Shown here: piece after piece, positions 1 through 64,000 of the stretch
Layout: each line of letters opens with the position of its first letter
How positions within the stretch are numbered: position 1 is the stretch's first letter
Assembly: GCA_014650475.1 (NCBI GenBank)
Contig: BMVA01000003.1
Span: forward strand, 62,001 to 126,000
Origin: Streptomyces albogriseolus
GTDB lineage: Bacteria; Actinomycetota; Actinomycetes; Streptomycetales; Streptomycetaceae
Direction of reading: 5' to 3'
DNA: 64,000 bases
The notes under the pieces: model-generated
Database searches by the model: none
Told to the model about the DNA's origin: nothing
Seen by the model: the letters and a program-made list of their open reading frames with translations, nothing else
Program-made: the position numbers and the translations under genes

Positions 1-444
1 TTCGACGTCGATGGCGACCTTGGCGGCCTCGGGCTTGCGCAGCAGCGTGCACACCTTGAGGGAGGCGGGCTCGCGCGAGCCGAGGTTGGAGATCAGCCAG
101 GACAGCGTCAGGCCGGAGTCGATGATGTCCTCGACGATCAGGACGTGCCGGCCCTTGATGTCCGTGTCGAGGTCCTTGAGGATCCGCACCACGCCCGAGG
201 ACTGCGTGCCCGCCCCGTACGAGGACACGGCCATCCAGTCCATCGTGACGGGGGTGGACAGCGCCCGGGCGAGGTCGGCCATCACCATCACCGCGCCCTT
301 GAGCACGCCGACGATCAGCAGGTCCTTGCCCGCGTACTCCGCGTCGATCTTCGCCGCCAGCTCCACCAGCTTGGCGTCGATCTCTTCCTTGGTGATGAGC
401 ACCTTCTCGAGGTCGGCACCCATGTCGTTCGCGTCCACCCGCAT
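1..444 (-). CDS. hpt: hypoxanthine phosphoribosyltransferase (3' end outside window)
   Basis: Purine salvage enzyme that converts hypoxanthine or guanine plus PRPP to IMP or GMP. The 148 visible codons hold the family PRPP-binding signature VLIVEDIIDSGLTLSW and the loop VGVLKGAVMVMADLA. The frame is open to the window edge, so the C-terminal part is missing. I place the start at ATG 444 (protein MRVDANDMGADLEK...), because this N-terminus is the one I recall for Streptomyces; an in-frame ATG at 423 is a weaker alternative. It lies just downstream of tilS on the same strand, the usual tilS-hpt-ftsH order, so co-transcription with tilS is likely. Confidence 0.95.
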   Translation of the reverse strand, partial: MRVDANDMGADLEKVLITKEEIDAKLVELAAKIDAEYAGKDLLIVGVLKGAVMVMADLARALSTPVTMDWMAVSSYGAGTQSSGVVRILKDLDTDIKGRHVLIVEDIIDSGLTLSWLISNLGSREPASLKVCTLLRKPEAAKVAIDVE

Positions 445-510
445 CACTTTCGGTCGTCCCACCGGCCGGTCCGGTCCGCCCCGCGGCTTTTCGGTCGGTG
501 GGGTCCGGAT

Positions 511-1587
511 TCAGCCCTGCCGAATCACCAGTCTGCCACCCTGCCGGCGGGCGACGACCCGGCCGGGGAGATTGATGGCCCCCTGACCGCGCCAGCCGGT
601 GATCAGCCGGTCGACCTCCTCGATGTGGCGGGCGAACAGCGAACCGGCCGGTGCGCCGGCCTCGATGGCGGCCCGGCGCAGCACCCGTCGGCGCACGGCG
701 GGCGGCAGGTCGTGCAGCGCGGCGCACTCCAGGCGGCCGTCGGCGTCCCGGACGCCGGCCGCGGCCTTCCCGGCCCAGGCGTCGAGGGCGTCGGCGTCGT
801 CACGGGAGAGCTGGGCCGTACGGGCGAGGGCCTCGACGACGCCCTTGCCGAGGGCCTTCTCCAGGGCGGGCAGGCCCTCGTGGCGCAGCCGGGAGCGGGT
901 GTAGGCGGGGTCGGTGTTGTGCGGGTCGTCCCAGACGGGCAGGGACTGGACCATGCAGGCCTTGCGGGCGGTCTGCCGGTCGAGCTGGAGGAAGGGGCGC
1001 CGGTAACGGCCGTCGGCCCCCGAGACCGCGGCCATGCCGGACAGGGAACGGATGCCGGAGCCGCGGGCGAGGCCGAGCAGCACCGTCTCGGCCTGGTCGT
1101 CGCGGGTGTGGCCGAGCAGGACGGCGGCGGCGCGATGGCGCTCGGCGGCGGCGTCGAGGGCGGCGTAGCGGGCGTCCCGGGCGGCGGCCTCGGGGCCGCC
1201 CGCCCGGCTGCCGCCGCCCCTGTACGCGGCGCTGTGCGCCACCCGTGTCTCGCGGCCGACGGTGACGGCGACCGACTCGACGGGGTCCAGGCCGAGTTCG
1301 CGCAGCCGGGAGGCGACCTCGGCGGCGCGCAGGTCGGAGCCCGCCTGGAGGCCGTGGTCGACGGTGACGCCGCCGGCGCGCAGACCGGCGCGGGGGGCTT
1401 CGAAGGCGAGGGCGGAGGCGAGCGCCATGGAGTCGGCGCCGCCGGAGCAGGCCACGAGCACGAGCGGGGAGGAGGACCGCTCGTCGGGCGTGAGGCGGCC
1501 GGGCGTCCGGCCGTGTTCGGCGAGGATGTCGTTCAGGACGCGGCGGACCGCCAGGCGTATCGCCGCGACCGCAGGATGGGGACCCAT
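511..1587 (-). CDS. tilS: tRNA(Ile)-lysidine synthase
   Basis: ATP-dependent enzyme that attaches lysine to C34 of the CAU-anticodon tRNA-Ile, switching it from Met to Ile identity; essential in most bacteria. The 358-residue protein carries the PP-loop motif SGGADS at residues 48-53, then [20 protein letters not shown] and RPFLQLDR, all typical of TilS. The short actinobacterial form lacks a long C-terminal extension. ATG 1587 has AAGGGA seven bases upstream. The gene is followed on the same strand by hpt after 66 bases and preceded by the zincin gene after about 195 bases. Confidence 0.95.
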
Positions 1588-1782
1588 GTCCGGTTCCCTT
1601 CATGAAGATGTTCCGGGGGGTTGAGCCCGAAGGTCGGTCACGCAGAGTGTGTAGATGGTGACAGAAACGGGCCGTTCCCCGAGCATTGCACGCCTGCCCT
1701 GGGCCCACGGTCCCTCGGACGGGTGATTGGCGGGGCGTCCGTCTGCCTCGCCCGGACGCCCCGCGCGACGGGGGCGCGGTGC

Positions 1783-2916
1783 CTATGCCTCCGGTTTGCG
1801 GTGCACCCGTGTGATCCAGTCCGCCGGTTTGCCGATCTCCGCCTTGGTGGGGAGGGTGTTCGGCGACGTCCACACCCGGTTGAAGCCCTCCATGCCGACC
1901 TCGTCGACGACCGCGCGGACGAAGCGCTCGCCGTCGCGGTACTGGCGGAGCTTGGCGTCCAGGCCGAGCAGCTTGCGCAGCGCCAGGTCCAGCCGGGAGG
2001 CGCCCTTGGCGCGGCGCTGCTGGAACTTCTCGCGGATCTCGGCGACGCTCGGCACGACCTCGGGGCCCACGCCGTCCATGACGTAGTCGGCGTGGCCCTC
2101 CAGCAGTGACATCACGGCGGTGAGCCGGCCGAGGATCTCCCGCTGGGCGGGGGTCTGCACGATCTCCACGAGGGAGCGTCCCTCCTCGCCCTCCTCGCCC
2201 TCGGGGCGCCCGCCGACCAGCGACTGCGCGGCCTCGCGCACCCGCTCCAGCACGGTCATCGGGTCGACGTCGGTCTCGGCGAGGAACGCCTGGATCTCGC
2301 CCTCGAGGTGGTCGCGCAGCCAGGGCACGGCGGTGAACTGGGTGCGGTGCGTCTCCTCGTGCAGCGTCACCCACAGCCGGAAGTCGTGCGGCTCGACGTC
2401 CAGTTCGCGTTCGACGTGGACGATGTTGGGGGCGACCAGGAGCAGGCGTCCGCCGCCGCCCGCGCCGGCCGGGAGGTCCCGGGTGGCGGGGGCGAAGGTC
2501 TCGTACTGGCCGAGGACACGGGAGGCCAGGAACGACAGGAGCAGGCCCAGCTCCACGCCGGTGACCTTGCCGCCGACGGCGCCCATCATGACGTTGCCGG
2601 GGCTCGTGCCGCGTCGTTCCTGCATCTTGTCGAGCAGGGGTTTGAGCAGCTCGCGGAAGCCGGCGACGTTGGCCCGCACCCATCCGGGGCGGTCCACCAC
2701 GAGGAGGGGCGTGTCATGGGTCTCGGGGGTGCCGAGACCGGTGAAGCCGCGGACGTGTTCCTCCGCGGACTGCGCGTGGCGGCGGAGCTCCGCGACGACG
2801 GCGCGGGCCTCGTCCCGGCTCACGTCGGGGCCCGGCCGCACGAGCCTGGTCGCGGTCGCGACCGCGAGGTTCCAGTCGACCATGCCGGATGAGGCAGCAC
2901 CACCGATGCTCGTCAT
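1783..2916 (-). CDS. zinc-dependent metalloprotease, DUF2342/F420-associated zincin family
   Basis: A 377-residue actinobacterial zincin. The motif HEETH (residues 186-190, in WVTLHEETHRTQF) is the HExxH zinc site, and the following helix-rich region with GHADYVMDGVG fits the DUF2342 fold. The physiological substrate is unknown; the family was named for co-occurrence with coenzyme F420 genes. ATG 2916 has no Shine-Dalgarno sequence. Instead TACCGT ends six bases before the ATG, so the message is probably leaderless. The gene is upstream of tilS on the same strand. Confidence 0.85.
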   Translation of the reverse strand: MTSIGGAASSGMVDWNLAVATATRLVRPGPDVSRDEARAVVAELRRHAQSAEEHVRGFTGLGTPETHDTPLLVVDRPGWVRANVAGFRELLKPLLDKMQERRGTSPGNVMMGAVGGKVTGVELGLLLSFLASRVLGQYETFAPATRDLPAGAGGGGRLLLVAPNIVHVERELDVEPHDFRLWVTLHEETHRTQFTAVPWLRDHLEGEIQAFLAETDVDPMTVLERVREAAQSLVGGRPEGEEGEEGRSLVEIVQTPAQREILGRLTAVMSLLEGHADYVMDGVGPEVVPSVAEIREKFQQRRAKGASRLDLALRKLLGLDAKLRQYRDGERFVRAVVDEVGMEGFNRVWTSPNTLPTKAEIGKPADWITRVHRKPEA

Positions 2917-3008
2917 GTGTCAACGGTACGTGAGGGGTGGGGAAACGGGCAGATCCTCACAGCCCGCGGCCGGACAGCGCCCCTGGAGGGCGTTGTCGCT
3001 CACACCCC

Positions 3009-4607
3009 CTACGGCGTGCGGCAGCCGCATGTCGCCAAGGCTGTCGCGGCCTTGTCCAAGGCCGTCTGGGCCGCCTCCGGTCCCGTCGTGTCGTTCGCGA
3101 GGAACGCGAAGGCCAGCAGGCGGCCGTCGCGGTCCACGACCGTGCCGGCGAGCGTGTTGACGCCGGTCAGCGTGCCGGTCTTGGCGCGGACCACGCCCGC
3201 CGCGCCGTCGGCGTAGCGGCCGGAGAGGGTGCCGGTGAAGCCGGCGACGGGGAGGCCCGTGAGGGCGGAGCGCAGTTCCGGGTGGGCGGGGTCGCCGGCC
3301 TTGACGAGGAGGGCGGTGAGCAGGTCGGCGGTGAGCCGGCCGCCGCGGTCCAGGCCGCTGCCGTCCTTGATCACGACGCCCTTCACGGGCAGCTTGAGCT
3401 GCTTGAGACGCGCGGTGACCGCCGCCCCCGCGCCGGCGAAGTCGGCCGGCTTGCCGGTGGCCACCGCGGTGTGCCGGGCGAGCGCCTCGGCGAGGTCGTT
3501 GTCGCTGTGGGTCAGCATGCGCTCGACGAGTGAGGAGAGCGGCGGCGAGGAGACCGTCGCGAGGGTGGTCGCGCGCGTGCTCGACTTCGACGGGCCGGGC
3601 GGCGTGGCCGTGATCCCGTGCTTCTTCAGCAGGTCGCCGAACGTCCGGGCGGCGTCGGCCGCGGGGTCGGGGACGCGCGGGGCGGGTCCGCCGGAGGAGT
3701 CGTCGGTGCGGCCCTCGTCGGCCATCAGGGGGGTGACGGCGGCGAGGTTCGGGTTGACCCCGATCGGGTGGGCCGTGCCGCCCTTGTAGAGGGTCGTGTC
3801 GTACGACAGCGTCACCTTGCGCACGCCCCGCTTGCCGAGGGCCGCCGCGGTACGGGCGGCGAGGTCGCGCAGGCTCGCGGACCCCTTGGCCTTCTTGCGG
3901 GCGGTGAGCGTGGGGTCGCCGCCGCCGACCAGCACGACCTCCTTCGTGTCGGGCTCGTAGACCGTGCGGGTGGTGAGCCGGTGGTCGGGGCCCAGCGCGG
4001 ACAGCGCGGCGACCGCGGTGGCGATCTTCGTGGTGGAGGCGGGGGTGAGCGCGTTCGCGGAGTCCGCGCCGTAGAGGCGGCGGCCGGTGGCGGCGTCGAC
4101 CACGGCGGCGGAGCGGCGGCCCAGCGCCGGGTCCTTCAGCAGCGGGTCGAGGACGGCGGCGAGCGCCTTCCCGGCGGGCGCGGACCGGGCGGCGGTGGCG
4201 GTGCCGCCGAGGCCGGTGAGCACGGAGGGGGCGGGCGGGGCGGCCCCCGGCCCGCGCGGCGGGGTGCCGGCGCGCGCCCGGGAGCCGTCGTGATCTGTGC
4301 CACGCAAGGCTTCCAGGGCCACGGCGCGGTGCCGCTCGGCCGTACGCTGACCCGAGGAGTCCCAGGGGCCGGCGGCGGTCGCCACCCCCGCGGCCAGCGC
4401 CAGACCGGCGGTGGCGGCGGTCGCGGTGTACCAGCCGGTTCCGGGCCGCGCGACCCGTGGGGCCTGCGGTGATCCCGGCCGGCGCCCCCTGGTGAACCAC
4501 GGCCCGGCGGCCGCGGCGACCCGCGCCAGACGCGGTCGTACGGCGTCCGCGATCCGCACGACGTGCGGTACCGCGGCCCGCCAAGGCCTCAGCTCTGGCA
4601 CGACCAC
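3009..4607 (-). CDS. dacB: D-alanyl-D-alanine carboxypeptidase/endopeptidase, PBP4 (DacB) family
   Basis: Class C low-molecular-weight penicillin-binding protein that trims peptidoglycan stem peptides outside the membrane. The three active-site motifs are intact: S191-T-T-K194, S368-D-N, and K476-T-G. The N-terminal 55 residues are basic and proline-rich, followed by a single membrane segment (about residues 58-80), so it is probably anchored with the catalytic domain outside. The start is GTG 4607 with AAAGGGG close upstream; GTG 4601 in the same frame has better spacing and is possible. It is divergent from ppa. Confidence 0.9.
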   Translation of the reverse strand: MVVPELRPWRAAVPHVVRIADAVRPRLARVAAAAGPWFTRGRRPGSPQAPRVARPGTGWYTATAATAGLALAAGVATAAGPWDSSGQRTAERHRAVALEALRGTDHDGSRARAGTPPRGPGAAPPAPSVLTGLGGTATAARSAPAGKALAAVLDPLLKDPALGRRSAAVVDAATGRRLYGADSANALTPASTTKIATAVAALSALGPDHRLTTRTVYEPDTKEVVLVGGGDPTLTARKKAKGSASLRDLAARTAAALGKRGVRKVTLSYDTTLYKGGTAHPIGVNPNLAAVTPLMADEGRTDDSSGGPAPRVPDPAADAARTFGDLLKKHGITATPPGPSKSSTRATTLATVSSPPLSSLVERMLTHSDNDLAEALARHTAVATGKPADFAGAGAAVTARLKQLKLPVKGVVIKDGSGLDRGGRLTADLLTALLVKAGDPAHPELRSALTGLPVAGFTGTLSGRYADGAAGVVRAKTGTLTGVNTLAGTVVDRDGRLLAFAFLANDTTGPEAAQTALDKAATALATCGCRTP

Positions 4608-4686
4608 CAGCCCCTTTCGCGATCACACACCTGCGTGAGGGACACTTAACCACCAGAACGATGTGCTGATCATGGAGGAGCGTCCG

Positions 4687-5178
4687 GTGGAGTTCGACGT
4701 CACGATCGAGATCCCGAAGGGTTCGCGGAACAAGTACGAGGTGGACCACGAGACGGGTCGGATCCGCCTGGACCGTCGGCTCTTCACCTCGACCGCCTAC
4801 CCGACCGACTACGGCTTCGTCGAGAACACCCTCGGCGAGGACGGCGACCCGCTGGACGCGCTGGTCATCCTGGACGAGCCGACGTTCCCGGGCTGCCTCA
4901 TCCGCTGCCGCGCCATCGGCATGTTCCGGATGACCGACGAGGCCGGCGGCGACGACAAGCTGCTGTGCGTCCCGTCGACGGACCCGCGCGTGGAGCACCT
5001 GCGCGACATCCACCACGTGTCGGAGTTCGACCGTCTGGAGATCCAGCACTTCTTCGAGGTCTACAAGGACCTGGAGCCGGGCAAGTCGGTCGAGGGCGCC
5101 AACTGGGTCGGCCGGGTCGACGCCGAGGCCGAGATCGAGCGGTCCTACAAGCGCTTCAAGGAGCAGGGCGGCCACTGA
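4687..5178 (+). CDS. ppa: inorganic pyrophosphatase
   Basis: Soluble family I pyrophosphatase (163 residues) that hydrolyses PPi to two phosphates and so drives biosynthetic reactions. The metal-binding signature [11 protein letters not shown], the YPTDYG motif and the [17 protein letters not shown]-terminus are all present. The start is GTG 4687 rather than upstream GTG 4663 or ATG 4672, because the Shine-Dalgarno sequence GGAGGAG (4674-4680) sits six bases before it and the resulting N-terminus [11 protein letters not shown] is the conserved one. A membrane H+-pyrophosphatase is also encoded in this window, at 47672-50083. Confidence 0.97.
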
Positions 5179-5308
5179 GCCCCCGCACCGCGAGACGTGA
5201 CGACGGGCCGCACGCACTGGCGTGCGGCCCGTCGTCGCGCTGCGTGCGCACACCGCGCGACAGGGGGCACACTGAAGGACGGTGTCGTCAGCAGGGAGAG
5301 CAAGGCAC

Positions 5309-7003
5309 GTGACGGACGCGGAGGACCGCAAGCCGCAGTCGGACGAGGCGAGGAGCGCCTTCGTACATCCTTCCGGTCTCATGGCGCCGGCCGACAGCGA
5401 GTCGTCGACGACGTCCGAGTTCGCGGTGCCCGACGGGCTGGCCGTGCCGAAGCCGGGAACGGAGTCCGAGACCACCTCGGAATTCGCCCTTCCGGACGGT
5501 CTGGACGTCGCCCCGCCCCCGGCGCACGAGCCGGAGGGCTCGGCGTTCAGCACACCGCGGACGTACAGCGCCCGGCAGGCCGCCGCCTTCACCCCGCCGA
5601 CCGGTGTCCCGCTGGTCCGGCTGACCAAGGACGTGCCCTGGCAGGACCGGATGCGCACGATGCTGCGCATGCCGGTGACCGAGCGGCCCGCCCCGGAGCC
5701 GGTGCAGCGGCACGACGAGTCCGGCCCGGCGGTGCCGCGCGTGCTGGACCTGAGCCTGCGTATCGGGGAGCTGCTGCTGGCCGGCGGTGAGGGCGCCGAG
5801 GACGTGGAGGCGGCGATGTTCGCCGTGTGCCGCGCCTACGGCCTGGACCGCTGCGAGCCCAACGTCACCTTCACCCTGCTCGCCGTCTCCTACCAGCCGT
5901 CCCTGGTCGACGACCCGGTGACCGCCTCCCGCACGGTGCGCCGCCGCAGCCCCGACTACACCCGGCTGGCGGCCGTCTACCAGCTGGTGGACGACCTCAG
6001 CGACGACGAGACCCATGTCTCCCTGGAGGAGGCGTACCGGAGGCTGGCGGAGATCCGCCGTAACCGGCACCCCTACCCGGGCTGGGCGCTGACGGCCGGG
6101 AGCGGGCTGCTCGCCGGCTCCGCCTCGGTGCTGGTCGGTGGTGGTCTGCTGGTGTTCGTCGCGGCGGCGGTCGGCGCCATGCTCGGCGACCGGCTGGCCT
6201 GGCTGTGCGCCGGGCGCGGGCTGCCGGAGTTCTACCAGTTCACGGTGGCCGCGACGCCGCCGGCCGCGATCGGGGTGGCGCTGACCCTGGCGCACGCGGA
6301 CGTGAAGGCGTCCGCGGTGATCACCGGTGGGCTGTTCGCCCTGCTGCCCGGACGGGCGCTGGTGGCGGGCGTGCAGGACGGTCTGACCGGCTTCTACATC
6401 ACGGCGTCCGCACGTCTGCTGGAGGTGCTGTACTTCTTCGTCGGCATCGTGATCGGCGTGCTGACTGTGCTGTACTTCGGCGTGCAGCTCGGCGCCAATC
6501 TGGTCCCGGACGCGGCCCTCGTCGGGGACCCGCAGCCGGTGCTCCAGATCGCCGCGTCCCTGGGACTGTCGCTCGCGTTCGCCGTGCTGCTCCAGCAGGA
6601 GCGGTCCACCGTGCTGGTGGTGACGCTGAACGGCGGGGTCGCCTGGGTGGTGTACGGGGCGATGCACTACACGGGCGACATCTCGCCGGTGGCGTCCACG
6701 GCGGTGGCGGCCGGGGTGGTCGGCCTGTTCGGGCAGCTGCTGGCCCGCTACCGGTTCGCGTCCGCGCTGCCGTACACCACGGCCGCGATCGGCCCGCTGC
6801 TGCCCGGTTCCGCCACGTACTTCGGTCTGCTGGGCATCGCGCAGAACGAGGTCGAATCGGGTCTGACGTCGCTCACCAAGGCGGTGGCGCTGGCGATGGC
6901 CATCGCGATCGGAGTGAACCTCGGTTCGGAGATCTCCCGGCTGTTCCTGCGGATCGGCTCCGCGGAGAAGCGCCGGGCGGCGAAGCGGACACGGGGCTTC
7001 TGA
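5309..7003 (+). CDS. threonine/serine exporter family protein (ThrE/DUF1212 + DUF3815)
   Basis: Integral membrane protein of 564 residues. After a roughly 140-residue acidic, Pro- and Ser-rich cytoplasmic region comes the ThrE catalytic-like domain (LDLSLRIGELLLAGGEGAEDVE), then about ten hydrophobic segments covering both halves of the ThrE fold. Corynebacterial ThrE exports threonine and serine; the substrate here is inferred only. GTG 5309 is preferred because a GGGAG stretch lies upstream and the N-terminus VTDAEDRK reads well; GTG 5282 is in frame but poorly supported. It follows ppa on the same strand. Confidence 0.85.
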   Translation: MTDAEDRKPQSDEARSAFVHPSGLMAPADSESSTTSEFAVPDGLAVPKPGTESETTSEFALPDGLDVAPPPAHEPEGSAFSTPRTYSARQAAAFTPPTGVPLVRLTKDVPWQDRMRTMLRMPVTERPAPEPVQRHDESGPAVPRVLDLSLRIGELLLAGGEGAEDVEAAMFAVCRAYGLDRCEPNVTFTLLAVSYQPSLVDDPVTASRTVRRRSPDYTRLAAVYQLVDDLSDDETHVSLEEAYRRLAEIRRNRHPYPGWALTAGSGLLAGSASVLVGGGLLVFVAAAVGAMLGDRLAWLCAGRGLPEFYQFTVAATPPAAIGVALTLAHADVKASAVITGGLFALLPGRALVAGVQDGLTGFYITASARLLEVLYFFVGIVIGVLTVLYFGVQLGANLVPDAALVGDPQPVLQIAASLGLSLAFAVLLQQERSTVLVVTLNGGVAWVVYGAMHYTGDISPVASTAVAAGVVGLFGQLLARYRFASALPYTTAAIGPLLPGSATYFGLLGIAQNEVESGLTSLTKAVALAMAIAIGVNLGSEISRLFLRIGSAEKRRAAKRTRGF

Positions 7004-7042
7004 GGGCTGCCCCCTGGCCCGCGGTCGCCGCCCGGCCCCGGC

Positions 7043-7993
7043 TCAGTAGCCGCCGTTGTACGGCTGCTGCTGGTTGTCGTACTGCTGCCGGTTGTACTGC
7101 TGCTGGTCGTTCCCGTACGGCTGCTGACGGGGGTCGTAGGGCTGGTCGTTCCCGTACGGCTGCTGACGGGGCTGCTGCTGCGGGTAGCCGTTCGGATTGC
7201 CGCCGTAGGGCGGGCGGGGCTGCTGCTGGGGGTGGCCGCCCTGGCCGCCGTAGTGCTGCGGGCGGGGCTGCTGGGGCGCGGCGGCCGGGGTGACGCGGCG
7301 CAGCTGGGTGGTGGCGTCGTCCATGACCGGCGGCTGGGCGTACTGCGGGGCGGCCGGGGCCTCGGCGGCGGCGCGCTTCTTCTTGCCGCGCTCGCGCAGG
7401 TACTCCACGAGGATCGGCACCACGGAGAGGAAAACGATCAGGATGAGGATCGCCTCGACGTTCTCCTTGATGAAGGAGATCTGGCCGAGCCAGTAGCCGG
7501 CGAGGGTGACGCCCGTGCCCCAGGCGATGCCGCCGATGACGTTGTACGTGAGGAACGTGCGGTACTTCATCCGGCCGGCGCCGGCCACGATGGGCGCGAA
7601 GGTCCGCACGATGGGCACGAAGCGAGCCAGGACGATCGCCTTGGGACCGTACTTCTCCATGAACTCGTGGGCCTTCTCCAAGTTCTCCTGTTTGAAGAGC
7701 TTGGAGTTGGGCCGGTTGAACAGCCGGGGCCCGAGGGTCTTGCCGATCATGTAGCCGACCTGGTCGCCGATCACGGCGGCGAGCACGATCAGCGTGCAGA
7801 CGAGCCACAGGGGCTGGCTGATGTAGGTGCCCTCGGCCACGAAGAGACCCGCCGTGAACAGCAGGGAGTCGCCGGGCAGGAACGCGAAGAGTCCGGATTC
7901 CGCGAAGACGATCAGCAGGATGCCGGGAAGGCTGAAGGTCTCGATGAGGTAGTCCGGGCTCAGCCACTCGGGGCCGAGCGCAAGCGTGGTCAC
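7043..7993 (-). CDS. DedA-family membrane protein with Q/N/P/Y-rich tail
   Basis: DedA (VTT/SNARE-associated) family protein of 316 residues, in the family now linked to lipid-carrier or phospholipid flipping and to envelope homeostasis. The core motif FLPGDSLLFTAG, the re-entrant segment and the R-rich motif ARFVPIVRTFAPIVAGAGRMKYRTF are intact within the first 215 residues. The last 75 residues are low-complexity and carry two copies of RQQPYGNDQ plus PYGGN and QQPYN units. GTG 7993 gives the conserved N-terminus TTLALGPEWLSPDYL; the GGAG upstream is ten bases away. Confidence 0.9.
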   Translation of the reverse strand: MTTLALGPEWLSPDYLIETFSLPGILLIVFAESGLFAFLPGDSLLFTAGLFVAEGTYISQPLWLVCTLIVLAAVIGDQVGYMIGKTLGPRLFNRPNSKLFKQENLEKAHEFMEKYGPKAIVLARFVPIVRTFAPIVAGAGRMKYRTFLTYNVIGGIAWGTGVTLAGYWLGQISFIKENVEAILILIVFLSVVPILVEYLRERGKKKRAAAEAPAAPQYAQPPVMDDATTQLRRVTPAAAPQQPRPQHYGGQGGHPQQQPRPPYGGNPNGYPQQQPRQQPYGNDQPYDPRQQPYGNDQQQYNRQQYDNQQQPYNGGY

Positions 7994-8149
7994 GGGGATG
8001 TGGCTCCTGCAGCTGGGGGTCAAGGGCGGGGCTGGCTGCCCAAATTATGAACGCAGCCGTCGAAGCCCAGGTTCCGCGGGGGTACCCAGGATGCACTGTG
8101 CCCCGCCCCGGGGAAAGCCGCGAGCCGGCGCCGGAAGCGAGTCACCGCT

Positions 8150-8181
8150 GGTCGTGGCCCGGAAACGGCCGGGCCACGACC
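8150..8181 (-). terminator. hairpin terminator of tipA
   Basis: Perfect 13-bp inverted repeat (8150-8162 with 8169-8181) around a six-base loop, two bases beyond the tipA stop codon. There is no U-tract, as is usual in Streptomyces. Confidence 0.75.
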
Positions 8182-8183
8182 GC

Positions 8184-8945
8184 TCAGGCGGTGTGCCGTA
8201 CGGCGTTGGCGAGGATCGCGTCCCGCATGTACGCGGCCAGCCCCGGCCTGGCCTGGTCGATGGTGCGCGTGAACCGCTCGTCGTTGACGTACATCTCGCC
8301 CAGGCAGGTGTGCATCTCGTAGCCGCAGTCGTAGTGGTTGCGCGCGATGCCCTGCCGGTGGTCCTCGGCGACGTCCATCGCCGCCTCCGAGTCCGCCGGC
8401 TCGCCCGCCTCCATCAGGGCGACGAACCGCCGGGTCAGCTCGTCTGCCTCGCGCTGGATCCGCTGCCAGTCCTCCTTGGTGTAGGAGGCCGTCCTCTCCC
8501 GCGACTGGCGGTAGGCGTCGGTGTCGCCCCAGCGCTCCTGGACCTCCTCCTGGTACTGGTCCGGATCGAAGTCGCCGAAGACCTCGAACTTCTCCTCGGG
8601 TGTCAGGTTGATCCCCATCGTGCGTGCCTCCATGGCCTGTTCCACGGCCGCCGCCATCTTCTGCAGCCTCTCGATCCGGGCGGTCAGCAGTCCGTGCTGG
8701 CGGCGCAGATGCGCACGCGGGTCCGCGTCCGGGTCGTCGAGCAGCGCGGCGACCTCCTCGAGCGGAAAGCCGAGCTCGCGGTAGAACAGGATCTGCTGCA
8801 GCCTGTCGAGGTCGGCGTCGTCGTACCGCCGGTGCCCCGCGTGGCTGCGTGCGCTCGGCACGAGCAGGCCGATGGCGTCGTAGTGGTGCAGGGTGCGCAC
8901 CGTGACCCCGGCGAAACCGGCCACCTGTCCCACGGACCAGCTCAC
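8184..8945 (-). CDS. tipA: thiostrepton-induced transcriptional activator TipAL/TipAS
   Basis: MerR-type autoregulator that covalently captures thiopeptide antibiotics and activates its own promoter. The protein is 253 residues, the length I recall for TipAL. It has an N-terminal MerR HTH (SVGQVAGFAGVTVRTLHHYD), a long coiled-coil dimerisation helix, and a C-terminal TipAS drug-binding domain with the single-Cys stretch HYDCGYEMHTCLGEMY. GTG 8945 has AAAGGAG six bases upstream. An internal ATG at 8618 begins MGINLTPEEKF, the start of the separately translated 144-residue TipAS. The promoter is described separately. Confidence 0.96.
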   Translation of the reverse strand: MSWSVGQVAGFAGVTVRTLHHYDAIGLLVPSARSHAGHRRYDDADLDRLQQILFYRELGFPLEEVAALLDDPDADPRAHLRRQHGLLTARIERLQKMAAAVEQAMEARTMGINLTPEEKFEVFGDFDPDQYQEEVQERWGDTDAYRQSRERTASYTKEDWQRIQREADELTRRFVALMEAGEPADSEAAMDVAEDHRQGIARNHYDCGYEMHTCLGEMYVNDERFTRTIDQARPGLAAYMRDAILANAVRHTA

Positions 8946-8971
8946 GTCCGCTCCTTTCCGTTGCGTGCTCC

Positions 8972-9002
8972 AGCCTGGGTCCTCACGCCACGTGAGGTGC
9001 AA
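8972..9002 (-). promoter_or_regulatory. ptipA: MerR-type promoter with palindromic 19-bp spacer
   Basis: Read on the minus strand, TTGCAC (8997-9002) is the -35 and CAGGCT (8972-8977) the -10. They are separated by 19 bp, the over-long spacer expected of MerR-activated promoters. The spacer holds a 7-bp inverted repeat, CCTCACG-N3-CGTGAGG (8981-8997), the expected TipAL site. Confidence 0.85.
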
Positions 9003-9045
9003 GCGGGTTCCCGGTTTATCCCTTTCGTCCGCTTATCGTGTGCGC

Positions 9046-10332
9046 GTGGTCCAGGACAGCACGCAGCCGGCGCCCGGCGCCGCCCCCGCCGCCTCGGCCC
9101 GCGCCCTCCTGCCGACCGTCGTGCCCGCGCTGCTGGTCGGCGTGGTGACGAGCCTGGTCCTGCTGGGGGTGAGCGCGGCCGCCGGGGAACTGCAGCACGC
9201 GCTCTGGCAGGACCTGCCGGACGCCCTCGGCGTCGGCCGTTACTCCGTGGCGTGGATGTTCGCGATGCTGACCGCCACCGGTGCCGCGGTCGGGCTGGTG
9301 GTGTGGAAGGTGCCCGGGCACGCGGGCCCCGACCCGGCGACCACCGGTCTGGAGGCGCCGGTGCTGCCGCCCGCGGTGCTGCCCGGGCTGCTGCTGGTGA
9401 CCGCGCTGGTCCTGGCCGGCGGGCCCAGTCTGGGACCGGAGAACCCGGTCATCGCCGTGAACGTCTCGCTGGCGGTGTGGTTCGGCGCCCGCGCCTTCCC
9501 GGCGACGGCCCGGCGGGGCTGGGTGGCCCTCGCCGAGGCGGGGACCATCGGCGCGCTGTTCGGCACGCCGGTCGCCGCCGCGCTGGTGATCTCCGAGGCG
9601 CTGGCCGGGCAGCGCGTCAGGGGGAAGCTGTGGGACAGCCTGTTCGCGCCGCTGGCCGCCGCCGGGGCGGGGGCGCTGACCACCACGCTGGTGTCGGACC
9701 CGAGCTTCGACCTGCACCTGCCGCCGTTCGGGCAGCCCGGCTGGGCCGATCTGCTGGCGTCGCTCGTGGTGGCCTCGGCCGGTGCGCTGCTCGGCATGGG
9801 CGCCGTGTACGCCTTCCCGTACGTGCACGGCGCGTTCCGGCGGCTGCGGCACCCGATGCTGATGCTCCCGGCCGGCGGCGTGGTCCTGGGCGCCCTCGCG
9901 GCCCTGGGCGGGCAGCTCACCCTGTTCAAGGGGCTCGACGAGATCGCCGAACTGGCCGCCGACCCCGACGGCTGGACGGCCGGCGAGTTCGCCGTGATGA
10001 CGGTGGTGAAGCTGGCCGCGATGCTGGTCGCCGTCTCCTGCGGCTTCCGTGGCGGGCGGATCTTCCCGTCGGTGTTCGTGGGGACCGCGCTCGGCCTGTG
10101 CGCGCACGCGCTGGTGCCCGGGGTGCATCCGGCCGTCGGGGTGTCGGCGGGTGTCCTGGGCGTGCTGCTGGCCGTCACCCGGCAGGGCTGGGTGAGCCTG
10201 TTCGTCGCCGCCGTCCTGGTCGACTCCCCCGGCATGCTCACCCTGCTCTGCCTCGCCTCCCTCCCCGCCTGGCTGCTGGTCACCGGCCGCCCGCAGATGC
10301 AACTGCGGCCGGACGGGACGGCCGTCAGGTGA
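9046..10332 (+). CDS. ClC-family chloride channel/antiporter
   Basis: Polytopic ClC protein of 428 residues with about ten hydrophobic segments. The selectivity-filter region reads GPSLGPENPVIAVN, keeping the gating/proton glutamate of the usual GREGP motif, and the second anion-binding motif is GGRIFPSVFVGTALG. Members act as Cl-/H+ antiporters or channels. The start is uncertain: GTG 9046 (or 9040) has no Shine-Dalgarno sequence, but TTATCG at 9033-9038 could be the -10 of a leaderless message. It is divergent from tipA and 52 bases before the glutamate decarboxylase gene on the same strand. Confidence 0.8.
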   Translation: MVQDSTQPAPGAAPAASARALLPTVVPALLVGVVTSLVLLGVSAAAGELQHALWQDLPDALGVGRYSVAWMFAMLTATGAAVGLVVWKVPGHAGPDPATTGLEAPVLPPAVLPGLLLVTALVLAGGPSLGPENPVIAVNVSLAVWFGARAFPATARRGWVALAEAGTIGALFGTPVAAALVISEALAGQRVRGKLWDSLFAPLAAAGAGALTTTLVSDPSFDLHLPPFGQPGWADLLASLVVASAGALLGMGAVYAFPYVHGAFRRLRHPMLMLPAGGVVLGALAALGGQLTLFKGLDEIAELAADPDGWTAGEFAVMTVVKLAAMLVAVSCGFRGGRIFPSVFVGTALGLCAHALVPGVHPAVGVSAGVLGVLLAVTRQGWVSLFVAAVLVDSPGMLTLLCLASLPAWLLVTGRPQMQLRPDGTAVR

Positions 10333-10384
10333 CCCGCTCCCCCGGCGGCCCGGCTCCGGGCCGCCCGACCCCTACGGAGGACCC

Positions 10385-11794
10385 ATGCCTCTGCACCCTG
10401 GCCGGCCGGCCGGTGGGCGCCCGATGTCCGTCAACCCCTTCCTGGGGCCCGCCAACCCGGTCGGGGGGATGACCGAGGCGCCGCCCAGGCACCGGCTGCC
10501 GGACGGACCCATGGCCCCGTCGACGGCGTACCAGCTGGTGCACGACGAGCTGATGCTGGACGGCAACGCCCGGCTGAACCTGGCCACCTTCGTCACCACC
10601 TGGATGGAGCCCGAGGCCGGGCTGCTGATGGCGGAGTGCCGCGACAAGAACATGATCGACAAGGACGAGTACCCGCGCACCGCCGAACTGGAGCGCCGCT
10701 GCGTGGCGATGCTCGCCGACCTGTGGAACGCGCCCGACCCGGCCGGGGCCGTGGGCTGTTCGACCACCGGGTCCAGCGAGGCGTGCATGCTGGCGGGCCT
10801 GGCCCTGAAGCGGCGCTGGGCGCTGCGCAACGCCGGCCGCTACCCCTCGCGGGAGGCCCGCCCCAACCTGGTGATGGGCGTCAACGTCCAGGTCTGCTGG
10901 GACAAGTTCTGCACCTTCTGGGAGGTGGAGCCCCGTCAGGTGCCCATGGAGGGGGACCGGTTCCACCTCGACCCGGCGGCCGCCGCGGAGCTGTGCGACG
11001 AGAACACCATCGGGGCCGTCGGCATCCTCGGCTCCACCTTCGACGGGTCCTACGAGCCGGTCGCCGAGCTGTGCGCGGCCCTGGACGACCTCCAGGAGCG
11101 CACCGGCCTGGACGTCCCGGTGCACGTCGACGGGGCGTCCGGGGCGATGATCGCGCCGTTCCTCGACGAGGACCTGGTGTGGGACTTCCGCCTGGAGCGG
11201 GTGGCGTCCGTCAACACCTCGGGGCACAAGTACGGGCTGGTGTACCCCGGAGTGGGCTGGGTGCTGTGGCGGGACGCGGCGGCGCTGCCCGAGGAGCTGG
11301 TCTTCCGGGTGAACTACCTGGGCGGCGAGCTGCCCACCTTCGCGCTGAACTTCTCCCGGCCGGGCGCCCAGGTGGTGGCGCAGTACTACTCCTTCCTGCG
11401 GCTCGGCCGGGACGGCTACCGCGCGGTGCAGCAGGCCGCGCGGGACGTGGCCACGGGACTGTCCGCGCGGATCGGCGCGCTCGGCGACTTCCGGCTGCTC
11501 ACCCGGGGCGACGAGCTGCCGGTGTTCGCCTTCACCACCGCGCCGGACGTGACGGCGTTCGACGTGTTCGACGTGGCGCGGCGGCTGCGGGAGAACGGCT
11601 GGCTGGTGCCCGCGTACACGTTCCCGGCGAACCGTCAGGACCTCGCGGTGCTGCGGGTGGTGTGCCGCAACGGCTTCTCCGAGGACCTCGCCGACCTGTT
11701 CGCCGAGGACCTGACCCGGCTGCTGCCCGAGCTGAGGAGCCAGTCGCACCCGCTCACCCGGGACCGGGACGCGGCGACCGGGTTCCACCACTGA
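10385..11794 (+). CDS. gadB: glutamate decarboxylase
   Basis: PLP enzyme converting glutamate to GABA and CO2 with use of one proton; 469 residues, the family length. The PLP lysine is K282 in NTSGHKYG, with HVDGASGAMIAPF (D249) upstream and TTGSSEACMLAGLALK near residue 130. The C-terminus ends in two histidines, reminiscent of the pH-responsive plug of E. coli GadB, though that role is not shown here. ATG 10385 has GGAGG four bases upstream. It lies directly behind the ClC gene, which suggests one transcript; no GABA antiporter is visible nearby. Confidence 0.93.
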   Translation: MPLHPGRPAGGRPMSVNPFLGPANPVGGMTEAPPRHRLPDGPMAPSTAYQLVHDELMLDGNARLNLATFVTTWMEPEAGLLMAECRDKNMIDKDEYPRTAELERRCVAMLADLWNAPDPAGAVGCSTTGSSEACMLAGLALKRRWALRNAGRYPSREARPNLVMGVNVQVCWDKFCTFWEVEPRQVPMEGDRFHLDPAAAAELCDENTIGAVGILGSTFDGSYEPVAELCAALDDLQERTGLDVPVHVDGASGAMIAPFLDEDLVWDFRLERVASVNTSGHKYGLVYPGVGWVLWRDAAALPEELVFRVNYLGGELPTFALNFSRPGAQVVAQYYSFLRLGRDGYRAVQQAARDVATGLSARIGALGDFRLLTRGDELPVFAFTTAPDVTAFDVFDVARRLRENGWLVPAYTFPANRQDLAVLRVVCRNGFSEDLADLFAEDLTRLLPELRSQSHPLTRDRDAATGFHH

Positions 11795-11822
11795 GCCGGG
11801 CGCGTGCCCGGCGGCCCGTGGC

Positions 11823-11848
11823 CCGGCTCCCGTCCGCACGGGAGCCGG
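11823..11848. terminator. bidirectional hairpin between gadB and the ABC operon
   Basis: Perfect 11-bp stem (11823-11833 with 11838-11848) and a four-base loop in the 66-bp gap between the convergent gadB and ABC permease genes. It probably stops both transcripts. Confidence 0.75.
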
Positions 11849-11860
11849 ACCACGCGCGTC

Positions 11861-12628
11861 CTACCTGCTGAGCCGGGCGAACCGCCGCACCGCCAGCGGG
11901 AAGAACACCGCGAGCAGGGCGAGGGGCCAGAGGACCGCGGCCCCCACGTGCCCCGACTCCGCTCCCGGTGCGCCGAACAGGTCCCGTACGGCCGCGGCCG
12001 TGTGGGAGATCGGGTTCCACTGCACGACCGTCGCGAGCCAGCCGGGCATGGACTCAGGGGTGGCGAAGACGGTGGACAGGAAGCCGAACGGCCAGACCAG
12101 GATCTGCACCGCCTGCACCATCTCCGGCTTGCCCGCCACCAGCGCCAGGTGGATGCCGACCCACAGCATCGCGAACCGGAGCAGCAGGAGCAGTCCCACC
12201 GCGCCCAGGAACGCGGCCGGTCCTGCGTGCGTGCGCCAGCCGAGCGCGGTGGCCACACCGAGCAGCACCACGAGGGCGAGCACCGACTGGAGCATGTCGG
12301 CGGCGGCGCGGCCCACCAGCACCGCGCCGTCGGCCATCGGCATGGACCGGAAGCGGTCGACGACCCCCTTGTTCATGTCCTGGGTGACGGCGATCATCGT
12401 GCCCTCCAGGCCGAAGGCCATGCTGAGCGCGAGCATCCCCGGCAGCAGGTAGTCGAGGTAGTCGCCGTTCACCCCCCGCCCGCCGCCGATGAGGTAGCCG
12501 AACATCAGCAGCAGCATTACCGGGAAGACCAGGTTCACCACCACCGGGGCCGGCTGCCGTCCCCAGCGGGCCAGCTCCCTGCGGGTCATGGTCCAGGCGT
12601 CGGTCAGGGCGTACGCCATGCTGGTCAT
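11861..12628 (-). CDS. ABC-2 type permease (DrrB-like)
   Basis: Membrane half of a daunorubicin-resistance type exporter; 255 residues with six hydrophobic segments and the family landmark [12 protein letters not shown] after the second helix. ATG 12628 overlaps the stop codon of the upstream ATPase gene by four bases (ATGA), so the two are translationally coupled. Substrate unknown. The operon lies downstream of a PadR regulator with clear operator palindromes. Confidence 0.9.
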
Positions 12629-13596
12629 GCTGCCTCCTTCACTCGCTCGTCGCGCCCGGTGAGGTGCAGGAACACCTCGTCGAGCGTGGGCCTGCGCAGG
12701 GCGACGTCCTCGGCCTCGACGCCGGCCTCCTGCAGGGCGCGCACCACGGCCGTGAGGGCCGCCATGCGGTCGGTGACCGGCGCGCTCAGCAGCCGCCGGT
12801 CGGCGTCCACGATGACCGTGTCCCGCGCTGCGGGCAGCAGGGCCGCTGCCGCCTCCAGCTGTCCCGCGTCGCGCAGCACGATGTCGATGCGGTCGCCGCC
12901 GGTGGCCGTCTTGAGCTCGTCCACCGTGCCGTCCGCGACGACCCGGCCGGAGTCCACCATCGACACCCGGTCGGCCAGTTGGTCGGCCTCCTCCAGGTAC
13001 TGGGTGGTGAGCAGGACCGTCGTCCCGCCGCCGACCAGGGAGCGCACCGCGTCCCACACCTCCGCGCGGCCGCGCGGGTCGAGTCCGGTGGTCGGTTCGT
13101 CCAGGAAGAGCACCTCCGGTTCGGTGATCAGGGAGGCGGCGAGGTCGAGCCGGCGCCGCATGCCGCCGCTGTACTGCCCCACCGCCTTCGCTCCGGTGTC
13201 GGAGAGCCCGAAGCGCTCCAGGAGTTCGTCCGCCCGGGCGCGGGCCCGCCGGGCGCCCAGGTGGTAGAGGCGGCCGAACAGTTCGAGGTTCTGCCGGCCG
13301 CCGAGTTCCTCGTCGAGCGCCGCGTGCTGGCCGAGCAGGCCGATCCGCAGGCGCACCTGGTACGCCTCGCGGACCACGTCGTGTCCCGCCACCACGACCC
13401 GGCCGGAGTCGGGGCGGAGCAGGGTGGCCAGGACCCGGACGAGGGTGGTCTTGCCCGCGCCGTTCGGCCCGAGCACCGCGTGGACCGTGCCGCGGGCGAC
13501 CGTGAGGTCGAGTCCGTCCAGTGCGGCCGTGCCCGATCCCTTGGCTCCCCGGTACGTCTTACGTGCTTCCTCGACGGTGATCGCCGCGTCGGACAC
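12625..13596 (-). CDS. ABC transporter ATP-binding protein (DrrA-like)
   Basis: Cytoplasmic ATPase of 323 residues. Walker A is GPNGAGKTT, the signature is [15 protein letters not shown], Walker B is [13 protein letters not shown], and the C-terminal extension is typical of DrrA ([16 protein letters not shown]). GTG 13596 is preferred over ATG 13611, because AAGGGGG lies five bases before it and would be inside the coding sequence otherwise. The gene sits 77 bases downstream of padR; the promoter and two operators lie in that gap. Confidence 0.92.
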
Positions 13597-13611
13597 TGAA
13601 GCCCCCTTCAT

Positions 13612-13676
13612 TAGTCAAACTTGACTAGTGCCGGACACCGTAGTACCCGCGACGCTCACTCGTCAAACTTGATTAC
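13612..13676 (-). promoter_or_regulatory. PadR-type operator pair and promoter of the ABC operon
   Basis: Operator 1 is TAGTCAA-AC-TTGACTA (13612-13627), a perfect palindrome. Operator 2 is the related GTCAAACTTGATTAC (13662-13676), which overlaps the padR stop codon. On the minus strand a candidate -35 TTGACG (13661-13666) lies inside operator 2, followed by an 18-bp spacer and a -10 TACGGT (13637-13642); operator 1 would then lie over the early transcribed region. Confidence 0.7.
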
Positions 13677-14314
13677 TCGAGATCCGGCGTATTCCACTGC
13701 CCCGTGGCGAACGGATTCTCCTCACCCTCGGCGAGCACGCCGACGAACGGCTCGCCCTCGCCGGCGAAGGTGTAGGCGCCGCCCCGGATGCGCGTGACGA
13801 GACCGCGCGTCCACGCGGCCCCGGTGTCCGCCGAGTGGACCCAGAAGTCCATGATCTCGCCGATGTGCCCGAGCTGACCGGGCCCGTCCTCCGGGACGTA
13901 GTACTCCGTGACCGCCTTGCGCCACTCCTCGATCGACGCCAGCCGCCGCTCCAGCAGGGCCAGGGCCTCCTCGCGCTCCAGGTCGACCATCAGGCCGAGC
14001 CCGGCCGAGAACACGTCCGGCTTCTGGTCGTACGAGGTCAGCGCCTCGCGCAGCAGCCGGAAGTACTCCTCGGTGCCCTGCTCGGTGACCTCGTACTCGG
14101 TGCGCGGCGGGCCGCCGGCCGTGGAGGGGGCGGTCTCGTGCGCGACGAGCAGCCCCTGCTTGGCCATCTGCTTCAGCGCGTGGTAGATCGAGCCGGGCTT
14201 GGCGTTGGACCACTCGTGCGCGCCCCAGTACTCCAGGTCGTTGCGCACCTGGTAACCGTGGGCCCGCCCGTGCTGGCGCACCGCGCCGAGCACGAGAAGA
14301 CGGATCACTGACAT
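13673..14314 (-). CDS. PadR-family transcriptional regulator
   Basis: A 213-residue regulator with an N-terminal PadR winged helix (VIRLLVLGAVRQHGRAHGYQVRNDLE ... KPGSIYHALKQMAKQGLL) and a Vir-like C-terminal dimerisation region (VDLEREEALALLERRLA). PadR repressors commonly control adjacent efflux genes and respond to small aromatic or drug ligands. The gene is immediately upstream of the DrrAB-like pair, and its stop codon lies within one of two palindromes that match the usual PadR site. It probably represses the transporter. Confidence 0.88.
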   Translation of the reverse strand: MSVIRLLVLGAVRQHGRAHGYQVRNDLEYWGAHEWSNAKPGSIYHALKQMAKQGLLVAHETAPSTAGGPPRTEYEVTEQGTEEYFRLLREALTSYDQKPDVFSAGLGLMVDLEREEALALLERRLASIEEWRKAVTEYYVPEDGPGQLGHIGEIMDFWVHSADTGAAWTRGLVTRIRGGAYTFAGEGEPFVGVLAEGEENPFATGQWNTPDLE

Positions 14315-14378
14315 GCCGACCAGCGTAGGCCGCGCCCGGACGGCGCCGGGAGCGGCCTGCGGGTGTGCGCCGGACGGC

Positions 14379-15839
14379 TCAGAACGGGAAGCCGCTGCGG
14401 CCGTGCTGCACCGAGATCCACTTGGTGGTGGTGAAGGCGTCCAGCATGGTGTCGCCGTTCAGCCGGCCCACGCCCGAGTGCTTCTCGCCGCCGAAGGGGA
14501 CGATCGGCTCGTCGTGCACGGTGCCGTCGTTGACGTGGAACATCCCGGTGTCGATCCGCTTGGCGAACCTGACGCCCCGCTCGACGTCCCCGGTGTGCAC
14601 GGCGCCGCTGAGCCCGTAGGGGGTGTCGTTCACCAGGCGCACCGCTTCCTCCTCGCCGTCGAACGGGACGAGGAAGGCGACGGGACCGAAGACCTCCTGC
14701 CGCAGCAGGGCGGAGCCTGCGGGCAGCCCGGTGACGACGGACGGCTCGACCAGGTTGTCGCGGCGCGCGCCGTGCACCAGGGCGGTGGCGCCCTCGGCGA
14801 GGGCCTGCTCGACGACGCCGGTGAGGGCGTCCGCCTGCCGGGCGTTGATCACCGGGCCGATGACGGTCTCCGGGTCGCGCGGGTCGCCGGCCTTGAGCGT
14901 GCGCACCTTGGCGACGAACTTCTCGGTGAACTCGTCGGCCACCGCCCGGTCGACCAGGATGCGGTTGGCGGCCATGCAGACCTGGCCCTGGTGGACGTAC
15001 CGGCTGAACACGGCCGCGTCCACGGCGTAGTCCACGTCGGCGTCGTCCAGCACCACCAAGGCGCTGTTGCCGCCCAGTTCCAGGACCGCGCGCTTGAAGA
15101 GGGAGGCGCAGACGGTCGCGACGTGCCGGCCGACCTGGTCGGAGCCGGTGAAGGAGATGACCTTCGGAATCGGGTGCTCGATGAAGGCGTCGCCTATCTC
15201 CGCGATGTCGGTGATCACGACGTTGAGCAGCCCGGCGGGCAGCCCCGCGTCCTCGAGGATCTTCGCGACCAGGGAGCCGCCGACGATCGGCGTGTTCTGG
15301 TGCGGCTTGAGCACCACGCCGTTGCCCAGTGCGAGCGCGGGGGCGACGGACTTCAGCGACAGCAGGAAGGGGAAGTTAAACGGGCTGATCACGCCGACCA
15401 CGCCGACCGGCTCGCGGTAGACGCGGTTCTCCTTGCCATCCACGGGGGAGGGGATGATCCGGCCCTCGGGCGCCAGCGCCAGGTGCACCGACTCGCGCAG
15501 GAACTCCTTGGCGAGGTGCAGCTCGAAGGCCGCCTTCAGACGGGTGCCGCCCAGCTCGGCGACGATCGCCTCGGCGATCTCCTCCTCGCGCTCCTCGACC
15601 AGCCGGAGCGCCTTCTCGAACACCGCGCGGCGGGCGTACGGGTTGGTGGCCGCCCACTCCTTCTGCGCGCGGGCGGCCGCCCGGTACGCCTGGTCGACCT
15701 CGTCGACCGTGGCGATGGTGATCGACGCGAGCTTCTCGTCGTCGTACGGGTTGAAGTCGATGATGTCCCAGGAACCGGTGCCCGGGCGCCACTCACCGTC
15801 GATGTACTGCTGAGCCAGGTCGGTGAAGTACGACGACAT
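14379..15839 (-). CDS. aldehyde dehydrogenase, benzaldehyde dehydrogenase-like
   Basis: NAD(P)-dependent aldehyde dehydrogenase of 486 residues. The catalytic glutamate is E254 in VLELGGNSALVV and the nucleophile is C288 in HQGQVCMAANR; the cofactor site reads PFNFPFLLSLK ... VLKPHQNTPI. The sequence style matches the vanillin/benzaldehyde dehydrogenase group, but the physiological aldehyde cannot be told from sequence. ATG 15839 follows a stretch of CGAGGGATC-like bases. It stands alone on the minus strand between padR and the WhiJ-like gene. Confidence 0.9.
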   Translation of the reverse strand: MSSYFTDLAQQYIDGEWRPGTGSWDIIDFNPYDDEKLASITIATVDEVDQAYRAAARAQKEWAATNPYARRAVFEKALRLVEEREEEIAEAIVAELGGTRLKAAFELHLAKEFLRESVHLALAPEGRIIPSPVDGKENRVYREPVGVVGVISPFNFPFLLSLKSVAPALALGNGVVLKPHQNTPIVGGSLVAKILEDAGLPAGLLNVVITDIAEIGDAFIEHPIPKVISFTGSDQVGRHVATVCASLFKRAVLELGGNSALVVLDDADVDYAVDAAVFSRYVHQGQVCMAANRILVDRAVADEFTEKFVAKVRTLKAGDPRDPETVIGPVINARQADALTGVVEQALAEGATALVHGARRDNLVEPSVVTGLPAGSALLRQEVFGPVAFLVPFDGEEEAVRLVNDTPYGLSGAVHTGDVERGVRFAKRIDTGMFHVNDGTVHDEPIVPFGGEKHSGVGRLNGDTMLDAFTTTKWISVQHGRSGFPF

Positions 15840-15962
15840 GTGATCCCTCGATCCCTCGCTGCGTCAGCAGAAAACCGATCAGCACACCGTGGCGTGATCA
15901 CACGTCATCGTACTTGTGTTTCAAGGGAGTTGAAGGTGCCCTTGAGACAGTCAAGGGCGTCC

Positions 15963-16823
15963 TCAGGACAGCTGGAGCAGCCCCCGGAGCAGGTCGCGGC
16001 TCTCGGCGGGACCCGGGCTGTCGTGCTGCAGCTCCTTGAGCGCCTTCTCGTACTGGGCCACGTCCTCGGGCTTGTCCAGGTAGAGCGCGCTGGTGAGCTG
16101 CTCCAGGTACACCACGTCCGAGAGGTCGGACTCGGGGAAGCTGAGGATGGTGAAGGCGCCGGACTCCCCGGAGTGGCCGCCCATGCTGAACGGCACCACC
16201 TGGAGCCGCACGTTGGGCCGCTCGGAGACGTCGATCAGATGCTGGAGCTGCGCGCGCATCACCGCGCGGTCGCCGTACGGCCGGCGCAGCGCCGCCTCGT
16301 CGAGCACCACGTGGAACTCGGGGGCGTTCTCCGCGACCAGGTACCTCTGCCGCTCCAGGCGCAGCGCCACCCGGCGCTCCACGTCGGCGTCGCTCGCGCT
16401 CTTCATGCCGCGCCGCACCACCGCGCGGGCGTACTCCTCGGTCTGCAGCAGACCGTGCACGAACTGCACCTCGTAGGCGCGCAGCAGCGAGGCGGCGCCC
16501 TCCAGGCCGACGTAGGTGGGGAACCAGCTGGGCAGGACGTCCGAGTAACTGTGCCACCAGCCCGCCACGTTGGCCTCCTTGGCGAGGGAGACCAGCGAGG
16601 CCCGCTCCTGCTCGTCCGTGATGCCGTACAGCGTCAGCAGGTCTTCCACGTCCCTGGTCTTGAAGCTCACCCGGCCCAGCTCCATCCGGCTGATCTTCGA
16701 TTCGGAGGCGCGGATCGAGTAACCCGCGGCCTCGCGCGTGATCCCCCGCGCCTCACGCAGTCGCCTGAGTTGTGATCCGAGCAGCATGCGCCGCACCACC
16801 GATCCCGGCTCTCCCGCGCTCAC
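15963..16823 (-). CDS. WhiJ-like helix-turn-helix protein (HTH + DUF5753)
   Basis: A 286-residue protein of the large Streptomyces WhiJ/AbaA-type family. The N-terminus is an XRE HTH (LGSQLRRLREARGITREAAGYSIRASESKISRMELGR); the rest is the DUF5753 domain (PTYVGLEGAASLLRAYEVQFVHGLLQTEEYARAV). Members typically sit beside a DUF397 gene and influence development or antibiotic production. GTG 16823 has GGGGAGG nine bases upstream. The RsbW-like and DUF397 genes follow within about 1.3 kb. Confidence 0.9.
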   Translation of the reverse strand: MSAGEPGSVVRRMLLGSQLRRLREARGITREAAGYSIRASESKISRMELGRVSFKTRDVEDLLTLYGITDEQERASLVSLAKEANVAGWWHSYSDVLPSWFPTYVGLEGAASLLRAYEVQFVHGLLQTEEYARAVVRRGMKSASDADVERRVALRLERQRYLVAENAPEFHVVLDEAALRRPYGDRAVMRAQLQHLIDVSERPNVRLQVVPFSMGGHSGESGAFTILSFPESDLSDVVYLEQLTSALYLDKPEDVAQYEKALKELQHDSPGPAESRDLLRGLLQLS

Positions 16824-17153
16824 GTTCGACAGCCTCCCCAACGTCTTCAGGGCCCGCAGTCTGCCACTAAAACACTCCGAGCAGTACTCGCCCGGTTACG
16901 CAAACGGAATCCGGCCGCTCGATCCGGTCAGGAAGCGGCACCGAACGGGCACCGCGACGCGACGAGGGGGCAAGAGAACAGCCAGGAGAGAACGCCGGGA
17001 TGACGGAAAAATTGCCCAACAAACCAGTACGGTGGGACTGATTTCGGTCAGCTGCACGTGCATCTGCCCTTGCATCTGCTGTGCGCATCCGAAACCATGG
17101 TCCCCGCACCACCGCCGCCTCGCTACGACCGCGAATTCCCGGGAGTGCCTCGC
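16824..17153. other. intergenic region between WhiJ-like and RsbW-like genes
   Basis: A 330-bp divergent gap. It holds the motif GCACGTGCATC at 17054-17064, with TGCATC again at 17071-17076. The same CACGTGCAT core is found upstream of the DUF397 gene. I see no RNA gene here. Confidence 0.5.
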
Positions 17154-17660
17154 ATGGGGACGAATGGATCGACCATGCTCGAGCCGTTACGGCAGGGCCT
17201 TCCGCCGCTGAACCTCGCGGCCGCCTCCGACGCCGCCTCCTGCGCCCTGCACGCCCGCTACGAAGCAGTCCGCGAGGCACGGCGGTTCACCCGCGGCACC
17301 CTCGACCAGTGGCACCTCGGCGACCGGTTCGACGACGTCTGCCTGGTGGTCTCCGAACTCGTCACCAACGCCCTGCGCCACGCGCTGCCGGCGAACGCCC
17401 CGCGCCTGGCCGCCCCGGAGCCCCCGGTGCGGCTGCACCTGATGCGGTGGACCGGGCGGCTGGTGTGCGCGGTGCGCGACCCCAGTGACGAGGGCCCGGT
17501 CGCCCGGGACGCGGAGGACCTGTCCGGCGACTGCTCCGCCGAGTCCGGCCGCGGGCTGTTCCTGGTCGACTCCTTCAGCGACAGCTGGGGCTGGCACCCG
17601 CTGGCGGGAGCGTTCGGCGGCAAGGTGGTGTGGGCGCTGTTCCGGCTCCCGCAGCCCTGA
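17154..17660 (+). CDS. RsbW-like ATP-binding protein (anti-sigma kinase fold)
   Basis: A 168-residue protein with a GHKL/HATPase fold: N-box CLVVSELVTNALRHALP, then VRDPSDEGPV and the G-box SGRGLFLVDSFSDSWGW. Proteins of this type in Streptomyces either bind sigma factors or act with WhiJ/DUF397 modules. ATG 17154 has GGGAG eight bases upstream; ATG 17175 is possible. The longer open frame that starts at 17058 runs through the CACGTGCAT element and is unlikely. Its neighbours are the WhiJ-like and DUF397 genes. Confidence 0.85.
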   Translation: MGTNGSTMLEPLRQGLPPLNLAAASDAASCALHARYEAVREARRFTRGTLDQWHLGDRFDDVCLVVSELVTNALRHALPANAPRLAAPEPPVRLHLMRWTGRLVCAVRDPSDEGPVARDAEDLSGDCSAESGRGLFLVDSFSDSWGWHPLAGAFGGKVVWALFRLPQP

Positions 17661-17759
17661 TGTCCGCGCGGCGCCTGCGCGTGCCGCCCGTCTACGCGCG
17701 TCGCGCCCGCGGCCCCTGTCCCCGGACCGGACGGACCGCGGGTACCGGCGTTCCCGCCT

Positions 17760-18044
17760 TCAGCTCGCGACCAGATGGTCGAACTCGCCGTCCTTCACAC
17801 CCAGCAGCATGGCCTCGATCTCCGCGCGGGTGTAGACGAGCGCGGGACCGTCGGGGAAGCGGGAGTTGCGCACCGCGACCTCCCCGCCCGGCAGCCGGGC
17901 GAACTCCACGCAGGAACCCTGCGAGTTGCTGTGCCTGCTCTTCTGCCAGGCCACACCGTCCAGCCGGGTGGCCGCCATGCCGTTGTACACGCCGGGGGCG
18001 CCGGCACCGTCGTGCCCGTCACCGTCGTACACGTCGTGGTCCAC
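17760..18044 (-). CDS. DUF397 small protein (WhiJ partner)
   Basis: A 94-residue acidic protein with the DUF397 motif WQKSRHSNSQGSCVEFARLPGGEVAVRNSRFPDGPALVYTRAE. DUF397 proteins are the small partners of WhiJ-type HTH/DUF5753 regulators and behave like the antagonist in an antitoxin-like pair. The N-terminal 25 residues are Asp- and Gly-rich and unlike the domain. GTG 18044 has GGGGAG six bases upstream. It is convergent with the RsbW-like gene. A strong CACGTGCAT palindrome lies 77 bp upstream. Confidence 0.88.
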   Translation of the reverse strand: MDHDVYDGDGHDGAGAPGVYNGMAATRLDGVAWQKSRHSNSQGSCVEFARLPGGEVAVRNSRFPDGPALVYTRAEIEAMLLGVKDGEFDHLVAS

Positions 18045-18120
18045 AGGTCGCTCCCCGCTGGTGCACTGGCTGGTGTGGCCATTGATGCAGTGGTCAACTG
18101 ACCCGGATCATAGCTGCGTT

Positions 18121-18150
18121 CACGTGCATATGCATGGGCGGATGCACGTG
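18121..18150. promoter_or_regulatory. CACGTGCAT inverted repeat upstream of DUF397 gene
   Basis: Perfect 9-bp arms, CACGTGCAT (18121-18129) and ATGCACGTG (18142-18150), separated by 12 bp. The same 9-mer occurs at 17055-17063 in front of the RsbW-like gene. It is a candidate operator for the WhiJ-like regulator. Confidence 0.5.
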
Positions 18151-18220
18151 CACGAACGGTGCCGAGGTGGTTACAGCCTCACCGGTCGCACGGCGCCCGC
18201 TGTGGCGGACGCTTGACCGA

Positions 18221-18252
18221 GCCCCCGCTGCCTTAGAGACGCACGCGGGGGC
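18221..18252. terminator. GC-rich stem-loop
   Basis: GCCCCCGC (18221-18228) pairs with GCGGGGGC (18245-18252) across a 16-base loop, between the DUF397 and lipoprotein promoters. Its role is unclear; it may insulate the two divergent transcripts. Confidence 0.35.
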
Positions 18253-18422
18253 GTTCGTGTTCCCTCGTGTGCGCTTCCGGTGGGTGGGCGGTGCGGCGTT
18301 CCGGGCGGGGCGGCGGCGATGGTGCGAGGTCCGTCACGCACCCCTGGCCGGGCACGGGGCGGTTCCTGTTAGCTGACACCGTCGTCCGGCCGCCCGGGCC
18401 GGCGCCAGGGAGGGGACCAGCG

Positions 18423-18965
18423 GTGACTACGGAGGCTTCGGTGGAGCACATGGGTCCGGCACACCCGCGGGAGGGGCGTTCCCGGCGGGTCCGGTGGGCG
18501 ACCGCGGCCGTGGGTCTGGCCGGTGCGCTGACGCTGACGGCGTGCGGCGACGGCGGCGGCGACTCGGACGACTCCTCGGCCGCACCCACCCCGTCCGTCA
18601 CCCGCACCGCGGACTCCGGCGGCGGCACGGGCGGCTCCGAGGGCGCCCCGGCCGGCGCGCTCCAGGGCAGCTGGCTCACCACCGCGGACGGCAAGGCGGT
18701 GGTGCTGATGGTCAACGGGGAGGAGGCGGCCCTGTTCGCCACCGGCGGCACGGTGTGCAGCGGCACGGCGAAGGGCGACGCCGAGGCGACGATCACCCTG
18801 AAGTGCCCGACGGGCAACGGCGACCGCACGAAGGGACAGGTGACGTCGGTCGACGGAACGTCCCTCACGGTCACTTGGGAGGGCGGGGCGGGCGAGGAGA
18901 CGTACACGAAGGCAGAGGGCGGCTCGTTGCCCCCGGGGCTGCCCACGGCGGGCCTGGGCTCGTAA
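18423..18965 (+). CDS. small secreted lipoprotein, unknown function
   Basis: About 180 residues. A positively charged N-region (HPREGRSRRVRW) is followed by a hydrophobic segment and the lipobox LTAC, so the mature protein begins at a lipidated Cys followed by a Gly/Asp/Ser-rich linker. The remaining roughly 95 residues look like one beta-rich domain (GSWLTTADGKAVVLMVNGEEAALF) with a Cys pair. GTG 18423 has GGGAGGGG seven bases upstream; GTG 18441 with GGAGG five bases upstream is equally good. I do not recognise the domain. Confidence 0.75.
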   Translation: MTTEASVEHMGPAHPREGRSRRVRWATAAVGLAGALTLTACGDGGGDSDDSSAAPTPSVTRTADSGGGTGGSEGAPAGALQGSWLTTADGKAVVLMVNGEEAALFATGGTVCSGTAKGDAEATITLKCPTGNGDRTKGQVTSVDGTSLTVTWEGGAGEETYTKAEGGSLPPGLPTAGLGS

Positions 18966-19058
18966 CCGCCCTACGCCGTCCGCCGTCTGCCGTCCGCGGA
19001 TAGTCGTGCCTCTTGGGGGGCACGGGTGGGCGCGGACGGCGACGCACCGCACCCCACG

Positions 19059-20195
19059 TCAGCGGCGCCGCCCCAACCGCCCCCGCGTCGCGGTGACCGC
19101 CTCCTCCGCCGCCCGAACCCCTTCCTCCCATCCCGCCCCATCGCTCACCCCACGCAACCGCGTGGTCGTCGTCGACGGAAACAGCCGCTCCACCCGAGCC
19201 CCCACCGCGACCTCCCGCGACGCCAGCACCGGCAGCAGATCCTCACTCACCGGCCCCTCAGCGGCAGCCGCCAACCGCGCCCCCACCCGATGCGCGTAAG
19301 CGGCAAGGAAGGACTGCCGAAACGTCTTCGTCCGCTTCCGTCCACCCGCCCGCTGCGCCGCCTCCGCCTTGGTCATCGCGGTGGTCGCCTGCACCAGCAG
19401 CGAGGTGAACAACAGCTCGACCGCCTCCAGGTCGGGCGCGAACCCCACCACCGTGGAGAAGCCGAACGGCTCGTTCCACACCGCCTGGCAGTGGTTCGCC
19501 GAGGCCACCGCGTCCAGCAGGACCGCCTTGGCCTGCTCGTACGGCGGGTCCACGCCGATCCGGACGGCGTCCGGACCCTCCGCGGCGGGCGCCCGCGCGG
19601 CGAGCAGCGCCTCGTCGACGCTGTGCCGCGCCATCAGCTCCTGCGCCTTGGCGCTCAGCGCCTCCGCCTCCTCCGGGAAGCCGGTCGCCTCGGCCTTCGC
19701 CAGCAGCGCCCGGATGCGGCCGAGCATGCGGGACTCCGGCCTCCGCTCCCGCCCCGCGGGCGACGGCGCCGCCGCCTCGTCGAGCGGCTCCAGCGCGGGC
19801 AGCCTCAGCAGCAGCCGGTACAGCTCCAGGACGGCGGTGACGTGCGAGAACCGGTCACCGCGCGGAGCGAAACCCTCCGCCTCGGGCAGCTCCTCCAGCT
19901 GCGCCTCCCACCGCGCCCCACGCGCCCGCCCGTCCCGCCGCGCCTGGGCGCGGATCAGCGCGCCGGCCAGACGCACATGCGTCTCGTCCAGCTCCCGCCG
20001 CACCACCCGGACGACGTCCGCGGGCTGCCAGCCCCGCTGCCAGGCGGCCGCGACGAAGTCCTCGCCGCGCCGGGCGAGTTCGGCGTCCGCCGCGGGGTCG
20101 GCGGCGAGCAGGGAGGCACCCGTGTCGAGGGTGTCGTCGCCCGTGTCGTAGAGGGCGGAACGGAAGGCGCGGTCGACGGTGCCGGACGTACTCAC
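19059..20195 (-). CDS. DUF2786 domain protein
   Basis: A 378-residue cytoplasmic protein of unknown function. DUF2786 is seen in RMLGRIRALLAKAEATGFPEEAEALSAKAQELMARHSVDEALL, a short helical domain often found in phage and actinobacterial proteins. The N-terminal half is Ala/Arg-rich and helical. The start is inferred as GTG 20195 (STSGTVDRAFRSALYDTG); no good Shine-Dalgarno sequence is visible, and the upstream TTG 20240 would run through the palindromic promoter. It is divergent from the Clp_N-HTH gene and shares its operators. Confidence 0.75.
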   Translation of the reverse strand: MSTSGTVDRAFRSALYDTGDDTLDTGASLLAADPAADAELARRGEDFVAAAWQRGWQPADVVRVVRRELDETHVRLAGALIRAQARRDGRARGARWEAQLEELPEAEGFAPRGDRFSHVTAVLELYRLLLRLPALEPLDEAAAPSPAGRERRPESRMLGRIRALLAKAEATGFPEEAEALSAKAQELMARHSVDEALLAARAPAAEGPDAVRIGVDPPYEQAKAVLLDAVASANHCQAVWNEPFGFSTVVGFAPDLEAVELLFTSLLVQATTAMTKAEAAQRAGGRKRTKTFRQSFLAAYAHRVGARLAAAAEGPVSEDLLPVLASREVAVGARVERLFPSTTTTRLRGVSDGAGWEEGVRAAEEAVTATRGRLGRRR

Positions 20196-20233
20196 AGGGC
20201 CGATCGTGCCACGCCGCCCCGCGTCACCCGTAA

Positions 20234-20282
20234 GTGTCAACTACGGGTTGACACCCCTCCACTGTCAACTTACGGTTGACAC
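20234..20282. promoter_or_regulatory. tandem TGTCAAC-N5-GTTGACA palindromes in a divergent promoter
   Basis: Palindrome 1 is GTGTCAAC-N5-GTTGACAC (20234-20254); palindrome 2 is TGTCAAC-N5-GTTGACA (20263-20281). Their centres are 28 bp apart. On the plus strand TTGACA (20248-20253), a 17-bp spacer and TACGGT (20271-20276) form a promoter with the start site at about 20283, the ATG itself. On the minus strand TTGACA (20263-20268), a 17-bp spacer and CGTAGT (20240-20245) form the mirror promoter. Confidence 0.75.
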
Positions 20283-21032
20283 ATGACGACGAACCCCGCC
20301 ATCAAGTCATCCGTCCGTCTCGACGACCTCATCGCGGCCATCAAGACCGTCCACGACGAACCGCTCGAACAGCTCCAGGACGCGGTGCTCGCCGGCGAGC
20401 ACCTCGGCGACGTCGCCGACCACCTGATCGGCCACTTCGTCGACCAGGCCCGCCGCTCCGGCGCCTCCTGGACCGACATCGGCAAGAGCATGGGCGTCAC
20501 CCGGCAGGCCGCCCAGAAGCGCTTCGTCCCCCAGGGCGGCAACGACCTCGACCCGAGCCAGGGCTTCGACCGCTTCACACCCCGCGCCCGCAACACGATC
20601 ATGGCGGGGCACAACGAGGCGCAGGCCGCCCGCAACGCCGAGATGGCCCCCGAGCACCTGGTCCTCGGCCTGCTCGCCGAGCCGCAGGGCCTGGCCGTCA
20701 AGGCGGTCACCGAGCAGGGCGTCACCGTGGACGCGGTCCGCGAGGCCGCGCGCGCGGCGCTGCCGCCCGCCGTCGAGGACGCCCCGGAACTGGTGCCGTA
20801 CAACTCGGCGGCCAAGAAGGTGCTGGAACTGACCTTCCGGGAGGCGCTGCGCCTCGGCCACAACTACATCGGCACCGAGCACATCCTGCTCGCCCTCCTC
20901 GAGCACGAGAACAACGCCGGCGTGCTCAGCGGCCTCGGCGTCACCAAGGCCGCCACCGAGCGGTACGTGGTCGAGATGCTCGCGCAGTACGTGGAGACGA
21001 ACACGGGGGACGAGCCGGCGCGGGAGGGCTGA
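20283..21032 (+). CDS. HTH protein with C-terminal Clp_N repeats
   Basis: A 249-residue protein. Residues 1-80 form a helical region with an HTH-like segment (SWTDIGKSMGVTRQAAQKRF). Residues 95-245 contain two ClpA/ClpC N-domain repeats (RFTPRARNTIMAGHNEAQAARNAEMAPEHLVLGLL ... GHNYIGTEHILLALLEHENNAG). There is no AAA+ domain, so it is not a Clp ATPase. It may be a transcription factor that senses Clp clients or adaptors. ATG 20283 is leaderless by promoter position, and both operator palindromes lie just upstream, suggesting autoregulation. Confidence 0.85.
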   Translation: MTTNPAIKSSVRLDDLIAAIKTVHDEPLEQLQDAVLAGEHLGDVADHLIGHFVDQARRSGASWTDIGKSMGVTRQAAQKRFVPQGGNDLDPSQGFDRFTPRARNTIMAGHNEAQAARNAEMAPEHLVLGLLAEPQGLAVKAVTEQGVTVDAVREAARAALPPAVEDAPELVPYNSAAKKVLELTFREALRLGHNYIGTEHILLALLEHENNAGVLSGLGVTKAATERYVVEMLAQYVETNTGDEPAREG

Positions 21033-21095
21033 CCCGGCCCCGGCCCGACCGCTCCCACCAGGCCGTTGTCACACCCCCCTGCGACACTCGCGTAC

Positions 21096-22790
21096 ATGGC
21101 CGGCCGGTGGGCGCTCGCTCCGGCCGAGGACGGTGGCGTGGACGTCGCCCCCCTCGGCCCGGACGGGCTGCCCTCCGGCCCGGCGCGGCGCGAGGCGGAC
21201 CTCGCCGAGGCCGTACGGAGCCGTCCGGGCGTCGCCCGGTGGGTGTGGCGGTCCACGGCCGAGGTCTACCCGCGTCTGCTCGCCACGGGGGTGCGAGTGG
21301 AGCGGGCGTACGACGTCGAGGCCGCCGAGACCCTGCTCCTCGGCCACGAGGGGCGGTACGGGGAGCCGCGTTCGGCCGCGGCCGCGCTGGCCCGGCTGCG
21401 CGGCGGACCCGTGCCGCCCGACCCGCCGCAGCGGCACGCGGAGCCGGGCGCCCAGTCGTCGCTGTTCGACCCGCAGGCGGCCCCGCTGCCGCTGACCGAC
21501 CTGCTCGCGGTCTACGCCGAGCAGCAGCGGCGCACCGACGCCACCGCGCACCCGGACCGGATGCGGCTGCTGACCGCGGCCGAGTCGGCGGGCATGCTGA
21601 TCGCCGCCGAGATGAACCGCGCCGGGCTGCCCTGGCGGGCCGACGTGCACCGCGCGCTGCTGCACGACCTGCTGGGCGAGCGGTACGCGGGCGGCGGCGA
21701 GCCGCGCCGGCTGGCCGAGCTGGCCGACGAGGTGTCCGCCGCCTTCGGCCGCCGGGTCCGGCCCGACCTCCCGGCCGACGTGATCAAGGCGTTCGCGCAG
21801 GCCGGGATCAAGGTGACCTCGACCCGCCGCTGGGAGCTGCGGTCGGTGGACCACCCGGCGGTCGAGCCGCTGCTGGAGTACAAGAAGCTGTACCGGATCT
21901 GGGTCGCCCACGGCTGGTCCTGGCTCCAGGACTGGGTGCGGGACGGCCGCTTCCGCCCCGAGTTCCTCGCGGGCGGCACGGTGACCGGCCGCTGGGTCAC
22001 CCACGGCGGGGGCGCCCTGCAGATCCCCAAGGTGATCCGCCGCGCGGCGGTCGCCGACCCGGGCTGGCGGCTCGTCGTCGCCGACGCCGACCAGATGGAA
22101 CCGCGGGTGCTGGCGGCCATCTCCCGCGACCCCGGGCTGATGGAGGTGGCCGGCCGGGAGAGCGACCTCTACCAGGCGGTGTCCGAGCGCGCCTTCTCCG
22201 GCGACCGCGACCGCGCCAAGATCGCCGTCCTGGGCGCGGTGTACGGGCAGACCTCCGGCGACGGCCTGAAGAACCTCGCCGCGCTGCGCCGCCGCTTCCC
22301 CAAGGCCGTGGCGTACGTCGACGAGGCGGCGCGCGCGGGCGAGGAGGGCCGGCTCGTCCGCACCTGGCTGGGCCGCACCTGCCCGCCGGCCGCGCGGACG
22401 ACGGACGACGCGACGGAGGAGGCGGGCATTCCGGTGGCGCGGGACGAGCCGGACTCCGAGACGGCCCGCGCATGGACCCCCGGCTACGCCTCGACCGACG
22501 CCCGCGCCCGGGGCCGCTTCGCCCGCAACTTCGTGGTGCAGGGCAGCGCGGCCGACTGGGCGCTGCTGCTGCTCGCGGGAGTCCGCCGGGCGCTGACGGG
22601 CAGGGCGGCGGAGCTGGTCTTCTTCCAGCACGACGAGGTGATCGTGCACTGCCCCGAGGAGGAGACGGATGCGGTGACGGCGGCGATCCGCGAGGCCGCC
22701 GAGCAGGCGGGGCGGATCGCGTTCGGCCGGACGCCGGTGCGGTTCCCGTTCACCACGGCGGTGGTGGAGTGCTACGCCGACGCGAAGTGA
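21096..22790 (+). CDS. family A DNA polymerase paralogue (bifunctional 3'-5' exonuclease/polymerase)
   Basis: A 564-residue PolA-like protein without the 5' nuclease domain. The polymerase motifs are intact: motif A DADQMEPRVLAAIS, motif B DRDRAKIAVLGAVYGQTSG, and motif C FFQHDEVIVHC. The N-terminal 190 residues occupy the place of the 3'-5' exonuclease, but I do not find its DxE and YxxxD motifs, so proofreading is doubtful. Streptomyces has a full-length PolA elsewhere; S. coelicolor SCO3434 is the recalled equivalent. ATG 21096 has no clear ribosome binding site. The accessory lasso cluster begins just beyond it. Confidence 0.88.
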   Translation: MAGRWALAPAEDGGVDVAPLGPDGLPSGPARREADLAEAVRSRPGVARWVWRSTAEVYPRLLATGVRVERAYDVEAAETLLLGHEGRYGEPRSAAAALARLRGGPVPPDPPQRHAEPGAQSSLFDPQAAPLPLTDLLAVYAEQQRRTDATAHPDRMRLLTAAESAGMLIAAEMNRAGLPWRADVHRALLHDLLGERYAGGGEPRRLAELADEVSAAFGRRVRPDLPADVIKAFAQAGIKVTSTRRWELRSVDHPAVEPLLEYKKLYRIWVAHGWSWLQDWVRDGRFRPEFLAGGTVTGRWVTHGGGALQIPKVIRRAAVADPGWRLVVADADQMEPRVLAAISRDPGLMEVAGRESDLYQAVSERAFSGDRDRAKIAVLGAVYGQTSGDGLKNLAALRRRFPKAVAYVDEAARAGEEGRLVRTWLGRTCPPAARTTDDATEEAGIPVARDEPDSETARAWTPGYASTDARARGRFARNFVVQGSAADWALLLLAGVRRALTGRAAELVFFQHDEVIVHCPEEETDAVTAAIREAAEQAGRIAFGRTPVRFPFTTAVVECYADAK

Positions 22791-22812
22791 CACCCCGGAA
22801 CGCGGGCCCGGG

Positions 22813-23490
22813 TCAGGCCGGCGGTGTTCCGCGCTCGGCGAGGCCGCTCTCGTAGGCGACGATGACCAGCTGGGCGCGGTCGCGGGCGTTCAGCTTGGAC
22901 AGCAGGCTGCTCACGTGGGTCTTCACCGTGGGCAGACTGATCACCAGGTGGCCGGCGATCTCCTGGTTCGACAGACCCTTGGCGATCAGCACGAGCACCT
23001 CCTGCTCGCGCCGGGTGAGTCCGACGAGCCGGGGGGCCGGCCGGGCGGCCGTGTCCCGGTGGGAGAAGTTCGCGATGACCCGGCGCGTCACCGAGGGGGC
23101 CAGCACGCCCTCGCCGGTGGCGATGACGCGGATGCCCGCGACCAGGTCGTCCGGCGAGGCGTCCTTCAGCATGAAGCCGCTCGCACCCGCCTGAAGGGCC
23201 GGGTAGACGTACTCGTCCATGTCGAACATCGTGAGGGCCAGCACCCGCACGCCCGCCGTCGACGCGTCGGAGCAGATCTCGCGGGTGGCGGCGATCCCGT
23301 CCATGACGGGCATCCGCAGGTCCATCAGGACGACGTCCGGCGTCAGTTCGCGGGCGAGCGCGACGGCCTCGGCGCCGTCACCCGCCTCCCCCACCGTCTC
23401 CATGCCGGGAGTCGAGTCGATGAGGACCCGGAAGCTCCCGCGCAGCAGCGCCTGGTCGTCCGCGATCAGGACCCGGACCGCCTCGGCCAT
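22813..23490 (-). CDS. NarL/LuxR-family response regulator of the lasso cluster
   Basis: A canonical 225-residue response regulator. The receiver keeps D11, D12, the phospho-acceptor D57 (PDVVLMDLRMP) and a Lys in FMLKDAS. The C-terminus is a LuxR HTH (LTRREQEVLVLIAKGLSNQEIAGHLVISLPTVKTHVSSLLSKL). It is the last minus-strand gene after the CapA gene (76-base gap) and could be the distal gene of the lasso operon. No kinase adjoins it; the HisKA_3 kinase at the other end of the cluster (32571-33704) is the best partner candidate. Confidence 0.88.
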   Translation of the reverse strand: MAEAVRVLIADDQALLRGSFRVLIDSTPGMETVGEAGDGAEAVALARELTPDVVLMDLRMPVMDGIAATREICSDASTAGVRVLALTMFDMDEYVYPALQAGASGFMLKDASPDDLVAGIRVIATGEGVLAPSVTRRVIANFSHRDTAARPAPRLVGLTRREQEVLVLIAKGLSNQEIAGHLVISLPTVKTHVSSLLSKLNARDRAQLVIVAYESGLAERGTPPA

Positions 23491-23566
23491 TCCGCATCCC
23501 TCGTACCTCGGGTCGCCGCCGTGCCCCGGCGGTCCGACACCCCGTCAGCATGTGTCCCCGGTCACC

Positions 23567-24913
23567 CTACCGGCCGGGGCGGCGGCCGCCGCCGGATTCC
23601 GCGGCCACCAGTTCCCCCGTCCCGGCGTCCCCGACGGTGACGGTGACGCCGTAGGGCTCCGCGAGCCGCGCGAAGTCGGTGAGGATCTCCTTGGCCTCGA
23701 CCGGACCGGCCGCCCGGGGCCGGCCCCGCCGGTGCACCGGCTGCCCGAAGCCCAGGTCGACCGGGTGCAGCCGGGCGCCGGTGAAGACCCCGTCGTCGAA
23801 GGTGAGCACCGGCACGAGCGACTGCCAGTACCGGCGGTGCGGGACGAACATCCGCCGGCCGTGGGCGGTGATCCGCTCGAAGTACCGGCCGGGCGTGAGG
23901 GCCTCGTCCGTCCCGGCCCGCGCGTAGTCCTCGGCGGGGACGTGGTCGGCCAGTTCGATCTGGCTGACGATGTTGCCCAGGCTGTGGAAGATGGGCCTGC
24001 CCCGGTGCAGTTCCACACCGCGCAGGATGTGCGGGCCGTGTCCGACCACGGCGTCGGCGCCCGCGTCGATCACCGCGCGGGCGAAGTCCCGCAGGAACTC
24101 GGCGGGCGTCTCGGGCGTCGGGCCGGGTTCGTGGGAGTGGACGCTGACCAGGACCAGGTCCGCGCGGCGGCGCGCCTCGGCCACCCAGCGGGCGATGTCG
24201 TGGACGTCCCGCGGGTCGCAGGCGGTGGTCAGGCCCGGGGTGTCCGCGGTCTCGAAGCGGGTGCCGAACAGCGCGAGCCGGCCGGGTCCGGGCATGGCGG
24301 GGTCGAACCCGAGCAGGGTGCGCGCCTCGGCCCGCCGGGACCGCAGCCCGGTCGCGCCGTCGATCTCCCGCAACACCTCCATCTGCGCGGACGTCACCCG
24401 GAGGGTCACGCCGTGCCGCAGCGGGCTGAGTCCCGGCCGGCCCGGCAGGTCCGGGGACGCGGCGGCCGCCTCCTGCCCGTCCCGGAAGGTGGCGCTGCAC
24501 GCGATCAGCGCCAGACTGCCGGCCGGCCGGTCCACGTAGACCGGGCGCCGGGCCGCGGTCAGGTCGGCGCCGATCCCCGCGAACGGCACCCCCTTGGCGC
24601 GCAGCAGGTCCACGGTGCCGAGGACGCCCTCCGGGCCCAGGTCGAGGGCGTGGTTGTTGGCGCAGCCCAGCACCGTCAGACCCATCGCCGTCACGTCGTC
24701 GAGGACGGCGGGGTCCGCGATCAGGCATCCTCCGCTGGCCGCGTCGGGCGCGGGATGGCCGCGTCCGGTGGCGGGCGCGACCTCCAGGTTGGTGAAGGCG
24801 AAGTCGGCGGCGTGCAGGACCTCGCCCAGCCGGCCGGCGTCGGCGCCGGAGGTGAGCAGCGCGCCCCGCGTCACCATGCAGTCCCCCGTCAGCGCCACGG
24901 TCAGGCGGCTCAT
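23567..24913 (-). CDS. mslH: CapA-family protein, probable lasso-peptide C-terminal epimerase (MslH-like)
   Basis: A 448-residue protein with the CapA/PgsA calcineurin-like fold: LTGDCMVTRGAL, NLEVAPATGRGHPAP, CANNHALDLGPEGVLGTVDLLRAKGVPFAGIG, SVHSHEPG, and VVGHGPHILRGVELHRGRPIFHSLGN. Metal-binding Asp, Asn and His residues of the fold are present. In capsule clusters such proteins act on poly-gamma-glutamate, but no cap genes are here. In the MS-271 cluster, MslH of this family epimerises the C-terminal Trp of the lasso precursor. The same position and the C-terminal Trp of this precursor make that role likely. ATG 24913 overlaps the dsbA-like gene by four bases. Confidence 0.85.
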   Translation of the reverse strand: MSRLTVALTGDCMVTRGALLTSGADAGRLGEVLHAADFAFTNLEVAPATGRGHPAPDAASGGCLIADPAVLDDVTAMGLTVLGCANNHALDLGPEGVLGTVDLLRAKGVPFAGIGADLTAARRPVYVDRPAGSLALIACSATFRDGQEAAAASPDLPGRPGLSPLRHGVTLRVTSAQMEVLREIDGATGLRSRRAEARTLLGFDPAMPGPGRLALFGTRFETADTPGLTTACDPRDVHDIARWVAEARRRADLVLVSVHSHEPGPTPETPAEFLRDFARAVIDAGADAVVGHGPHILRGVELHRGRPIFHSLGNIVSQIELADHVPAEDYARAGTDEALTPGRYFERITAHGRRMFVPHRRYWQSLVPVLTFDDGVFTGARLHPVDLGFGQPVHRRGRPRAAGPVEAKEILTDFARLAEPYGVTVTVGDAGTGELVAAESGGGRRPGR

Positions 24914-25635
24914 GAAAGGCTCTCCTCAACCGCCCGGACGAACGCTTCCGCCCGGTCGGGTCCGGAGACCTCCACGCGCTTGCCGTCCACCTTCACGGTC
25001 GGGGTGAGGGCCACCCCGCGGGAGGCGGCCACGTCGGACACGTACGTCACCCAGGGCCGGTACGTGCCGTCGCGGACGCACCGCTCGAAGGACGCGCCGG
25101 TGATGCCGACGTCCCGGCCGAGCGCGACCAGGCGGTCGGTGTCGAGGCCGGGGCCCTGCTCCGGCGGCTGCTCGTCGAAGAGCGCCGCCGTGTAGGGCTC
25201 GAACGTGTCCTGGTCCGCGGCGCAGGCGGCGGCGGACGCGGCCCGGGTGGAGTAGCCGGCGGGGGCGCTCCGGTCGTCGAGGAAGGCGACCGGGTGATGG
25301 ACGACGCGCACCTCGCCGCGTTCCCGCATCTTCTCCAGTTCGGGGGCGAGGGCCTTCTCGGTGATGCGGCACTCGGGGCAGAGGTAGTCGAGGTAGAGGT
25401 CCACGCGGACCGGGCCCTCGGACGTGACGAGCCCGGCCCGGTCGGCGGCCACCCCGGCGGGGACCTCCTCGGGTGCCTCGCCGGGTTCGGTGTCGGTGGC
25501 CCGGACGAGGCCGGCGCCGATGAGCGCGGCGCCGAGCACCGTGACCACCGCCGCGAGCGACACCAGCAGGGTGCGGCGGCGCCGGCGGCGCTGGTGCACC
25601 ATCTCCCGGACCTGGGCGTCCGTCGACGACTGCAT
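24910..25635 (-). CDS. DsbA-like thiol:disulfide oxidoreductase of the lasso cluster
   Basis: A 241-residue membrane-anchored thioredoxin-fold protein. A basic N-terminus (HQRRRRRRT) precedes one transmembrane segment (residues 22-45), and the outside domain has the active site C86-P-E-C89 in YLDYLCPECRITEKALAPEL, with a cis-Pro loop in ALTPTVKVDG. It is expected to oxidise the four-Cys core peptide to its two-disulfide (class I) form outside the membrane. ATG 25635 has GGAG eight bases upstream. It lies between the MauE-like and CapA genes with essentially no spacing. Confidence 0.88.
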   Translation of the reverse strand: MQSSTDAQVREMVHQRRRRRRTLLVSLAAVVTVLGAALIGAGLVRATDTEPGEAPEEVPAGVAADRAGLVTSEGPVRVDLYLDYLCPECRITEKALAPELEKMRERGEVRVVHHPVAFLDDRSAPAGYSTRAASAAACAADQDTFEPYTAALFDEQPPEQGPGLDTDRLVALGRDVGITGASFERCVRDGTYRPWVTYVSDVAASRGVALTPTVKVDGKRVEVSGPDRAEAFVRAVEESLS

Positions 25636-25637
25636 GT

Positions 25638-26111
25638 CTATCGCTCCTTCGTCTCCAGGACCCAGCGGTCCAGGGCGTAGCGGGTTCGCGGACGGGTGAT
25701 CAGGAAAGCGGCGGCGCCGAGGAAGGCGAGGTCGCGCGCGATGTCGATGACGTAGCCCCGTTCCGCCCCGCCGCTGAGGGTGCCGCCGCTGCTGAAGCAG
25801 CCGCAGTCGATGGACAGGCCGCGCGCCCACACCGAGGCGATGGCCGCGATGTACGTGACCATCAGCAGGGCGGTGACGGCCGCCACGGCGCGGGTGGCGA
25901 GCCCGGCGAGAAGCAGCAGGGCGAGCGCCAGCTCGACGAACGCCACCGCGGCGCCGACGAGTCGGGCGCTGTCCTCGGGGACGAGCTGGTAGAGGGCGAC
26001 CGTACGGCCGGCCTCCGTGAGGTCCCGTACCTTCACCAGGCCCGCGTAGCCCAGGACCGCCGCGAGGACGATCCGGGCCGCGGTGCCCGCCCATGCCCGC
26101 ACGATCGTCAC
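25638..26111 (-). CDS. MauE/DoxX-like membrane protein of the lasso cluster
   Basis: A 157-residue four-helix membrane protein of the MauE family. It keeps the Cys motif DCGCFSSGG in the loop before the last segment, which in MauE/DsbB-like proteins passes electrons from the partner oxidoreductase to the quinone pool. Its position directly before the DsbA-like gene suggests that it reoxidises that protein. ATG 26111 follows the ABC permease stop by 13 bases; its stop codon ends 2 bases before the next ORF begins. Confidence 0.85.
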   Translation of the reverse strand: MTIVRAWAGTAARIVLAAVLGYAGLVKVRDLTEAGRTVALYQLVPEDSARLVGAAVAFVELALALLLLAGLATRAVAAVTALLMVTYIAAIASVWARGLSIDCGCFSSGGTLSGGAERGYVIDIARDLAFLGAAAFLITRPRTRYALDRWVLETKER

Positions 26112-26124
26112 GGCCGGCCCCCCT

Positions 26125-26994
26125 TCACCGCGACCGGGAGAACCGGTGGGTGGCCAGGCCCAGTACGGCGGCGGTGAGGGCGGCCAGCACCCCCAGCTCC
26201 GCGTACACGGGCGGGTTCCAGTCGCCGAGCATCAGCCGGGTCTGCTCCGAGGTGAGGACGTCGGGGCCGGGCAGCGTCCGGCGCACGGCGTCGACGCCGT
26301 AGGTCAGCGGGTTCAGTTTGACGACGGTGTCGAGCCAGCCCGGCAGTCCGTTGGGCGGGAACATCGCGCCGGAGAAGAACATCAGCGGCATGAGGCTGAG
26401 GTTCACCACGATCTGGAACGTGTCGACCTGCCGGATGGTGACCGCGGCGAGCAGTCCGAACGAGGTGAACAGCAGGGAGATCAGCAGCAGTTCGACGAGG
26501 ACGATCAGCAGCATCGGCGTGTACCGGACGCCCGCGATGCCTCCGACCGCGAGCAGGGCGAGGCCGTAGACGGCACCCGTGGTGGCTCCGCCGAGCGCGA
26601 GGCCGAGGACGATGCTCGACCGTGGGAACGGGGAGACGAGCATCTGGCGCAGCATGCCGAGCCGGCGGTCCCAGACGAGCGAGATGCCCACGGCGATGGC
26701 CGGGGCCTGCACGGACATCACCAGGGCGCCCGGGAACAGGTAGGCCCGGTAGTCGTTCAGCTGGGCCTTGCCGAGGGTGGACGACGCCGCCTCCAGGCCC
26801 GTGCCCAGCACGACCAGGAACAGCAGCGGCGTGACCAGGCCCATGACGAGGCGCAGGGGGTTGTGCCGCAGGCGTGTCATCTCGCGCCGCCACAGCAGCG
26901 CGTAGGGCCGCACGGTGTGCCACGTCCGCCCCTCGGACGGGTGCGCCGCCGGTTTCGTGCCGGTGACGTCCGGCGGGATGTCGGTCCGGGTCAT
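26125..26994 (-). CDS. ABC-2 type permease of the lasso cluster (exporter)
   Basis: A 289-residue membrane protein with six hydrophobic segments and the ABC-2 landmarks LVWDRRLGMLRQMLVSPFPRSSIVLG and MFPPNGLPGWLDTVVKLNPLTYGVDAVR. With the coupled ATPase gene it should export the mature peptide and give immunity, the usual role of the D genes in lasso clusters. ATG 26994 overlaps the ATPase stop codon by four bases. Confidence 0.9.
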   Translation of the reverse strand: MTRTDIPPDVTGTKPAAHPSEGRTWHTVRPYALLWRREMTRLRHNPLRLVMGLVTPLLFLVVLGTGLEAASSTLGKAQLNDYRAYLFPGALVMSVQAPAIAVGISLVWDRRLGMLRQMLVSPFPRSSIVLGLALGGATTGAVYGLALLAVGGIAGVRYTPMLLIVLVELLLISLLFTSFGLLAAVTIRQVDTFQIVVNLSLMPLMFFSGAMFPPNGLPGWLDTVVKLNPLTYGVDAVRRTLPGPDVLTSEQTRLMLGDWNPPVYAELGVLAALTAAVLGLATHRFSRSR

Positions 26995-27956
26995 CGCAGT
27001 CCCTCCCCGAGGCTGTCGAGCGCGCGGGCGTCGGACCCGCTGTCCCTGATCGCGGTCCCGGTGTGGTGCAGGTAGACGTCGTCGAGCGTGGGCGGGGTGA
27101 CGGTCACCGACCGCACGGTCAGGCCCAGTCCGGTGCACAGGCGGGGCACCATGGAGGCGCCGTTCTGCACCCTCAGCCGCAGCCCGCCGGGGGTGGTCTC
27201 GGCCGTCAGTCCGAAGCGGTCGGACAGCAGGTCGACGGCCAGCCCGTCGTCCTCGGTGCGCAGGTCGACGACGTCGGCCCCGATGACGGACTTCAGCTCC
27301 GCGGGGGAGCCCTCCGTGACCAGCTTGCCGCGGTCGAAGATCGCGATGCGGTCGCAGTGCTCGGCCTCCTCCAGCTGGTGCGTGGTGAAGAAGACCGTGA
27401 TGCCCTGTTCCTCGCGGAGCCGGTCCAGGTGGTGCCAGACGGCCGCGCGGGTCTGCGTGTCGAGGCCGGTGGTCGGCTCGTCGAGGAAGAGCACGCGGGG
27501 GGAGCCGAGCAGGCCGCGGGCGATCTCCAGGCGTCTGCGCAGGCCGGTGGAGAAGTGCCGGACGGGGGTCCTGTCGCGTCCCGTCAGCTCCATCATGTCG
27601 AGCATCGCGGCGACCGCGGCGCGCGCCCCGGCACGGCCCAGACCGCACAGGTCGGCCTGGAAGCGGAGGTTCTCCGCGGCCGTGAGCTCCAGGTCGAGCG
27701 TCGACTCCTGGAAGACGATGCCGATCCTGCGCCGTACCTCGGCGGCGTGCGTGGTGACGTCGAAGCCGGCCACCTCCGCGCGGCCCGCCGTGGGCCTGAG
27801 CAGCGTGGTGAGCATGCTGATGGTGGTGGTCTTGCCGGCGCCGTTCGGTCCCAGGAACCCGAAGGTGGCGCCCTCGGGGACGGTCAGGTGGAGGCCGTTC
27901 ACGGCCGGCGTGGTGTCGTAGTACGCGTAGAGGCCCTCGGCCCGGATCGCCGTCAT
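26991..27956 (-). CDS. ABC transporter ATP-binding protein of the lasso cluster
   Basis: A 321-residue DrrA-type ATPase. Walker A is [10 protein letters not shown], the signature is FSTGLRRRLEIARGL (the usual SGG is STG), Walker B is [12 protein letters not shown], and the C-terminal TPPTLDDVYLHHTG is typical of drug exporters. ATG 27956 overlaps the B2 gene stop by four bases, so it is coupled to peptide maturation. Unlike the McjD type found in many proteobacterial lasso clusters, this exporter is a two-gene ATPase/permease pair. Confidence 0.92.
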   Translation of the reverse strand: MTAIRAEGLYAYYDTTPAVNGLHLTVPEGATFGFLGPNGAGKTTTISMLTTLLRPTAGRAEVAGFDVTTHAAEVRRRIGIVFQESTLDLELTAAENLRFQADLCGLGRAGARAAVAAMLDMMELTGRDRTPVRHFSTGLRRRLEIARGLLGSPRVLFLDEPTTGLDTQTRAAVWHHLDRLREEQGITVFFTTHQLEEAEHCDRIAIFDRGKLVTEGSPAELKSVIGADVVDLRTEDDGLAVDLLSDRFGLTAETTPGGLRLRVQNGASMVPRLCTGLGLTVRSVTVTPPTLDDVYLHHTGTAIRDSGSDARALDSLGEGLR

Positions 27957-28378
27957 GAGCCGCTCCCGGGACGGCGCACGGCCAGCACGGTGCGGAACAC
28001 CCCGACCTCCCCCGGCTCGTCGACCGGGCGGCCGTCGGCCTCGACCCAGGCGTGCGCGGCGAAGGGCTGCACCCGGAAGCCGGTGCACCAGTCGGCCCAC
28101 CGGCCCCGGACGCGGCACAGCAGCACGGTGGCGACGGACCGCTGGAGGCAGCCGAGGCCCGCGCAGCGGGTGCTGACCGAGACGACGGACCGCCGGGCCC
28201 GTGCCACCTCGGCGTACCCGGCGGGCCGGGAGCCCTTGCTCAGGACGCGCAGCACCCGGTGCAGCCGGGCCGGGGGCAGCCGGACCAGCAGGCGGGCGGC
28301 GCCGGCCGCGCACCTCGGGGCGATCTGCCGGTGCAGCGGGAGGCGTGTGGCCTGTTCCGCGACGGCGGGCGTGGTCAC
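27953..28378 (-). CDS. mslB2: lasso peptide leader protease B2
   Basis: A 141-residue transglutaminase-fold Cys protease that removes the leader before ring closure. The conserved motif CLQRSVATVLLCRVRG holds the nucleophile C77; H109 in PFAAHAWVEADG and D120 complete the probable Cys-His-Asp triad. The split from the PqqD-like recognition domain, encoded by the preceding gene, is the normal actinobacterial arrangement. GTG 28378 overlaps the B1 stop codon. The symbol is borrowed from the MS-271 cluster. Confidence 0.94.
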   Translation of the reverse strand: MTTPAVAEQATRLPLHRQIAPRCAAGAARLLVRLPPARLHRVLRVLSKGSRPAGYAEVARARRSVVSVSTRCAGLGCLQRSVATVLLCRVRGRWADWCTGFRVQPFAAHAWVEADGRPVDEPGEVGVFRTVLAVRRPGSGS

Positions 28379-28638
28379 TGCGCCACCTCCACGAGGTCGG
28401 CCTCGCTCAGCGCGCGGACGAGGGCCAGCACGTCCTGGTGCACCCGCTCCTCGCTGACCGGGGCGGACTCCGACAGGCTCGCGGCGGCCGTGGCGGGGGT
28501 GTCGCCGTCGAGCAGCTTGCGCAGGATCGCGGAGCCGGAGGCGTTCAGCTGGTAGTAGCGGCCGCGGCGGCCGTCGAGCAGGACCGCCCCGGAATCGACG
28601 GGCGTCAGGGTGACGTCGCGGGCAAGACTCAGTTTCAT
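28375..28638 (-). CDS. mslB1: lasso peptide PqqD-like leader-recognition protein B1
   Basis: An 87-residue RiPP recognition element. The winged-helix PqqD pattern is clear: LARDVTLTPVDSGAVLLDGRRGRYYQLNASGSAILRKLLDG, then a helical C-terminus. It binds the precursor leader, most likely at its YxxPxL motif, and delivers it to the B2 protease. ATG 28638 overlaps the cyclase stop codon by four bases (ATGA). Confidence 0.94.
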   Translation of the reverse strand: MKLSLARDVTLTPVDSGAVLLDGRRGRYYQLNASGSAILRKLLDGDTPATAAASLSESAPVSEERVHQDVLALVRALSEADLVEVAQ

Positions 28639-30446
28639 CGGCTCTCTCCGGTGTCCTGGGGGTGCGCCCGCAGCCAGCTTTCGCACGCCACCGTGGTCTG
28701 GATCGGCTGGAGGTGATGGGACATCGGCCCGGGGTTGAGCACCGCGGACCGGAAGGCGTCCGGGTCGACGAGGCCGAGCCGGGCCAGGAGCGAGTCCTCG
28801 CAGAGGTCCAGGATCCGGTCCCGGTTGCGTTCGATGCCCCGGAACGTCTCGGCGCTGAACTCGCCCTTGTCGCGGCGGGCGAGGAAGTCGTCGGGCACCA
28901 CGCCCCGCACGGCGGTGGTCAGCAGCGGCTTGAACCGTCCGGCGGCCAGGCGCTCGTCGATCCGGGTGGCGAGGGCCGCCTCGAGGACCCGGTCGTCGAG
29001 GAACGGCGCCTCCCAGACCAGGCCGGTGCCGGCCACGGCGGTGTTGACCTGCCGGACGGTGTTCCCCTCGAACACGAGGGAGGACAGCGCCTGGTGCCGG
29101 GCCCGGTCGGCGTCCAGCGGTTCCGGGGTCCGTTCGGCCGCCGTGGTCAGCAGGTCCCGCACGGCGGCCACCGCGTCCGGGGTGGCCCAGGCGGGCATGC
29201 GCGGCGCGAACACCCAGCCGAAGTCCGGCTCGTTGACCGGCGGGGGCGGGTCGGTGATCCGCCCGGCGACCTCGGTCAGGTTCCGGGCGAACGACGAACG
29301 GTCCGCGAGCTGCCGCAGGGTGCTCCGCCAGGGCCAGCGGTTGGCCAGCCGGTAGCGGTTCACCAGCCGCAGGCCGTCGGCCGGGCGGATCCGGGCGAGG
29401 GACCAGGCACAGGCGGGCATCCGGCCGAAGAGTTCGTCCCCGCCGAACCCGGACAGGTGCAGGGTCGCGCCCTCGGCGGTGGCCCGCCCGGCGAGGTCCC
29501 GGATGTGTGCGAGGCCGGAGGCCCATGTCGAGGGGCCCTCGGGAGCCGCGTTGACGGTGTCGGCGGTGTACCCGATGTCGAACAGGTTGGCGGCGCGGTC
29601 CGCGGCGAGCATGTGGTGGCGGGCGTGCGGAAGATGCGCGGCGGCCTTGCGGGCCCACGCGGAGTCCTCGTTGGCCTCGTCCAGCGGCATGACGTGATAA
29701 GTGACCAGGTCGGCGCCGGCCGCGTCGGCGAGAAAGCACAGGGTGGTGGAGTCGAGCCCGCCGGAGAGGTCCGCGCTGATCGTGCCGTGCGGGTCCACGC
29801 GGGTCGCGAGGGCGTCGGTGAGGGCGGAGCGGACGGCCCCGGCCCCCTCCTCCAGCGAAAGGGCCGCCTCGGGCAGTTCCCACCACCGGACGCTGCGGGC
29901 CCGGCCGTCGGCGCCGAGTTCCAGCCAGTGGCCGGTGGGCAGCGCGTCCACGCCGCGGCGTACCGGGCGCAGCGAGAGCGGCCAGGGGGCACCGCCGGGC
30001 GCCAGCAGCCGGGCGGCCAGCAGGGTCTCGTCGACGCCCGCCCCGGTGAGGCGCAGCAACGGGTCCACGGCGCTCGCGGCGACCGTCACCCCGCCGACCC
30101 GGGCGGTGAAGACCTGCCGTACCCCGGCCACGGAGCCCTGGAGGCGGACCGCGCCGTCCAGGGAGGCCGCGAGGTGGAAGACCCCGGGCAGCCGGGACGC
30201 GACCCGGTCGACGTCGTGCAGCGAGCGCATCCGGCCGAGCGCGGAAGCCGTTCCCGTGTCGTGGGGCCGGGTGTGTCCGAACACCGCCATGCGGCGGGTG
30301 CCGGCCTCGGTCACCGTCGCCTCGTCCTCGGCCCAGTCCCCCACGATCCAGGGCCGTCCCGACGCGTGGTCGATCCGCTTCGCCGCCCCCACCCGGTCCG
30401 CCAGCGCGGCACCGGCGGGACAGTCCGGAAGCACTGTGAATTCCAT
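28635..30446 (-). CDS. mslC: lasso peptide macrolactam synthetase C (asparagine-synthetase-like)
   Basis: A 603-residue cyclase that adenylates the ring-forming side chain (here Asp9 of the core) and joins it to the N-terminal amine after leader removal. The ATP pyrophosphatase motif SGGLDS is at residues 228-233, followed by LSGFGGDELFGR. The N-terminal glutaminase-like domain lacks the catalytic Cys2, as expected for lasso cyclases. ATG 30446 is preceded by GGGGGGAG and GAGG. It follows the precursor gene after a 61-base gap that holds a strong hairpin. Confidence 0.94.
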   Translation of the reverse strand: MEFTVLPDCPAGAALADRVGAAKRIDHASGRPWIVGDWAEDEATVTEAGTRRMAVFGHTRPHDTGTASALGRMRSLHDVDRVASRLPGVFHLAASLDGAVRLQGSVAGVRQVFTARVGGVTVAASAVDPLLRLTGAGVDETLLAARLLAPGGAPWPLSLRPVRRGVDALPTGHWLELGADGRARSVRWWELPEAALSLEEGAGAVRSALTDALATRVDPHGTISADLSGGLDSTTLCFLADAAGADLVTYHVMPLDEANEDSAWARKAAAHLPHARHHMLAADRAANLFDIGYTADTVNAAPEGPSTWASGLAHIRDLAGRATAEGATLHLSGFGGDELFGRMPACAWSLARIRPADGLRLVNRYRLANRWPWRSTLRQLADRSSFARNLTEVAGRITDPPPPVNEPDFGWVFAPRMPAWATPDAVAAVRDLLTTAAERTPEPLDADRARHQALSSLVFEGNTVRQVNTAVAGTGLVWEAPFLDDRVLEAALATRIDERLAAGRFKPLLTTAVRGVVPDDFLARRDKGEFSAETFRGIERNRDRILDLCEDSLLARLGLVDPDAFRSAVLNPGPMSHHLQPIQTTVACESWLRAHPQDTGESR

Positions 30447-30467
30447 GTCGCCTCACTCCCCCCGGGC

Positions 30468-30500
30468 GGTGCCGGTGTGCCGCGGGGGCACACCGGCACC
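30468..30500 (-). terminator. hairpin between lasso precursor and cyclase genes
   Basis: A perfect 14-bp stem (30468-30481 with 30487-30500) with a five-base loop, starting seven bases after the precursor stop codon. It is probably a partial terminator or 3' stabiliser that raises precursor mRNA over the downstream enzyme genes. Confidence 0.75.
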
Positions 30501-30507
30501 GGTGCGG

Positions 30508-30636
30508 TCACCAGAAGCAGACGATGGCGTAACCGCAGCCGGCGAAGTCGTTGCAGCTCCCGATGCCGAGGCACTTGGTGAGCTCGTCGAAGTCGCCGAT
30601 CTCCTGCAGGGCGGGCGGCTCGTAGATCGCGGTCAT
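30508..30636 (-). CDS. mslA: class I lasso peptide precursor, siamycin-type core
   Basis: A 42-residue precursor. The leader (residues 1-21) begins MTAIYEPPALQEIG and ends DELTK. It contains YxxPxL for PqqD binding and Thr at position -2. The 21-residue core starts CLGIGSCNDF and ends in Phe20-Trp21, with Cys at 1, 7, 13 and 19 and Asp at 9. This predicts a Cys1-Asp9 macrolactam and disulfides 1-13 and 7-19. Core Ile4 and Ile17 match siamycin II as I recall it; siamycin I/MS-271 has Val4 and RP 71955 has Val17. ATG 30636 has GGGAGG four bases upstream. Confidence 0.96.
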   Translation of the reverse strand: MTAIYEPPALQEIGDFDELTKCLGIGSCNDFAGCGYAIVCFW

Positions 30637-30696
30637 GGTTCCTCCCGTGGGTCGAACGGCCCGGGCCGACCTTTTCGGCGCCGTGACCTGTCCGGG

Positions 30697-30735
30697 AACC
30701 TACGAGCGGTCATGTCCCACGGGCATGGGGCACAG
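30697..30735 (-). promoter_or_regulatory. candidate promoter and activator site of the lasso operon
   Basis: On the minus strand TAGGTT (30697-30702) is a plausible -10, about 61 bases before the precursor ATG. No TTGACA-like -35 lies at the proper distance. That position is instead overlapped by an imperfect inverted repeat, CATGTCCCAC (30711-30720) and CATGGGGCACAG (30724-30735), which may bind an activator. Confidence 0.4.
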
Positions 30736-30752
30736 GACCCAGGTGCGTCCCG

Positions 30753-31505
30753 TCACCCGTCCCACGAGCGGTGCCGGAGGTAGCCGGCGGTCAGGGCGGC
30801 CGCGGTCCACGCGAGCAGCACGACCAGGCCGGTGAGGGCGTCGCCGGAGTCGACGGTGAGCATCTGGGCCCCGGCCCGGTCGGGGAACCAGCGCGCCACC
30901 TCCTTCGTCGCCCCGATGACGGACAGGACCTGGGAGCCGACCAGCACCAGCGGCAGCAGCACGGCCAGCGGGAGGACGGCGCTGCGGGCGGCGGCCGCCA
31001 CCCCGACGGCGAGCAGGCTCATGAGGGTCAGGTAGACGACCGCGCCGGCCAGGGCACGCGGGACGCCGTCGGCGTCGAGCGCCGACCCGTGGGAGCCCAG
31101 GGCGAGTTGCGTGACCAGGTACGACACGACCGTGACCGGCAGGGCGACGGCCAGGGCCGCGGCGGCGGTGACGGCCGCCTTGGCCAGGTAGAACCGGCCG
31201 CGCCGGGGCACCGCGAGCAGCGAGACCCGCATCATGCCCGAGGTGTACTCGCCGGACATCGTCAGCACCCCGAACACGATCAGGGCGAGCTGGCCGTAGA
31301 GGATGCCGTCCAGACCGGCCTGCTCGGGCGTGAAGTCGGAGCGCAGCCCGGGGTTGCCGGACTCGATCGCGCCCTTGGCGGACCAGCCGCCGAGCGCGGC
31401 GACGAACACGCTGACGAGGACGAAGAGCAGCAGCGCGGCGCACGTGGCACGCACCGCCCGCAGTTTGGTGAACTCCGCCCGCACGGCCGCGAGGGTCTCA
31501 GACAT
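30753..31505 (-). CDS. ABC-2 type permease, second transporter of the cluster
   Basis: A 250-residue membrane protein with six hydrophobic segments and the pattern typical of actinobacterial ABC-2 permeases that begin AEFTKLRAVRAT and contain TMSGEYTSGMMRVSLLAVPRRGRFYLAK. It overlaps the upstream ATPase gene by eight bases. This transporter lies upstream of the precursor promoter. By analogy with antibiotic clusters it may provide immunity to a lipid II-binding peptide, but that is inference. Confidence 0.88.
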   Translation of the reverse strand: MSETLAAVRAEFTKLRAVRATCAALLLFVLVSVFVAALGGWSAKGAIESGNPGLRSDFTPEQAGLDGILYGQLALIVFGVLTMSGEYTSGMMRVSLLAVPRRGRFYLAKAAVTAAAALAVALPVTVVSYLVTQLALGSHGSALDADGVPRALAGAVVYLTLMSLLAVGVAAAARSAVLPLAVLLPLVLVGSQVLSVIGATKEVARWFPDRAGAQMLTVDSGDALTGLVVLLAWTAAALTAGYLRHRSWDG

Positions 31506-32400
31506 GCGTGGGATCTCCTCCGTCGTCGACGAGCTTGAGGAAGGTCTCCTCCAGCGAGCCCGTGTGGGTGCTCAGTTCCTCGACCGGGACGCCCGCCGCC
31601 GCGGCGATCCGGTTCACCTCGCCCGCGGGCAGGCCGTCCACCTCCAGGCCGCCGTCCGCGGCCCGCCGCACCGCTGTGGCGCCCTTCGCCTGGAACTCCT
31701 GTGCGGCGCGCAGCGGTTCGGGGGTCCGGACCCGCACAAACGTCCGGCCGTGGCGTCCGATGAACTCCCGCACGCTGGTCTCGGCGAGCAGCCGGCCCCG
31801 GCTGATCACGATCAGTTCGTCGGCGACCTGCGCCATCTCGGCCATCAGGTGGCTGGAGACGAGGACGGTGCGGCCCTCGGCGGCCTGCGCGCGCAGCAGC
31901 TCGCGCAGCCACCGGATGCCCTCGGCGTCGAGCCCGTTGACCGGCTCGTCGAGCACCAGGACCGGGGGGTCGCCGAGCAGGGCGGCCGCCAGGCCGAGCC
32001 GCTGTCCCATGCCCAGGGAGAAGGTGCCGACCCGTTTGCGGGCGGCTCCCGTGAGACCGACCGCGTCGAGCACCTCGTCCACCCGCCGGCGGGGGATCCG
32101 GTTGCTGCGCGCCAGCCACGACAGGTGGCCGACGGCGGTCATGCCCCGGTGCGGGGCCGACGTCTCCAGGAGCGCGCCGACGTGCCGGAGGGGGTACGTC
32201 AGGTCGTGGTAGGCGCGTCCGCCGACGATGGCCACGCCGCTGTCGGGGCGGGTCAGGCCGAGCATCATCCGCATCGTCGTGGACTTCCCGGCGCCGTTGG
32301 GCCCGAGGAAGCCGGTGACGACCCCCGGCCGCACCGTGAAGGAGAGGTCGTCGACGACGGTGTTGTGCCCGTACCGCTTGGTCAGTCTCTCGGCAAGCAT
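31498..32400 (-). CDS. ABC transporter ATP-binding protein, second transporter
   Basis: A 300-residue ATPase. Walker A is GPNGAGKST, the signature is FSLGMGQRLGLAAALLG, and Walker B is VLVLDEPVNGLD, the form common in actinobacterial bacitracin-resistance-like (BcrA) transporters. ATG 32400 starts MLAERLTKRYG; GTG 32403 directly before it is equally possible and neither has a strong Shine-Dalgarno sequence. It lies between the permease gene and the sensor kinase gene on the same strand. Confidence 0.9.
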   Translation of the reverse strand: MLAERLTKRYGHNTVVDDLSFTVRPGVVTGFLGPNGAGKSTTMRMMLGLTRPDSGVAIVGGRAYHDLTYPLRHVGALLETSAPHRGMTAVGHLSWLARSNRIPRRRVDEVLDAVGLTGAARKRVGTFSLGMGQRLGLAAALLGDPPVLVLDEPVNGLDAEGIRWLRELLRAQAAEGRTVLVSSHLMAEMAQVADELIVISRGRLLAETSVREFIGRHGRTFVRVRTPEPLRAAQEFQAKGATAVRRAADGGLEVDGLPAGEVNRIAAAAGVPVEELSTHTGSLEETFLKLVDDGGDPTHV

Positions 32401-32510
32401 CACGGGTCGAGTCTCGCGGGGCGCACCCCGGGGCCGCATCGGTCCGCGGTCGGGAACGGGACGCGGCGCCGCGCGGGCGTCCCTCATACCCGAGGATGAG
32501 CCGGGGCTGT

Positions 32511-32591
32511 CAGGCCCTGGAACGGCAGGGTGGCCGTCAGGCCCTGGAACGGCAGGGCTGCCCTCAGTCCCTAGAACGGCAGGGTGGCCGT
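32511..32591. repeat. three tandem 27-bp repeats over the kinase stop codon
   Basis: Units at 32511-32537, 32538-32564 and 32565-32591 are nearly identical. The unit at 32565 includes the end of the histidine kinase frame; its TAG stop (32571-32573) takes the place of a CAG codon in the other two units. Read in the kinase frame the units encode the nine-residue motif TATLPFQGL. Confidence 0.85.
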
Positions 32592-33704
32592 CACCCGGAA
32601 GCCGCCGCCGGGCCGGGGGCCCGCGCTCAGGGTGCCGCCGTGCGCGGCGGTCCGCTCCTTCATGCCGACCAGCCCCATCCCGCCGCCGGGCAGCGTGGCC
32701 CGGCGTCCGGGGCCGGGGCCGTCGTCGGTCACGTCCACGGTCAGCACGCCGTCCCGCGCCGTGACGTCCACCCGGCAGCCGGTCGGCGCGGCGTGCTTGA
32801 CCACGTTGGTGAGCGCCTCCTGGACGATGCGGAACGCCGCCAGCGCGACGCCCTCCGGCGGCTCCTGGTCGTACCGGGTGCGCAGTTCGACCTGGACGCC
32901 TGCCGCCTCGGCGGTCCCGAGCAGCGCGGGCAGGTCCGCCAGGCCGCGGGCGGGCCGCAGGTCCCCGGCCTCGCTCCGGTCCTGGCCGCGGAGCACGGTC
33001 AGGGTGGCGCGCATGTCGCGCAGCGCCCGGCGGCTGACGTCCTCGATGACCGCCAGGGCCTCCTTCGCCTCCTCCGGGCGGGTGGCCACGACGTGGTTGG
33101 CGATGGAGGCCTTGACGGCGATGAGTCCCACGCTGTGGGTGACGACGTCGTGGATGTCGCGGGCGATGCGCAGGCGTTCCTCGGTCTTGGCCTGCTCGGC
33201 GGCGTGCTCGATGGCGCGCCGGGTACTGAGTCCGCGCTCCCTGACCGCCGAGCCCGCCGCCCAGGTCGCGCCGAGCACGAGGAGGCCGAACACGGCCTGC
33301 ACGGCGGTGCTGCCGCCCTGGTAGGACTGCCCGCCCGACAGCGTGAGCAGGGCGGCGACCGCGGCGCACAGCCCGGCGACGGCGACGGCCGACACCCCGG
33401 GGTCGCGCCGCCGTGTGGTGGCCACCGTGTAGACGGCGTAGGAGGCGGCCAGGAACGGGGCGGGGCCGAGACCGGCGGCCAGCGCCCCGCACGCCGCGGC
33501 CAGGACGAGGACAAAGACCGGGACCGGCCACAACCGCCGTACGGCGAGCGGGAGTCCGGCGCACAGGGACAGCAGCCACAGTGTGCCGCCGCCCGTCCCT
33601 CCGTCGGCAACCGGCCGCAGCAGCGACACCTGCGGCAGGAGCGTGAAGGCGCAGGCCGCCGCCCCGTCCAGCACGATCGCACGTCTCCGGGACCCCTCAC
33701 CCAT
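32571..33704 (-). CDS. sensor histidine kinase (HisKA_3/NarX type)
   Basis: A 377-residue membrane kinase. About five hydrophobic segments occupy residues 10-155, with no obvious extracellular sensor domain. The phospho-acceptor is H185 in RIARDIHDVVTHSVGLIAVKA, followed by the HATPase N-box FRIVQEALTNVVKHA and the G-boxes VTDDGPGPG and GGGMGLVGMKERTAAHGG. HisKA_3 kinases pair with NarL-type regulators. The adjoining divergent regulator lacks its Asp, so the regulator at 22813-23490 is the likelier partner. ATG 33704 is the first good start. The gene ends inside a tandem repeat. Confidence 0.9.
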   Translation of the reverse strand: MGEGSRRRAIVLDGAAACAFTLLPQVSLLRPVADGGTGGGTLWLLSLCAGLPLAVRRLWPVPVFVLVLAAACGALAAGLGPAPFLAASYAVYTVATTRRRDPGVSAVAVAGLCAAVAALLTLSGGQSYQGGSTAVQAVFGLLVLGATWAAGSAVRERGLSTRRAIEHAAEQAKTEERLRIARDIHDVVTHSVGLIAVKASIANHVVATRPEEAKEALAVIEDVSRRALRDMRATLTVLRGQDRSEAGDLRPARGLADLPALLGTAEAAGVQVELRTRYDQEPPEGVALAAFRIVQEALTNVVKHAAPTGCRVDVTARDGVLTVDVTDDGPGPGRRATLPGGGMGLVGMKERTAAHGGTLSAGPRPGGGFRVTATLPF

Positions 33705-34193
33705 GCCCTCGAACGTAGGCGGTCGATCCGCGGCCCGTCCAACGGGCGGTGCGCCGAAGATCCGTGTGTCGCGCCGCGTGGTGACCGTTTCGGTCAGGGT
33801 CGTCCGCCGCGCACCACGGCCGTCACGGGAGTGCCGTCCCGCGGGCCGCGCGCCCGGAGCCGCCCCCACCACCACCGACGCCGGAAAAGCGGCGTTCGGC
33901 GGGCTCCGGCCGATACTCACCCCTCAGACGGAATAGCTTTGTTCACTTCGGAGACGAACTTGCGTTCCCCTCAAGCGCGTCCACATACTCGGCAACAGGA
34001 GCGCCCTGCACGCTCCGGCACACCACCATGCCTGCGCAGACAGGCCATGGACCACGGGGGCACGGAACAACCACAACCGAGTACGTCATGCCCGCAGTCG
34101 GCCGCATACGGACCGGCCCTTCGTCGGGTGTGCCCCCGGGGACCATCCGCCGCCGTCCGCACCACGCCGACGCATTTCTGGGGGATGTACGAG
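33705..34193. other. divergent intergenic region, nothing recognised
   Basis: The 489 bp between the divergent kinase and response-regulator genes. I see no convincing gene, RNA or strong palindrome. It should hold both promoters. Confidence 0.4.
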
Positions 34194-34895
34194 ATGACCG
34201 TCAACCTGTTCGTGGTCAGCGACAACCCGGTGTCCCTCGCCGGGCTGGAAGCGATTGTCGACCAGGATGAGGAGTGCGCTCTCGTCGGACGCGCCACGGA
34301 CGACTCCGACGACCTCCGATGTCTGTCGGCGCTGGCCGGCACCGCCCTCCACCCCGACGTCGTCGTCCTGAGCGAGCCGTCCTCCAGAAGAACCGTCCGC
34401 GCACGCGTCCGGCACATCGCCTCCGCCTTCCCCGACGAGGCGTCCCGGCCGCACACGATCGTGGTGGCGCAGAACGACGACGACGAGATGATCGTCTCGG
34501 CCCTCCGCGCCGGCGTCAACGGCTACCTCTCACGCCTCGGTTCGGCCGACGAACTGCTCCGTTCCCTCAAGGTCGTCGCCCAGGGCGGAGCCGCCTTCTG
34601 CCCCAGCGTCGCGGCCCGCATGAGCCGTTACTTCTCCGCCATGCGGGGCCTGCACGACAGCGCCGGGTTCCCGGGGCTCACCAGCCGCGAACTGGAGATA
34701 CTGGAACTCCTCGCCGGCGGCATGGGCAACCGGCAGATCGCCCGCCGGCTCTTCCTGGCCGAGAAGACCGTCCGCAACTACGTCTCACGCATCTTCGCCA
34801 AACTCGAGGTGCACGACCGGGCGACGGCGGTGGTGATGGCCCGCGACGCGGGCATCGGCGAGCCCGCGGGGGAACTGGTCCCGAACACCGCGTGA
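34194..34895 (+). CDS. atypical NarL/LuxR-type response regulator without phospho-acceptor Asp
   Basis: A 233-residue regulator with a receiver-like N-terminus and a clear LuxR HTH at the C-terminus (LTSRELEILELLAGGMGNRQIARRLFLAEKTVRNYVSRIFAKL). Where a normal receiver has the Asp of PDVVLMD, this one has Ser60 (PDVVVLSEP). The N-terminal acidic pair is reduced to one Asp (D10) and the conserved Lys is replaced by Arg. It should therefore not respond by normal phosphorylation. ATG 34194 has GGGGG about eight bases upstream; ATG 34185 is in frame. It is divergent from the sensor kinase. Confidence 0.85.
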   Translation: MTVNLFVVSDNPVSLAGLEAIVDQDEECALVGRATDDSDDLRCLSALAGTALHPDVVVLSEPSSRRTVRARVRHIASAFPDEASRPHTIVVAQNDDDEMIVSALRAGVNGYLSRLGSADELLRSLKVVAQGGAAFCPSVAARMSRYFSAMRGLHDSAGFPGLTSRELEILELLAGGMGNRQIARRLFLAEKTVRNYVSRIFAKLEVHDRATAVVMARDAGIGEPAGELVPNTA

Positions 34896-34952
34896 GCACC
34901 CCGGTCCCGGGCAAACGCGCACGGCGCCGGCGTCAGCCCGGCTTCATGCGAA

Positions 34953-34985
34953 AAGCCCAGGTCGCACGCTACGAGACCTGGGCTT
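34953..34985 (-). terminator. rho-independent terminator of tRNA-Thr
   Basis: A perfect 11-bp stem (34953-34963 with 34975-34985) with an 11-base loop, starting four bases after the tRNA 3' end. On the minus strand it runs into TTTT. It may also end the plus-strand regulator transcript. Confidence 0.85.
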
Positions 34986-34988
34986 CGG

Positions 34989-35065
34989 TGGAGCCGCCTT
35001 CGGGATTCGAACCCGAGACCTACGCATTACGAGTGCGTTGCTCTGGCCATCTGAGCTAAGGCGGC
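34989..35065 (-). tRNA. tRNA-Thr (anticodon CGU)
   Basis: A full cloverleaf on the minus strand. The acceptor arm GCCGCCT pairs with AGGCGGC; the D arm is in AGCTCAGATGGCCAGAGCA; the anticodon loop is CTCGTAA (anticodon CGT, codon ACG); the T arm has GGTTCGAATCC. The 3' CCA is encoded (34989-34991). It lies at the border between the lasso cluster and the conserved holB-tmk-topA region. Confidence 0.95.
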
Positions 35066-35185
35066 GTGCCGTGTGCACCTATGGTGCGATCAGCGACATC
35101 GGTAAGTCTACACAGTTTCCGAGGGTGCTTCGTACCGCCCCCGGAGGCGGGGCGGGGCCGTTGCCTCCGGGGGTGGCCGTACCGG

Positions 35186-36772
35186 CTACGAGCAGCGCTT
35201 TCCGTCCGCCGGAGGGGTGCCGTCGATCAGGTACGTGTTGATCGCCGAGTCGATGCAGGAGCTGCCGCGGCCGTACGCGGTGTGGCCGTCGCCGTCGTAG
35301 GTGAGGAGGCGGGCCGAGGAGAGCTGGCCGGCCAGGCCCTTCGCCCAGCGGTACGGGGTCGCCGGGTCCCGGGTGGTGCCGACGACCACGATCGGCGCCG
35401 CGCCCGCCGCCTCGATGCGCTGCGCCTCGCCGGTGGCCCGCACCGGCCAGTACGCGCAGTTCAGGGCGGCCCAGGCGAGGCCCTCGCCGAACACCGGGGA
35501 CGCCTCCTCGAAGTCGGGGAGCGCCTCCCGCACCTGCTCCGGGGTCTCGAAGGCGGGCGGCAGGTCGAGGCAGTTGACGGCCGCGTTGGCGGACATCAGA
35601 TTGCTGTACGCGCCGCCCGCGTCCCGTTCGTAGTAGCTGTCGGAGAGGACGAGCAGCCCCGCGCCGTCGCCCTCCTTCATCGCGGACGTCAGCGCCTCGC
35701 GCAGCCGCTGCCAGGCCGCCTCGTCGTACATCGCGGCGATCACGCCCATCGTCGCCAGCGACTCGGTCAGCTCGCGGCCCTCGGCGTCGCCGGCGGGCAG
35801 CGGGCGGGCGTCGAGCTTCCCGAAGAACGCCTTCAGGTTCTCGCCGATCTTCTCCGGGGTCGTGCCCTTGCCGCCCAGCGGGCAGTCGCTCCGCCGCACG
35901 CAGTCCTTCGCGAACGCCGTGAACGCCGTGTCGAAGCCCTCCGTCTGCTCCAGGTTGAGCCGGCGCGCGCCCAGCGACGGGTCCATCGCCCCGTCCAGCA
36001 CCAGCCGGCCCGTCCGCTCCGGGAACAGCCCCGCGTACGTCGCGCCCAGCAGCGTGCCGTACGAGGCGCCGACGTAACTCAGCTTCTCGTCGCCGAGCAC
36101 CGCGCGCACGATGTCCATGTCCCGGGCCGCCTCGACGGTCGACACATGGCGCAGCAGCTTCGGCGCCTTCGCGCCGCACCCCTCGGCGAACGCGCGGTAC
36201 GCGGAGACCAGCGCCTCGGTCTCCTTCTTGTCGTCCGGCGTGGTGTCCGTGCGGGTGTACGCGTCCATCGCGCGTCCGTCCAGACACTCGACGGGCTCGC
36301 TGCGGGCGACGCCGCGCGGGTCGACGGCCACCATGTCGTAGCGGGCGCGCACCTCGGCCGGGTAGCCGATGCCCGCGTACATCTGGAGGTAGGCGACCGC
36401 GGAGCCGCCCGGGCCGCCGGGGTTGACCAGCAGGGAGCCCAGCCGCTTGCCGGGGCCGGTGGCCTTCTTGCGGGCGACGGCGAGGCGGACGTCCCCGGCG
36501 GACGGTTCGGCGTAGTCGAGCGGGGCCTTGACCGTGGCGCACCGGAACCCGGGGACGCCGCAGTCGCGCCACGCCGGTTTCTGTTCGTAGTACTCACCGA
36601 GGGCCGCGGGGGTCGAGCCGGGCAGCGGGGCGAGGGCGGCGGCCGCTTCCGCCACCGGCGAACCGGCCCTGCTGGTCGAGGTCCCGGAGGAGCAGCCCGC
36701 CAGCAACAGCGCGGCCGTGGTGAACAGGGCTGCTGCGGTACGGGTCCTGCGTGGGGTGCGCCGTGTGTGCAT
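35186..36772 (-). CDS. secreted alpha/beta-hydrolase lipoprotein, tripeptidyl aminopeptidase (Tap/Slp) family
   Basis: A 528-residue exported peptidase. The signal peptide ends in the lipobox LLLAGC, so it is lipid-anchored outside. The nucleophile motif GASYGTLLGATYAGLFPERTGRLVLDG, the oxyanion loop NPGGPGGSA and the C-terminal DGDGHTAYG histidine match Streptomyces mycelium-associated tripeptidyl peptidases such as Tap, SlpD and SlpE. Residues CLD ... CAYW-like Cys pairs probably form disulfides. ATG 36772 follows a CGGTATGC-like stretch with no strong Shine-Dalgarno sequence. Confidence 0.88.
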   Translation of the reverse strand: MHTRRTPRRTRTAAALFTTAALLLAGCSSGTSTSRAGSPVAEAAAALAPLPGSTPAALGEYYEQKPAWRDCGVPGFRCATVKAPLDYAEPSAGDVRLAVARKKATGPGKRLGSLLVNPGGPGGSAVAYLQMYAGIGYPAEVRARYDMVAVDPRGVARSEPVECLDGRAMDAYTRTDTTPDDKKETEALVSAYRAFAEGCGAKAPKLLRHVSTVEAARDMDIVRAVLGDEKLSYVGASYGTLLGATYAGLFPERTGRLVLDGAMDPSLGARRLNLEQTEGFDTAFTAFAKDCVRRSDCPLGGKGTTPEKIGENLKAFFGKLDARPLPAGDAEGRELTESLATMGVIAAMYDEAAWQRLREALTSAMKEGDGAGLLVLSDSYYERDAGGAYSNLMSANAAVNCLDLPPAFETPEQVREALPDFEEASPVFGEGLAWAALNCAYWPVRATGEAQRIEAAGAAPIVVVGTTRDPATPYRWAKGLAGQLSSARLLTYDGDGHTAYGRGSSCIDSAINTYLIDGTPPADGKRCS

Positions 36773-36863
36773 ACCGCGAGCGTAACGCTGGGCTACCGGA
36801 CGGACGCTCTGCGCACACGCCGTGCCCCGGACGAGTTACGGCCGCCCCGCCGGCGAGCCCCGC

Positions 36864-38069
36864 TCAGCCCGCCCTGAGCGCCATCGTCATCGCCTCCACC
36901 GCCAGCAGCGGCGCCACGTTGCGGTCCAGCGCCTCGCCGCAGGCCGCGATCGCCTCGATGCGGCGCAGCGTGGACTCGGGGGTGCTGCTGCGGGCCAGAC
37001 GCTCCAGCGCGTCCTCGGCGTCGGTGTTGGCCAGGGCGATGCGGGAGCCGAGCTGCAGGGCGAGGACGTCGCGGTAGAAGCTGGTGAGGTCGGCCAGGGC
37101 GACGTCGAGGCTGTCGCGCTGGGTGCGCGTCCTGCGCCGCTTCTGCATCTCCTCCAGGTCCTTGACCGCACCCGCCGTGCCGCGCGGGAGGCGGCCGCCC
37201 TGGGCCGCGCCCAGCGCCGCCTTCAGGTCCTCGGTCTCCTTGCCGTCCCTCTCCTCGGCGAGCTGCTTGGCGTCCTCGGCGGCCGCGTCCACCAGCTCCT
37301 GAGCGGCCCTCAGCGCGCCGCCGACGTCCTCGACGCGCAGCGGCAGCTTCAGCACGGCGGCGCGGCGGGCGCGCGCTGCCGGGTCGGTGGCGAGGCGGCG
37401 CGCCCGATCGACGTGGCCCTGGGTGGCGCGGGCGACGGCGGCGGCCACGTCCGGCTCGATGCCCTCGCGGCGGACGAGCATGTCGGCGACGGCCTCCACC
37501 GACGGGGTGCTCAGGACGAGGTGGCGGCAGCGGGAGCGGATCGTCGGCAGGACGTCCTCGACGGACGGGGCGCACAGCAGCCACACCGTGCGCGGGGCCG
37601 GCTCCTCGACGGCTTTGAGGACGGCGTTGGCGGACTTCTCGTTGAGCCGCTCGGCGTCCTCGACGAGGATCACCTGCCAGCGGCCGTTCGCCGGGGCGGT
37701 GAACGACTTGCGGACGGTGTCGCGCATGGCCTCGACGAGGATCTGCGAGCCGACGGCGGCCACCGTGGAGACGTCGGCGTGGGTGCCGACGAGCGCGGTG
37801 TGGCAGCCGTCGCAGAAACCGCAGCCGGGGGCGCCGCCGAGGGCCCGGTCGGGGCTGACGCACTGGAGGGCGGCGGCGAAGGCGCGCGCCGCCTGGTTGC
37901 GGCCCGCGCCGGGCGGGCCCGTGAACAGCCACGCGTGCGTCATGCGGGACGCCTCGGGCGGGGGCACGTCGCTCGCCGCCGCGGTGACGAACGCGTCGGC
38001 GTCCCGGGCGGCGGCGGCGAGCTGCTCGCTCACCCGCTCCTGCCCGACCAGGTCGTCCCACACGGTCAT
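36864..38069 (-). CDS. holB: DNA polymerase III subunit delta'
   Basis: Clamp-loader subunit of 401 residues. The N-terminus MTVWDDLVGQERVSEQLAAAA is the family signature, with a degenerate P-loop (GPPGAGRNQAARAFAAAL). The zinc module Cys residues are in CVSPDRALGGAPGCGFCDGCHTAL, and the sensor-1 region is LVEDAERLNEKSANAVLKAVEEPAPRTVWLL. The actinobacterial delta' lacks ATPase activity, consistent with GRN instead of GKT. It lies downstream of tmk, the normal tmk-holB order. Confidence 0.95.
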   Translation of the reverse strand: MTVWDDLVGQERVSEQLAAAARDADAFVTAAASDVPPPEASRMTHAWLFTGPPGAGRNQAARAFAAALQCVSPDRALGGAPGCGFCDGCHTALVGTHADVSTVAAVGSQILVEAMRDTVRKSFTAPANGRWQVILVEDAERLNEKSANAVLKAVEEPAPRTVWLLCAPSVEDVLPTIRSRCRHLVLSTPSVEAVADMLVRREGIEPDVAAAVARATQGHVDRARRLATDPAARARRAAVLKLPLRVEDVGGALRAAQELVDAAAEDAKQLAEERDGKETEDLKAALGAAQGGRLPRGTAGAVKDLEEMQKRRRTRTQRDSLDVALADLTSFYRDVLALQLGSRIALANTDAEDALERLARSSTPESTLRRIEAIAACGEALDRNVAPLLAVEAMTMALRAG

Positions 38070-38195
38070 GGGTCAGCCCGCCCTTCCGTCGCCTTCGTGC
38101 TGTGCCGGGTCCATTGTGCGGGTCCGCACCGACATCCCCGTCCCCACCCGTCACGGCCGCCCGGCACGGACCGGTCACGGCCGTCGGCAGAAGCA

Positions 38196-38227
38196 GTGCC
38201 GGGCGCGCCCGAAGGCACGCCCGGCAC
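38196..38227 (-). terminator. hairpin downstream of tmk
   Basis: GTGCCGGGCG (38196-38205) pairs with CGCCCGGCAC (38218-38227) across a 12-base loop in the 172-bp gap between tmk and holB. It may attenuate read-through into holB. Confidence 0.5.
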
Positions 38228-38241
38228 GGCACAGCGGCACC

Positions 38242-41200
38242 TCAGCGCCGACGCCACCGTCCGCCGCCGCGGCCCTCGTCGTCGTCGCCGTGGTCGTCCT
38301 CGTGCGGGCCGAGCAGTTCGTCGGCCAGCGACGGCAGGTCGTCCAGCGGGGTCTCCTCCGCCCAGTCGGGACGCTCCCGGCGGCGGGGCGCGCTCTCGGC
38401 GTCGATCTGCGGCAGCTCACGCGTACGGTCCTCGGGCTCCTCCGGACTGCCCGCGGGACCGGGCTCGCCCCCGCGCACCGGCGGCAGCACGGCCGTCTCG
38501 TCGGCCGCGCCCGGCGGGACCGGCGGCAGCACCGCCGTCTCGTCCGCCGCGCCCGGCGCCTGCGGCCGGGGCAGCTCGGTCGTCACCTCGGCGTCGGCCG
38601 GCGCCGGACGGTCCGCGTCCCGGGCGCCGTCCTCGTCCCGTACGCGCGGCAGCACGGCCGTCTCGTCCACCGGGCCGCCCGTCGCGTTCGTCGGCGTCAC
38701 CACGGGCGTCGGCACGGTCAGCGCCTCGTCGGCGTCCCGGCTCGCGGCAGGCGGGGCCGGGGTCTCGGAGGGGGTCGCCGTGGTGCGCGGTCCCGCCTCC
38801 GCCGCGGCCGCCGCGCGCTCGGCGAGCTGCCGGGCCTGCTCCGCGCGCAGCAGGGCCTCCTCGGCCTTGCGCTGCTTCTCCAGGCGCTGCGCCTCGGCCT
38901 CGGCACGCAGCCGCGCCTCTTCCTCCGCCTGCTTGCGGCGGCGCTCCTCCTCGGCCTTCCGGCGCGCCTCCTCCTCGGCGCGCGCCTTCTCCTCGGCGAG
39001 CAGCCGCTGACGCTCCTCCTCGGCGCGGCGGCGGGCCTCCTCGGCGCGCTGCCGGGCCTCCTCCGCCTGGCGCTCGGCCTCGCGCCGCTGCGCCTCCTCC
39101 AGTTCGCGCCGCTTGCGCTCCTCCTCCTCGGCGCGCAGCTTGGCGAGCTGCTCCTGGCGCTCGCGCTCCAGGCGCTCCTCCTCGGCCTTGCGGGCGGCCT
39201 CCTCCTCCGCCTTGCGGCGGGCCTCCTCCTCGGCCTTGCGCCGCGCCTCCTCGCGCGCGGCGATCTCGGCCTCGGACAGCGGCAGGACGCGGTCGAGCCG
39301 GTGCCGGATCACCGTGGTGACGGCCTCCGGCTCCTGTCCTGCGTCCACCACCAGGTAGCGGCCGGGGTCGGCGGCGGCCAGGGTGAGGAAACCGGAGCGC
39401 ACGCGCGCGTGGAACTCCGCGGGCTCCGACTCCAGCCGGTCCGGCGCCTCGGTGAACCGTTCCCGCGCGGCCTCCGGCGACACGTCGAGCAGCACCGTCA
39501 GGTTCGGCACGAGTCCGGCGGTGGCCCAGCGGTTGATACGGGCGATCTCGGTCGGCGACAGGTCCCGTCCGGCGCCCTGGTAGGCGACGGAGGAGTCGAT
39601 GTACCGGTCGCTGATGACCACCGCGCCGCGCTCCAGCGCCGGGCGCACGACGGTGTCCACGTGCTCCGCGCGGTCCGCCGCGTACAGCAGGGCCTCGGCG
39701 CGGTGCGAGAGGCCGGCGCTGGAGACGTCCAGCAGGATCGAGCGCAGCCGCTTGCCGACCGGGGTCGCCCCGGGCTCGCGGGTGAGGACGACCTCGTGGC
39801 CCTTGGAGCGGATCCAGTCGGCGAGGGCCTCGGCCTGGGTGGACTTGCCCGCGCCGTCGCCGCCCTCCAGGGCGATGAAGAAGCCGGTGCCCGCGGGCGC
39901 GGGGCCGGGGTCGTCGCCGCCGAGCAGCGCGTCCCGCAGGTCCTGCCGCAGCGGCACCCCGGAGCGGTCGTCGACCTTGGCCAGCACCAGCGCGGCGACC
40001 GGCAGCAGCAGCGCGCCGGCCAGCATGAGCGTGAAGGCGGCGCCGCCGTGCGCGAAGACGAACTTGCCGTTCTCCAGGCGGTGCGGTCCGATCGCCGCCG
40101 CCAGCACGGGGGCGACGACCGCGCCGAGCCCCACGTACACGCGGACCACCGCGTGCAGGTGCTCGGTGACCCGGGACCGGCGCAGCTCCTCGGTCTCCTG
40201 GTCGAGCAGGGTGTGCGCGATGTTGGCGGCCATGCCCGCGCCGGCTCCGGCCAGCGCCAGGATCAGCAGCACGCTGGTGACGTCGGGGACGAGTCCGGCG
40301 GCGAGCAGCGCGAGGCCCGTGAAGGCGAGGGTGAGGGCGAGCATCCGCCGCCGGGACAGCGCCGGCAGCAGCGCGGGCGCCGTACGGATGCCGACGACCA
40401 CGCCGCCGGTGAGCGCGCCCACCATGAGGCCGAACAGCACGGGCCCGCCGCCCAGGTCCTTGGCGTGCAGCACGGACACGGCGACGGCGGCCGCCACCGC
40501 GCCGGCCACGGACGCGCCCGCGAACACCAGCAGCGGCAGCGCGCCGGTGCGGCCCTTGTCGGGTCCGGCGGCGTGCCGCGGGGGGCGCAGGCCCTCCAGC
40601 GGCGAGCGCGGGCGGGGCGTGCGGGTGCCGGGCAGGTCCAGGAAGGTGACGACGGACAGCGACGCCGCGAACAGTCCGGCCGCGACGTAGGAGGCGAGGG
40701 CCGCCTGGTGGCGGCCGAACCACTCGATGCCCGTGCCCAGCAGGTTGTTGCAGAGGGCGGCGGCGACCAGCGTGAGGGCGGCGAGCGGTATCGCCACGAA
40801 GCCGGTGCGCAGCGACAGGCGGCGCAGGGCGTCCAGGTGGTCGGGCAGCGGCCGGATGCTGGCGCCCTCGGGCGGCGGCCCGGGCAGCAGCGCGGGCGCC
40901 GCGCCCTCGCGGGACACCGTCCAGAAACGCTCGGCGACCCCGGCCACGAAGGCGGTGACGAGCAGGATCGCCAGGGCGTTCCCGGGCGTCCAGTCGATCC
41001 ACAGCGGCGCGACGATCAGCAGCGCGGCGCGCAGTCCGTCCGCGCCGACCATGGTCCAGCGGCGGTCCAGCGGCCCGTCCTGCGAGGTGAGCGACGTGAG
41101 CGGGCCGAGGAGCACGGCGCCGAACAGCAGCGTCGCGAGGATCCGCACGCCGAAAACGGTCGCCACTGCGAACGCCGCCCCGCGGTACCCGCCGCCGAAG

Positions 41201-41409
41201 GCCTGCTCGGCGACCGACGCCTGGAGGACGAGGAGCACCAGCACGAGGAGGGCGAGGACGTCACCGACCCCGCCCACGAGCTGTGCGCTCCACAACCGTT
41301 TCACCTGCGGTCGGCGCAGCAGGGCGCGGACGGCACGCTCGCGGGAGTCCGCGACAAGGGCGTCGTCGGTGGCCGGTGGGGAGGCCGTGGGCTGCTCGGC
41401 TCGCGTCAT
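38242..41409 (-). CDS. tmk: MFS transporter - thymidylate kinase - coiled-coil fusion
   Basis: A 1055-residue fusion. Residues 35-480 form a 10-12 segment MFS-like membrane domain. Residues 508-712 are a complete dTMP kinase: P-loop GGDGAGKST (516-524), TREPG (543-547), and D601-R-Y with the following GAG lid region. Residues 712-870 are a long charged coiled coil of repeated RRKAEEEA-like units. The acidic tail carries DETAVLP three times (915, 956, 970). The kinase makes dTDP for DNA synthesis; the fusion implies it is membrane-tethered. It lies upstream of holB, downstream of topA. Confidence 0.93.
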   Translation of the reverse strand: MTRAEQPTASPPATDDALVADSRERAVRALLRRPQVKRLWSAQLVGGVGDVLALLVLVLLVLQASVAEQAFGGGYRGAAFAVATVFGVRILATLLFGAVLLGPLTSLTSQDGPLDRRWTMVGADGLRAALLIVAPLWIDWTPGNALAILLVTAFVAGVAERFWTVSREGAAPALLPGPPPEGASIRPLPDHLDALRRLSLRTGFVAIPLAALTLVAAALCNNLLGTGIEWFGRHQAALASYVAAGLFAASLSVVTFLDLPGTRTPRPRSPLEGLRPPRHAAGPDKGRTGALPLLVFAGASVAGAVAAAVAVSVLHAKDLGGGPVLFGLMVGALTGGVVVGIRTAPALLPALSRRRMLALTLAFTGLALLAAGLVPDVTSVLLILALAGAGAGMAANIAHTLLDQETEELRRSRVTEHLHAVVRVYVGLGAVVAPVLAAAIGPHRLENGKFVFAHGGAAFTLMLAGALLLPVAALVLAKVDDRSGVPLRQDLRDALLGGDDPGPAPAGTGFFIALEGGDGAGKSTQAEALADWIRSKGHEVVLTREPGATPVGKRLRSILLDVSSAGLSHRAEALLYAADRAEHVDTVVRPALERGAVVISDRYIDSSVAYQGAGRDLSPTEIARINRWATAGLVPNLTVLLDVSPEAARERFTEAPDRLESEPAEFHARVRSGFLTLAAADPGRYLVVDAGQEPEAVTTVIRHRLDRVLPLSEAEIAAREEARRKAEEEARRKAEEEAARKAEEERLERERQEQLAKLRAEEEERKRRELEEAQRREAERQAEEARQRAEEARRRAEEERQRLLAEEKARAEEEARRKAEEERRRKQAEEEARLRAEAEAQRLEKQRKAEEALLRAEQARQLAERAAAAAEAGPRTTATPSETPAPPAASRDADEALTVPTPVVTPTNATGGPVDETAVLPRVRDEDGARDADRPAPADAEVTTELPRPQAPGAADETAVLPPVPPGAADETAVLPPVRGGEPGPAGSPEEPEDRTRELPQIDAESAPRRRERPDWAEETPLDDLPSLADELLGPHEDDHGDDDEGRGGGRWRRR

Positions 41410-41466
41410 GCGTTCAGCCTATCGGCCCGCGGCGGCACCCCGGGGCCGACGCGCCCTGACATGCAC

Positions 41467-41496
41467 ACGTCCCGGCGCCGAACCGTGCCGGGACGT
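41467..41496 (-). terminator. hairpin downstream of topA
   Basis: A 10-bp stem (41467-41476 with 41487-41496) with a 10-base loop, in the 159-bp gap after the topA stop codon. Confidence 0.55.
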
Positions 41497-41568
41497 TCAC
41501 ATTCCGAACGCCGGGCGGTGGAACCCGGCGTCAGGGGACGGAGAGTCCACTGCCCGGCGGGACGGTGA

Positions 41569-44397
41569 TCAGTCCTCCGCGCCGTTCGCCGCGGCCGTCT
41601 TCTTGGCGGCGGTCTTCTTCGCCGTCGTCTTCTTGGCGGCCGTGGTCTTCTTCGCCGCGACCGTCTTGGCCGCCGCCGTCTTCTTCGCCGGCGCCTTCTT
41701 GGCCGTCGTCTTCTTGACGGTCTTCTTCGCCGTCTTCTTGGCGGGGCCCTTGGCGCGCTTCTCGGCCAGCAGCTCGAACCCGCGCTCCGGAGTGATCGTC
41801 TCCACACTGTCGCCCGAGCGCAGCGTCGCGTTGGTCTCGCCGTCGGTGACGTACGGGCCGAAGCGGCCGTCCTTCACCACGACCGGCTTCTCGCTGACCG
41901 GGTCGGTGCCCAGCTCCTTCAGCGGCGGCTTGGCCGCGGCCCGGCCACGCTGCTTCGGCTGGGCGTAGATCGCCTGCGCCTCCTCCAGCGTGATGGTGAA
42001 GAGCTGCTCCTCCGCCTGCAGCGACCGCGAGTCCGTCCCCTTCTTCAGGTACGGGCCGTAGCGGCCGTTCTGCGCGGTGATCTCCTGGCCGTCGGCGTCC
42101 ACGCCGACCACGCGCGGCAGCGACATCAGCTTCAGCGCGTCGTCGAGCGTCACCGTGTCCAGGGACATCGACTTGAAGAGCGAGGCGGTGCGCGGCTTGA
42201 CCGCGTTCTTGCCGGTCTTCGGCGTGCCCTCGGGCAGGATCTCCGTGACGTACGGGCCGTAGCGGCCGTCCTTGGCGACGATCGTGTGCCCGGTCGCCGG
42301 GTCGGTGCCCAGCTCGAAGTCGCCGCTCGGCTTGGCGAGCAGCTCCTCGGCCAGCTCGACGGTCAGCTCGTCGGGCGCCAGGTCGGCCGGGATGTCGGCG
42401 CGCTGGTGCTCCTCGGTGTCCTTCTCGCCGCGCTCGATGTACGGGCCGTAGCGCCCGACCCGCAGCACGATGCCGTTGCCCACCGGGAACGACGACACCT
42501 CGCGCGCGTCGATCGCGCCCAGGTCGGTCACCAGCTCCTTGAGGCCGCCGAGGTGGTCCCCGTCGCCGTTGCCCGCCTCGGCCGCGCCGCCGTTGCCGGT
42601 GCCTTCGCCGAAGTAGAACCGCTTCAGCCACGGCACGGCGCGGGCCTCGCCGCGCGCGATGCGGTCGAGGTCGTCCTCCATCTTCGCGGTGAAGTCGTAG
42701 TCGACGAGCCGGCCGAAGTGCTTCTCCAGCAGGTTGACCACGGCGAAGGAAAGGAACGACGGCACCAGGGCCGTGCCCTTCTTGAACACGTAGCCGCGGT
42801 CGAGAATCGTGCCGATGATCGACGCGTACGTCGACGGGCGGCCGATCTCCCGCTCCTCCAGCTCCTTGACCAGCGACGCCTCGGTGTAGCGGGCCGGGGG
42901 CTTGGTGGCGTGGCCGTCGACCGAGATCTCCTCGGCGCTCAGCGCGTCGCCCTCGGCGACCTGCGGCAGCCGGCGCTCGCGGTCGTCCAGCTCGGCGTTC
43001 GGGTCGTCGGCGCCCTCGACGTAGGCCTTGAGGAAGCCGTGGAAGGTGATCGTCTTGCCGGACGCGCTGAACTCGACGTCCCGGCCGTCGGCGGCCGTAC
43101 CGCCGATCTTCACCGTCACGCTGTTGCCGGTCGCGTCCTTCATCTGCGAGGCGACCGTCCGCTTCCAGATCAGCTCGTAGAGCTTGAACTGGTCGCCGGT
43201 CAGGCCGGTCTCGGCGGGCGTGCGGAAACGGTCCCCCGAAGGACGGATCGCCTCGTGCGCCTCCTGCGCGTTCTTCACCTTGCCCGCGTAGGTGCGCGGC
43301 TGCGGCGGCAGGTAGTCGGCTCCGTACAGCTGCGTGACCTGGGCGCGGGCGGCGGCGACCGCCGTCTCGCTCAAGGTCGTCGAGTCCGTACGCATGTAAG
43401 TGATGTAGCCGTTCTCGTACAGCTTCTGCGCGACCTGCATGGTGGCCTTCGCGCCGAAGCCGAGCTTGCGGCTCGCCTCCTGCTGCAGCGTCGTCGTACG
43501 GAACGGCGCGTACGGCGAGCGGCGGTACGGCTTGGACTCGACCGAGCGGACCGCGAACCGCGTGTCCTCCAGGGCGGCGGCGAGCGCGCGGGCGTTCGCC
43601 TCGTCGAGGTGGAGGGTGTTCGCGCTCTTCAGCTGTCCCAGGGAGTCGAAGTCGCGGCCCTGCGCGACCCGGCGCCCGTCGACCGTCTGGAGCCGGGCGA
43701 CCAGCGTCGACGGGTCGCTCGCGTCACCGGCGCGGCCGGTGGAGAAGGTGCCGGTCAGGTCCCAGTACTCGGCGGAGCGGAACGCCATCCGCTCGCGCTC
43801 CCGCTCGACCACGAGCCGGGTGGCGACGGACTGGACGCGGCCCGCGGACAGCCGCGGCATGACCTTCTTCCACAGGACCGGCGAGACCTCGTAGCCGTAG
43901 AGACGGTCGAGGATGCGGCGGGTCTCCTGGGCGTCGACCAGCTTCTGGTTGAGCTCGCGCGGGTTGGCCACGGCCTCCCGGATCGCGTCCTTGGTGATCT
44001 CGTGGAACACCATGCGCTTGACCGGGATCTTCGGCTTGAGCACTTCCTGGAGGTGCCACGCGATGGCCTCGCCCTCGCGGTCCTCATCGGTGGCGAGGAA
44101 GAGCTCGTCGGACTCCTTCAGCAGGTCCTTGAGCTTCTTGACCTGCGCCTTCTTGTCCGCGTTGACCACATAGATCGGCTGGAAGTCATGGTCGACGTCC
44201 ACACCGAGGCGGCGCACCTCGCCGGTGTACTTCTCCGGAACCTCGGCAGCGCCGTTGGGAAGGTCGCGAATGTGCCCGACGCTCGCCTCGACGATGTAGC
44301 CAGGGCCGAGATAGCCCTTGATCGTCTTCGCCTTGGCAGGCGACTCGACGATGACGAGTCGGCGGCCGCCGTTCGCGGTCTCGCTGGTCGGGGACAA
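41569..44397 (-). CDS. topA: DNA topoisomerase I
   Basis: Type IA topoisomerase (942 residues) that relaxes negative supercoils. The TOPRIM domain has VIVESPAKAKTIKGYLG and TDEDREGEAIAWHL (from 103); the active-site Tyr is Y334 in GYITYMRTDST. The C-terminal part has four GR(Y/F)GPY repeats instead of zinc fingers and ends in about 60 Lys/Ala-rich residues, the actinobacterial tail that raises processivity. TTG 44397 is the start, with GGAGAGAAG upstream and the conserved N-terminus SPTSETANGGRRLVIVESPAK; no ATG or GTG fits. Confidence 0.97.
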   Translation of the reverse strand: MSPTSETANGGRRLVIVESPAKAKTIKGYLGPGYIVEASVGHIRDLPNGAAEVPEKYTGEVRRLGVDVDHDFQPIYVVNADKKAQVKKLKDLLKESDELFLATDEDREGEAIAWHLQEVLKPKIPVKRMVFHEITKDAIREAVANPRELNQKLVDAQETRRILDRLYGYEVSPVLWKKVMPRLSAGRVQSVATRLVVERERERMAFRSAEYWDLTGTFSTGRAGDASDPSTLVARLQTVDGRRVAQGRDFDSLGQLKSANTLHLDEANARALAAALEDTRFAVRSVESKPYRRSPYAPFRTTTLQQEASRKLGFGAKATMQVAQKLYENGYITYMRTDSTTLSETAVAAARAQVTQLYGADYLPPQPRTYAGKVKNAQEAHEAIRPSGDRFRTPAETGLTGDQFKLYELIWKRTVASQMKDATGNSVTVKIGGTAADGRDVEFSASGKTITFHGFLKAYVEGADDPNAELDDRERRLPQVAEGDALSAEEISVDGHATKPPARYTEASLVKELEEREIGRPSTYASIIGTILDRGYVFKKGTALVPSFLSFAVVNLLEKHFGRLVDYDFTAKMEDDLDRIARGEARAVPWLKRFYFGEGTGNGGAAEAGNGDGDHLGGLKELVTDLGAIDAREVSSFPVGNGIVLRVGRYGPYIERGEKDTEEHQRADIPADLAPDELTVELAEELLAKPSGDFELGTDPATGHTIVAKDGRYGPYVTEILPEGTPKTGKNAVKPRTASLFKSMSLDTVTLDDALKLMSLPRVVGVDADGQEITAQNGRYGPYLKKGTDSRSLQAEEQLFTITLEEAQAIYAQPKQRGRAAAKPPLKELGTDPVSEKPVVVKDGRFGPYVTDGETNATLRSGDSVETITPERGFELLAEKRAKGPAKKTAKKTVKKTTAKKAPAKKTAAAKTVAAKKTTAAKKTTAKKTAAKKTAAANGAED

Positions 44398-44643
44398 CTT
44401 CGCTCTTCTCTCCGTCGGACGCTCGGGCCTCCCCAGGCGCTTCTCCCCCGGGGTCGGTCATGGTGACGCTGCGGAGTGTGACGGTACATCCCGCCCCCGT
44501 GTCAAACGGGAAAAGCCCGCAACGGCCACTCGAACGGTAACCCGACTACCACCGTTCCTGCCGCCCGGAGTGTCCAGACTCCGCCCGCTCTTATGCGGAG
44601 CGCGATCCTTCGGTTACCGCGGGCGTCCGGATCGGGACGCGCC

Positions 44644-44841
44644 TCACAGGCGGCTGAAGCACCAGGCGCCGAGCGCCAGGGAGACGGTCGCGACGGTCCC
44701 GGCGACCGTGGTCGACGCGACGCGGTTCACCCCGAGGGCGACCGGGCGGTGCTGCCGCGCGCGGGTCACCGTCCAGGCCAGCAAACCGGCACCGAACAGG
44801 CAGAACACCGTTCCCGCGAAGATCGCCGGCCCGCTCTCCAT
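44644..44841 (-). CDS. small two-segment membrane protein, unknown function
   Basis: A 65-residue protein with two hydrophobic segments (residues 6-24 and 42-62) joined by a basic loop (TRARQHRPVALGVNRV). It lies 5' of topA on the same strand. ATG 44841 has GAGGGGG about ten bases upstream. I do not recognise the family; conservation next to topA in Streptomyces is my recollection. Confidence 0.65.
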   Translation of the reverse strand: MESGPAIFAGTVFCLFGAGLLAWTVTRARQHRPVALGVNRVASTTVAGTVATVSLALGAWCFSRL

Positions 44842-45164
44842 CGTCGCCCGCGCCCCCTCTCGTCCGTCCCTGCGCCGACAGCTGAGGACGCTGCCACGCC
44901 CGGGCGGCGGGCGGACGAACCGGAGGTGAACGGCGGGGCTCGGCAGGGCGGCGAGGACGGCGGAAGCGAGCCCGCGCGGTCCGCTTCCGGAAATTTCCGC
45001 GGGCTCGGGACCGCCCGGCGCCGGGGGCCGACATGGGCGTGAAAGATGCGGCGCACGACACAGGGGCGTACGGGACCCGGTCCCCGTGGCGCGTGTGCTT
45101 CGAGGGGCGCTTGTGGCTTGGCGTGGCGCGGCTTCGTTGTCGTCCGCGGGGCGGTGGGGGCTGG

Positions 45165-45237
45165 TCGCGCAGTTCCCCGCGCCCCTTGCGGGTGCTGCGG
45201 TGAACGCGCCCCGAGGGGGGCGCGGGGAACTGCGCGA
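45165..45237. repeat. Streptomyces intergenic inverted repeat (CGCGCAGTTCCCCGCGCCCC type)
   Basis: A perfect 21-bp inverted repeat (45165-45185 with 45217-45237) around a 31-bp spacer, in the 444-bp gap between the small membrane protein and the methyltransferase. I recognise the arm sequence as a common dispersed intergenic element in Streptomyces. Apart from this repeat I see nothing in the gap. Confidence 0.8.
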
Positions 45238-45285
45238 GCGACCCACGACTGCCCGCACCCGGGCGGGCCGCCCGGGCCGGACCCC

Positions 45286-46806
45286 TCAGTCCACCGGGTT
45301 CAGGAACCCCTGCTCCACCAGCAGCCGGATCTGCGCCGGGGTGCGGTCGCGCAGCAGCACGGGGTCCTCGCCGAGGAGCTGGGCGATGGCGTCCAGGATC
45401 CGGCCCGCGGCCATGGTGCCGTCGCACACGCCGGCGAACCCCGCGCCGATCGTGTCGACCCTGGTCGCCCGGCGCATCCCCCGGTTCTGCCGCAGCACGA
45501 CGTGCTCCGGGTCCTCCGCGCCGGGCAGCCCGACCTGCTCCTGCACCACCTCGGGCGCCAGCTCGAAGCGCGCCTCCAGCAGCGCCGCGTCGTCGTGCGA
45601 CCGCAGGTAGTCCAGCCGCTCGAAGTGCGCCCGGACCGTGTCGCCGAGCGGCTGCTCCACCGGGTGCGGCCACTCCTCCACCGTGACCGACGGCACGGCC
45701 GCGTCCGACCGGCGCAGGGTGATCCACCCGAAGCCGACGGCCCTGACCTTGCGCGCCTCGAACTCGTCCAGCCACGCGTCGTAGCGCGCCCGGTACTCCG
45801 CCTCGTCCCCGCGGTGGTCACCCGCGTCCCGCAGCCACAGCTCGGCGTACTGCGTCACGTCCTGCACCTCGCGCTGCACGATCCACGCGTCGCAGCCGCG
45901 CGGCACCCAGGAGCGGAGCCGGTCCTGCCAGTCCTCCCCCTCCACGTGCTGCCAGTTGGCGAGGAACTGCGCGAAGCCGCCCTCGTCGAGCCGCTCCCCC
46001 GCCTGCTGGACGAGCGTGCGGCACAGGTCGTCCCCGCCCATCCCGCCGTCGCGGTAGGTGAGCCGCGCACCGGGCGAGATCACGAACGGCGGGTTGGACA
46101 CGATCAGGTCGTACGTCTCGTCCTCTCGCAGCGGGGCGAACAGCGACCCCTCGCGCAGATCGGCGGCCGGGACCCCGGACAGCGCCAGGGTGAGCGCCGT
46201 GATGTGCAGGGCGCGCGGGTTCACGTCGGTGGCCGTCACGCGCGTGGCGTGCCGGGCGGCGTGCAGCGCCTGGATGCCGGACCCGGTGCCGACGTCGAGC
46301 GCCGACCTCACGGGCGTACGGACGGTGATGCCGGCCAGGGTGGTGGACGCGCCGCCGACACCGAGCACCACGCCCGCGTCCCGGCTGCCGATGCCCCCGG
46401 CGCCGCCGACCGCGCACCCGAGGTCCGACACCACGAACCAGTCCTCGCCGTCGGCCCCGCCGTACGGCCGGACGTCCACGGTGGCCGCGAGGGCGTCGCC
46501 GCCGGCGTCCCGCAGCCACCCGCTCTCCAGGCACACGTCGACGGGCAGGACGCCGTCCAGGCCCGCGCGCGGCACCGGCTGCTGAAGCAGGAACAGCCGC
46601 ACGAGCAGCTCCAGCGGGGTGTCCCCGCGCGTGGCGCGGAGCGCGGGCACGGTCTCGCTGCGGGCCAGCGCCGCGTAGGCGGGGGCGCCGAGCAGGTCGA
46701 GCAGTCCGTCGGCGGTGAAGGAGGCGCCGAGCAGCGCCTCCCGCAGCCGCGCGGCGGCGTCGGTGCGGTCGGACGAGGGCAGGGGCGGCAGGCTGGCGTC
46801 ACTCAC
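45286..46806 (-). CDS. SAM-dependent methyltransferase with NPPF motif
   Basis: A 506-residue class I methyltransferase. The SAM motif is LDVGTGSGIQALHAARHATRVTATDVNPRALHITALTLALSG, and the catalytic NPPF in DLIVSNPPFVISPG is the signature of enzymes that methylate an amide or amino nitrogen (N6-adenine, or Gln as in HemK/PrmC). The N-terminal 160 residues and the 170-residue C-terminus are specific to this actinobacterial group; substrate unknown. The start is uncertain between GTG 46806 and ATG 46815; neither has a well-spaced Shine-Dalgarno sequence. Confidence 0.8.
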   Translation of the reverse strand: MSDASLPPLPSSDRTDAAARLREALLGASFTADGLLDLLGAPAYAALARSETVPALRATRGDTPLELLVRLFLLQQPVPRAGLDGVLPVDVCLESGWLRDAGGDALAATVDVRPYGGADGEDWFVVSDLGCAVGGAGGIGSRDAGVVLGVGGASTTLAGITVRTPVRSALDVGTGSGIQALHAARHATRVTATDVNPRALHITALTLALSGVPAADLREGSLFAPLREDETYDLIVSNPPFVISPGARLTYRDGGMGGDDLCRTLVQQAGERLDEGGFAQFLANWQHVEGEDWQDRLRSWVPRGCDAWIVQREVQDVTQYAELWLRDAGDHRGDEAEYRARYDAWLDEFEARKVRAVGFGWITLRRSDAAVPSVTVEEWPHPVEQPLGDTVRAHFERLDYLRSHDDAALLEARFELAPEVVQEQVGLPGAEDPEHVVLRQNRGMRRATRVDTIGAGFAGVCDGTMAAGRILDAIAQLLGEDPVLLRDRTPAQIRLLVEQGFLNPVD

Positions 46807-46898
46807 GCCCCCCATTGTGGCCGCCGCCCCCACCCGGCGCGCACCCGCGGCCGCTGAGCCGCCGTCAGCCGGGGCGGCCCGCACCGCGGGAGCCGGAG

Positions 46899-47471
46899 TC
46901 AGCTCTTGGTCGCGCCGGCCGACGCGGTGGCGGTCTGGCAGCTGGCCTGCCGGGACATGGCCTCGCCGACCTCGCCCTCCTCCAGCGCGCTGAGGGCGTC
47001 GCTGCCGCTCTTGCTCAGCTTGTCCAGCTCGGCCGCGATGTCCTTCAGACCGTCGGCGAAGTCCGCCTGGTCCTTGGTGTTGAGGCCGTCGACCTGCTTC
47101 TTCAGGGAGGCGTAGGACGCGGAGATGCTGTTGAGCTCCTTCACGGCGTCCTGCTGCTTCTGCTCGCCGTTCTCGACGTCGGGCGCGCCGGCCTTGCTCA
47201 CGGCCGCGCCGATGGCCTTGTAGGCGTCGGACATGTCCTGGAAGGCCTTCGAGTCGGCCTGCTGGACCGCCTGGGGCGTGCTGTTGTCCGAGGTCTCCTT
47301 CTGGATGGCGGTGTTGGCCGCCTTGATCTTGGCGGCCTGCGGCTGCACGGCGTCGCAGACCTCCTTCGCCCAGGCGTCGAGCTTCTCGTCGCTGTCGTCG
47401 CCGCCGCATCCCGTCAGCGCCAGTACCAGTACCGCACCGCCGGACAGTGCGGCCGCGAGCTTCTTGTTCAC
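46899..47471 (-). CDS. secreted helical lipoprotein, unknown function
   Basis: About 190 residues. The N-terminus NKKLAAALSGGAVLVLALTGCGG is a lipoprotein signal with lipobox LTGC. The mature part is mostly helical and charged (KLDAWAKEVCDAVQPQAAKIKAANTAIQKE), probably a small helical bundle with two Cys. I chose GTG 47471, with GAAGGG eight bases upstream, over ATG 47489, since it gives a normal signal peptide. No family is recognised. Confidence 0.78.
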   Translation of the reverse strand: MNKKLAAALSGGAVLVLALTGCGGDDSDEKLDAWAKEVCDAVQPQAAKIKAANTAIQKETSDNSTPQAVQQADSKAFQDMSDAYKAIGAAVSKAGAPDVENGEQKQQDAVKELNSISASYASLKKQVDGLNTKDQADFADGLKDIAAELDKLSKSGSDALSALEEGEVGEAMSRQASCQTATASAGATKS

Positions 47472-47606
47472 CGGATTGGTCCCTTCCATGGCCTTCGGCC
47501 CCGGAACATACACGCCGGATGGCCTACGCCCACATGGTGAACGTCCGGTAAGAGAGTTTTTGTAGCCATTTGCACCAGGCGAGACAAGGGTCACGGGCCG
47601 AAAGCC

Positions 47607-47648
47607 GTGCGGGCGGGCGGCGCGTCAATCCGCGCCGCCCGCCCGCAC
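47607..47648 (-). terminator. strong hairpin terminator of hppA
   Basis: A perfect 18-bp stem (47607-47624 with 47631-47648) with a six-base loop, 23 bases after the hppA stop codon. Confidence 0.85.
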
Positions 47649-47671
47649 CTTGATCCGGTGTCCGGCGTGCC

Positions 47672-50083
47672 CTACCGGGAAACCACCGCCGGGTCCGGTG
47701 AGTTGGGCCTCGGTTCCGCGCCGCCCTCGTCGTCGTCCACGGCGATCCCGCGCCGCTTGGACACGTACACCGCGGCGATGATGACCAGCGCCGAGACGAC
47801 CGCGATCAGCACCCGCATCCCGACGCTCCTGTCCGCGCCGTAGGAGAACTTGATGACCGCGGGCGCGATGAGCAGCGCCACCAGGTTCATCACCTTCAGC
47901 AGGGGGTTGATCGCCGGACCGGCGGTGTCCTTGAACGGGTCGCCGACCGTGTCGCCGATGACGGTGGCCGCGTGGGCCTCGCTGCCCTTGCCGCCGTGGT
48001 TGCCGTCCTCCACGAGCTTCTTCGCGTTGTCCCACGCGCCGCCGGAGTTGGCGAGGAACACCGCCATCAGCGTGCCCGCGCCGATCGCGCCGGCCAGGAA
48101 GGCGCCCAGCGCGCCCACACCGAGCGTGAACCCGATGAAGATGGGCGCCATCACGGCGAGCAGACCGGGCGTGGCGAGCTCCCGCAGGGCGTCCTTGGTG
48201 CAGATGTCGACGACCCTGCCGTACTCCGGCTTCTCGCTGTAGTCCATGATCCCGGGCCTCTCCCGGAACTGCCGCCGCACCTCGTAGACCACCGAGCCCG
48301 CCGACCGCGACACCGCGTTGATCGCCAGCCCCGAGAAGAGGAAGACGACCGCCGCGCCCGCGATCAGCCCGACGAGGTTGTTGGGCTGCGAGATGTCCAT
48401 CATCAGGGTCAGCGGCGCGCCCTCGCCGCTGAGCCGTTCGCCCACGTCCCGCGCGCCGGTGGTGATGGCGTCCCGGTACGAGCCGAACAGCGCCGCCGCC
48501 GCGAGGACGGCCGTGGCGATGGCGATGCCCTTGGTGATGGCCTTGGTGGTGTTGCCGACCGCGTCCAGGTTGGTGAGCACCTGCGCGCCCGCGCCCTCGA
48601 CGTCGCCGGACATCTCGGCGATGCCCTGCGCGTTGTCGGAGACCGGGCCGAAGGTGTCCATCGCGACGATCACACCGACCGTGGTGAGCAGACCGGTGCC
48701 GGCCAGTGCCACCGCGAACAGCGCCAGCATGATCGACGTGCCGCCGAGCAGGAACGCCCCGTACACGCCGAGGCCGATCAACAGGGCGGTGTAGACGGCC
48801 GATTCCAGACCCACCGAGATGCCGGCGAGCACCACGGTGGCCGGTCCGGTCAGCGAGGTCTTCCCGATGTCCCGCACGGGACGCCGGGTGGTCTCGGTGA
48901 AGTAGCCCGTGAGCTGCTGGATGAGCGCGGCGAGCACGATGCCGATGGCCACCGCGACCAGAGCGAGGACCCGCGGGTCGCCGCTCTTCCCCAGGATCGC
49001 CTCGTCCGTCACCCCGTCGAGGCCGGCGTACGACGACGGCAGGTAGACGAACGTCGCGATCGCGACCAGCGCAAGCGAGATCACCGCGGAGATGAAGAAC
49101 CCGCGGTTGATCGCGCTCATGCCGCTGCGGTCGGCACGCCGTGGCGCCACCGCGAAGATGCCGATCATCGCGGTGATCACACCGATCGCGGGGACCAGCA
49201 GCGGGAACGCCAGCCCCGCGTCGCCGAACGCCGCGGACCCGAGGATCAGCGCGGCCACCAGCGTCACGGCGTACGACTCGAAGAGGTCGGCCGCCATGCC
49301 CGCGCAGTCGCCGACGTTGTCGCCCACGTTGTCGGCGATGGTCGCGGCATTGCGCGGATCGTCCTCCGGAATGCCCTGCTCGACCTTGCCGACCAGGTCG
49401 GCGCCGACGTCGGCGGCCTTGGTGAAGATGCCGCCGCCGACCCTCATGAACATCGCGATCAGCGCGGCCCCGAGGCCGAAGCCCTCGAGCACCTTCGGCG
49501 CGTCGGCCGCGTACACCAGCACGACACAGGCGGCGCCGAGCAGCCCCAGCCCCACCGTGAACATGCCGACCACACCGCCCGTACGGAAAGCGATCTTCAT
49601 CGCCTTGTGCGAAACGGTGGTGAGATCCTTTTCCGGCTCGCCCTCGGCCGGAGTGGCTTCCCGGGCCGCGGCGGCGACCCGGACATTGCTGCGCACGGCG
49701 AGCCACATGCCGATATAGCCGGTGGCCGCCGAGAACGCCGCTCCGATCAAGAAGAACACCGACCGCCCGGCCCGCTGATTCCAGTCGTCCGCGGGCAGCA
49801 GCATGAGCAGGAAGAAAACGATCACGGCGAATACGCCGAGCGTGCGCAGCTGGCGGGCCAGATAGGCGTTGGCGCCCTCCTGGACCGCGGCCGCGATCTT
49901 CTTCATGCTGTCGGTGCCCTCGCCGGCCGCGAGCACCTGGCGTACCAGGACCGCCGCGACGGCCAGCGCCGCCAGGGCCACGATGCCGATGGTCACCACG
50001 AGCACGCGGTTCTCGTCGGTCAGCACGGCGGCTGCGAGGGATGTGGGTTGGCCCGACTCGTATGAGATGGAAAGCCCCGCCAT
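47672..50083 (-). CDS. hppA: membrane proton-translocating pyrophosphatase
   Basis: An 803-residue integral membrane pump with about 16 segments that couples PPi hydrolysis to ion export. The substrate site GGIFTKAADVGADLVGKVEQGIPEDDPRNAATIADNVGDNVGDCAGM is complete, as are DTFGPVSDNAQGIAEMSG and the second motif GDTVGDPFKDTAGPAINPLLKV. Ala after GN in TLDAVGNTTKAITKG (no Lys pair change seen) leaves the K+-dependence class undecided. ATG 50083 has GGAGG four bases upstream. Confidence 0.96.
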   Translation of the reverse strand: MAGLSISYESGQPTSLAAAVLTDENRVLVVTIGIVALAALAVAAVLVRQVLAAGEGTDSMKKIAAAVQEGANAYLARQLRTLGVFAVIVFFLLMLLPADDWNQRAGRSVFFLIGAAFSAATGYIGMWLAVRSNVRVAAAAREATPAEGEPEKDLTTVSHKAMKIAFRTGGVVGMFTVGLGLLGAACVVLVYAADAPKVLEGFGLGAALIAMFMRVGGGIFTKAADVGADLVGKVEQGIPEDDPRNAATIADNVGDNVGDCAGMAADLFESYAVTLVAALILGSAAFGDAGLAFPLLVPAIGVITAMIGIFAVAPRRADRSGMSAINRGFFISAVISLALVAIATFVYLPSSYAGLDGVTDEAILGKSGDPRVLALVAVAIGIVLAALIQQLTGYFTETTRRPVRDIGKTSLTGPATVVLAGISVGLESAVYTALLIGLGVYGAFLLGGTSIMLALFAVALAGTGLLTTVGVIVAMDTFGPVSDNAQGIAEMSGDVEGAGAQVLTNLDAVGNTTKAITKGIAIATAVLAAAALFGSYRDAITTGARDVGERLSGEGAPLTLMMDISQPNNLVGLIAGAAVVFLFSGLAINAVSRSAGSVVYEVRRQFRERPGIMDYSEKPEYGRVVDICTKDALRELATPGLLAVMAPIFIGFTLGVGALGAFLAGAIGAGTLMAVFLANSGGAWDNAKKLVEDGNHGGKGSEAHAATVIGDTVGDPFKDTAGPAINPLLKVMNLVALLIAPAVIKFSYGADRSVGMRVLIAVVSALVIIAAVYVSKRRGIAVDDDEGGAEPRPNSPDPAVVSR

Positions 50084-50404
50084 TCGTCCTCCTTGACGCT
50101 TGGGCTGAGCTCAAGATGTGGACGGGATTGTAGGTACCGGAACCTGATCTAAACAGACCGCGAGAAATGTAAATGGCGTGCAGTCGCTCTTCACCATTGA
50201 TCTCCGGCGACCGGTCGGCCGGAAATCGGTAATGCCTTTGAGGCATTCTCGTGATCGCATTTTCCCGGGCGCGGAGGATCGTGAACGAATTCACGCGATC
50301 ATCCGCTGGGAACCACTGTAAGGGCGGTCCCCCGCACCCGCACGTGCCGAAGGGCCCCCATGCAGGGGGCCCTTCGGAAAACGGTCGGCGTACGGGTGAA
50401 CCGG
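50084..50404. other. intergenic region between hppA and the bldG operon
   Basis: A 321-bp gap. Its AT content is higher than the surroundings from 50120 to 50300, as expected of the hppA promoter region on the minus strand. The right end holds the hairpin at 50347-50377. I see no gene. Confidence 0.5.
50347..50377 (-). terminator. hairpin terminator of the bldG operon
   Basis: A perfect 13-bp stem (50347-50359 with 50365-50377) and a five-base loop, 27 bases after the anti-sigma gene stop. Confidence 0.8.
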
Positions 50405-50842
50405 TCAGGTGAACAGCGCGGCCGGCGGCGTGGTGGGCCACCTCATGCGGATCGATCCGCCGCTCTCCCCGGCACTGACCTCGACGTCGTCGACGAGGCC
50501 GCTGATGACCGCGAGGCCCATCTCGTCCTCCTCGGACTCCGCGTCCGCGTCGCCGAGCACCTCACCGGCCGGGCGGGCGCGGACGGGAGCGTGCGGGGCC
50601 TCGTCGCCGACCTCGATGGAGAACTGCTTCTCCTCCTCGATCAGCAGCACCCTCACGGGCGCCGAGATGCCGCCGTGCTGGTGCAGTCCGACCGCCCGGG
50701 TGCAGGCCTCACCGACGGCGAGCCTGACCTCGTCGAGGACGGCCTCGTCCACTCCGGCCCTGCGCGCCACCGCCGCCGCCACGAGCCGGGCGGTCCTCAC
50801 GTGCTCGGGCAGCGCGCTGAAGCGGAGTTCGACGGTGGCCAT
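50405..50842 (-). CDS. RsbW-type anti-sigma factor encoded with BldG
   Basis: A 145-residue GHKL-fold protein: N-box VRLAVGEACTRAVGLHQHGG, G-box region DEMGLAVISGLVDDVEV. In S. coelicolor the gene after bldG encodes such an anti-sigma factor and is co-transcribed with bldG; BldG is expected to bind it by partner switching. The middle (RARPAGEVLGDADAESEEDE) is an acidic insert. ATG 50842 follows GAGGGGGATGC. It lies 109 bases after bldG and ends before a strong hairpin. Confidence 0.9.
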   Translation of the reverse strand: MATVELRFSALPEHVRTARLVAAAVARRAGVDEAVLDEVRLAVGEACTRAVGLHQHGGISAPVRVLLIEEEKQFSIEVGDEAPHAPVRARPAGEVLGDADAESEEDEMGLAVISGLVDDVEVSAGESGGSIRMRWPTTPPAALFT

Positions 50843-50951
50843 GCATCCCCCTCGCGACTACGGGCGTGCGGTGAAGGGGCCGGGCCGCCGAACGCCCGGT
50901 CCCCTTGGTGTCTCTCGTGCTGCCCGGGCGCGAGAGCCCGGGAGCGGGTGG

Positions 50952-51293
50952 TCAGTCGGTCGCCGCCACCGCTTCCTCGACCGAGGTGTGGATCGGGAAC
51001 ACCTTGGTGAGGCCGGTGATGCGGAAAATCTTGAGAATGCGCTCCTGGTTGCAGACCAGGCGCAGCGAGCCCTCGTGGGCTCGAACCCGCTTCAGGCCGC
51101 CGACCAGCACGCCGAGACCGGTGGAGTCGAGGAAGTCCACACCTTCCATGTCGACGACAAGGTGGAAACTGCCGTCGTTCACCAGCTCGACCAGCTGCTC
51201 GCGCAGCTTGGGCGCGGTATATACGTCGATTTCGCCACCGACCCTGACGATCGTGCGATCGCCCACGGTCTCGGTCGACAGGGACAGGTCCAC
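50952..51293 (-). CDS. bldG: anti-anti-sigma factor BldG
   Basis: A 113-residue STAS protein essential for aerial growth and antibiotic production in S. coelicolor. The phosphorylatable Ser is S57 in [14 protein letters not shown]; the sequence from [21 protein letters not shown] onward is almost invariant in the genus. Unphosphorylated BldG sequesters anti-sigma factors such as the one encoded downstream and UshX/ApgA elsewhere. GTG/ATG choice is clear: ATG 51293 follows AGGATCC-like bases. It is divergent from the helicase gene. Confidence 0.97.
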
Positions 51294-51372
51294 GGATCCT
51301 CCAGCACCTAGCTATCGAGCGGTCGCCCTTGGGACATCTCGGCTCAGCCCCCGGGACGGTTCGCCAGCCGCC

Positions 51373-53916
51373 ATGGCATTCAATCACTTACCGGCAGGCG
51401 TGCACGACGCCTTGGCCCCATTGTCCGTCACGCCGGTGACACACTCGGTGCCGATGGCCAAGAATCACCGATCCGATGGACCCCCGACGGACACGCGATC
51501 CGGGACCGCCGCGCCGGGCGACGTCCTGGACCGGCTCGCGTCCGGACCGAGCCGGGCTTCGCGCATTACTCATACGGAGCACTTGCCCCCGCGTGCGGGT
51601 CGGCATGCCGTCTGGCCGGACCGGATCCGCGCGGAAGTGTTGGCCGCGGTGCGGGCCGCGGGAATCGAACACCCCTGGGCCCACCAGGCGCGGGCCGCCG
51701 AGCACGCCCTGGACGGCGACTCGGTGGTCGTCGCCACCGGCACGGCCTCCGGCAAGTCCCTGTCGTACCTCGTGCCCGTGCTGTCCACGCTGCTGGACGG
51801 CGCCGAGGCGCCCAACGGCAGGGGCGCCACCGCCCTCTACCTCGCCCCCACGAAGGCCCTCGCCGCGGATCAGTGCCGATCCGTGAAGGAACTTTCACAG
51901 CCACTGGGCCATTCGGTGCGCGCGGCGGTCCACGACGGCGACACTCCGTTCGAGGAACGCGAATGGATCCGCCAGTACGCCAACTACGTGCTGACCAACC
52001 CCGACATGCTGCACCGGGGCATCCTGCCGTCCCACCCCCGCTGGTCCTCCTTCCTCAAGGCCCTCAAGTACGTCGTGATCGACGAGTGCCACACCTACCG
52101 GGGCGTGTTCGGCTCGCACGTCGCCCAGGTGCTGCGGCGGCTGCGGCGGCTGTGCGCCCGCTACGGCGCCTCGCCGGTGTTCCTGCTGGCCTCGGCGACC
52201 GCCGCCGAGCCGGCCGTCGCCGCCCGCCGCCTCACCGGCCTGCCCGTGGTCGAGGTGGCGGACGACGCCTCACCCCGCGGTGAACTGGTGTTCGCCCTCT
52301 GGGAGCCGCCGCTGACCGAGCTGCACGGCGAGAAGGGCGCCCCGGTCCGCCGCACCGCCACCGCCGAGGCCGCCGACCTGCTCACCGACCTCACCGTGCA
52401 AGGCGTCCGCTCGGTCGCCTTCGTCCGCTCCCGGCGCGGCGCCGAGCTGATCTCCGTGATCGCCCAGGAGCGCCTCGCCGAGGTCGACCGGTCCCTGGCC
52501 CGGCGGGTCGCCGCCTACCGGGGCGGCTACCTCCCCGAGGAGCGCCGTGCCCTCGAACGCGCCCTGCACTCCGGTGAACTCCTGGGTCTCGCCGCCACCA
52601 ACGCCCTCGAACTCGGCATGGACGTCTCCGGCCTGGACGCCGTGGTCATCGCCGGCTACCCGGGCACCCGCGCCTCCCTGTGGCAGCAGGCCGGCCGTGC
52701 GGGACGCTCCGGGCAGGGCGCGCTCGCGGTGCTGGTGGCCCGCGACGACCCGCTGGACACCTTCCTCGTCCACCACCCCGAGGCGCTCTTCGACCGTCCC
52801 GTGGAGTCCACCGTCCTCGACCCCGACAACCCGTACGTCCTCGCCCCGCACCTGTGCGCGGCGGCCGAGGAACTGCCCCTCACCGAGGACGACCTCGCCC
52901 TCTTCGGCCCCGCCGCCGAGGAGCTGCTGCCGCAGCTGGAGGCCGCGAAGCTGCTGCGCCGGCGGACGCGGGCCTGGCACTGGACCCGCCGCGAGCGGGC
53001 CGCCGACCTCACCGACATCCGCGGTGAGGGCGGCCGCCCCGTCCAGGTCGTCGAGGCGGGGACGGGCCGGCTGCTGGGCACGGTCGACGCGGGCGCGGCG
53101 CACACCAGCGTCCACGAGGGCGCGGTCCATCTGCACCAGGGCCGCACCTACGTCGTCCGCTCCCTCGACCTGGAGGACTCCGTCGCCCTGGTCGAGCAGG
53201 CCAGCCCGTCCTGGACGACGGTGGCCCGGGACACGACGTCCATCTCCGTCCTGGAGACGGACACCGAGATCCCCTGGGGCGACGGACGCCTCTGCTTCGG
53301 CTCCGTCGAGGTCACCAACCAGGTCGTCTCCTTCCTTCGGCGGCGGGTCATCACCGGCGAAGTGCTCGGCGAGACGAAACTCGACCTCCCTCCCCGTACG
53401 CTGCGCACCCGCGCCGTGTGGTGGACGGTCACCGAGGACCAGCTGGACCGGGCCCGGATCAACCCGGAGATCCTCGGCGGCGCCCTCCACGCGGCCGAGC
53501 ACGCGTCGATCGGCATGCTGCCGCTGTTCGCCACCTGCGACCGCTGGGACATCGGAGGCGTCTCGATCCCGCTGCACCCCGACACCCTGCTGCCCACGGT
53601 CTTCGTCTACGACGGCCACCCGGGCGGCGCGGGCTTCGCGGAACGCGCCTTCCACACCGCCCGCTCCTGGCTCACCGCCACCCGCCAGGCCATCGCCTCC
53701 TGCGAGTGCGAGGCCGGCTGCCCCTCCTGCATCCAGTCCCCCAAGTGCGGCAACGGCAACGACCCCTTGCACAAGCGGGGTGCCGTCCGACTGCTGGACG
53801 TGCTGCTGGAGGGGGCGCCTGAGGACAAGGCGGAGAAGGCGGAGAAGGCCCGGGCCTCCGAGGGAGAGGAGGGCCCGATCAGCGCGCCGGACCCGCAGGC
53901 CCCGCCCGCGCCCTGA
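51373..53916 (+). CDS. DEAD/DEAH-box helicase with DUF1998 four-Cys domain (YprA/MrfA-like)
   Basis: An 847-residue SF2 helicase. Motif I is ATGTASGKSLSY, motif Ia APTKALAADQ, motif II VIDECHTY, motif III LLASATAAEP and motif VI QQAGRAGRSGQGAL. The C-terminal DUF1998 domain carries four Cys in ASCECEAGCPSCIQSPKCGNGNDPLHK, a zinc site. B. subtilis MrfA of this family repairs mitomycin crosslinks with the exonuclease MrfB; no exonuclease gene is beside this one. ATG 51373 gives the N-terminus I recall for Streptomyces, MAFNHLPAGVHDAL; ATG 51454 is possible. Confidence 0.9.
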   Translation: MAFNHLPAGVHDALAPLSVTPVTHSVPMAKNHRSDGPPTDTRSGTAAPGDVLDRLASGPSRASRITHTEHLPPRAGRHAVWPDRIRAEVLAAVRAAGIEHPWAHQARAAEHALDGDSVVVATGTASGKSLSYLVPVLSTLLDGAEAPNGRGATALYLAPTKALAADQCRSVKELSQPLGHSVRAAVHDGDTPFEEREWIRQYANYVLTNPDMLHRGILPSHPRWSSFLKALKYVVIDECHTYRGVFGSHVAQVLRRLRRLCARYGASPVFLLASATAAEPAVAARRLTGLPVVEVADDASPRGELVFALWEPPLTELHGEKGAPVRRTATAEAADLLTDLTVQGVRSVAFVRSRRGAELISVIAQERLAEVDRSLARRVAAYRGGYLPEERRALERALHSGELLGLAATNALELGMDVSGLDAVVIAGYPGTRASLWQQAGRAGRSGQGALAVLVARDDPLDTFLVHHPEALFDRPVESTVLDPDNPYVLAPHLCAAAEELPLTEDDLALFGPAAEELLPQLEAAKLLRRRTRAWHWTRRERAADLTDIRGEGGRPVQVVEAGTGRLLGTVDAGAAHTSVHEGAVHLHQGRTYVVRSLDLEDSVALVEQASPSWTTVARDTTSISVLETDTEIPWGDGRLCFGSVEVTNQVVSFLRRRVITGEVLGETKLDLPPRTLRTRAVWWTVTEDQLDRARINPEILGGALHAAEHASIGMLPLFATCDRWDIGGVSIPLHPDTLLPTVFVYDGHPGGAGFAERAFHTARSWLTATRQAIASCECEAGCPSCIQSPKCGNGNDPLHKRGAVRLLDVLLEGAPEDKAEKAEKARASEGEEGPISAPDPQAPPAP

Positions 53917-54235
53917 CCTCCGCGGTGAACGGCCCCGCTCCGGACGCCACCGACACGTCCGACACCTCGCCGGTCATCACGCACCGCACGAGCCGTACGT
54001 CCTGGGCCCGGGCCACCCGGTCCGCCCGCGCGCACGCCTCCGCCGCACCCCGCGTCCAGTGGTCGGCGGCGGCGAGCGCCGCGAGGTCCGCGCCTCCCGC
54101 CGCCCGGTGCCGGACCACCACGGCGTGCCCGAGCGCGAGCACCACCCCGAACACCACGCACAGCACGGCGACCGCACCGACGCTCCAGACGGAGGCGGAG
54201 CCGCGGTCCGCCGGACTCCGGAAGGCTTCCTTCAC
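53879..54235 (-). CDS. TadE/G-like membrane protein (Rv3654c family)
   Basis: A 118-residue protein with one N-terminal hydrophobic segment (ASVWSVGAVAVLCVVFGVVLALGHAVV) and the Rv3654c-type signature HRAAGGADLAALAAADHW. It is the distal gene of the tad operon. GTG 54235 overlaps the stop of the preceding TadE-like gene. Its last 13 codons overlap the 3' end of the convergent helicase gene (53879-53916). Confidence 0.82.
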   Translation of the reverse strand: MKEAFRSPADRGSASVWSVGAVAVLCVVFGVVLALGHAVVVRHRAAGGADLAALAAADHWTRGAAEACARADRVARAQDVRLVRCVMTGEVSDVSVASGAGPFTAEVRARAGPAGPAR

Positions 54236-54636
54236 GTCCCCCTCCCCGCACCCGCGGCCACCACCGCCTCCTCGACCGCCGCGACGGCCTCCTCCCTCAG
54301 CTCGAAGGGCAGCGCCCGCAGCATCGGCGCCCCGGCCACGACGGTCACCCGGACCTGCTCGGCGTCCCGGCCGACCGTGACCCGCGCACCGGCCGGGGCC
54401 GCCTCCCGGGTCACCTCGACCACCGCGTCCGGCGGATCCTGCCGGGCCGCGGCCCGGGCGCCCGCCCGGGCCGCGTCCACGCACTGGATCTGTGCGGCCA
54501 CCACCATCAGCCCCCACACCAGCGCCGCCACGAACAGCACCAGCACGGGCAGCACCAACGCCGACTCCGCCGTCACGAACCCGTGGTCGCGCCCCCTGCC
54601 GCGCACTGTGCCGCGCCACCTGTCACATCCGGCCAT
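54232..54636 (-). CDS. TadE-like pseudopilin
   Basis: A 134-residue protein with the TadE pattern: a short basic N-terminus, then GFVTAESALVLPVLVLFVAALVWGLMVVAAQIQCVDAARAGARAAARQD. The Glu of TAESALVLP is the conserved TadE/pseudopilin residue. ATG 54636 overlaps the upstream DUF4244 gene by 14 bases. Confidence 0.87.
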   Translation of the reverse strand: MAGCDRWRGTVRGRGRDHGFVTAESALVLPVLVLFVAALVWGLMVVAAQIQCVDAARAGARAAARQDPPDAVVEVTREAAPAGARVTVGRDAEQVRVTVVAGAPMLRALPFELREEAVAAVEEAVVAAGAGRGT

Positions 54637-54853
54637 CGAGGGCCTGCTGCACGATGTTCCGCAGGGCCGTGCTGACCGGGCCGCTGTTGACCACCCGGTA
54701 GAGCACCACGGCGAACGCCACAGCCGCCACGATGCCCATCGCGTACTCCGAGGTCACCATCCCGGCGTCCCTCCGCGCCCCGCGCACCCTCGCCGTCAGG
54801 GCACGCAGCCGCGCCCGCACCACCTGATACATCCGAACCTCCGTACGTGCCAT
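54623..54853 (-). CDS. DUF4244 Flp-pilin-like protein
   Basis: A 76-residue protein. A basic N-terminus (RARLRALTARVRGARRD) is followed by AGMVTSEYAMGIVAAVAFAVVLYRVV, which resembles the Flp prepilin hydrophobic helix with Glu at the fifth position after the G. It is the probable major pilin of this tad system. ATG 54853 has CGGAGG upstream on the minus strand. Confidence 0.85.
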   Translation of the reverse strand: MARTEVRMYQVVRARLRALTARVRGARRDAGMVTSEYAMGIVAAVAFAVVLYRVVNSGPVSTALRNIVQQALDGRM

Positions 54854-54979
54854 GTCTGCTGTCGCCCTCTTGTCATCCGTCGTCGTGTTCCGCCGCCGTC
54901 GTCCGTCTTCCGCCGTCCGTCTTCGTCGTCCGCCTCCCGTACCGGTCCCGCCGATTCCCGCCGGTCGTCCCGTCGTCCT

Positions 54980-55765
54980 TCACCCACCCCCTCCCAGCAC
55001 CCCGCCCGCAAGCCCGATCACCACGGGCAGGACACCGACGGCGATGAAGGCGGGCAGGAAGCACAGCCCCACCGGCGCGCTGATCAGGACCGCCGCCCGC
55101 CGGGCCCGCGCTGTCGCCGTACGGGTCCACTCCGCCCGCGCCTCGGCGGCGAGCCGGCCCACCGGGGCGGCCAGCGGGAGGCCGGACACATCGGCCCGCT
55201 CCAGCAGCCGGGCCAGCGGGACCGCGCCGGGCAGCGCGGCCAGCCGGCGCCAGGCCTCCCCCGGCTCACCCCCGAGCCGTACCTCCGCGGCGCCCCGCGC
55301 CAGGGCGTCGCCGACCGGGCCGCCCAGGGTCTCCCCGACGGCCTGCGCCGCCGGTACCGGTCCGGCGCCCGCCGCGATGCAGGCGGACAGCAGGTCGGCG
55401 GCGAGCGGGAGTTGGCGTGCCGCCGGCGCGGTGTCGGAGGCGTTCGCCTCAGCGGCCGTCCGCGTCTGCCGCCGGTGCCACCGCCACAGTCCCGCCGCCA
55501 GCACCAGCCCCAGCCCCACACGGCCGAGCCCGCCCACCGTCACCCACCCGGCGAACACGAGCGCCCCGTACGGCAGTCGGCCGCGCGCGGTCCTGAGCAA
55601 GGGGAGGCGCGCACCCGCTCTTCGCCGCTCCCGCGCCGCGAGCGCGTCGAGTCTCCGCCGTGTCCGCCGCTCGCACCGGAGCCGGCACCACCAGGCCCAC
55701 GCCCCGACGAGCATGGCCGCGACCCCCAGGACCGTCCCCAGCCTGTGGACGACGTCGCCGCTCAC
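54980..55765 (-). CDS. type II secretion system F family protein (TadC-like)
   Basis: A 261-residue membrane protein of the TadB/TadC platform. It has hydrophobic segments near both ends and the GspF domain LPLAADLLSACIAAGAGPVPAAQAVGETLGGPVGDALARGAAEVRLGGEPGEAWRRLA. GTG 55765 overlaps the tadB-like stop by four bases. Confidence 0.9.
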   Translation of the reverse strand: MSGDVVHRLGTVLGVAAMLVGAWAWWCRLRCERRTRRRLDALAARERRRAGARLPLLRTARGRLPYGALVFAGWVTVGGLGRVGLGLVLAAGLWRWHRRQTRTAAEANASDTAPAARQLPLAADLLSACIAAGAGPVPAAQAVGETLGGPVGDALARGAAEVRLGGEPGEAWRRLAALPGAVPLARLLERADVSGLPLAAPVGRLAAEARAEWTRTATARARRAAVLISAPVGLCFLPAFIAVGVLPVVIGLAGGVLGGGG

Positions 55766-56625
55766 GCCGCCGCCTCCTCGGCGCCACGCATGATCCGCAG
55801 CGCCCACCACAGGCCCAGCCCTTCCAGCACCCCGCCGGCCGCCAGACAGACCGACCCCGGCGGCGTGTGCAGCAGGACGTGCAGCGGGTCGGCGCCCAGG
55901 GCCGCGCCCAGCGCCAGGCCCACCACCGGGAGCCCCGCGAGCATCACCGCCGTGGTCCGGGCCCCGGACAACTGGGCGCGCAGGTCGGCGCGCTGGTCCC
56001 GCTCGGCGCGCAGGGCCGCTTCCAGCCGGTCGAGGCCGTCCGCGAGACCCGCGCCCTGGTCCACCGCCACCCGCCAGCACGCGGCGAGACCGCGCAGTCC
56101 CTCGGCGCCGGGCTGCCGGGCCGCCGCCGCCAGCGCGTCCGGCACGTCCCCGCCGAACCGCGCCGCCGCCAGCACGGCCGCCTGCATAGGGCCCAGCCCT
56201 CCGGAGTCCCGGACGGCCGGCAACAGCGCCTCGCCCGGCTGCCGTCCCGCACGCAACTCCCCGGCGAGCGCCCCGCACAGCGCGACCACCGCGTCCGTGC
56301 GGCCGTCCCGCTCCTTGCGCGCGGCCGCGGCCCGTCGCACCTTCCGCAGCAGAGGCACTCCGGCCGCCCCCGCGACGGCCGGCAGCACCGACGCCCCGAG
56401 CACCGCCAGCACCACCCCGGCGGCCAACGACGCCCACTCGACGCCCAGCCGCCTCCGAAGGCCGACCGCCCGCAGCGCGAAACGTGGCCGCCGCGCCGAC
56501 ACCCGGTCGTCCCCGGCGAGCGCCCGCGCCCGCCTGGCCTCCCCGTGTCCGCCGCCCAGCACCCAGGCCGCCGTTCCCAGGCACGCCACCGCCGTCCCCA
56601 CCGTCGTCCCGGTCGCCCCGCTCAT
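55762..56625 (-). CDS. type II secretion system F family protein (TadB-like)
   Basis: A 287-residue inner-membrane platform protein with two N-terminal and two C-terminal hydrophobic segments around the GspF domain (VVALCGALAGELRAGRQPGEALLPAVRDSGGLG). ATG 56625 overlaps the tadA stop by four bases (ATGA). Confidence 0.9.
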   Translation of the reverse strand: MSGATGTTVGTAVACLGTAAWVLGGGHGEARRARALAGDDRVSARRPRFALRAVGLRRRLGVEWASLAAGVVLAVLGASVLPAVAGAAGVPLLRKVRRAAAARKERDGRTDAVVALCGALAGELRAGRQPGEALLPAVRDSGGLGPMQAAVLAAARFGGDVPDALAAAARQPGAEGLRGLAACWRVAVDQGAGLADGLDRLEAALRAERDQRADLRAQLSGARTTAVMLAGLPVVGLALGAALGADPLHVLLHTPPGSVCLAAGGVLEGLGLWWALRIMRGAEEAAA

Positions 56626-57839
56626 GCGCCGACCGCCTCTCGCCCCGCCCGGGCCTCCTCGTCCTGTGCGGCGCGCAGCAGGTGCCGCAGGCGCGGCCAG
56701 GCAGGCTCGGCGACGAAGGTCTCCGGTCCCCACCGCAGCGCCGGCGCCGTCCGCACCAGCCCCGAGGGGTCCCGCTCCAGGACGTGCACCTCGGCGATCC
56801 GCCGCCTGCCGCTGCGGTCCCGCACCAGGTGCAGCACCACCGACAGGGCGGCCGCGAGCTGGCTGTGGAGGGCGAACCGGTCCAGGCCTGCCGCCGTGCC
56901 GAGCGCCTCCAGCCGGGCGGGGACGTCGCTCGCCGCGTTGGCGTGCACGGTGCCGGAGCCGCCTTCATGTCCCGTGTTGAGCGCGGCGAGCAGATGCACC
57001 ACCTCGGGCCCGCGCACCTCGCCCACGACGAGTCGGTCCGGCCTCATCCGCAGGGCCTGGCGCACCAGGTCCTCCAGGGTCACCAGTCCCGCGCCCTCCT
57101 GGTTGGCGGGCCGGGTCTCCAGGCGCACGACGTGCGGGTGGTCGGGCCGCAGCTCGGCCGAGTCCTCCGCCAGCACGATCCGCTCGTCCGGCCCGACCAG
57201 CCCCAGCAGGGCGCTGAGCAGGGTCGTCTTTCCGGTGCCCGTGCCGCCGCTGACCAGGAAGGACAGCCGCGCGTCCATCAGGGCCCGCAGCACCCGGTCG
57301 CCGCCCGGCGGCACCGTCCCCGCCGCCACCAGTTCGTCGAGGGTGAAGGCGCGCGGCCGCACGACCCGCAGGGACAGGCAGGTGCCGCCCACCGCGACCG
57401 GTGGCAGCACCGCGTGCAGCCGGGTCCCGTCGGGAAGCCGGGCGTCGACCCAGGGCCGCGCGTCGTCCAGGCGCCGTCCGGCCACCGCGGCGAGCCGCTG
57501 CGCCAGGCGCCGCACGGACGGCTCGTCCGGGAAGGACACCGGGGTGAGCATCAGGCCCCCGCCGCGGTCCACCCAGACCCGGTCAGGCGCCGACACCAGC
57601 ACGTCGGTCACGGCCGGGTCGGACAGCAGCCGCTCCAGCGGTCCGCTGCCGACCAGCTCGGACCGCAACCGCTCGGCCGCGCCGAGCACTTCCGCGTCGC
57701 CGAGCACCCGGCCCTGTTCGCGCAGGGCCTGCGCCACCCGCGCGGGCGTCGGCTCGGCCCCGCTCTCGGCCAGCCACCGCCGCACCCCGTCGAGCAGGCC
57801 GGGCGGCATTCCCGCCCCGGTCGTCCCCGTGTCGCTCAT
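56622..57839 (-). CDS. tadA: TadA/CpaF-type pilus assembly ATPase
   Basis: A 405-residue secretion ATPase that powers pilus assembly or retraction. Walker A is GGTGTGKTTLL, the Asp box is LAEDSAEL, Walker B is RMRPDRLVVGEVRGPE and the His box is NTGHEGGSGTVHAN. The N-terminal helical domain (VAQALREQGRVLGDAEVLGAAERLRSELVG) is as in CpaF. ATG 57839 overlaps the upstream ssd-like stop by four bases. Confidence 0.93.
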   Translation of the reverse strand: MSDTGTTGAGMPPGLLDGVRRWLAESGAEPTPARVAQALREQGRVLGDAEVLGAAERLRSELVGSGPLERLLSDPAVTDVLVSAPDRVWVDRGGGLMLTPVSFPDEPSVRRLAQRLAAVAGRRLDDARPWVDARLPDGTRLHAVLPPVAVGGTCLSLRVVRPRAFTLDELVAAGTVPPGGDRVLRALMDARLSFLVSGGTGTGKTTLLSALLGLVGPDERIVLAEDSAELRPDHPHVVRLETRPANQEGAGLVTLEDLVRQALRMRPDRLVVGEVRGPEVVHLLAALNTGHEGGSGTVHANAASDVPARLEALGTAAGLDRFALHSQLAAALSVVLHLVRDRSGRRRIAEVHVLERDPSGLVRTAPALRWGPETFVAEPAWPRLRHLLRAAQDEEARAGREAVGA

Positions 57840-58954
57840 GCCGCCCTCGCCTCCACCAGCGCGTGCTCCCAGAACTCCCGGCAGAAGCGGGCCAGCGGGC
57901 CCCGGCCGGTCACTCCGGGCGGCCGCCCGGTGCCGTAAGGGCGCTGGAGGGCGGGCTCCACGGGCACGTCCCCGGCGAGGGGCAGGCCGAGCAGCCGGGC
58001 CACCTCGCGGTCGTCCAGGCCGGGTGCGTACGGTCCGCGGACGGCGACGCGCAGATCGCGCAGGACCATGCCCACGGCGGAGGCGACGCGACCGGCCGCC
58101 GCGACGGCGCGCAGCTCCGCGGGGACGACGAGGAGCGCCAGGTCGAGCTGGGCGAGGACCTCGGCGACGCCCTCGTCGACGCGTCGCGGCAGGTCGACCA
58201 CGACGGCCCCGCCGCCGCGCCGGGCGGCTGCGAGGACCGCGCGCACGGCCCGGGGCGGCACCGAGAGGCAGTCGCCGCGATCCCAGCTCAGCACCCGCAA
58301 CGAGTGCAGCTCGGGAAGCGACTCCTCCAGCGCCCCGCCGCCGACCCGGCCGTGCGAGGAGGCGAACGCGGGCCAGCGCAGTCCTTTCGCCGTCTCGCCG
58401 CCGAGCGCCACGTCCAGTCCGCCGCCCAGCGGGTCGGCGTCCACCAGCAGGGTGCGCAGCCCCTCGCGGGCGGAGGTGACGGCGAGCGCGCACGCCAGGG
58501 TGGACGCGCCCGCGCCACCCCGGCCGCCGATGACGCCGACGGTCAGGGCGGGCCGTCCGACGCCCTCGGCGACGTCGGCGATGCGGTCGACGAGCCACTG
58601 CTCGCCGTCGGGGAGCATCAGCACATGGTCGGCGCCGATCTCGACGGCCCGCCGCCAGACTCCGGGGTCGTCCTGGTCGCGCCCGACCAGCACCACCCCC
58701 TGTCTGCGGGGCGCGCCGCGGGCCCGCCGGGCGGCGTCGTCGCCGACCAGGACCAGGGGTGCGGCCTCCCAGCTCCCGCGTGGCCCGGGCAGTCCGTGAT
58801 GGACCTCCGGTGTGGCGCCTGCGGCCGCGCACAGGCGCAGCAGGTCGTCGAGAAGTGCCGTGTCCTCGGTGACGATCAGCGGTGCGCCCGGCCGGTTGCT
58901 TCCGGGCGGCCGGTTGCCTCCGGGCGGCGGGTCGTGCGTGACGGTTCCGGTCAT
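57836..58954 (-). CDS. Ssd/CpaE/TadZ-type MinD-like ATPase
   Basis: A 372-residue protein, first gene of the tad operon. The N-terminal 130 residues are a receiver-like domain; the rest is a MinD/ParA ATPase with deviant Walker A GGRGGAGASTLACALA, followed by LLVDADPLGGGLDVALGG. Mycobacterial Rv3660c (Ssd) and Streptomyces SsdA are its relatives and influence septum placement; CpaE/TadZ localises pilus machinery. ATG 58954 is chosen on frame and MTGTVTHDPPPGGNR. Confidence 0.9.
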   Translation of the reverse strand: MTGTVTHDPPPGGNRPPGSNRPGAPLIVTEDTALLDDLLRLCAAAGATPEVHHGLPGPRGSWEAAPLVLVGDDAARRARGAPRRQGVVLVGRDQDDPGVWRRAVEIGADHVLMLPDGEQWLVDRIADVAEGVGRPALTVGVIGGRGGAGASTLACALAVTSAREGLRTLLVDADPLGGGLDVALGGETAKGLRWPAFASSHGRVGGGALEESLPELHSLRVLSWDRGDCLSVPPRAVRAVLAAARRGGGAVVVDLPRRVDEGVAEVLAQLDLALLVVPAELRAVAAAGRVASAVGMVLRDLRVAVRGPYAPGLDDREVARLLGLPLAGDVPVEPALQRPYGTGRPPGVTGRGPLARFCREFWEHALVEARAA

Positions 58955-59534
58955 GTCGTCCCCAGTGCTCCCTACCTCGCGCGGCCCTCGGGGCCCGCCG
59001 ATTCCAGATGGGGGGAGGACCGCGCTGCGGCCTCCCGCGGGCCGGCCGGCGAAGACCGGCCGTGCGCGTCACGGCAGCACGGAAGCGGGTGTGAACTCCC
59101 GGCGAGCGGGACGCGTGGGAATGACAGTGCAGCGGTCCCGGAAATCGTGGGGATCTTGGTGGAAAACTGTGGACGGGGCGTTGGCTGTGAATATCGCGGT
59201 CACCCATACCGGTGAGGCCGTCATAGCTTGCATGCGATAACCGCAGCGCAGCCCGACCGTTACACTCCGTCACCCGTCACGCGCATGACAATCAATTCCT
59301 CGCATGAACCCGCACGAGAGCAAGGAGGGGGAGAAAGCGGCGGAAAATGCGTCCGGACATGCGACGACCCCCGCCGGGGGGGAGAGCGGGGGTCGTCCCC
59401 ACGGCCGACTCGGGGGGGGGGAGGAGTCGGACCGGGTTAGCACGGTCGCGAACGATCCGTGACTTCCATGGTGTACCCGAGGGCCTTCTCAGGCAAACCC
59501 ACGCGCCACACCTTACGCCGAATGGGCTGCGCCT
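58955..59534. other. divergent intergenic region of tad operon and HAD gene
   Basis: The 580 bp hold both promoters. They also contain a perfect 12-bp stem-loop at 59363-59397 and a G-run at 59413-59421. The part from 59140 to 59300 is AT-richer than the surroundings. I see no convincing gene. Confidence 0.5.
59363..59397. terminator. strong stem-loop in a divergent region
   Basis: GACGACCCCCGC (59363-59374) pairs with GCGGGGGTCGTC (59386-59397) across an 11-base loop. It lies where no annotated transcript should end, so it may belong to an unrecognised small RNA or to a 5' UTR. Confidence 0.5.
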
Positions 59535-60368
59535 ATGCTCAAGGGCGTGGAAAACCACTTGTCGCCCCGCACAGCCGCCTTCTTCGACCTGGACAAGACG
59601 GTCATTGCGAAGTCGAGCACACTCACCTTCAGCAAGTCCTTCTACCAAGGCGGCCTGATCAACCGCAGGGCCGTCCTGCGGACCGCGTACTCCCAGTTCG
59701 TGTTCCTCGCCGGCGGCGCGGATCACGACCAGATGGAACGGATGCGGAAGTACCTGTCCGCGCTGTGCCGCGGGTGGAACGTCCAGCAGGTCAAGGAGAT
59801 CGTCGCCGAGACCCTGCACGACCTGATCGACCCGATCATCTACGACGAGGCCGCCACGCTCATCGAGGAGCATCACGCCTCCGGCCGCGACGTGGTGATC
59901 GTGTCCACCTCGGGCGCCGAGGTGGTCGAGCCGATCGGCGAGCTGCTGGGCGCCGACCGGGTCGTGGCCACCCGCATGGTGGTGGGCGACGACGGCTGTT
60001 TCACCGGCGAGGTCGAGTACTACGCGTACGGCCCGACCAAGGCGGAGGCGATCCGGGAACTCGCCGCGTCCGAGGGCTACGACCTGGCTCGCTGCTACGC
60101 CTACAGCGACTCGGTGACCGACGTCCCGATGCTGGAGGCCGTCGGACACCCGCACGCCGTGAACCCGGACCGCGCACTGCGCCGGGAAGCACTGGCGCGC
60201 GAGTGGCCGATCCTCGATTTCCACCGTCCGGTGCGGCTGAAGCAGCGTTTCCCGGCGTTCTCCGTTCCGCCGCGTCCCGCTCTTGTCGCGGCGGCCGCGA
60301 TAGGCGCGGCGGCGGCCACCGCGGGCCTTGTCTGGTACGCCAGCCGCCGCCGCTCGACGGTTGCCTGA
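59535..60368 (+). CDS. HAD-IB family hydrolase (SerB-like), membrane-anchored
   Basis: A 277-residue HAD phosphatase. Motif I is FFDLDKTVIAKSS (D18, D20), motif II VIVSTSG, motif III the GPTKAEAIRE lysine, and motif IV AYSDSVTDVPMLEAVG. The subclass IB cap and the C-terminal hydrophobic segment (VAAAAIGAAAATAGLVWY) match the actinobacterial HAD-IB proteins related to phosphoserine/phospholipid phosphatases. Substrate unknown. ATG 59535 is used; GTG 59547 is possible, since TATGCT (59534-59539) could be the -10 of a leaderless message that starts there. Confidence 0.88.
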   Translation: MLKGVENHLSPRTAAFFDLDKTVIAKSSTLTFSKSFYQGGLINRRAVLRTAYSQFVFLAGGADHDQMERMRKYLSALCRGWNVQQVKEIVAETLHDLIDPIIYDEAATLIEEHHASGRDVVIVSTSGAEVVEPIGELLGADRVVATRMVVGDDGCFTGEVEYYAYGPTKAEAIRELAASEGYDLARCYAYSDSVTDVPMLEAVGHPHAVNPDRALRREALAREWPILDFHRPVRLKQRFPAFSVPPRPALVAAAAIGAAAATAGLVWYASRRRSTVA

Positions 60369-60507
60369 ACGTACTTTTTCTTCGTCGCGCGTCCCGCCCC
60401 GGGGCGCGTTCGCCATTTCGGCGTCCGTTTACTGCTTGTTTGAACCGAAAAGTAAAGGAACGCGGTCAGGACTTCCCCTCTCCGGGAAGCCGGAGTACAA
60501 AGGAGCT

Positions 60508-60734
60508 GACGGCCCGCGAGACCAAGGACGTCCGAGAGGACGACCTCCAGAACGCTTTAGGCCCCACGGACCGCGCATGGAAACCGCGCACCCACGCGAC
60601 GTCGACCCGTCGATTACGGGCCAGCCGCACCAGGCCGGGCAAAGTCCCCGGCCTGATGGGCACATATCGAGGACGCTTGGTAACGCGGTGGACGTGCCAG
60701 CGGCGGTACGAGTATTCGTACCGCCGCATTTTTG
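60508..60734 (+). ncRNA. 6S-like / Ms1-type small RNA (scr3559 equivalent)
   Basis: A non-coding stretch with a long broken closing helix: CCGCG (60514-60518) pairs with CGCGG (60684-60688), ACCAAG (60521-60526) with CTTGGT (60676-60681), and CGTCC (60529-60533) with GGACG (60671-60675). An inner 7-bp hairpin is at 60633-60653. It ends in an intrinsic terminator with ATTTTT. The position between the HAD gene and the Fic-like gene is that of S. coelicolor scr3559, reported as a 6S-like RNA that binds RNA polymerase. The 5' end is estimated from TACAAA (60496-60501) as -10 and is uncertain. Confidence 0.7.
60700..60734 (+). terminator. intrinsic terminator of the 6S-like RNA
   Basis: GCGGCGGTACGA (60700-60711) pairs with TCGTACCGCCGC (60716-60727) across the loop GTAT and is followed by ATTTTTG. 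It is a textbook rho-independent terminator, rare in this GC-rich genus. Confidence 0.92.
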
Positions 60735-60775
60735 CGCGGGCCCCTCCACCCCGGCCCGCGTGACCTTCCGGCCGG

Positions 60776-61600
60776 TCAGGCGGCTCCGCGCTGCAGCGCC
60801 TCGCACACCGCCGTGGACTCGCGCGCGCCCAGCTCGACCGCGCGCCCGCAGTGGGCGATCCAGGCCGCCATGCCCTCCGGCGTGCCGGACAGGTACCCCT
60901 TCAGCGCCTCCCGGTAGGCGTCCTGGCCCAGCTCGGCGTGGCCGACCTCGGCGGGGCACACCGACTTGGGGTCGAGTCCGCTGCCGACCAGGACGATCCG
61001 CTCGGCCGTGCGCGCGACCAGACCGTTGTGGGACGTGAAGGGACGCAGCGCGAGCAGCTCGCCGTGCACCACGGCGGCGGTCACCAGCGCCGGCGCGGAA
61101 CTTCCCGCGATGACGATCTCGGCCAGGCCCTCCAGGCGGCCGTGCATCTCCTCGGCGCCCGGCAGAGGGAGGTCGATCAAGGGCTCGTCGACCGGCTCGC
61201 CCGCCCGGCGGGGCCGGCCCACGTGCTCGGCCTTGTCGGCCGCGGCGACCAGATGCAGCCGCGCCAGCACCCGCAGCGGCGACTGCCGCCAGATCGACAG
61301 CAGCTGGCCCGCCTCGGCCGTCAGCCGCAGCGCCGCGCCGACGGTGCGCGCCTCGTCGTCGCCGCTGAAGTCGCTGCGCCGCCGCACCTCCTCCAGGGCC
61401 CAGTCCGCGCCGGACAGCGCCGCCGAACCCCGGGCGCCGCGCAGCGCCGCCTCGGAGGTGATCTCGTTGCTGCGCCGCCGCATGACCCGGTGCCCGTAGA
61501 CCCGGTCCACGGCCTTGCGTACGGACTCCACGGAGTCGGCCACACCGGGCAGGTCGCCCAGGGCCGCGAGGGGATCGGCGGTCGCGCCCGTCGTACTCAT
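60776..61600 (-). CDS. Fic-domain-like protein with degenerate active site
   Basis: A 274-residue helical protein. The region HGELLALRPFTSHNGLVARTAERIVL occupies the place of the Fic motif HPFxDGNGRxxR, but the catalytic His is Arg, the acidic residue is Ser, the first Gly is His and the phosphate-binding Arg is Leu. AMP transfer is therefore unlikely. Database entries call such proteins oxidoreductases without evidence. ATG 61600 (MSTTGATADPLAALGDLPG) is the first sensible start. It is convergent with the 6S-like RNA and divergent from the ParA-like gene. Confidence 0.7.
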   Translation of the reverse strand: MSTTGATADPLAALGDLPGVADSVESVRKAVDRVYGHRVMRRRSNEITSEAALRGARGSAALSGADWALEEVRRRSDFSGDDEARTVGAALRLTAEAGQLLSIWRQSPLRVLARLHLVAAADKAEHVGRPRRAGEPVDEPLIDLPLPGAEEMHGRLEGLAEIVIAGSSAPALVTAAVVHGELLALRPFTSHNGLVARTAERIVLVGSGLDPKSVCPAEVGHAELGQDAYREALKGYLSGTPEGMAAWIAHCGRAVELGARESTAVCEALQRGAA

Positions 61601-61664
61601 GGGTACGACCCTACGCACCCCGGACGCCCGCCCCACGATGGAGTGGTCTTCTTCACGCCCTGCC

Positions 61665-61693
61665 GTGACGTAAAGCTACTTACCCACTACGCT
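61665..61693 (+). promoter_or_regulatory. leaderless promoter of the CooC/MinD-like gene
   Basis: GTGACG (61665-61670), a 17-bp spacer and TACGCT (61688-61693) predict initiation at about 61700-61702, on or next to the ATG. Confidence 0.55.
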
Positions 61694-61701
61694 TCGTGAA
61701 C

Positions 61702-62682
61702 ATGAAAATTGCTTTCGTTGGGAAGGGCGGGAGCGGAAAGACGACCCTGTCCTCCCTGTTCATCCGTCATCTCGCGGCCGAGGGCGCACCGGTCGTCGCC
61801 GTGGACGCCGACATCAACCAGCACCTCGGGGCCGCGCTGGGCCTCGACGAGTCCGAGGCAGCCGCCCTCCCCGCGATGGGCGAGCACCTCCGGCTGATCA
61901 AGGACTACCTGCGCGGCGGCAACCCGCGCATCGCGTCCGCCGACACGATGATCAAGACGACACCGCCCGGCGAGGGCTCCCGGCTGCTGCGGGTCCAGGA
62001 GGACAACCCGGTCTACGACGCCTGCGCGCGCCCGGTGCGGCTGGACGGCGGCACGGTCCGGCTGATGGTCACCGGCCCCTTCACCGACGCCGACCTGGGG
62101 GTCGCCTGCTACCACTCCAAGACCGGGGCCGTGGAGCTCTGCCTGAACCACCTGGTGGACGGCCCCGGCGAGTACGTCGTGGTCGACATGACGGCCGGCT
62201 CGGACTCGTTCGCCTCCGGCATGTTCACCCGCTTCGACATGACGTTCCTCGTCGCCGAGCCGACCCGGAAGGGCGTCTCCGTCTACCGCCAGTACAAGGA
62301 GTACGCACGCGACTTCGGCGTGGCGCTGAAGGTCGTCGGCAACAAGGTGCAGGGCCCGGACGACCTCGACTTCCTCCGCGCGGAGGCGGGGGACGACCTG
62401 TTGGTGACCGTGGGCCACTCGGACTGGGTGCGGGCGATGGAGAAGGGCCGCCCGCCGCGGTTCGCCGCCCTGGAGGAGTCGAACCGGCTCGCCCTGCGCA
62501 CGCTGCGCGAGGCCGCCGACGCGTCGTACGGTCGCCGGGACTGGGAGCGGTACACGCGCCAGATGGTGCACTTCCACCTCAAGAACGCCCAGTCGTGGGG
62601 GAACGAGCGCACCGGGGCCGACCTGGCGGCGCAGGTCGACCCCGGTTTCGTGCTCGGCGAGAGCGTCACCGCCGGGGCCTGA
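61702..62682 (+). CDS. CooC/MinD-family P-loop ATPase
   Basis: A 326-residue SIMIBI ATPase. The deviant Walker A is GKGGSGKTT (from residue 7), with VVAVDADINQHLG and VVVDMTAGSDSF as the switch and Walker B regions. It resembles CooC, which inserts nickel into CO dehydrogenase, and the general Mrp/MinD group; no CODH gene is nearby, so the client is unknown. The C-terminal 60 residues are specific to the group. ATG 61702 is chosen over GTG 61696 because the promoter predicts a leaderless message. Confidence 0.85.
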   Translation: MKIAFVGKGGSGKTTLSSLFIRHLAAEGAPVVAVDADINQHLGAALGLDESEAAALPAMGEHLRLIKDYLRGGNPRIASADTMIKTTPPGEGSRLLRVQEDNPVYDACARPVRLDGGTVRLMVTGPFTDADLGVACYHSKTGAVELCLNHLVDGPGEYVVVDMTAGSDSFASGMFTRFDMTFLVAEPTRKGVSVYRQYKEYARDFGVALKVVGNKVQGPDDLDFLRAEAGDDLLVTVGHSDWVRAMEKGRPPRFAALEESNRLALRTLREAADASYGRRDWERYTRQMVHFHLKNAQSWGNERTGADLAAQVDPGFVLGESVTAGA

Positions 62683-62685
62683 GCC

Positions 62686-63960
62686 TCACTCCTTCGGCGC
62701 GGGGGAACCCGGCGCGCCCTTGGGGGCCGGGGCGGGGCCGGAGGCCAGGAAGGCCTTCCAGCCCTTCTTCGGGGCCTCGCCGACATTCAGCGAGCGCAGC
62801 TTCTCCAGGGTCGCCGGGTCCTGCGCGTCCAGCCAGTCCGCCAGTTGCCGGAAGGAGACACAGCGCACGTCGGACTTGGTGCACACCGCCTCGATGACCT
62901 CCTCGACGGCCCGCATGTAGGTGCCGCCGTTCCAGGACTCGAAGTGGTTGCCGATGATCAGGGGCGCCCTGTTGCCGTTGTAGGCGCGCTCGAAGCCCTG
63001 GAGCAGGCCGTCCCGCATCTGGTCGCCCCACATCTCGTGCTTGTCCGGGTCGCCCTGGGTGGTGGTGCCGGACTGGTTGACCATGAAGTTGTAGTCCATG
63101 GTGAGCTGCTCGAAGGAGTGCCCGGGGAAGGGCACGAGCTGCATCGACAGATCCCACAGCCCTGACTTCTTCTTGGGCCAGACCTGGTTGTTGACGCCGC
63201 TGGTGTCGTAGCGGAAGCCCAGCTCCCGGGCGGCCTTCATGAAGTTCTTCTGCCCTTCCAGGCAGGGCGTGCGGGCCCCGACGAGCTCCTTGTCGTAGTC
63301 GAAGGGCAGCGGCGCCTCGTTCTTCATGCCGGCGTTGGTCTTCCAGGTCTTCACGAATCGCTTGGCCTGGGCGATCTCCTCCTTCCACTCCTCCACCGAC
63401 CACTCGCCGACCCCGCCGCCGCTGCCGCAGAAGTGGCCGTTGAAGTGGGTCCCGATCTCGTTGCCTTCGAGCCAGGCCAGCCGCAGCTGCTTCACGGTGT
63501 CGGCGATGCCCTGCCGGTCGTTGAAGCCGATGTCGGAGCGGCCCGGCGAGTGCTGCGGCGGGTGGTACAGGTCGCGCTTCTCTTCCGGCAGGAGGTACAC
63601 GCCGCTCAGGAAGTACGTCATGGTCGCGTCGTTCTCCTTGGCGACCTTGCGGAAGTGGGAGAACAGCTTCTGGCTGTCCTCGCCCGCGCCGTCCCAGGAG
63701 AACACCACGAACTGCGGCGGCTTCTCGCCGGGCTTCAGCCGCTCCGGCTTCGGCAGGTGCGGCTGGGCGCCGGTGTAGGCGGTGGAGCCGTCGCCGATCA
63801 GCCGGACGACGTTCTTGGGCGCGGGGGCCGGCTGTGCCTTCTCCTGTTCCGGCCCGCCCCGCCCGCCTCCGCCGTCGGCGCCGGTTCCGCAGCCGGCGAG
63901 CGCGGCGAGGCAGACCGCGGTGATCACGGTGCCCGTGACGATCCTGTGGGTGGCGGCCAT
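62686..63960 (-). CDS. secreted lipoprotein, polysaccharide-deacetylase-like
   Basis: A 424-residue protein with a lipoprotein signal (ITAVCLAALAGC) and a Gly/Pro-rich linker. The NodB-like fold is suggested by FVVFSWDGAGED, GNEIGTHFNGHFCG and GARTPCLEG, which match the DD, HxxxH and R motifs of carbohydrate esterase family 4 in reduced form. It probably acts on a cell-wall or capsular polysaccharide, but the metal site is not canonical. The C-terminus is Pro/Ala-rich. ATG 63960 follows AGAAGG. It is convergent with the ATPase gene. Confidence 0.8.
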   Translation of the reverse strand: MAATHRIVTGTVITAVCLAALAGCGTGADGGGGRGGPEQEKAQPAPAPKNVVRLIGDGSTAYTGAQPHLPKPERLKPGEKPPQFVVFSWDGAGEDSQKLFSHFRKVAKENDATMTYFLSGVYLLPEEKRDLYHPPQHSPGRSDIGFNDRQGIADTVKQLRLAWLEGNEIGTHFNGHFCGSGGGVGEWSVEEWKEEIAQAKRFVKTWKTNAGMKNEAPLPFDYDKELVGARTPCLEGQKNFMKAARELGFRYDTSGVNNQVWPKKKSGLWDLSMQLVPFPGHSFEQLTMDYNFMVNQSGTTTQGDPDKHEMWGDQMRDGLLQGFERAYNGNRAPLIIGNHFESWNGGTYMRAVEEVIEAVCTKSDVRCVSFRQLADWLDAQDPATLEKLRSLNVGEAPKKGWKAFLASGPAPAPKGAPGSPAPKE

Positions 63961-64000
63961 TCGCCCACCTTCTTCCTTCTCTCGGGCCGAGCTCGATGAG

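What the first reader, a model, noticed from the sequence alone, without database searches (positions are those of the whole stretch)
22813..34895. Complete siamycin-type lasso-peptide cluster with an easily missed 42-codon precursor gene
The minus-strand frame 30508-30636 encodes a leader with YxxPxL and Thr at -2, then a 21-residue core beginning CLGIGSCNDF and ending Phe-Trp with Cys 1/7/13/19 and Asp9. Behind it lie cyclase, B1, B2, exporter, redox and CapA genes, nearly all overlapping. The core equals siamycin II as I recall it (Ile4, Ile17). Known facts: siamycins bind lipid II and block HIV fusion. Inference: this strain makes siamycin II or a stereoisomer of it.
Basis: partly seen in the sequence, partly recalled or inferred. 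Interest (0 to 1): 0.9.

Follow-up and report, generated by a model that had tools for sequence, protein, structure and literature searches.

The report
Siamycin II lasso-peptide cluster with immunity module
This Streptomyces DNA holds an intact, already-described type of gene cluster for the knotted antibiotic peptide siamycin II, and comparison with relatives suggests that four of its genes form a separable sensing-and-immunity unit that survives in strains that no longer make the peptide.

Summary
Window 30508-30636 (minus strand) encodes a 42-residue precursor: a leader with YEPPAL and Thr at -2, then CLGIGSCNDFAGCGYAIVCFW, the siamycin II sequence. An open 14-gene class I lasso cluster surrounds it (22813-34895). 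The CapA-like gene scores 866 bits against the MslH tryptophan-epimerase model (cut-off 700) and keeps eight of eight key residues, so the likely product is [D-Trp21]siamycin II. It is not new: a siamycin II cluster was reported in 2020 from Streptomyces sp. F-7 (PMC7168211). New here, by comparison: histidine kinase, upstream ABC transporter (ABC1) and regulator R2 sit together without a full-length precursor, cyclase, protease or epimerase gene in 16 of 31 distinct loci. These orphans lie among producers on a tree (9 changes; at least 5 forced). The second ABC transporter, at 80% identity or more, was found only in genomes with the precursor (8 of 378). Best reading: kinase, ABC1 and R2 are a portable immunity module, repeatedly kept after production is lost. 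The census was seeded with ABC1, 3 of 16 orphan modules look damaged, and no immunity test exists. A conserved inverted repeat precedes the precursor gene and a conserved hairpin follows it.

The parts
30508..30636 (-). precursor gene A, 42 aa; core CLGIGSCNDFAGCGYAIVCFW (siamycin II sequence)
   Evidence: leader model NF033521; PDB 1rpb/8itg matches
28635..30446 (-). cyclase C, 603 aa (Asn synthase fold)
   Evidence: Pfam PF00733 141.6 bits; 70-96% identical to the cyclases of 7 other siamycin-type clusters
28375..28638 (-). B1, leader-binding PqqD-type protein, 87 aa
   Evidence: NF033530 92 bits, cut-off 70
27953..28378 (-). B2, leader peptidase, 141 aa
   Evidence: NF033537 109.5 bits, cut-off 33
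26991..27956 (-). ABC2 ATPase, exporter half (inferred)
   Evidence: Pfam ABC_tran 105 bits
26125..26994 (-). ABC2 permease, exporter half (inferred); relatives of 80% or more identity found only in genomes with the precursor
   Evidence: 8 of 378 genomes, next best 55%
25638..26111 (-). E, MauE/DoxX-family protein, disulfide formation (inferred)
   Evidence: PF07291 86.4 bits
24910..25635 (-). F, thioredoxin/DsbA-like protein, disulfide formation (inferred)
   Evidence: PF13462 74.9 bits
23567..24913 (-). H, MslH-type C-terminal tryptophan epimerase, 448 aa
   Evidence: NF038314 866.4 bits, cut-off 700; PDB 8gq9 E 1.6e-209; 8 of 8 catalytic/metal residues kept
22813..23490 (-). R2, NarL/LuxR-type response regulator with normal phospho-Asp motif; part of the proposed immunity module
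   Evidence: found in 16 of 16 orphan loci
30753..31505 (-). ABC1 permease; proposed immunity transporter
   Evidence: PF12730; 14 of 392 genomes at 66% or more identity, 6 of them without a precursor match
31498..32403 (-). ABC1 ATPase; proposed immunity transporter
   Evidence: PF00005; synteny
32571..33704 (-). histidine kinase (HisKA_3, DUF7134 domain)
   Evidence: synteny
34194..34895 (+). R1, LuxR-type regulator with a pseudo-receiver (no Asp at the phosphorylation place)
30713..30732 (.). inverted repeat TGTCCCA-n6-TGGGGCA upstream of the precursor gene, candidate R2 operator (inference)
   Evidence: only match in 64 kb, 0 in 100 shuffles; present in 6 of 8 clusters
30697..30702 (-). 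TAGGTT, candidate -10 box of the precursor promoter (inference)
   Evidence: sequence, block in the alignment
30663..30681 (-). short palindrome GCCGA..TCGGC in the presumed 5' UTR of the precursor
   Evidence: alignments
30468..30500 (-). hairpin just after the precursor stop codon, 12 base pairs shared by 8 of 8 clusters

Best explanation
A complete, open class I (siamycin-type) lasso-peptide cluster that should make siamycin II with a C-terminal D-tryptophan. B1 binds the leader (YxxPxL), H epimerises Trp21 on the precursor, B2 cuts after Lys(-1), C closes the Cys1-Asp9 ring, E and F make Cys1-Cys13 and Cys7-Cys19, and the downstream ABC pair (ABC2) exports the peptide. These steps are taken from work on MS-271 and humidimycin and inferred here by homology. 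The kinase, the upstream ABC pair (ABC1) and R2 form a separable module that senses the peptide and protects the cell; this is inferred here from its presence in loci without the biosynthetic genes. R1, which lacks the phospho-Asp, is a regulator tied to production.
For: Precursor and gene calls. Gene order conserved in 8 of 8 Streptomyces genomes with a (near) full-length precursor match, window included, and in 12 named loci, L108 being cut by its contig end. MslH-type epimerase over its cut-off in 8 of 392 genomes, the same 8, with eight of eight tested residues kept in each of the 8. dN/dS against two near relatives 0.14-0.35 in the six genes that gave a value. Immunity module: ABC1 permease relatives (66% or more) in 14 of 392 genomes, 6 without a precursor match; all 6 keep kinase, ABC1 and R2 next to each other, damaged in G117; 12 of 24 named loci are such orphans, L121 without an ATPase hit. 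ABC2 permease at 80% or more only in the 8 producers. R1 found in 14 of 15 producers (the 15th is cut by the contig end); in orphans only scraps of 29 residues (L122) and 16 residues (L070) were hit.
Against: No expression, mass or activity data for this strain. No lasso-specific NCBIfam cyclase model passes its cut-off. The orphan set was seeded with ABC1, so ABC1's presence in it is by construction; only the company of kinase and R2 is independent. 3 of 16 orphan modules look damaged (L103, L121, L124). Four outgroup orphans (three Actinomadura, L122) show no scrap of the precursor, cyclase or epimerase in the DNA fetched, so the module may serve another signal. Some rows of the tree are long (L122, L119, L125, L021) and 8 of its 30 inner branches are open.
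Confidence: 0.9

Rival explanations
1. The cluster makes siamycin II with L-Trp21, as the compound was first described, and H is not active on it.
For: [quoted passage not shown]
Against: H passes the MslH equivalog cut-off, keeps 8 of 8 key residues, the very similar humidimycin was shown to have D-Trp (PMC7168211, section 2.3), and a PDB entry of a siamycin-type peptide is written with a terminal D-Trp (6ak0).
Confidence: 0.07
2. The cluster is intact but silent, or the strain has lost production through a change outside the cluster.
For: No expression data; relatives of R1, R2 and the kinase change the yield of MS-271 (PMC7168211, citing Feng et al.).
Against: The frames are open and dN/dS is low. 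Silence under laboratory conditions cannot be excluded.
Confidence: 0.3
3. Kinase-ABC1-R2 is a general envelope-stress or peptide-detoxification system that the siamycin cluster recruited; its orphans have nothing to do with siamycins.
For: Orphans reach Actinomadura and Streptacidiphilus with different gene orders; on the tree, rooted on the sviceucin-like pair, the earliest branches are orphans.
Against: Streptomyces orphans are interleaved with producers (9 changes, at least 5 forced), and some carry scars of the lost cluster: an H piece in L105; ABC2 and H pieces plus the inverted repeat in L106/L107; short precursor and H scraps in L124.
Confidence: 0.35
4. The roles are swapped: the downstream ABC2 pair is the immunity pump and ABC1 the exporter.
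For: Both are ABC-2 type transporters; neither was assayed here.
Against: ABC2 permease relatives of 80% or more were found only in producers, while ABC1 stays with the regulators where no peptide can be made.
Confidence: 0.15

Closest known systems
Siamycin II cluster of Streptomyces sp. F-7 (FKJH01000010.1; PMC7168211 section 2.4)
   Same: Same predicted product by name. HumA is reported as 95% identical and 100% similar to the F-7 precursor (WP_107308646.1, Table 1); HumA versus the window precursor also differs at 2 of 42, so the two may be identical (inference).
MS-271 / siamycin I cluster (msl)
   Same: Same kinds of genes including epimerase H, kinase, two response regulators and two ABC pairs (PMC7168211).
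   Different: Core has Val4 instead of Ile4; over the 41 residues aligned MslA (8itg) differs at T2S, I4V, A9M, I13V, I25V.
Aborycin / RP 71955 / siamycin III (abo, gul)
   Same: Nearest relatives of the window cluster (S. griseoincarnatus, S. althioticus, S. werraensis) encode this core.
   Different: Val17 instead of Ile17: one residue of 42 (G148).
Humidimycin (hum)
   Same: Leader identical but for residue 2; same type of gene set, D-Trp shown.
   Different: Asp8 instead of Asn8 in the core.
Sviceucin-like clusters (L022, L023)
   Same: Four Cys and Asp9 in the core, relatives of ABC1, kinase and R2. The likeness to sviceucin is from recall.
   Different: 20-residue core ending Trp-Cys-Ile, no hit to H, E or F in the DNA held.

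Membership tests
class I (siamycin-type) lasso peptide cluster | precursor with YxxPxL leader, Thr at -2 | tested here: met
class I (siamycin-type) lasso peptide cluster | core with Cys1, Cys7, Cys13, Cys19 and Asp9 | tested here: met
class I (siamycin-type) lasso peptide cluster | split B (B1, B2) and cyclase C genes next to the precursor | tested here: met
   C meets Pfam Asn_synthase but no lasso-specific NCBIfam cyclase cut-off
class I (siamycin-type) lasso peptide cluster | macrolactam ring, threaded tail and two disulfides in the product | not testable with these tools
   needs MS and NMR of the product
siamycin II producer | core sequence CLGIGSCNDFAGCGYAIVCFW | tested here: met
   That these letters are siamycin II is recalled; the neighbours are sourced: humidimycin from PMC7168211, aborycin from PMC6409603
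siamycin II producer | peptide detected in culture | not testable with these tools
   no culture or MS
MslH peptide epimerase | score above NF038314 cut-off | tested here: met
   866.4 against 700 bits
MslH peptide epimerase | residues Asp11, Glu44, Asn87, His88, Asp91, His259, His261, His295 | tested here: met
   residue list from PMC10406935 passages
MslH peptide epimerase | epimerisation of Trp21 in vitro | not testable with these tools
   needs enzyme assay
antibiotic immunity module (two-component system plus ABC transporter) | kinase, regulator and ABC genes stay together when biosynthesis is absent | tested here: met
   16 of 16 orphan loci have hits to kinase (part or whole), permease and R2 close together; L121 has no ATPase hit. 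The set was seeded with the permease
antibiotic immunity module (two-component system plus ABC transporter) | confers resistance to the peptide | not testable with these tools
   needs deletion and sensitivity assay

The most novel reading that the evidence does not exclude
The siamycin cluster is two evolutionary units: a production unit (precursor to H, plus R1) and a portable, older immunity unit (kinase, ABC1, R2) that senses siamycin-type lasso peptides and is repeatedly kept when production is lost. About as many of the actinomycete loci found hold the immunity unit alone (16) as hold both (15). This would name a self-resistance determinant of lipid II-binding siamycins, which none of the listings of my nine paper searches showed, and suggests producer / resistant non-producer dynamics in soil.
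Probability: 0.5. Interest if true: 0.6.

Novelty: new member of a known kind. Interest (0 to 1): 0.35.

Why it matters
The peptide and its cluster type are known, so the main finding is a further instance, useful as a source of [D-Trp21]siamycin II and as a hint that the all-L description of siamycin II needs checking. What could matter more is the split into a production half and an immunity half: it makes the self-resistance question for siamycins directly testable by two gene deletions, and it gives a marker for resistant non-producers. R1's pseudo-receiver, seen in 14 of 14 clusters where R1 was found, is a clue that production may be switched without phosphorylation of R1.

Tried and rejected
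A named-genome search with the precursor itself was not possible (query too short); the census was seeded with an alignment of 14 ABC1 permeases instead, which biases it to loci with ABC1, and it rests on two short peptide patterns. The reverse control with the ABC2 permease used a draw of 378, not the 392, and lists only 20 of its genomes without a match, so it is not shown which orphan genomes were in it. In one search hits of 40 bits or less were dropped, so short scraps there would be missed; searches had no such filter. A first helix register for the hairpin was wrong (50% of cells paired) and was replaced by the right one (100%; slid versions 25-58%). Covariation there is thin: 10 of 12 pairs never vary, 1 changes on both sides (2 sequences), 1 on one side; 17 of 500 shuffles reach the covariation score. 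The hairpin energies were not set against shuffles, and other lasso loci (L023, L025, L026) also fold strongly after the precursor, so an RNA role is not proved and a DNA role of the palindrome is not excluded. The inverted repeat was sought in each cluster: 6 of 8 have it, L021 and L020 do not in full; of the six orphan loci only L106 (the same place as L070) has it; the other named orphans were not scanned for it. The idea that the tRNA-Thr next to the window cluster (34989-35065) is a general integration site was dropped: of 14 other producer loci only L112 and L113 have it. The MslH-like gene of G193 (L068) was followed as a possible second lasso type; no hit to the window's precursor, cyclase, B1 or B2 and no candidate precursor by motif lies in the 19 kb fetched. 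Weak precursor hits in G051, G229, G105, G079 are other lasso-like precursors, not siamycin-type. Literature: 9 searches, several with capped lists (for example 15 of 74 papers, 12 of 30), showed no listed paper whose title or abstract start concerns siamycin self-resistance or orphan kinase-ABC-R2 loci. PMC7168211 mentions one degenerate cluster (siamycin N2, Streptomyces sp. NL15-2K), and its Table 1 lists a NL15-2K protein as the closest homolog of the hum kinase, which fits the orphan pattern. Only open-licence papers are searchable there. Of PMC13352647, PMC6784204, PMC10406935, PMC11872507 and PMC10608281 only found passages were seen.
Full report
1. Is it there? Yes. The minus-strand frame 30508-30636 gives MTAIYEPPALQEIGDFDELTK / CLGIGSCNDFAGCGYAIVCFW. 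The lasso leader model NF033521 scores 32.3 bits (cut-off 19). The window lies in an 8.07-Mb genome in 66 contigs; the nearest named relatives of the module are those of Streptomyces griseoincarnatus, S. werraensis and S. althioticus.

2. The gene set. From precursor to R2 on the minus strand: A, C (28635-30446), B1 (28375-28638), B2 (27953-28378), ABC2 ATPase (26991-27956), ABC2 permease (26125-26994), E MauE/DoxX (25638-26111), F thioredoxin-like (24910-25635), H (23567-24913), R2 (22813-23490). Gaps are 61, -4, -4, -4, -4, 13, 2, -4 and 76 bp. Upstream lie the ABC1 permease (30753-31505), ABC1 ATPase (31498-32403) and histidine kinase (32571-33704) on the minus strand and R1 (34194-34895) on the plus strand. 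The 14 frames hold no internal stop (checked). C meets Pfam Asn_synthase, but no lasso-specific NCBIfam cyclase model reaches its cut-off.

3. What it makes. In PMC7168211 (outline, introduction, results and figure/table section seen) the humidimycin precursor differs from ours at residue 2 and core residue 8 only. Aborycin, CLGIGSCNDFAGCGYAVVCFW, is given in PMC6409603 (outline and results section seen). Expected [M+H]+ is 2176.87 for one ring and two disulfides; the same sum gives 2162.859 for aborycin and 2177.859 for humidimycin, against 2162.8575 and 2177.8588 in the papers.

4. The tryptophan. H scores 866.4 bits against NF038314 (cut-off 700) and aligns over 436 residues with crystallised MslH (8gq9, E 1.6e-209). 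The eight residues that PMC10406935 (passages) reports as catalytic or metal-binding are kept in the window protein and in 7 other siamycin-type loci. H passes its cut-off in 8 of 392 Streptomyces genomes, the same 8 that carry the (near) full-length precursor, and in 1 of 396 of a phylum-wide draw, the window's own genome. D-Trp21 is therefore expected; it was shown for humidimycin, and PDB 6ak0 is written with a terminal D-Trp.

5. Already known. PMC7168211 section 2.4 reports a siamycin II cluster in Streptomyces sp. F-7. The reported 95% identity and 100% similarity of HumA to the F-7 precursor (Table 1) equals what HumA shows to the window precursor (40 of 42; both changes conservative), so the two precursors may be identical. 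This is inference; the F-7 record was not available.

6. Relatives. Of 392 Streptomyces genomes 14 had a precursor hit at E 0.001 or better, 8 of them over residues 1-42 or 2-42 (window's genome included). All 8 keep the 14 genes in order (G148 in L028). Among 15 distinct producers (window, L016, L021 and 12 named) the cores are: siamycin II 1 (window), aborycin 4 (L109, L112, L113, L130), siamycin I type 6 (L016, L114, L115, L116, L120, L123), specialicin type 1 (L117, S. specialis), and three cores for which I know no compound name: Gln8 (L108), Glu8 (L111), Thr8/Val11 (L021). Compound names other than humidimycin and aborycin are partly from recall; the letters of siamycins N1 and N2 in PMC7168211 were not visible.

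7. Two units. ABC1 permease relatives fall into two groups with a clear gap: 14 of 392 genomes at 66% or more, the next by score at 47%. Eight are the producers. The other six (G146, G350, G296, G117, G285, G114) are not among the 14 genomes with a precursor hit. In all six, kinase, ABC1 ATPase, ABC1 permease and R2 lie side by side, and there is no hit over 40 bits to A, C, B1, B2, E or F in the 16-18 kb fetched. G285 keeps a C-terminal piece of H; G146 keeps pieces of ABC2 and H, the inverted repeat and a 16-residue scrap of R1; in G117 kinase and ATPase are both cut short. A scan of the named genome collection with an alignment of 14 ABC1 permeases gave 24 loci: 12 producers and 12 orphans. 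Orphans include Streptomyces, Streptacidiphilus, three Actinomadura and two unnamed actinomycete assemblies; in Actinomadura and Streptacidiphilus the four genes stand in other orders. R2 and at least part of the kinase are present in 16 of 16 orphans; the ATPase in 15 of 16 (not L121). 13 of 16 have all four genes aligned over 70% of their length or more without a stop; L103, L121 and L124 do not (the L124 permease match has a length that is not a multiple of three).

8. Order of events. A tree of ABC1 ATPase, ABC1 permease and R2 (33 rows, 773 columns) mixes the two kinds: the label orphan needs 9 changes with the outgroup counted (8 to 10 in bootstraps; at least 5 forced by well-supported branches; 66 of 500 shuffles as low), producer 8 (at least 4 forced); without the outgroup the two states need 8. 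Rooted on the sviceucin-like pair, the outermost branches (three Actinomadura, then L122) are orphans. L122, L119, L125 and L021 are long rows and their place is unsure. Counts of changes cannot tell gain from loss; the scars in G285, G146/S. hirsutus and L124 point to loss in at least three. dN/dS in four orphan-orphan pairs is 0.08 to 0.49 over the module genes, against 0.14 to 0.35 in two window-producer pairs.

9. Control. ABC2 permease relatives at 80% or more occur in 8 of 378 genomes, exactly the eight producers; the next best is 55%. So ABC2 travels with biosynthesis and ABC1 with the regulators. The orphan census was seeded with ABC1, and the draw is not the same as that; both limits remain.

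10. Regulators. R2 has the normal phosphorylation motif (PDVVLMDL; PHVVLMDL in L117) in 15 of 15 producers. R1 was found in 14 of 15 (L108's contig begins inside the cluster) and has no Asp at that place in 14 of 14. In orphans only scraps of R1 were hit, 29 residues in L122 and 16 in L070. PMC7168211, citing Feng et al. (not read), says that extra MslR2 and MslG raise MS-271 yield and MslR1 lowers it. Sviceucin and siamycin I are reported to inhibit the histidine kinases FsrC and VanS (PMC11872507, passages), so a kinase that meets siamycin is plausible.

11. Control elements. TGYCCCA-n6-TGGGRCA has one match in the 64-kb window, none in 100 shuffles. It lies at 30713-30732, that is 77 to 96 bases upstream of the first base of the precursor's ATG (30636), and is followed by a TAG-TT box seen in most of the aligned clusters. 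It is present in 6 of 8 clusters. A 12-bp hairpin follows the precursor stop codon in 8 of 8, with 100% of cells paired; the 65 bases after the stop fold at -35.8 to -40.1 kcal/mol in the 8, not compared with shuffles. The likely role, by analogy and untested, is to protect the short precursor message or to limit read-through into C.

12. Verdict. The finding is correct and ordinary in kind. The split of the cluster into a production unit and a portable immunity unit is the part worth a bench test.

Noticed in passing
L068 (G193 C3:192000-211000), gene at about 9797-11092: MslH-like protein, 50% identical to the window's H, with 8 of 8 key residues, in a locus without hits to the window's lasso genes; neighbours include a TauD dioxygenase and an ABC transporter. 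Possible peptide epimerase for another substrate.
   Followed up: partly
L022 6482-6604 and L023 8377-8499: Four-Cys precursors with cores CLPSGDCPDFLGCGRAIWCI and CLPSGDCPDFLGCGRALWCI, 20 residues, no H, E or F hit in the DNA held: sviceucin-like class I lasso peptides (likeness from recall).
   Followed up: partly
L108, L111, L021: Siamycin-type cores with Gln8, Glu8 and Thr8/Val11 that I cannot match to a named compound.
   Followed up: no
window 34989-35065: tRNA-Thr (cgt) next to R1; the same tRNA beside R1 in L112 and L113 but in none of the other 12 producer loci scanned.
   Followed up: yes
L107/L106, L105, L124: Decayed siamycin clusters: scraps of ABC2 and H, of H, and of precursor and H, between ABC1 and R2.
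   Followed up: partly
window 21066-22790 and 36864-38069: Flanking genes that look like a family A DNA polymerase and a DNA polymerase III delta-prime-like ATPase (by eye from the translations, no family search).
   Followed up: no
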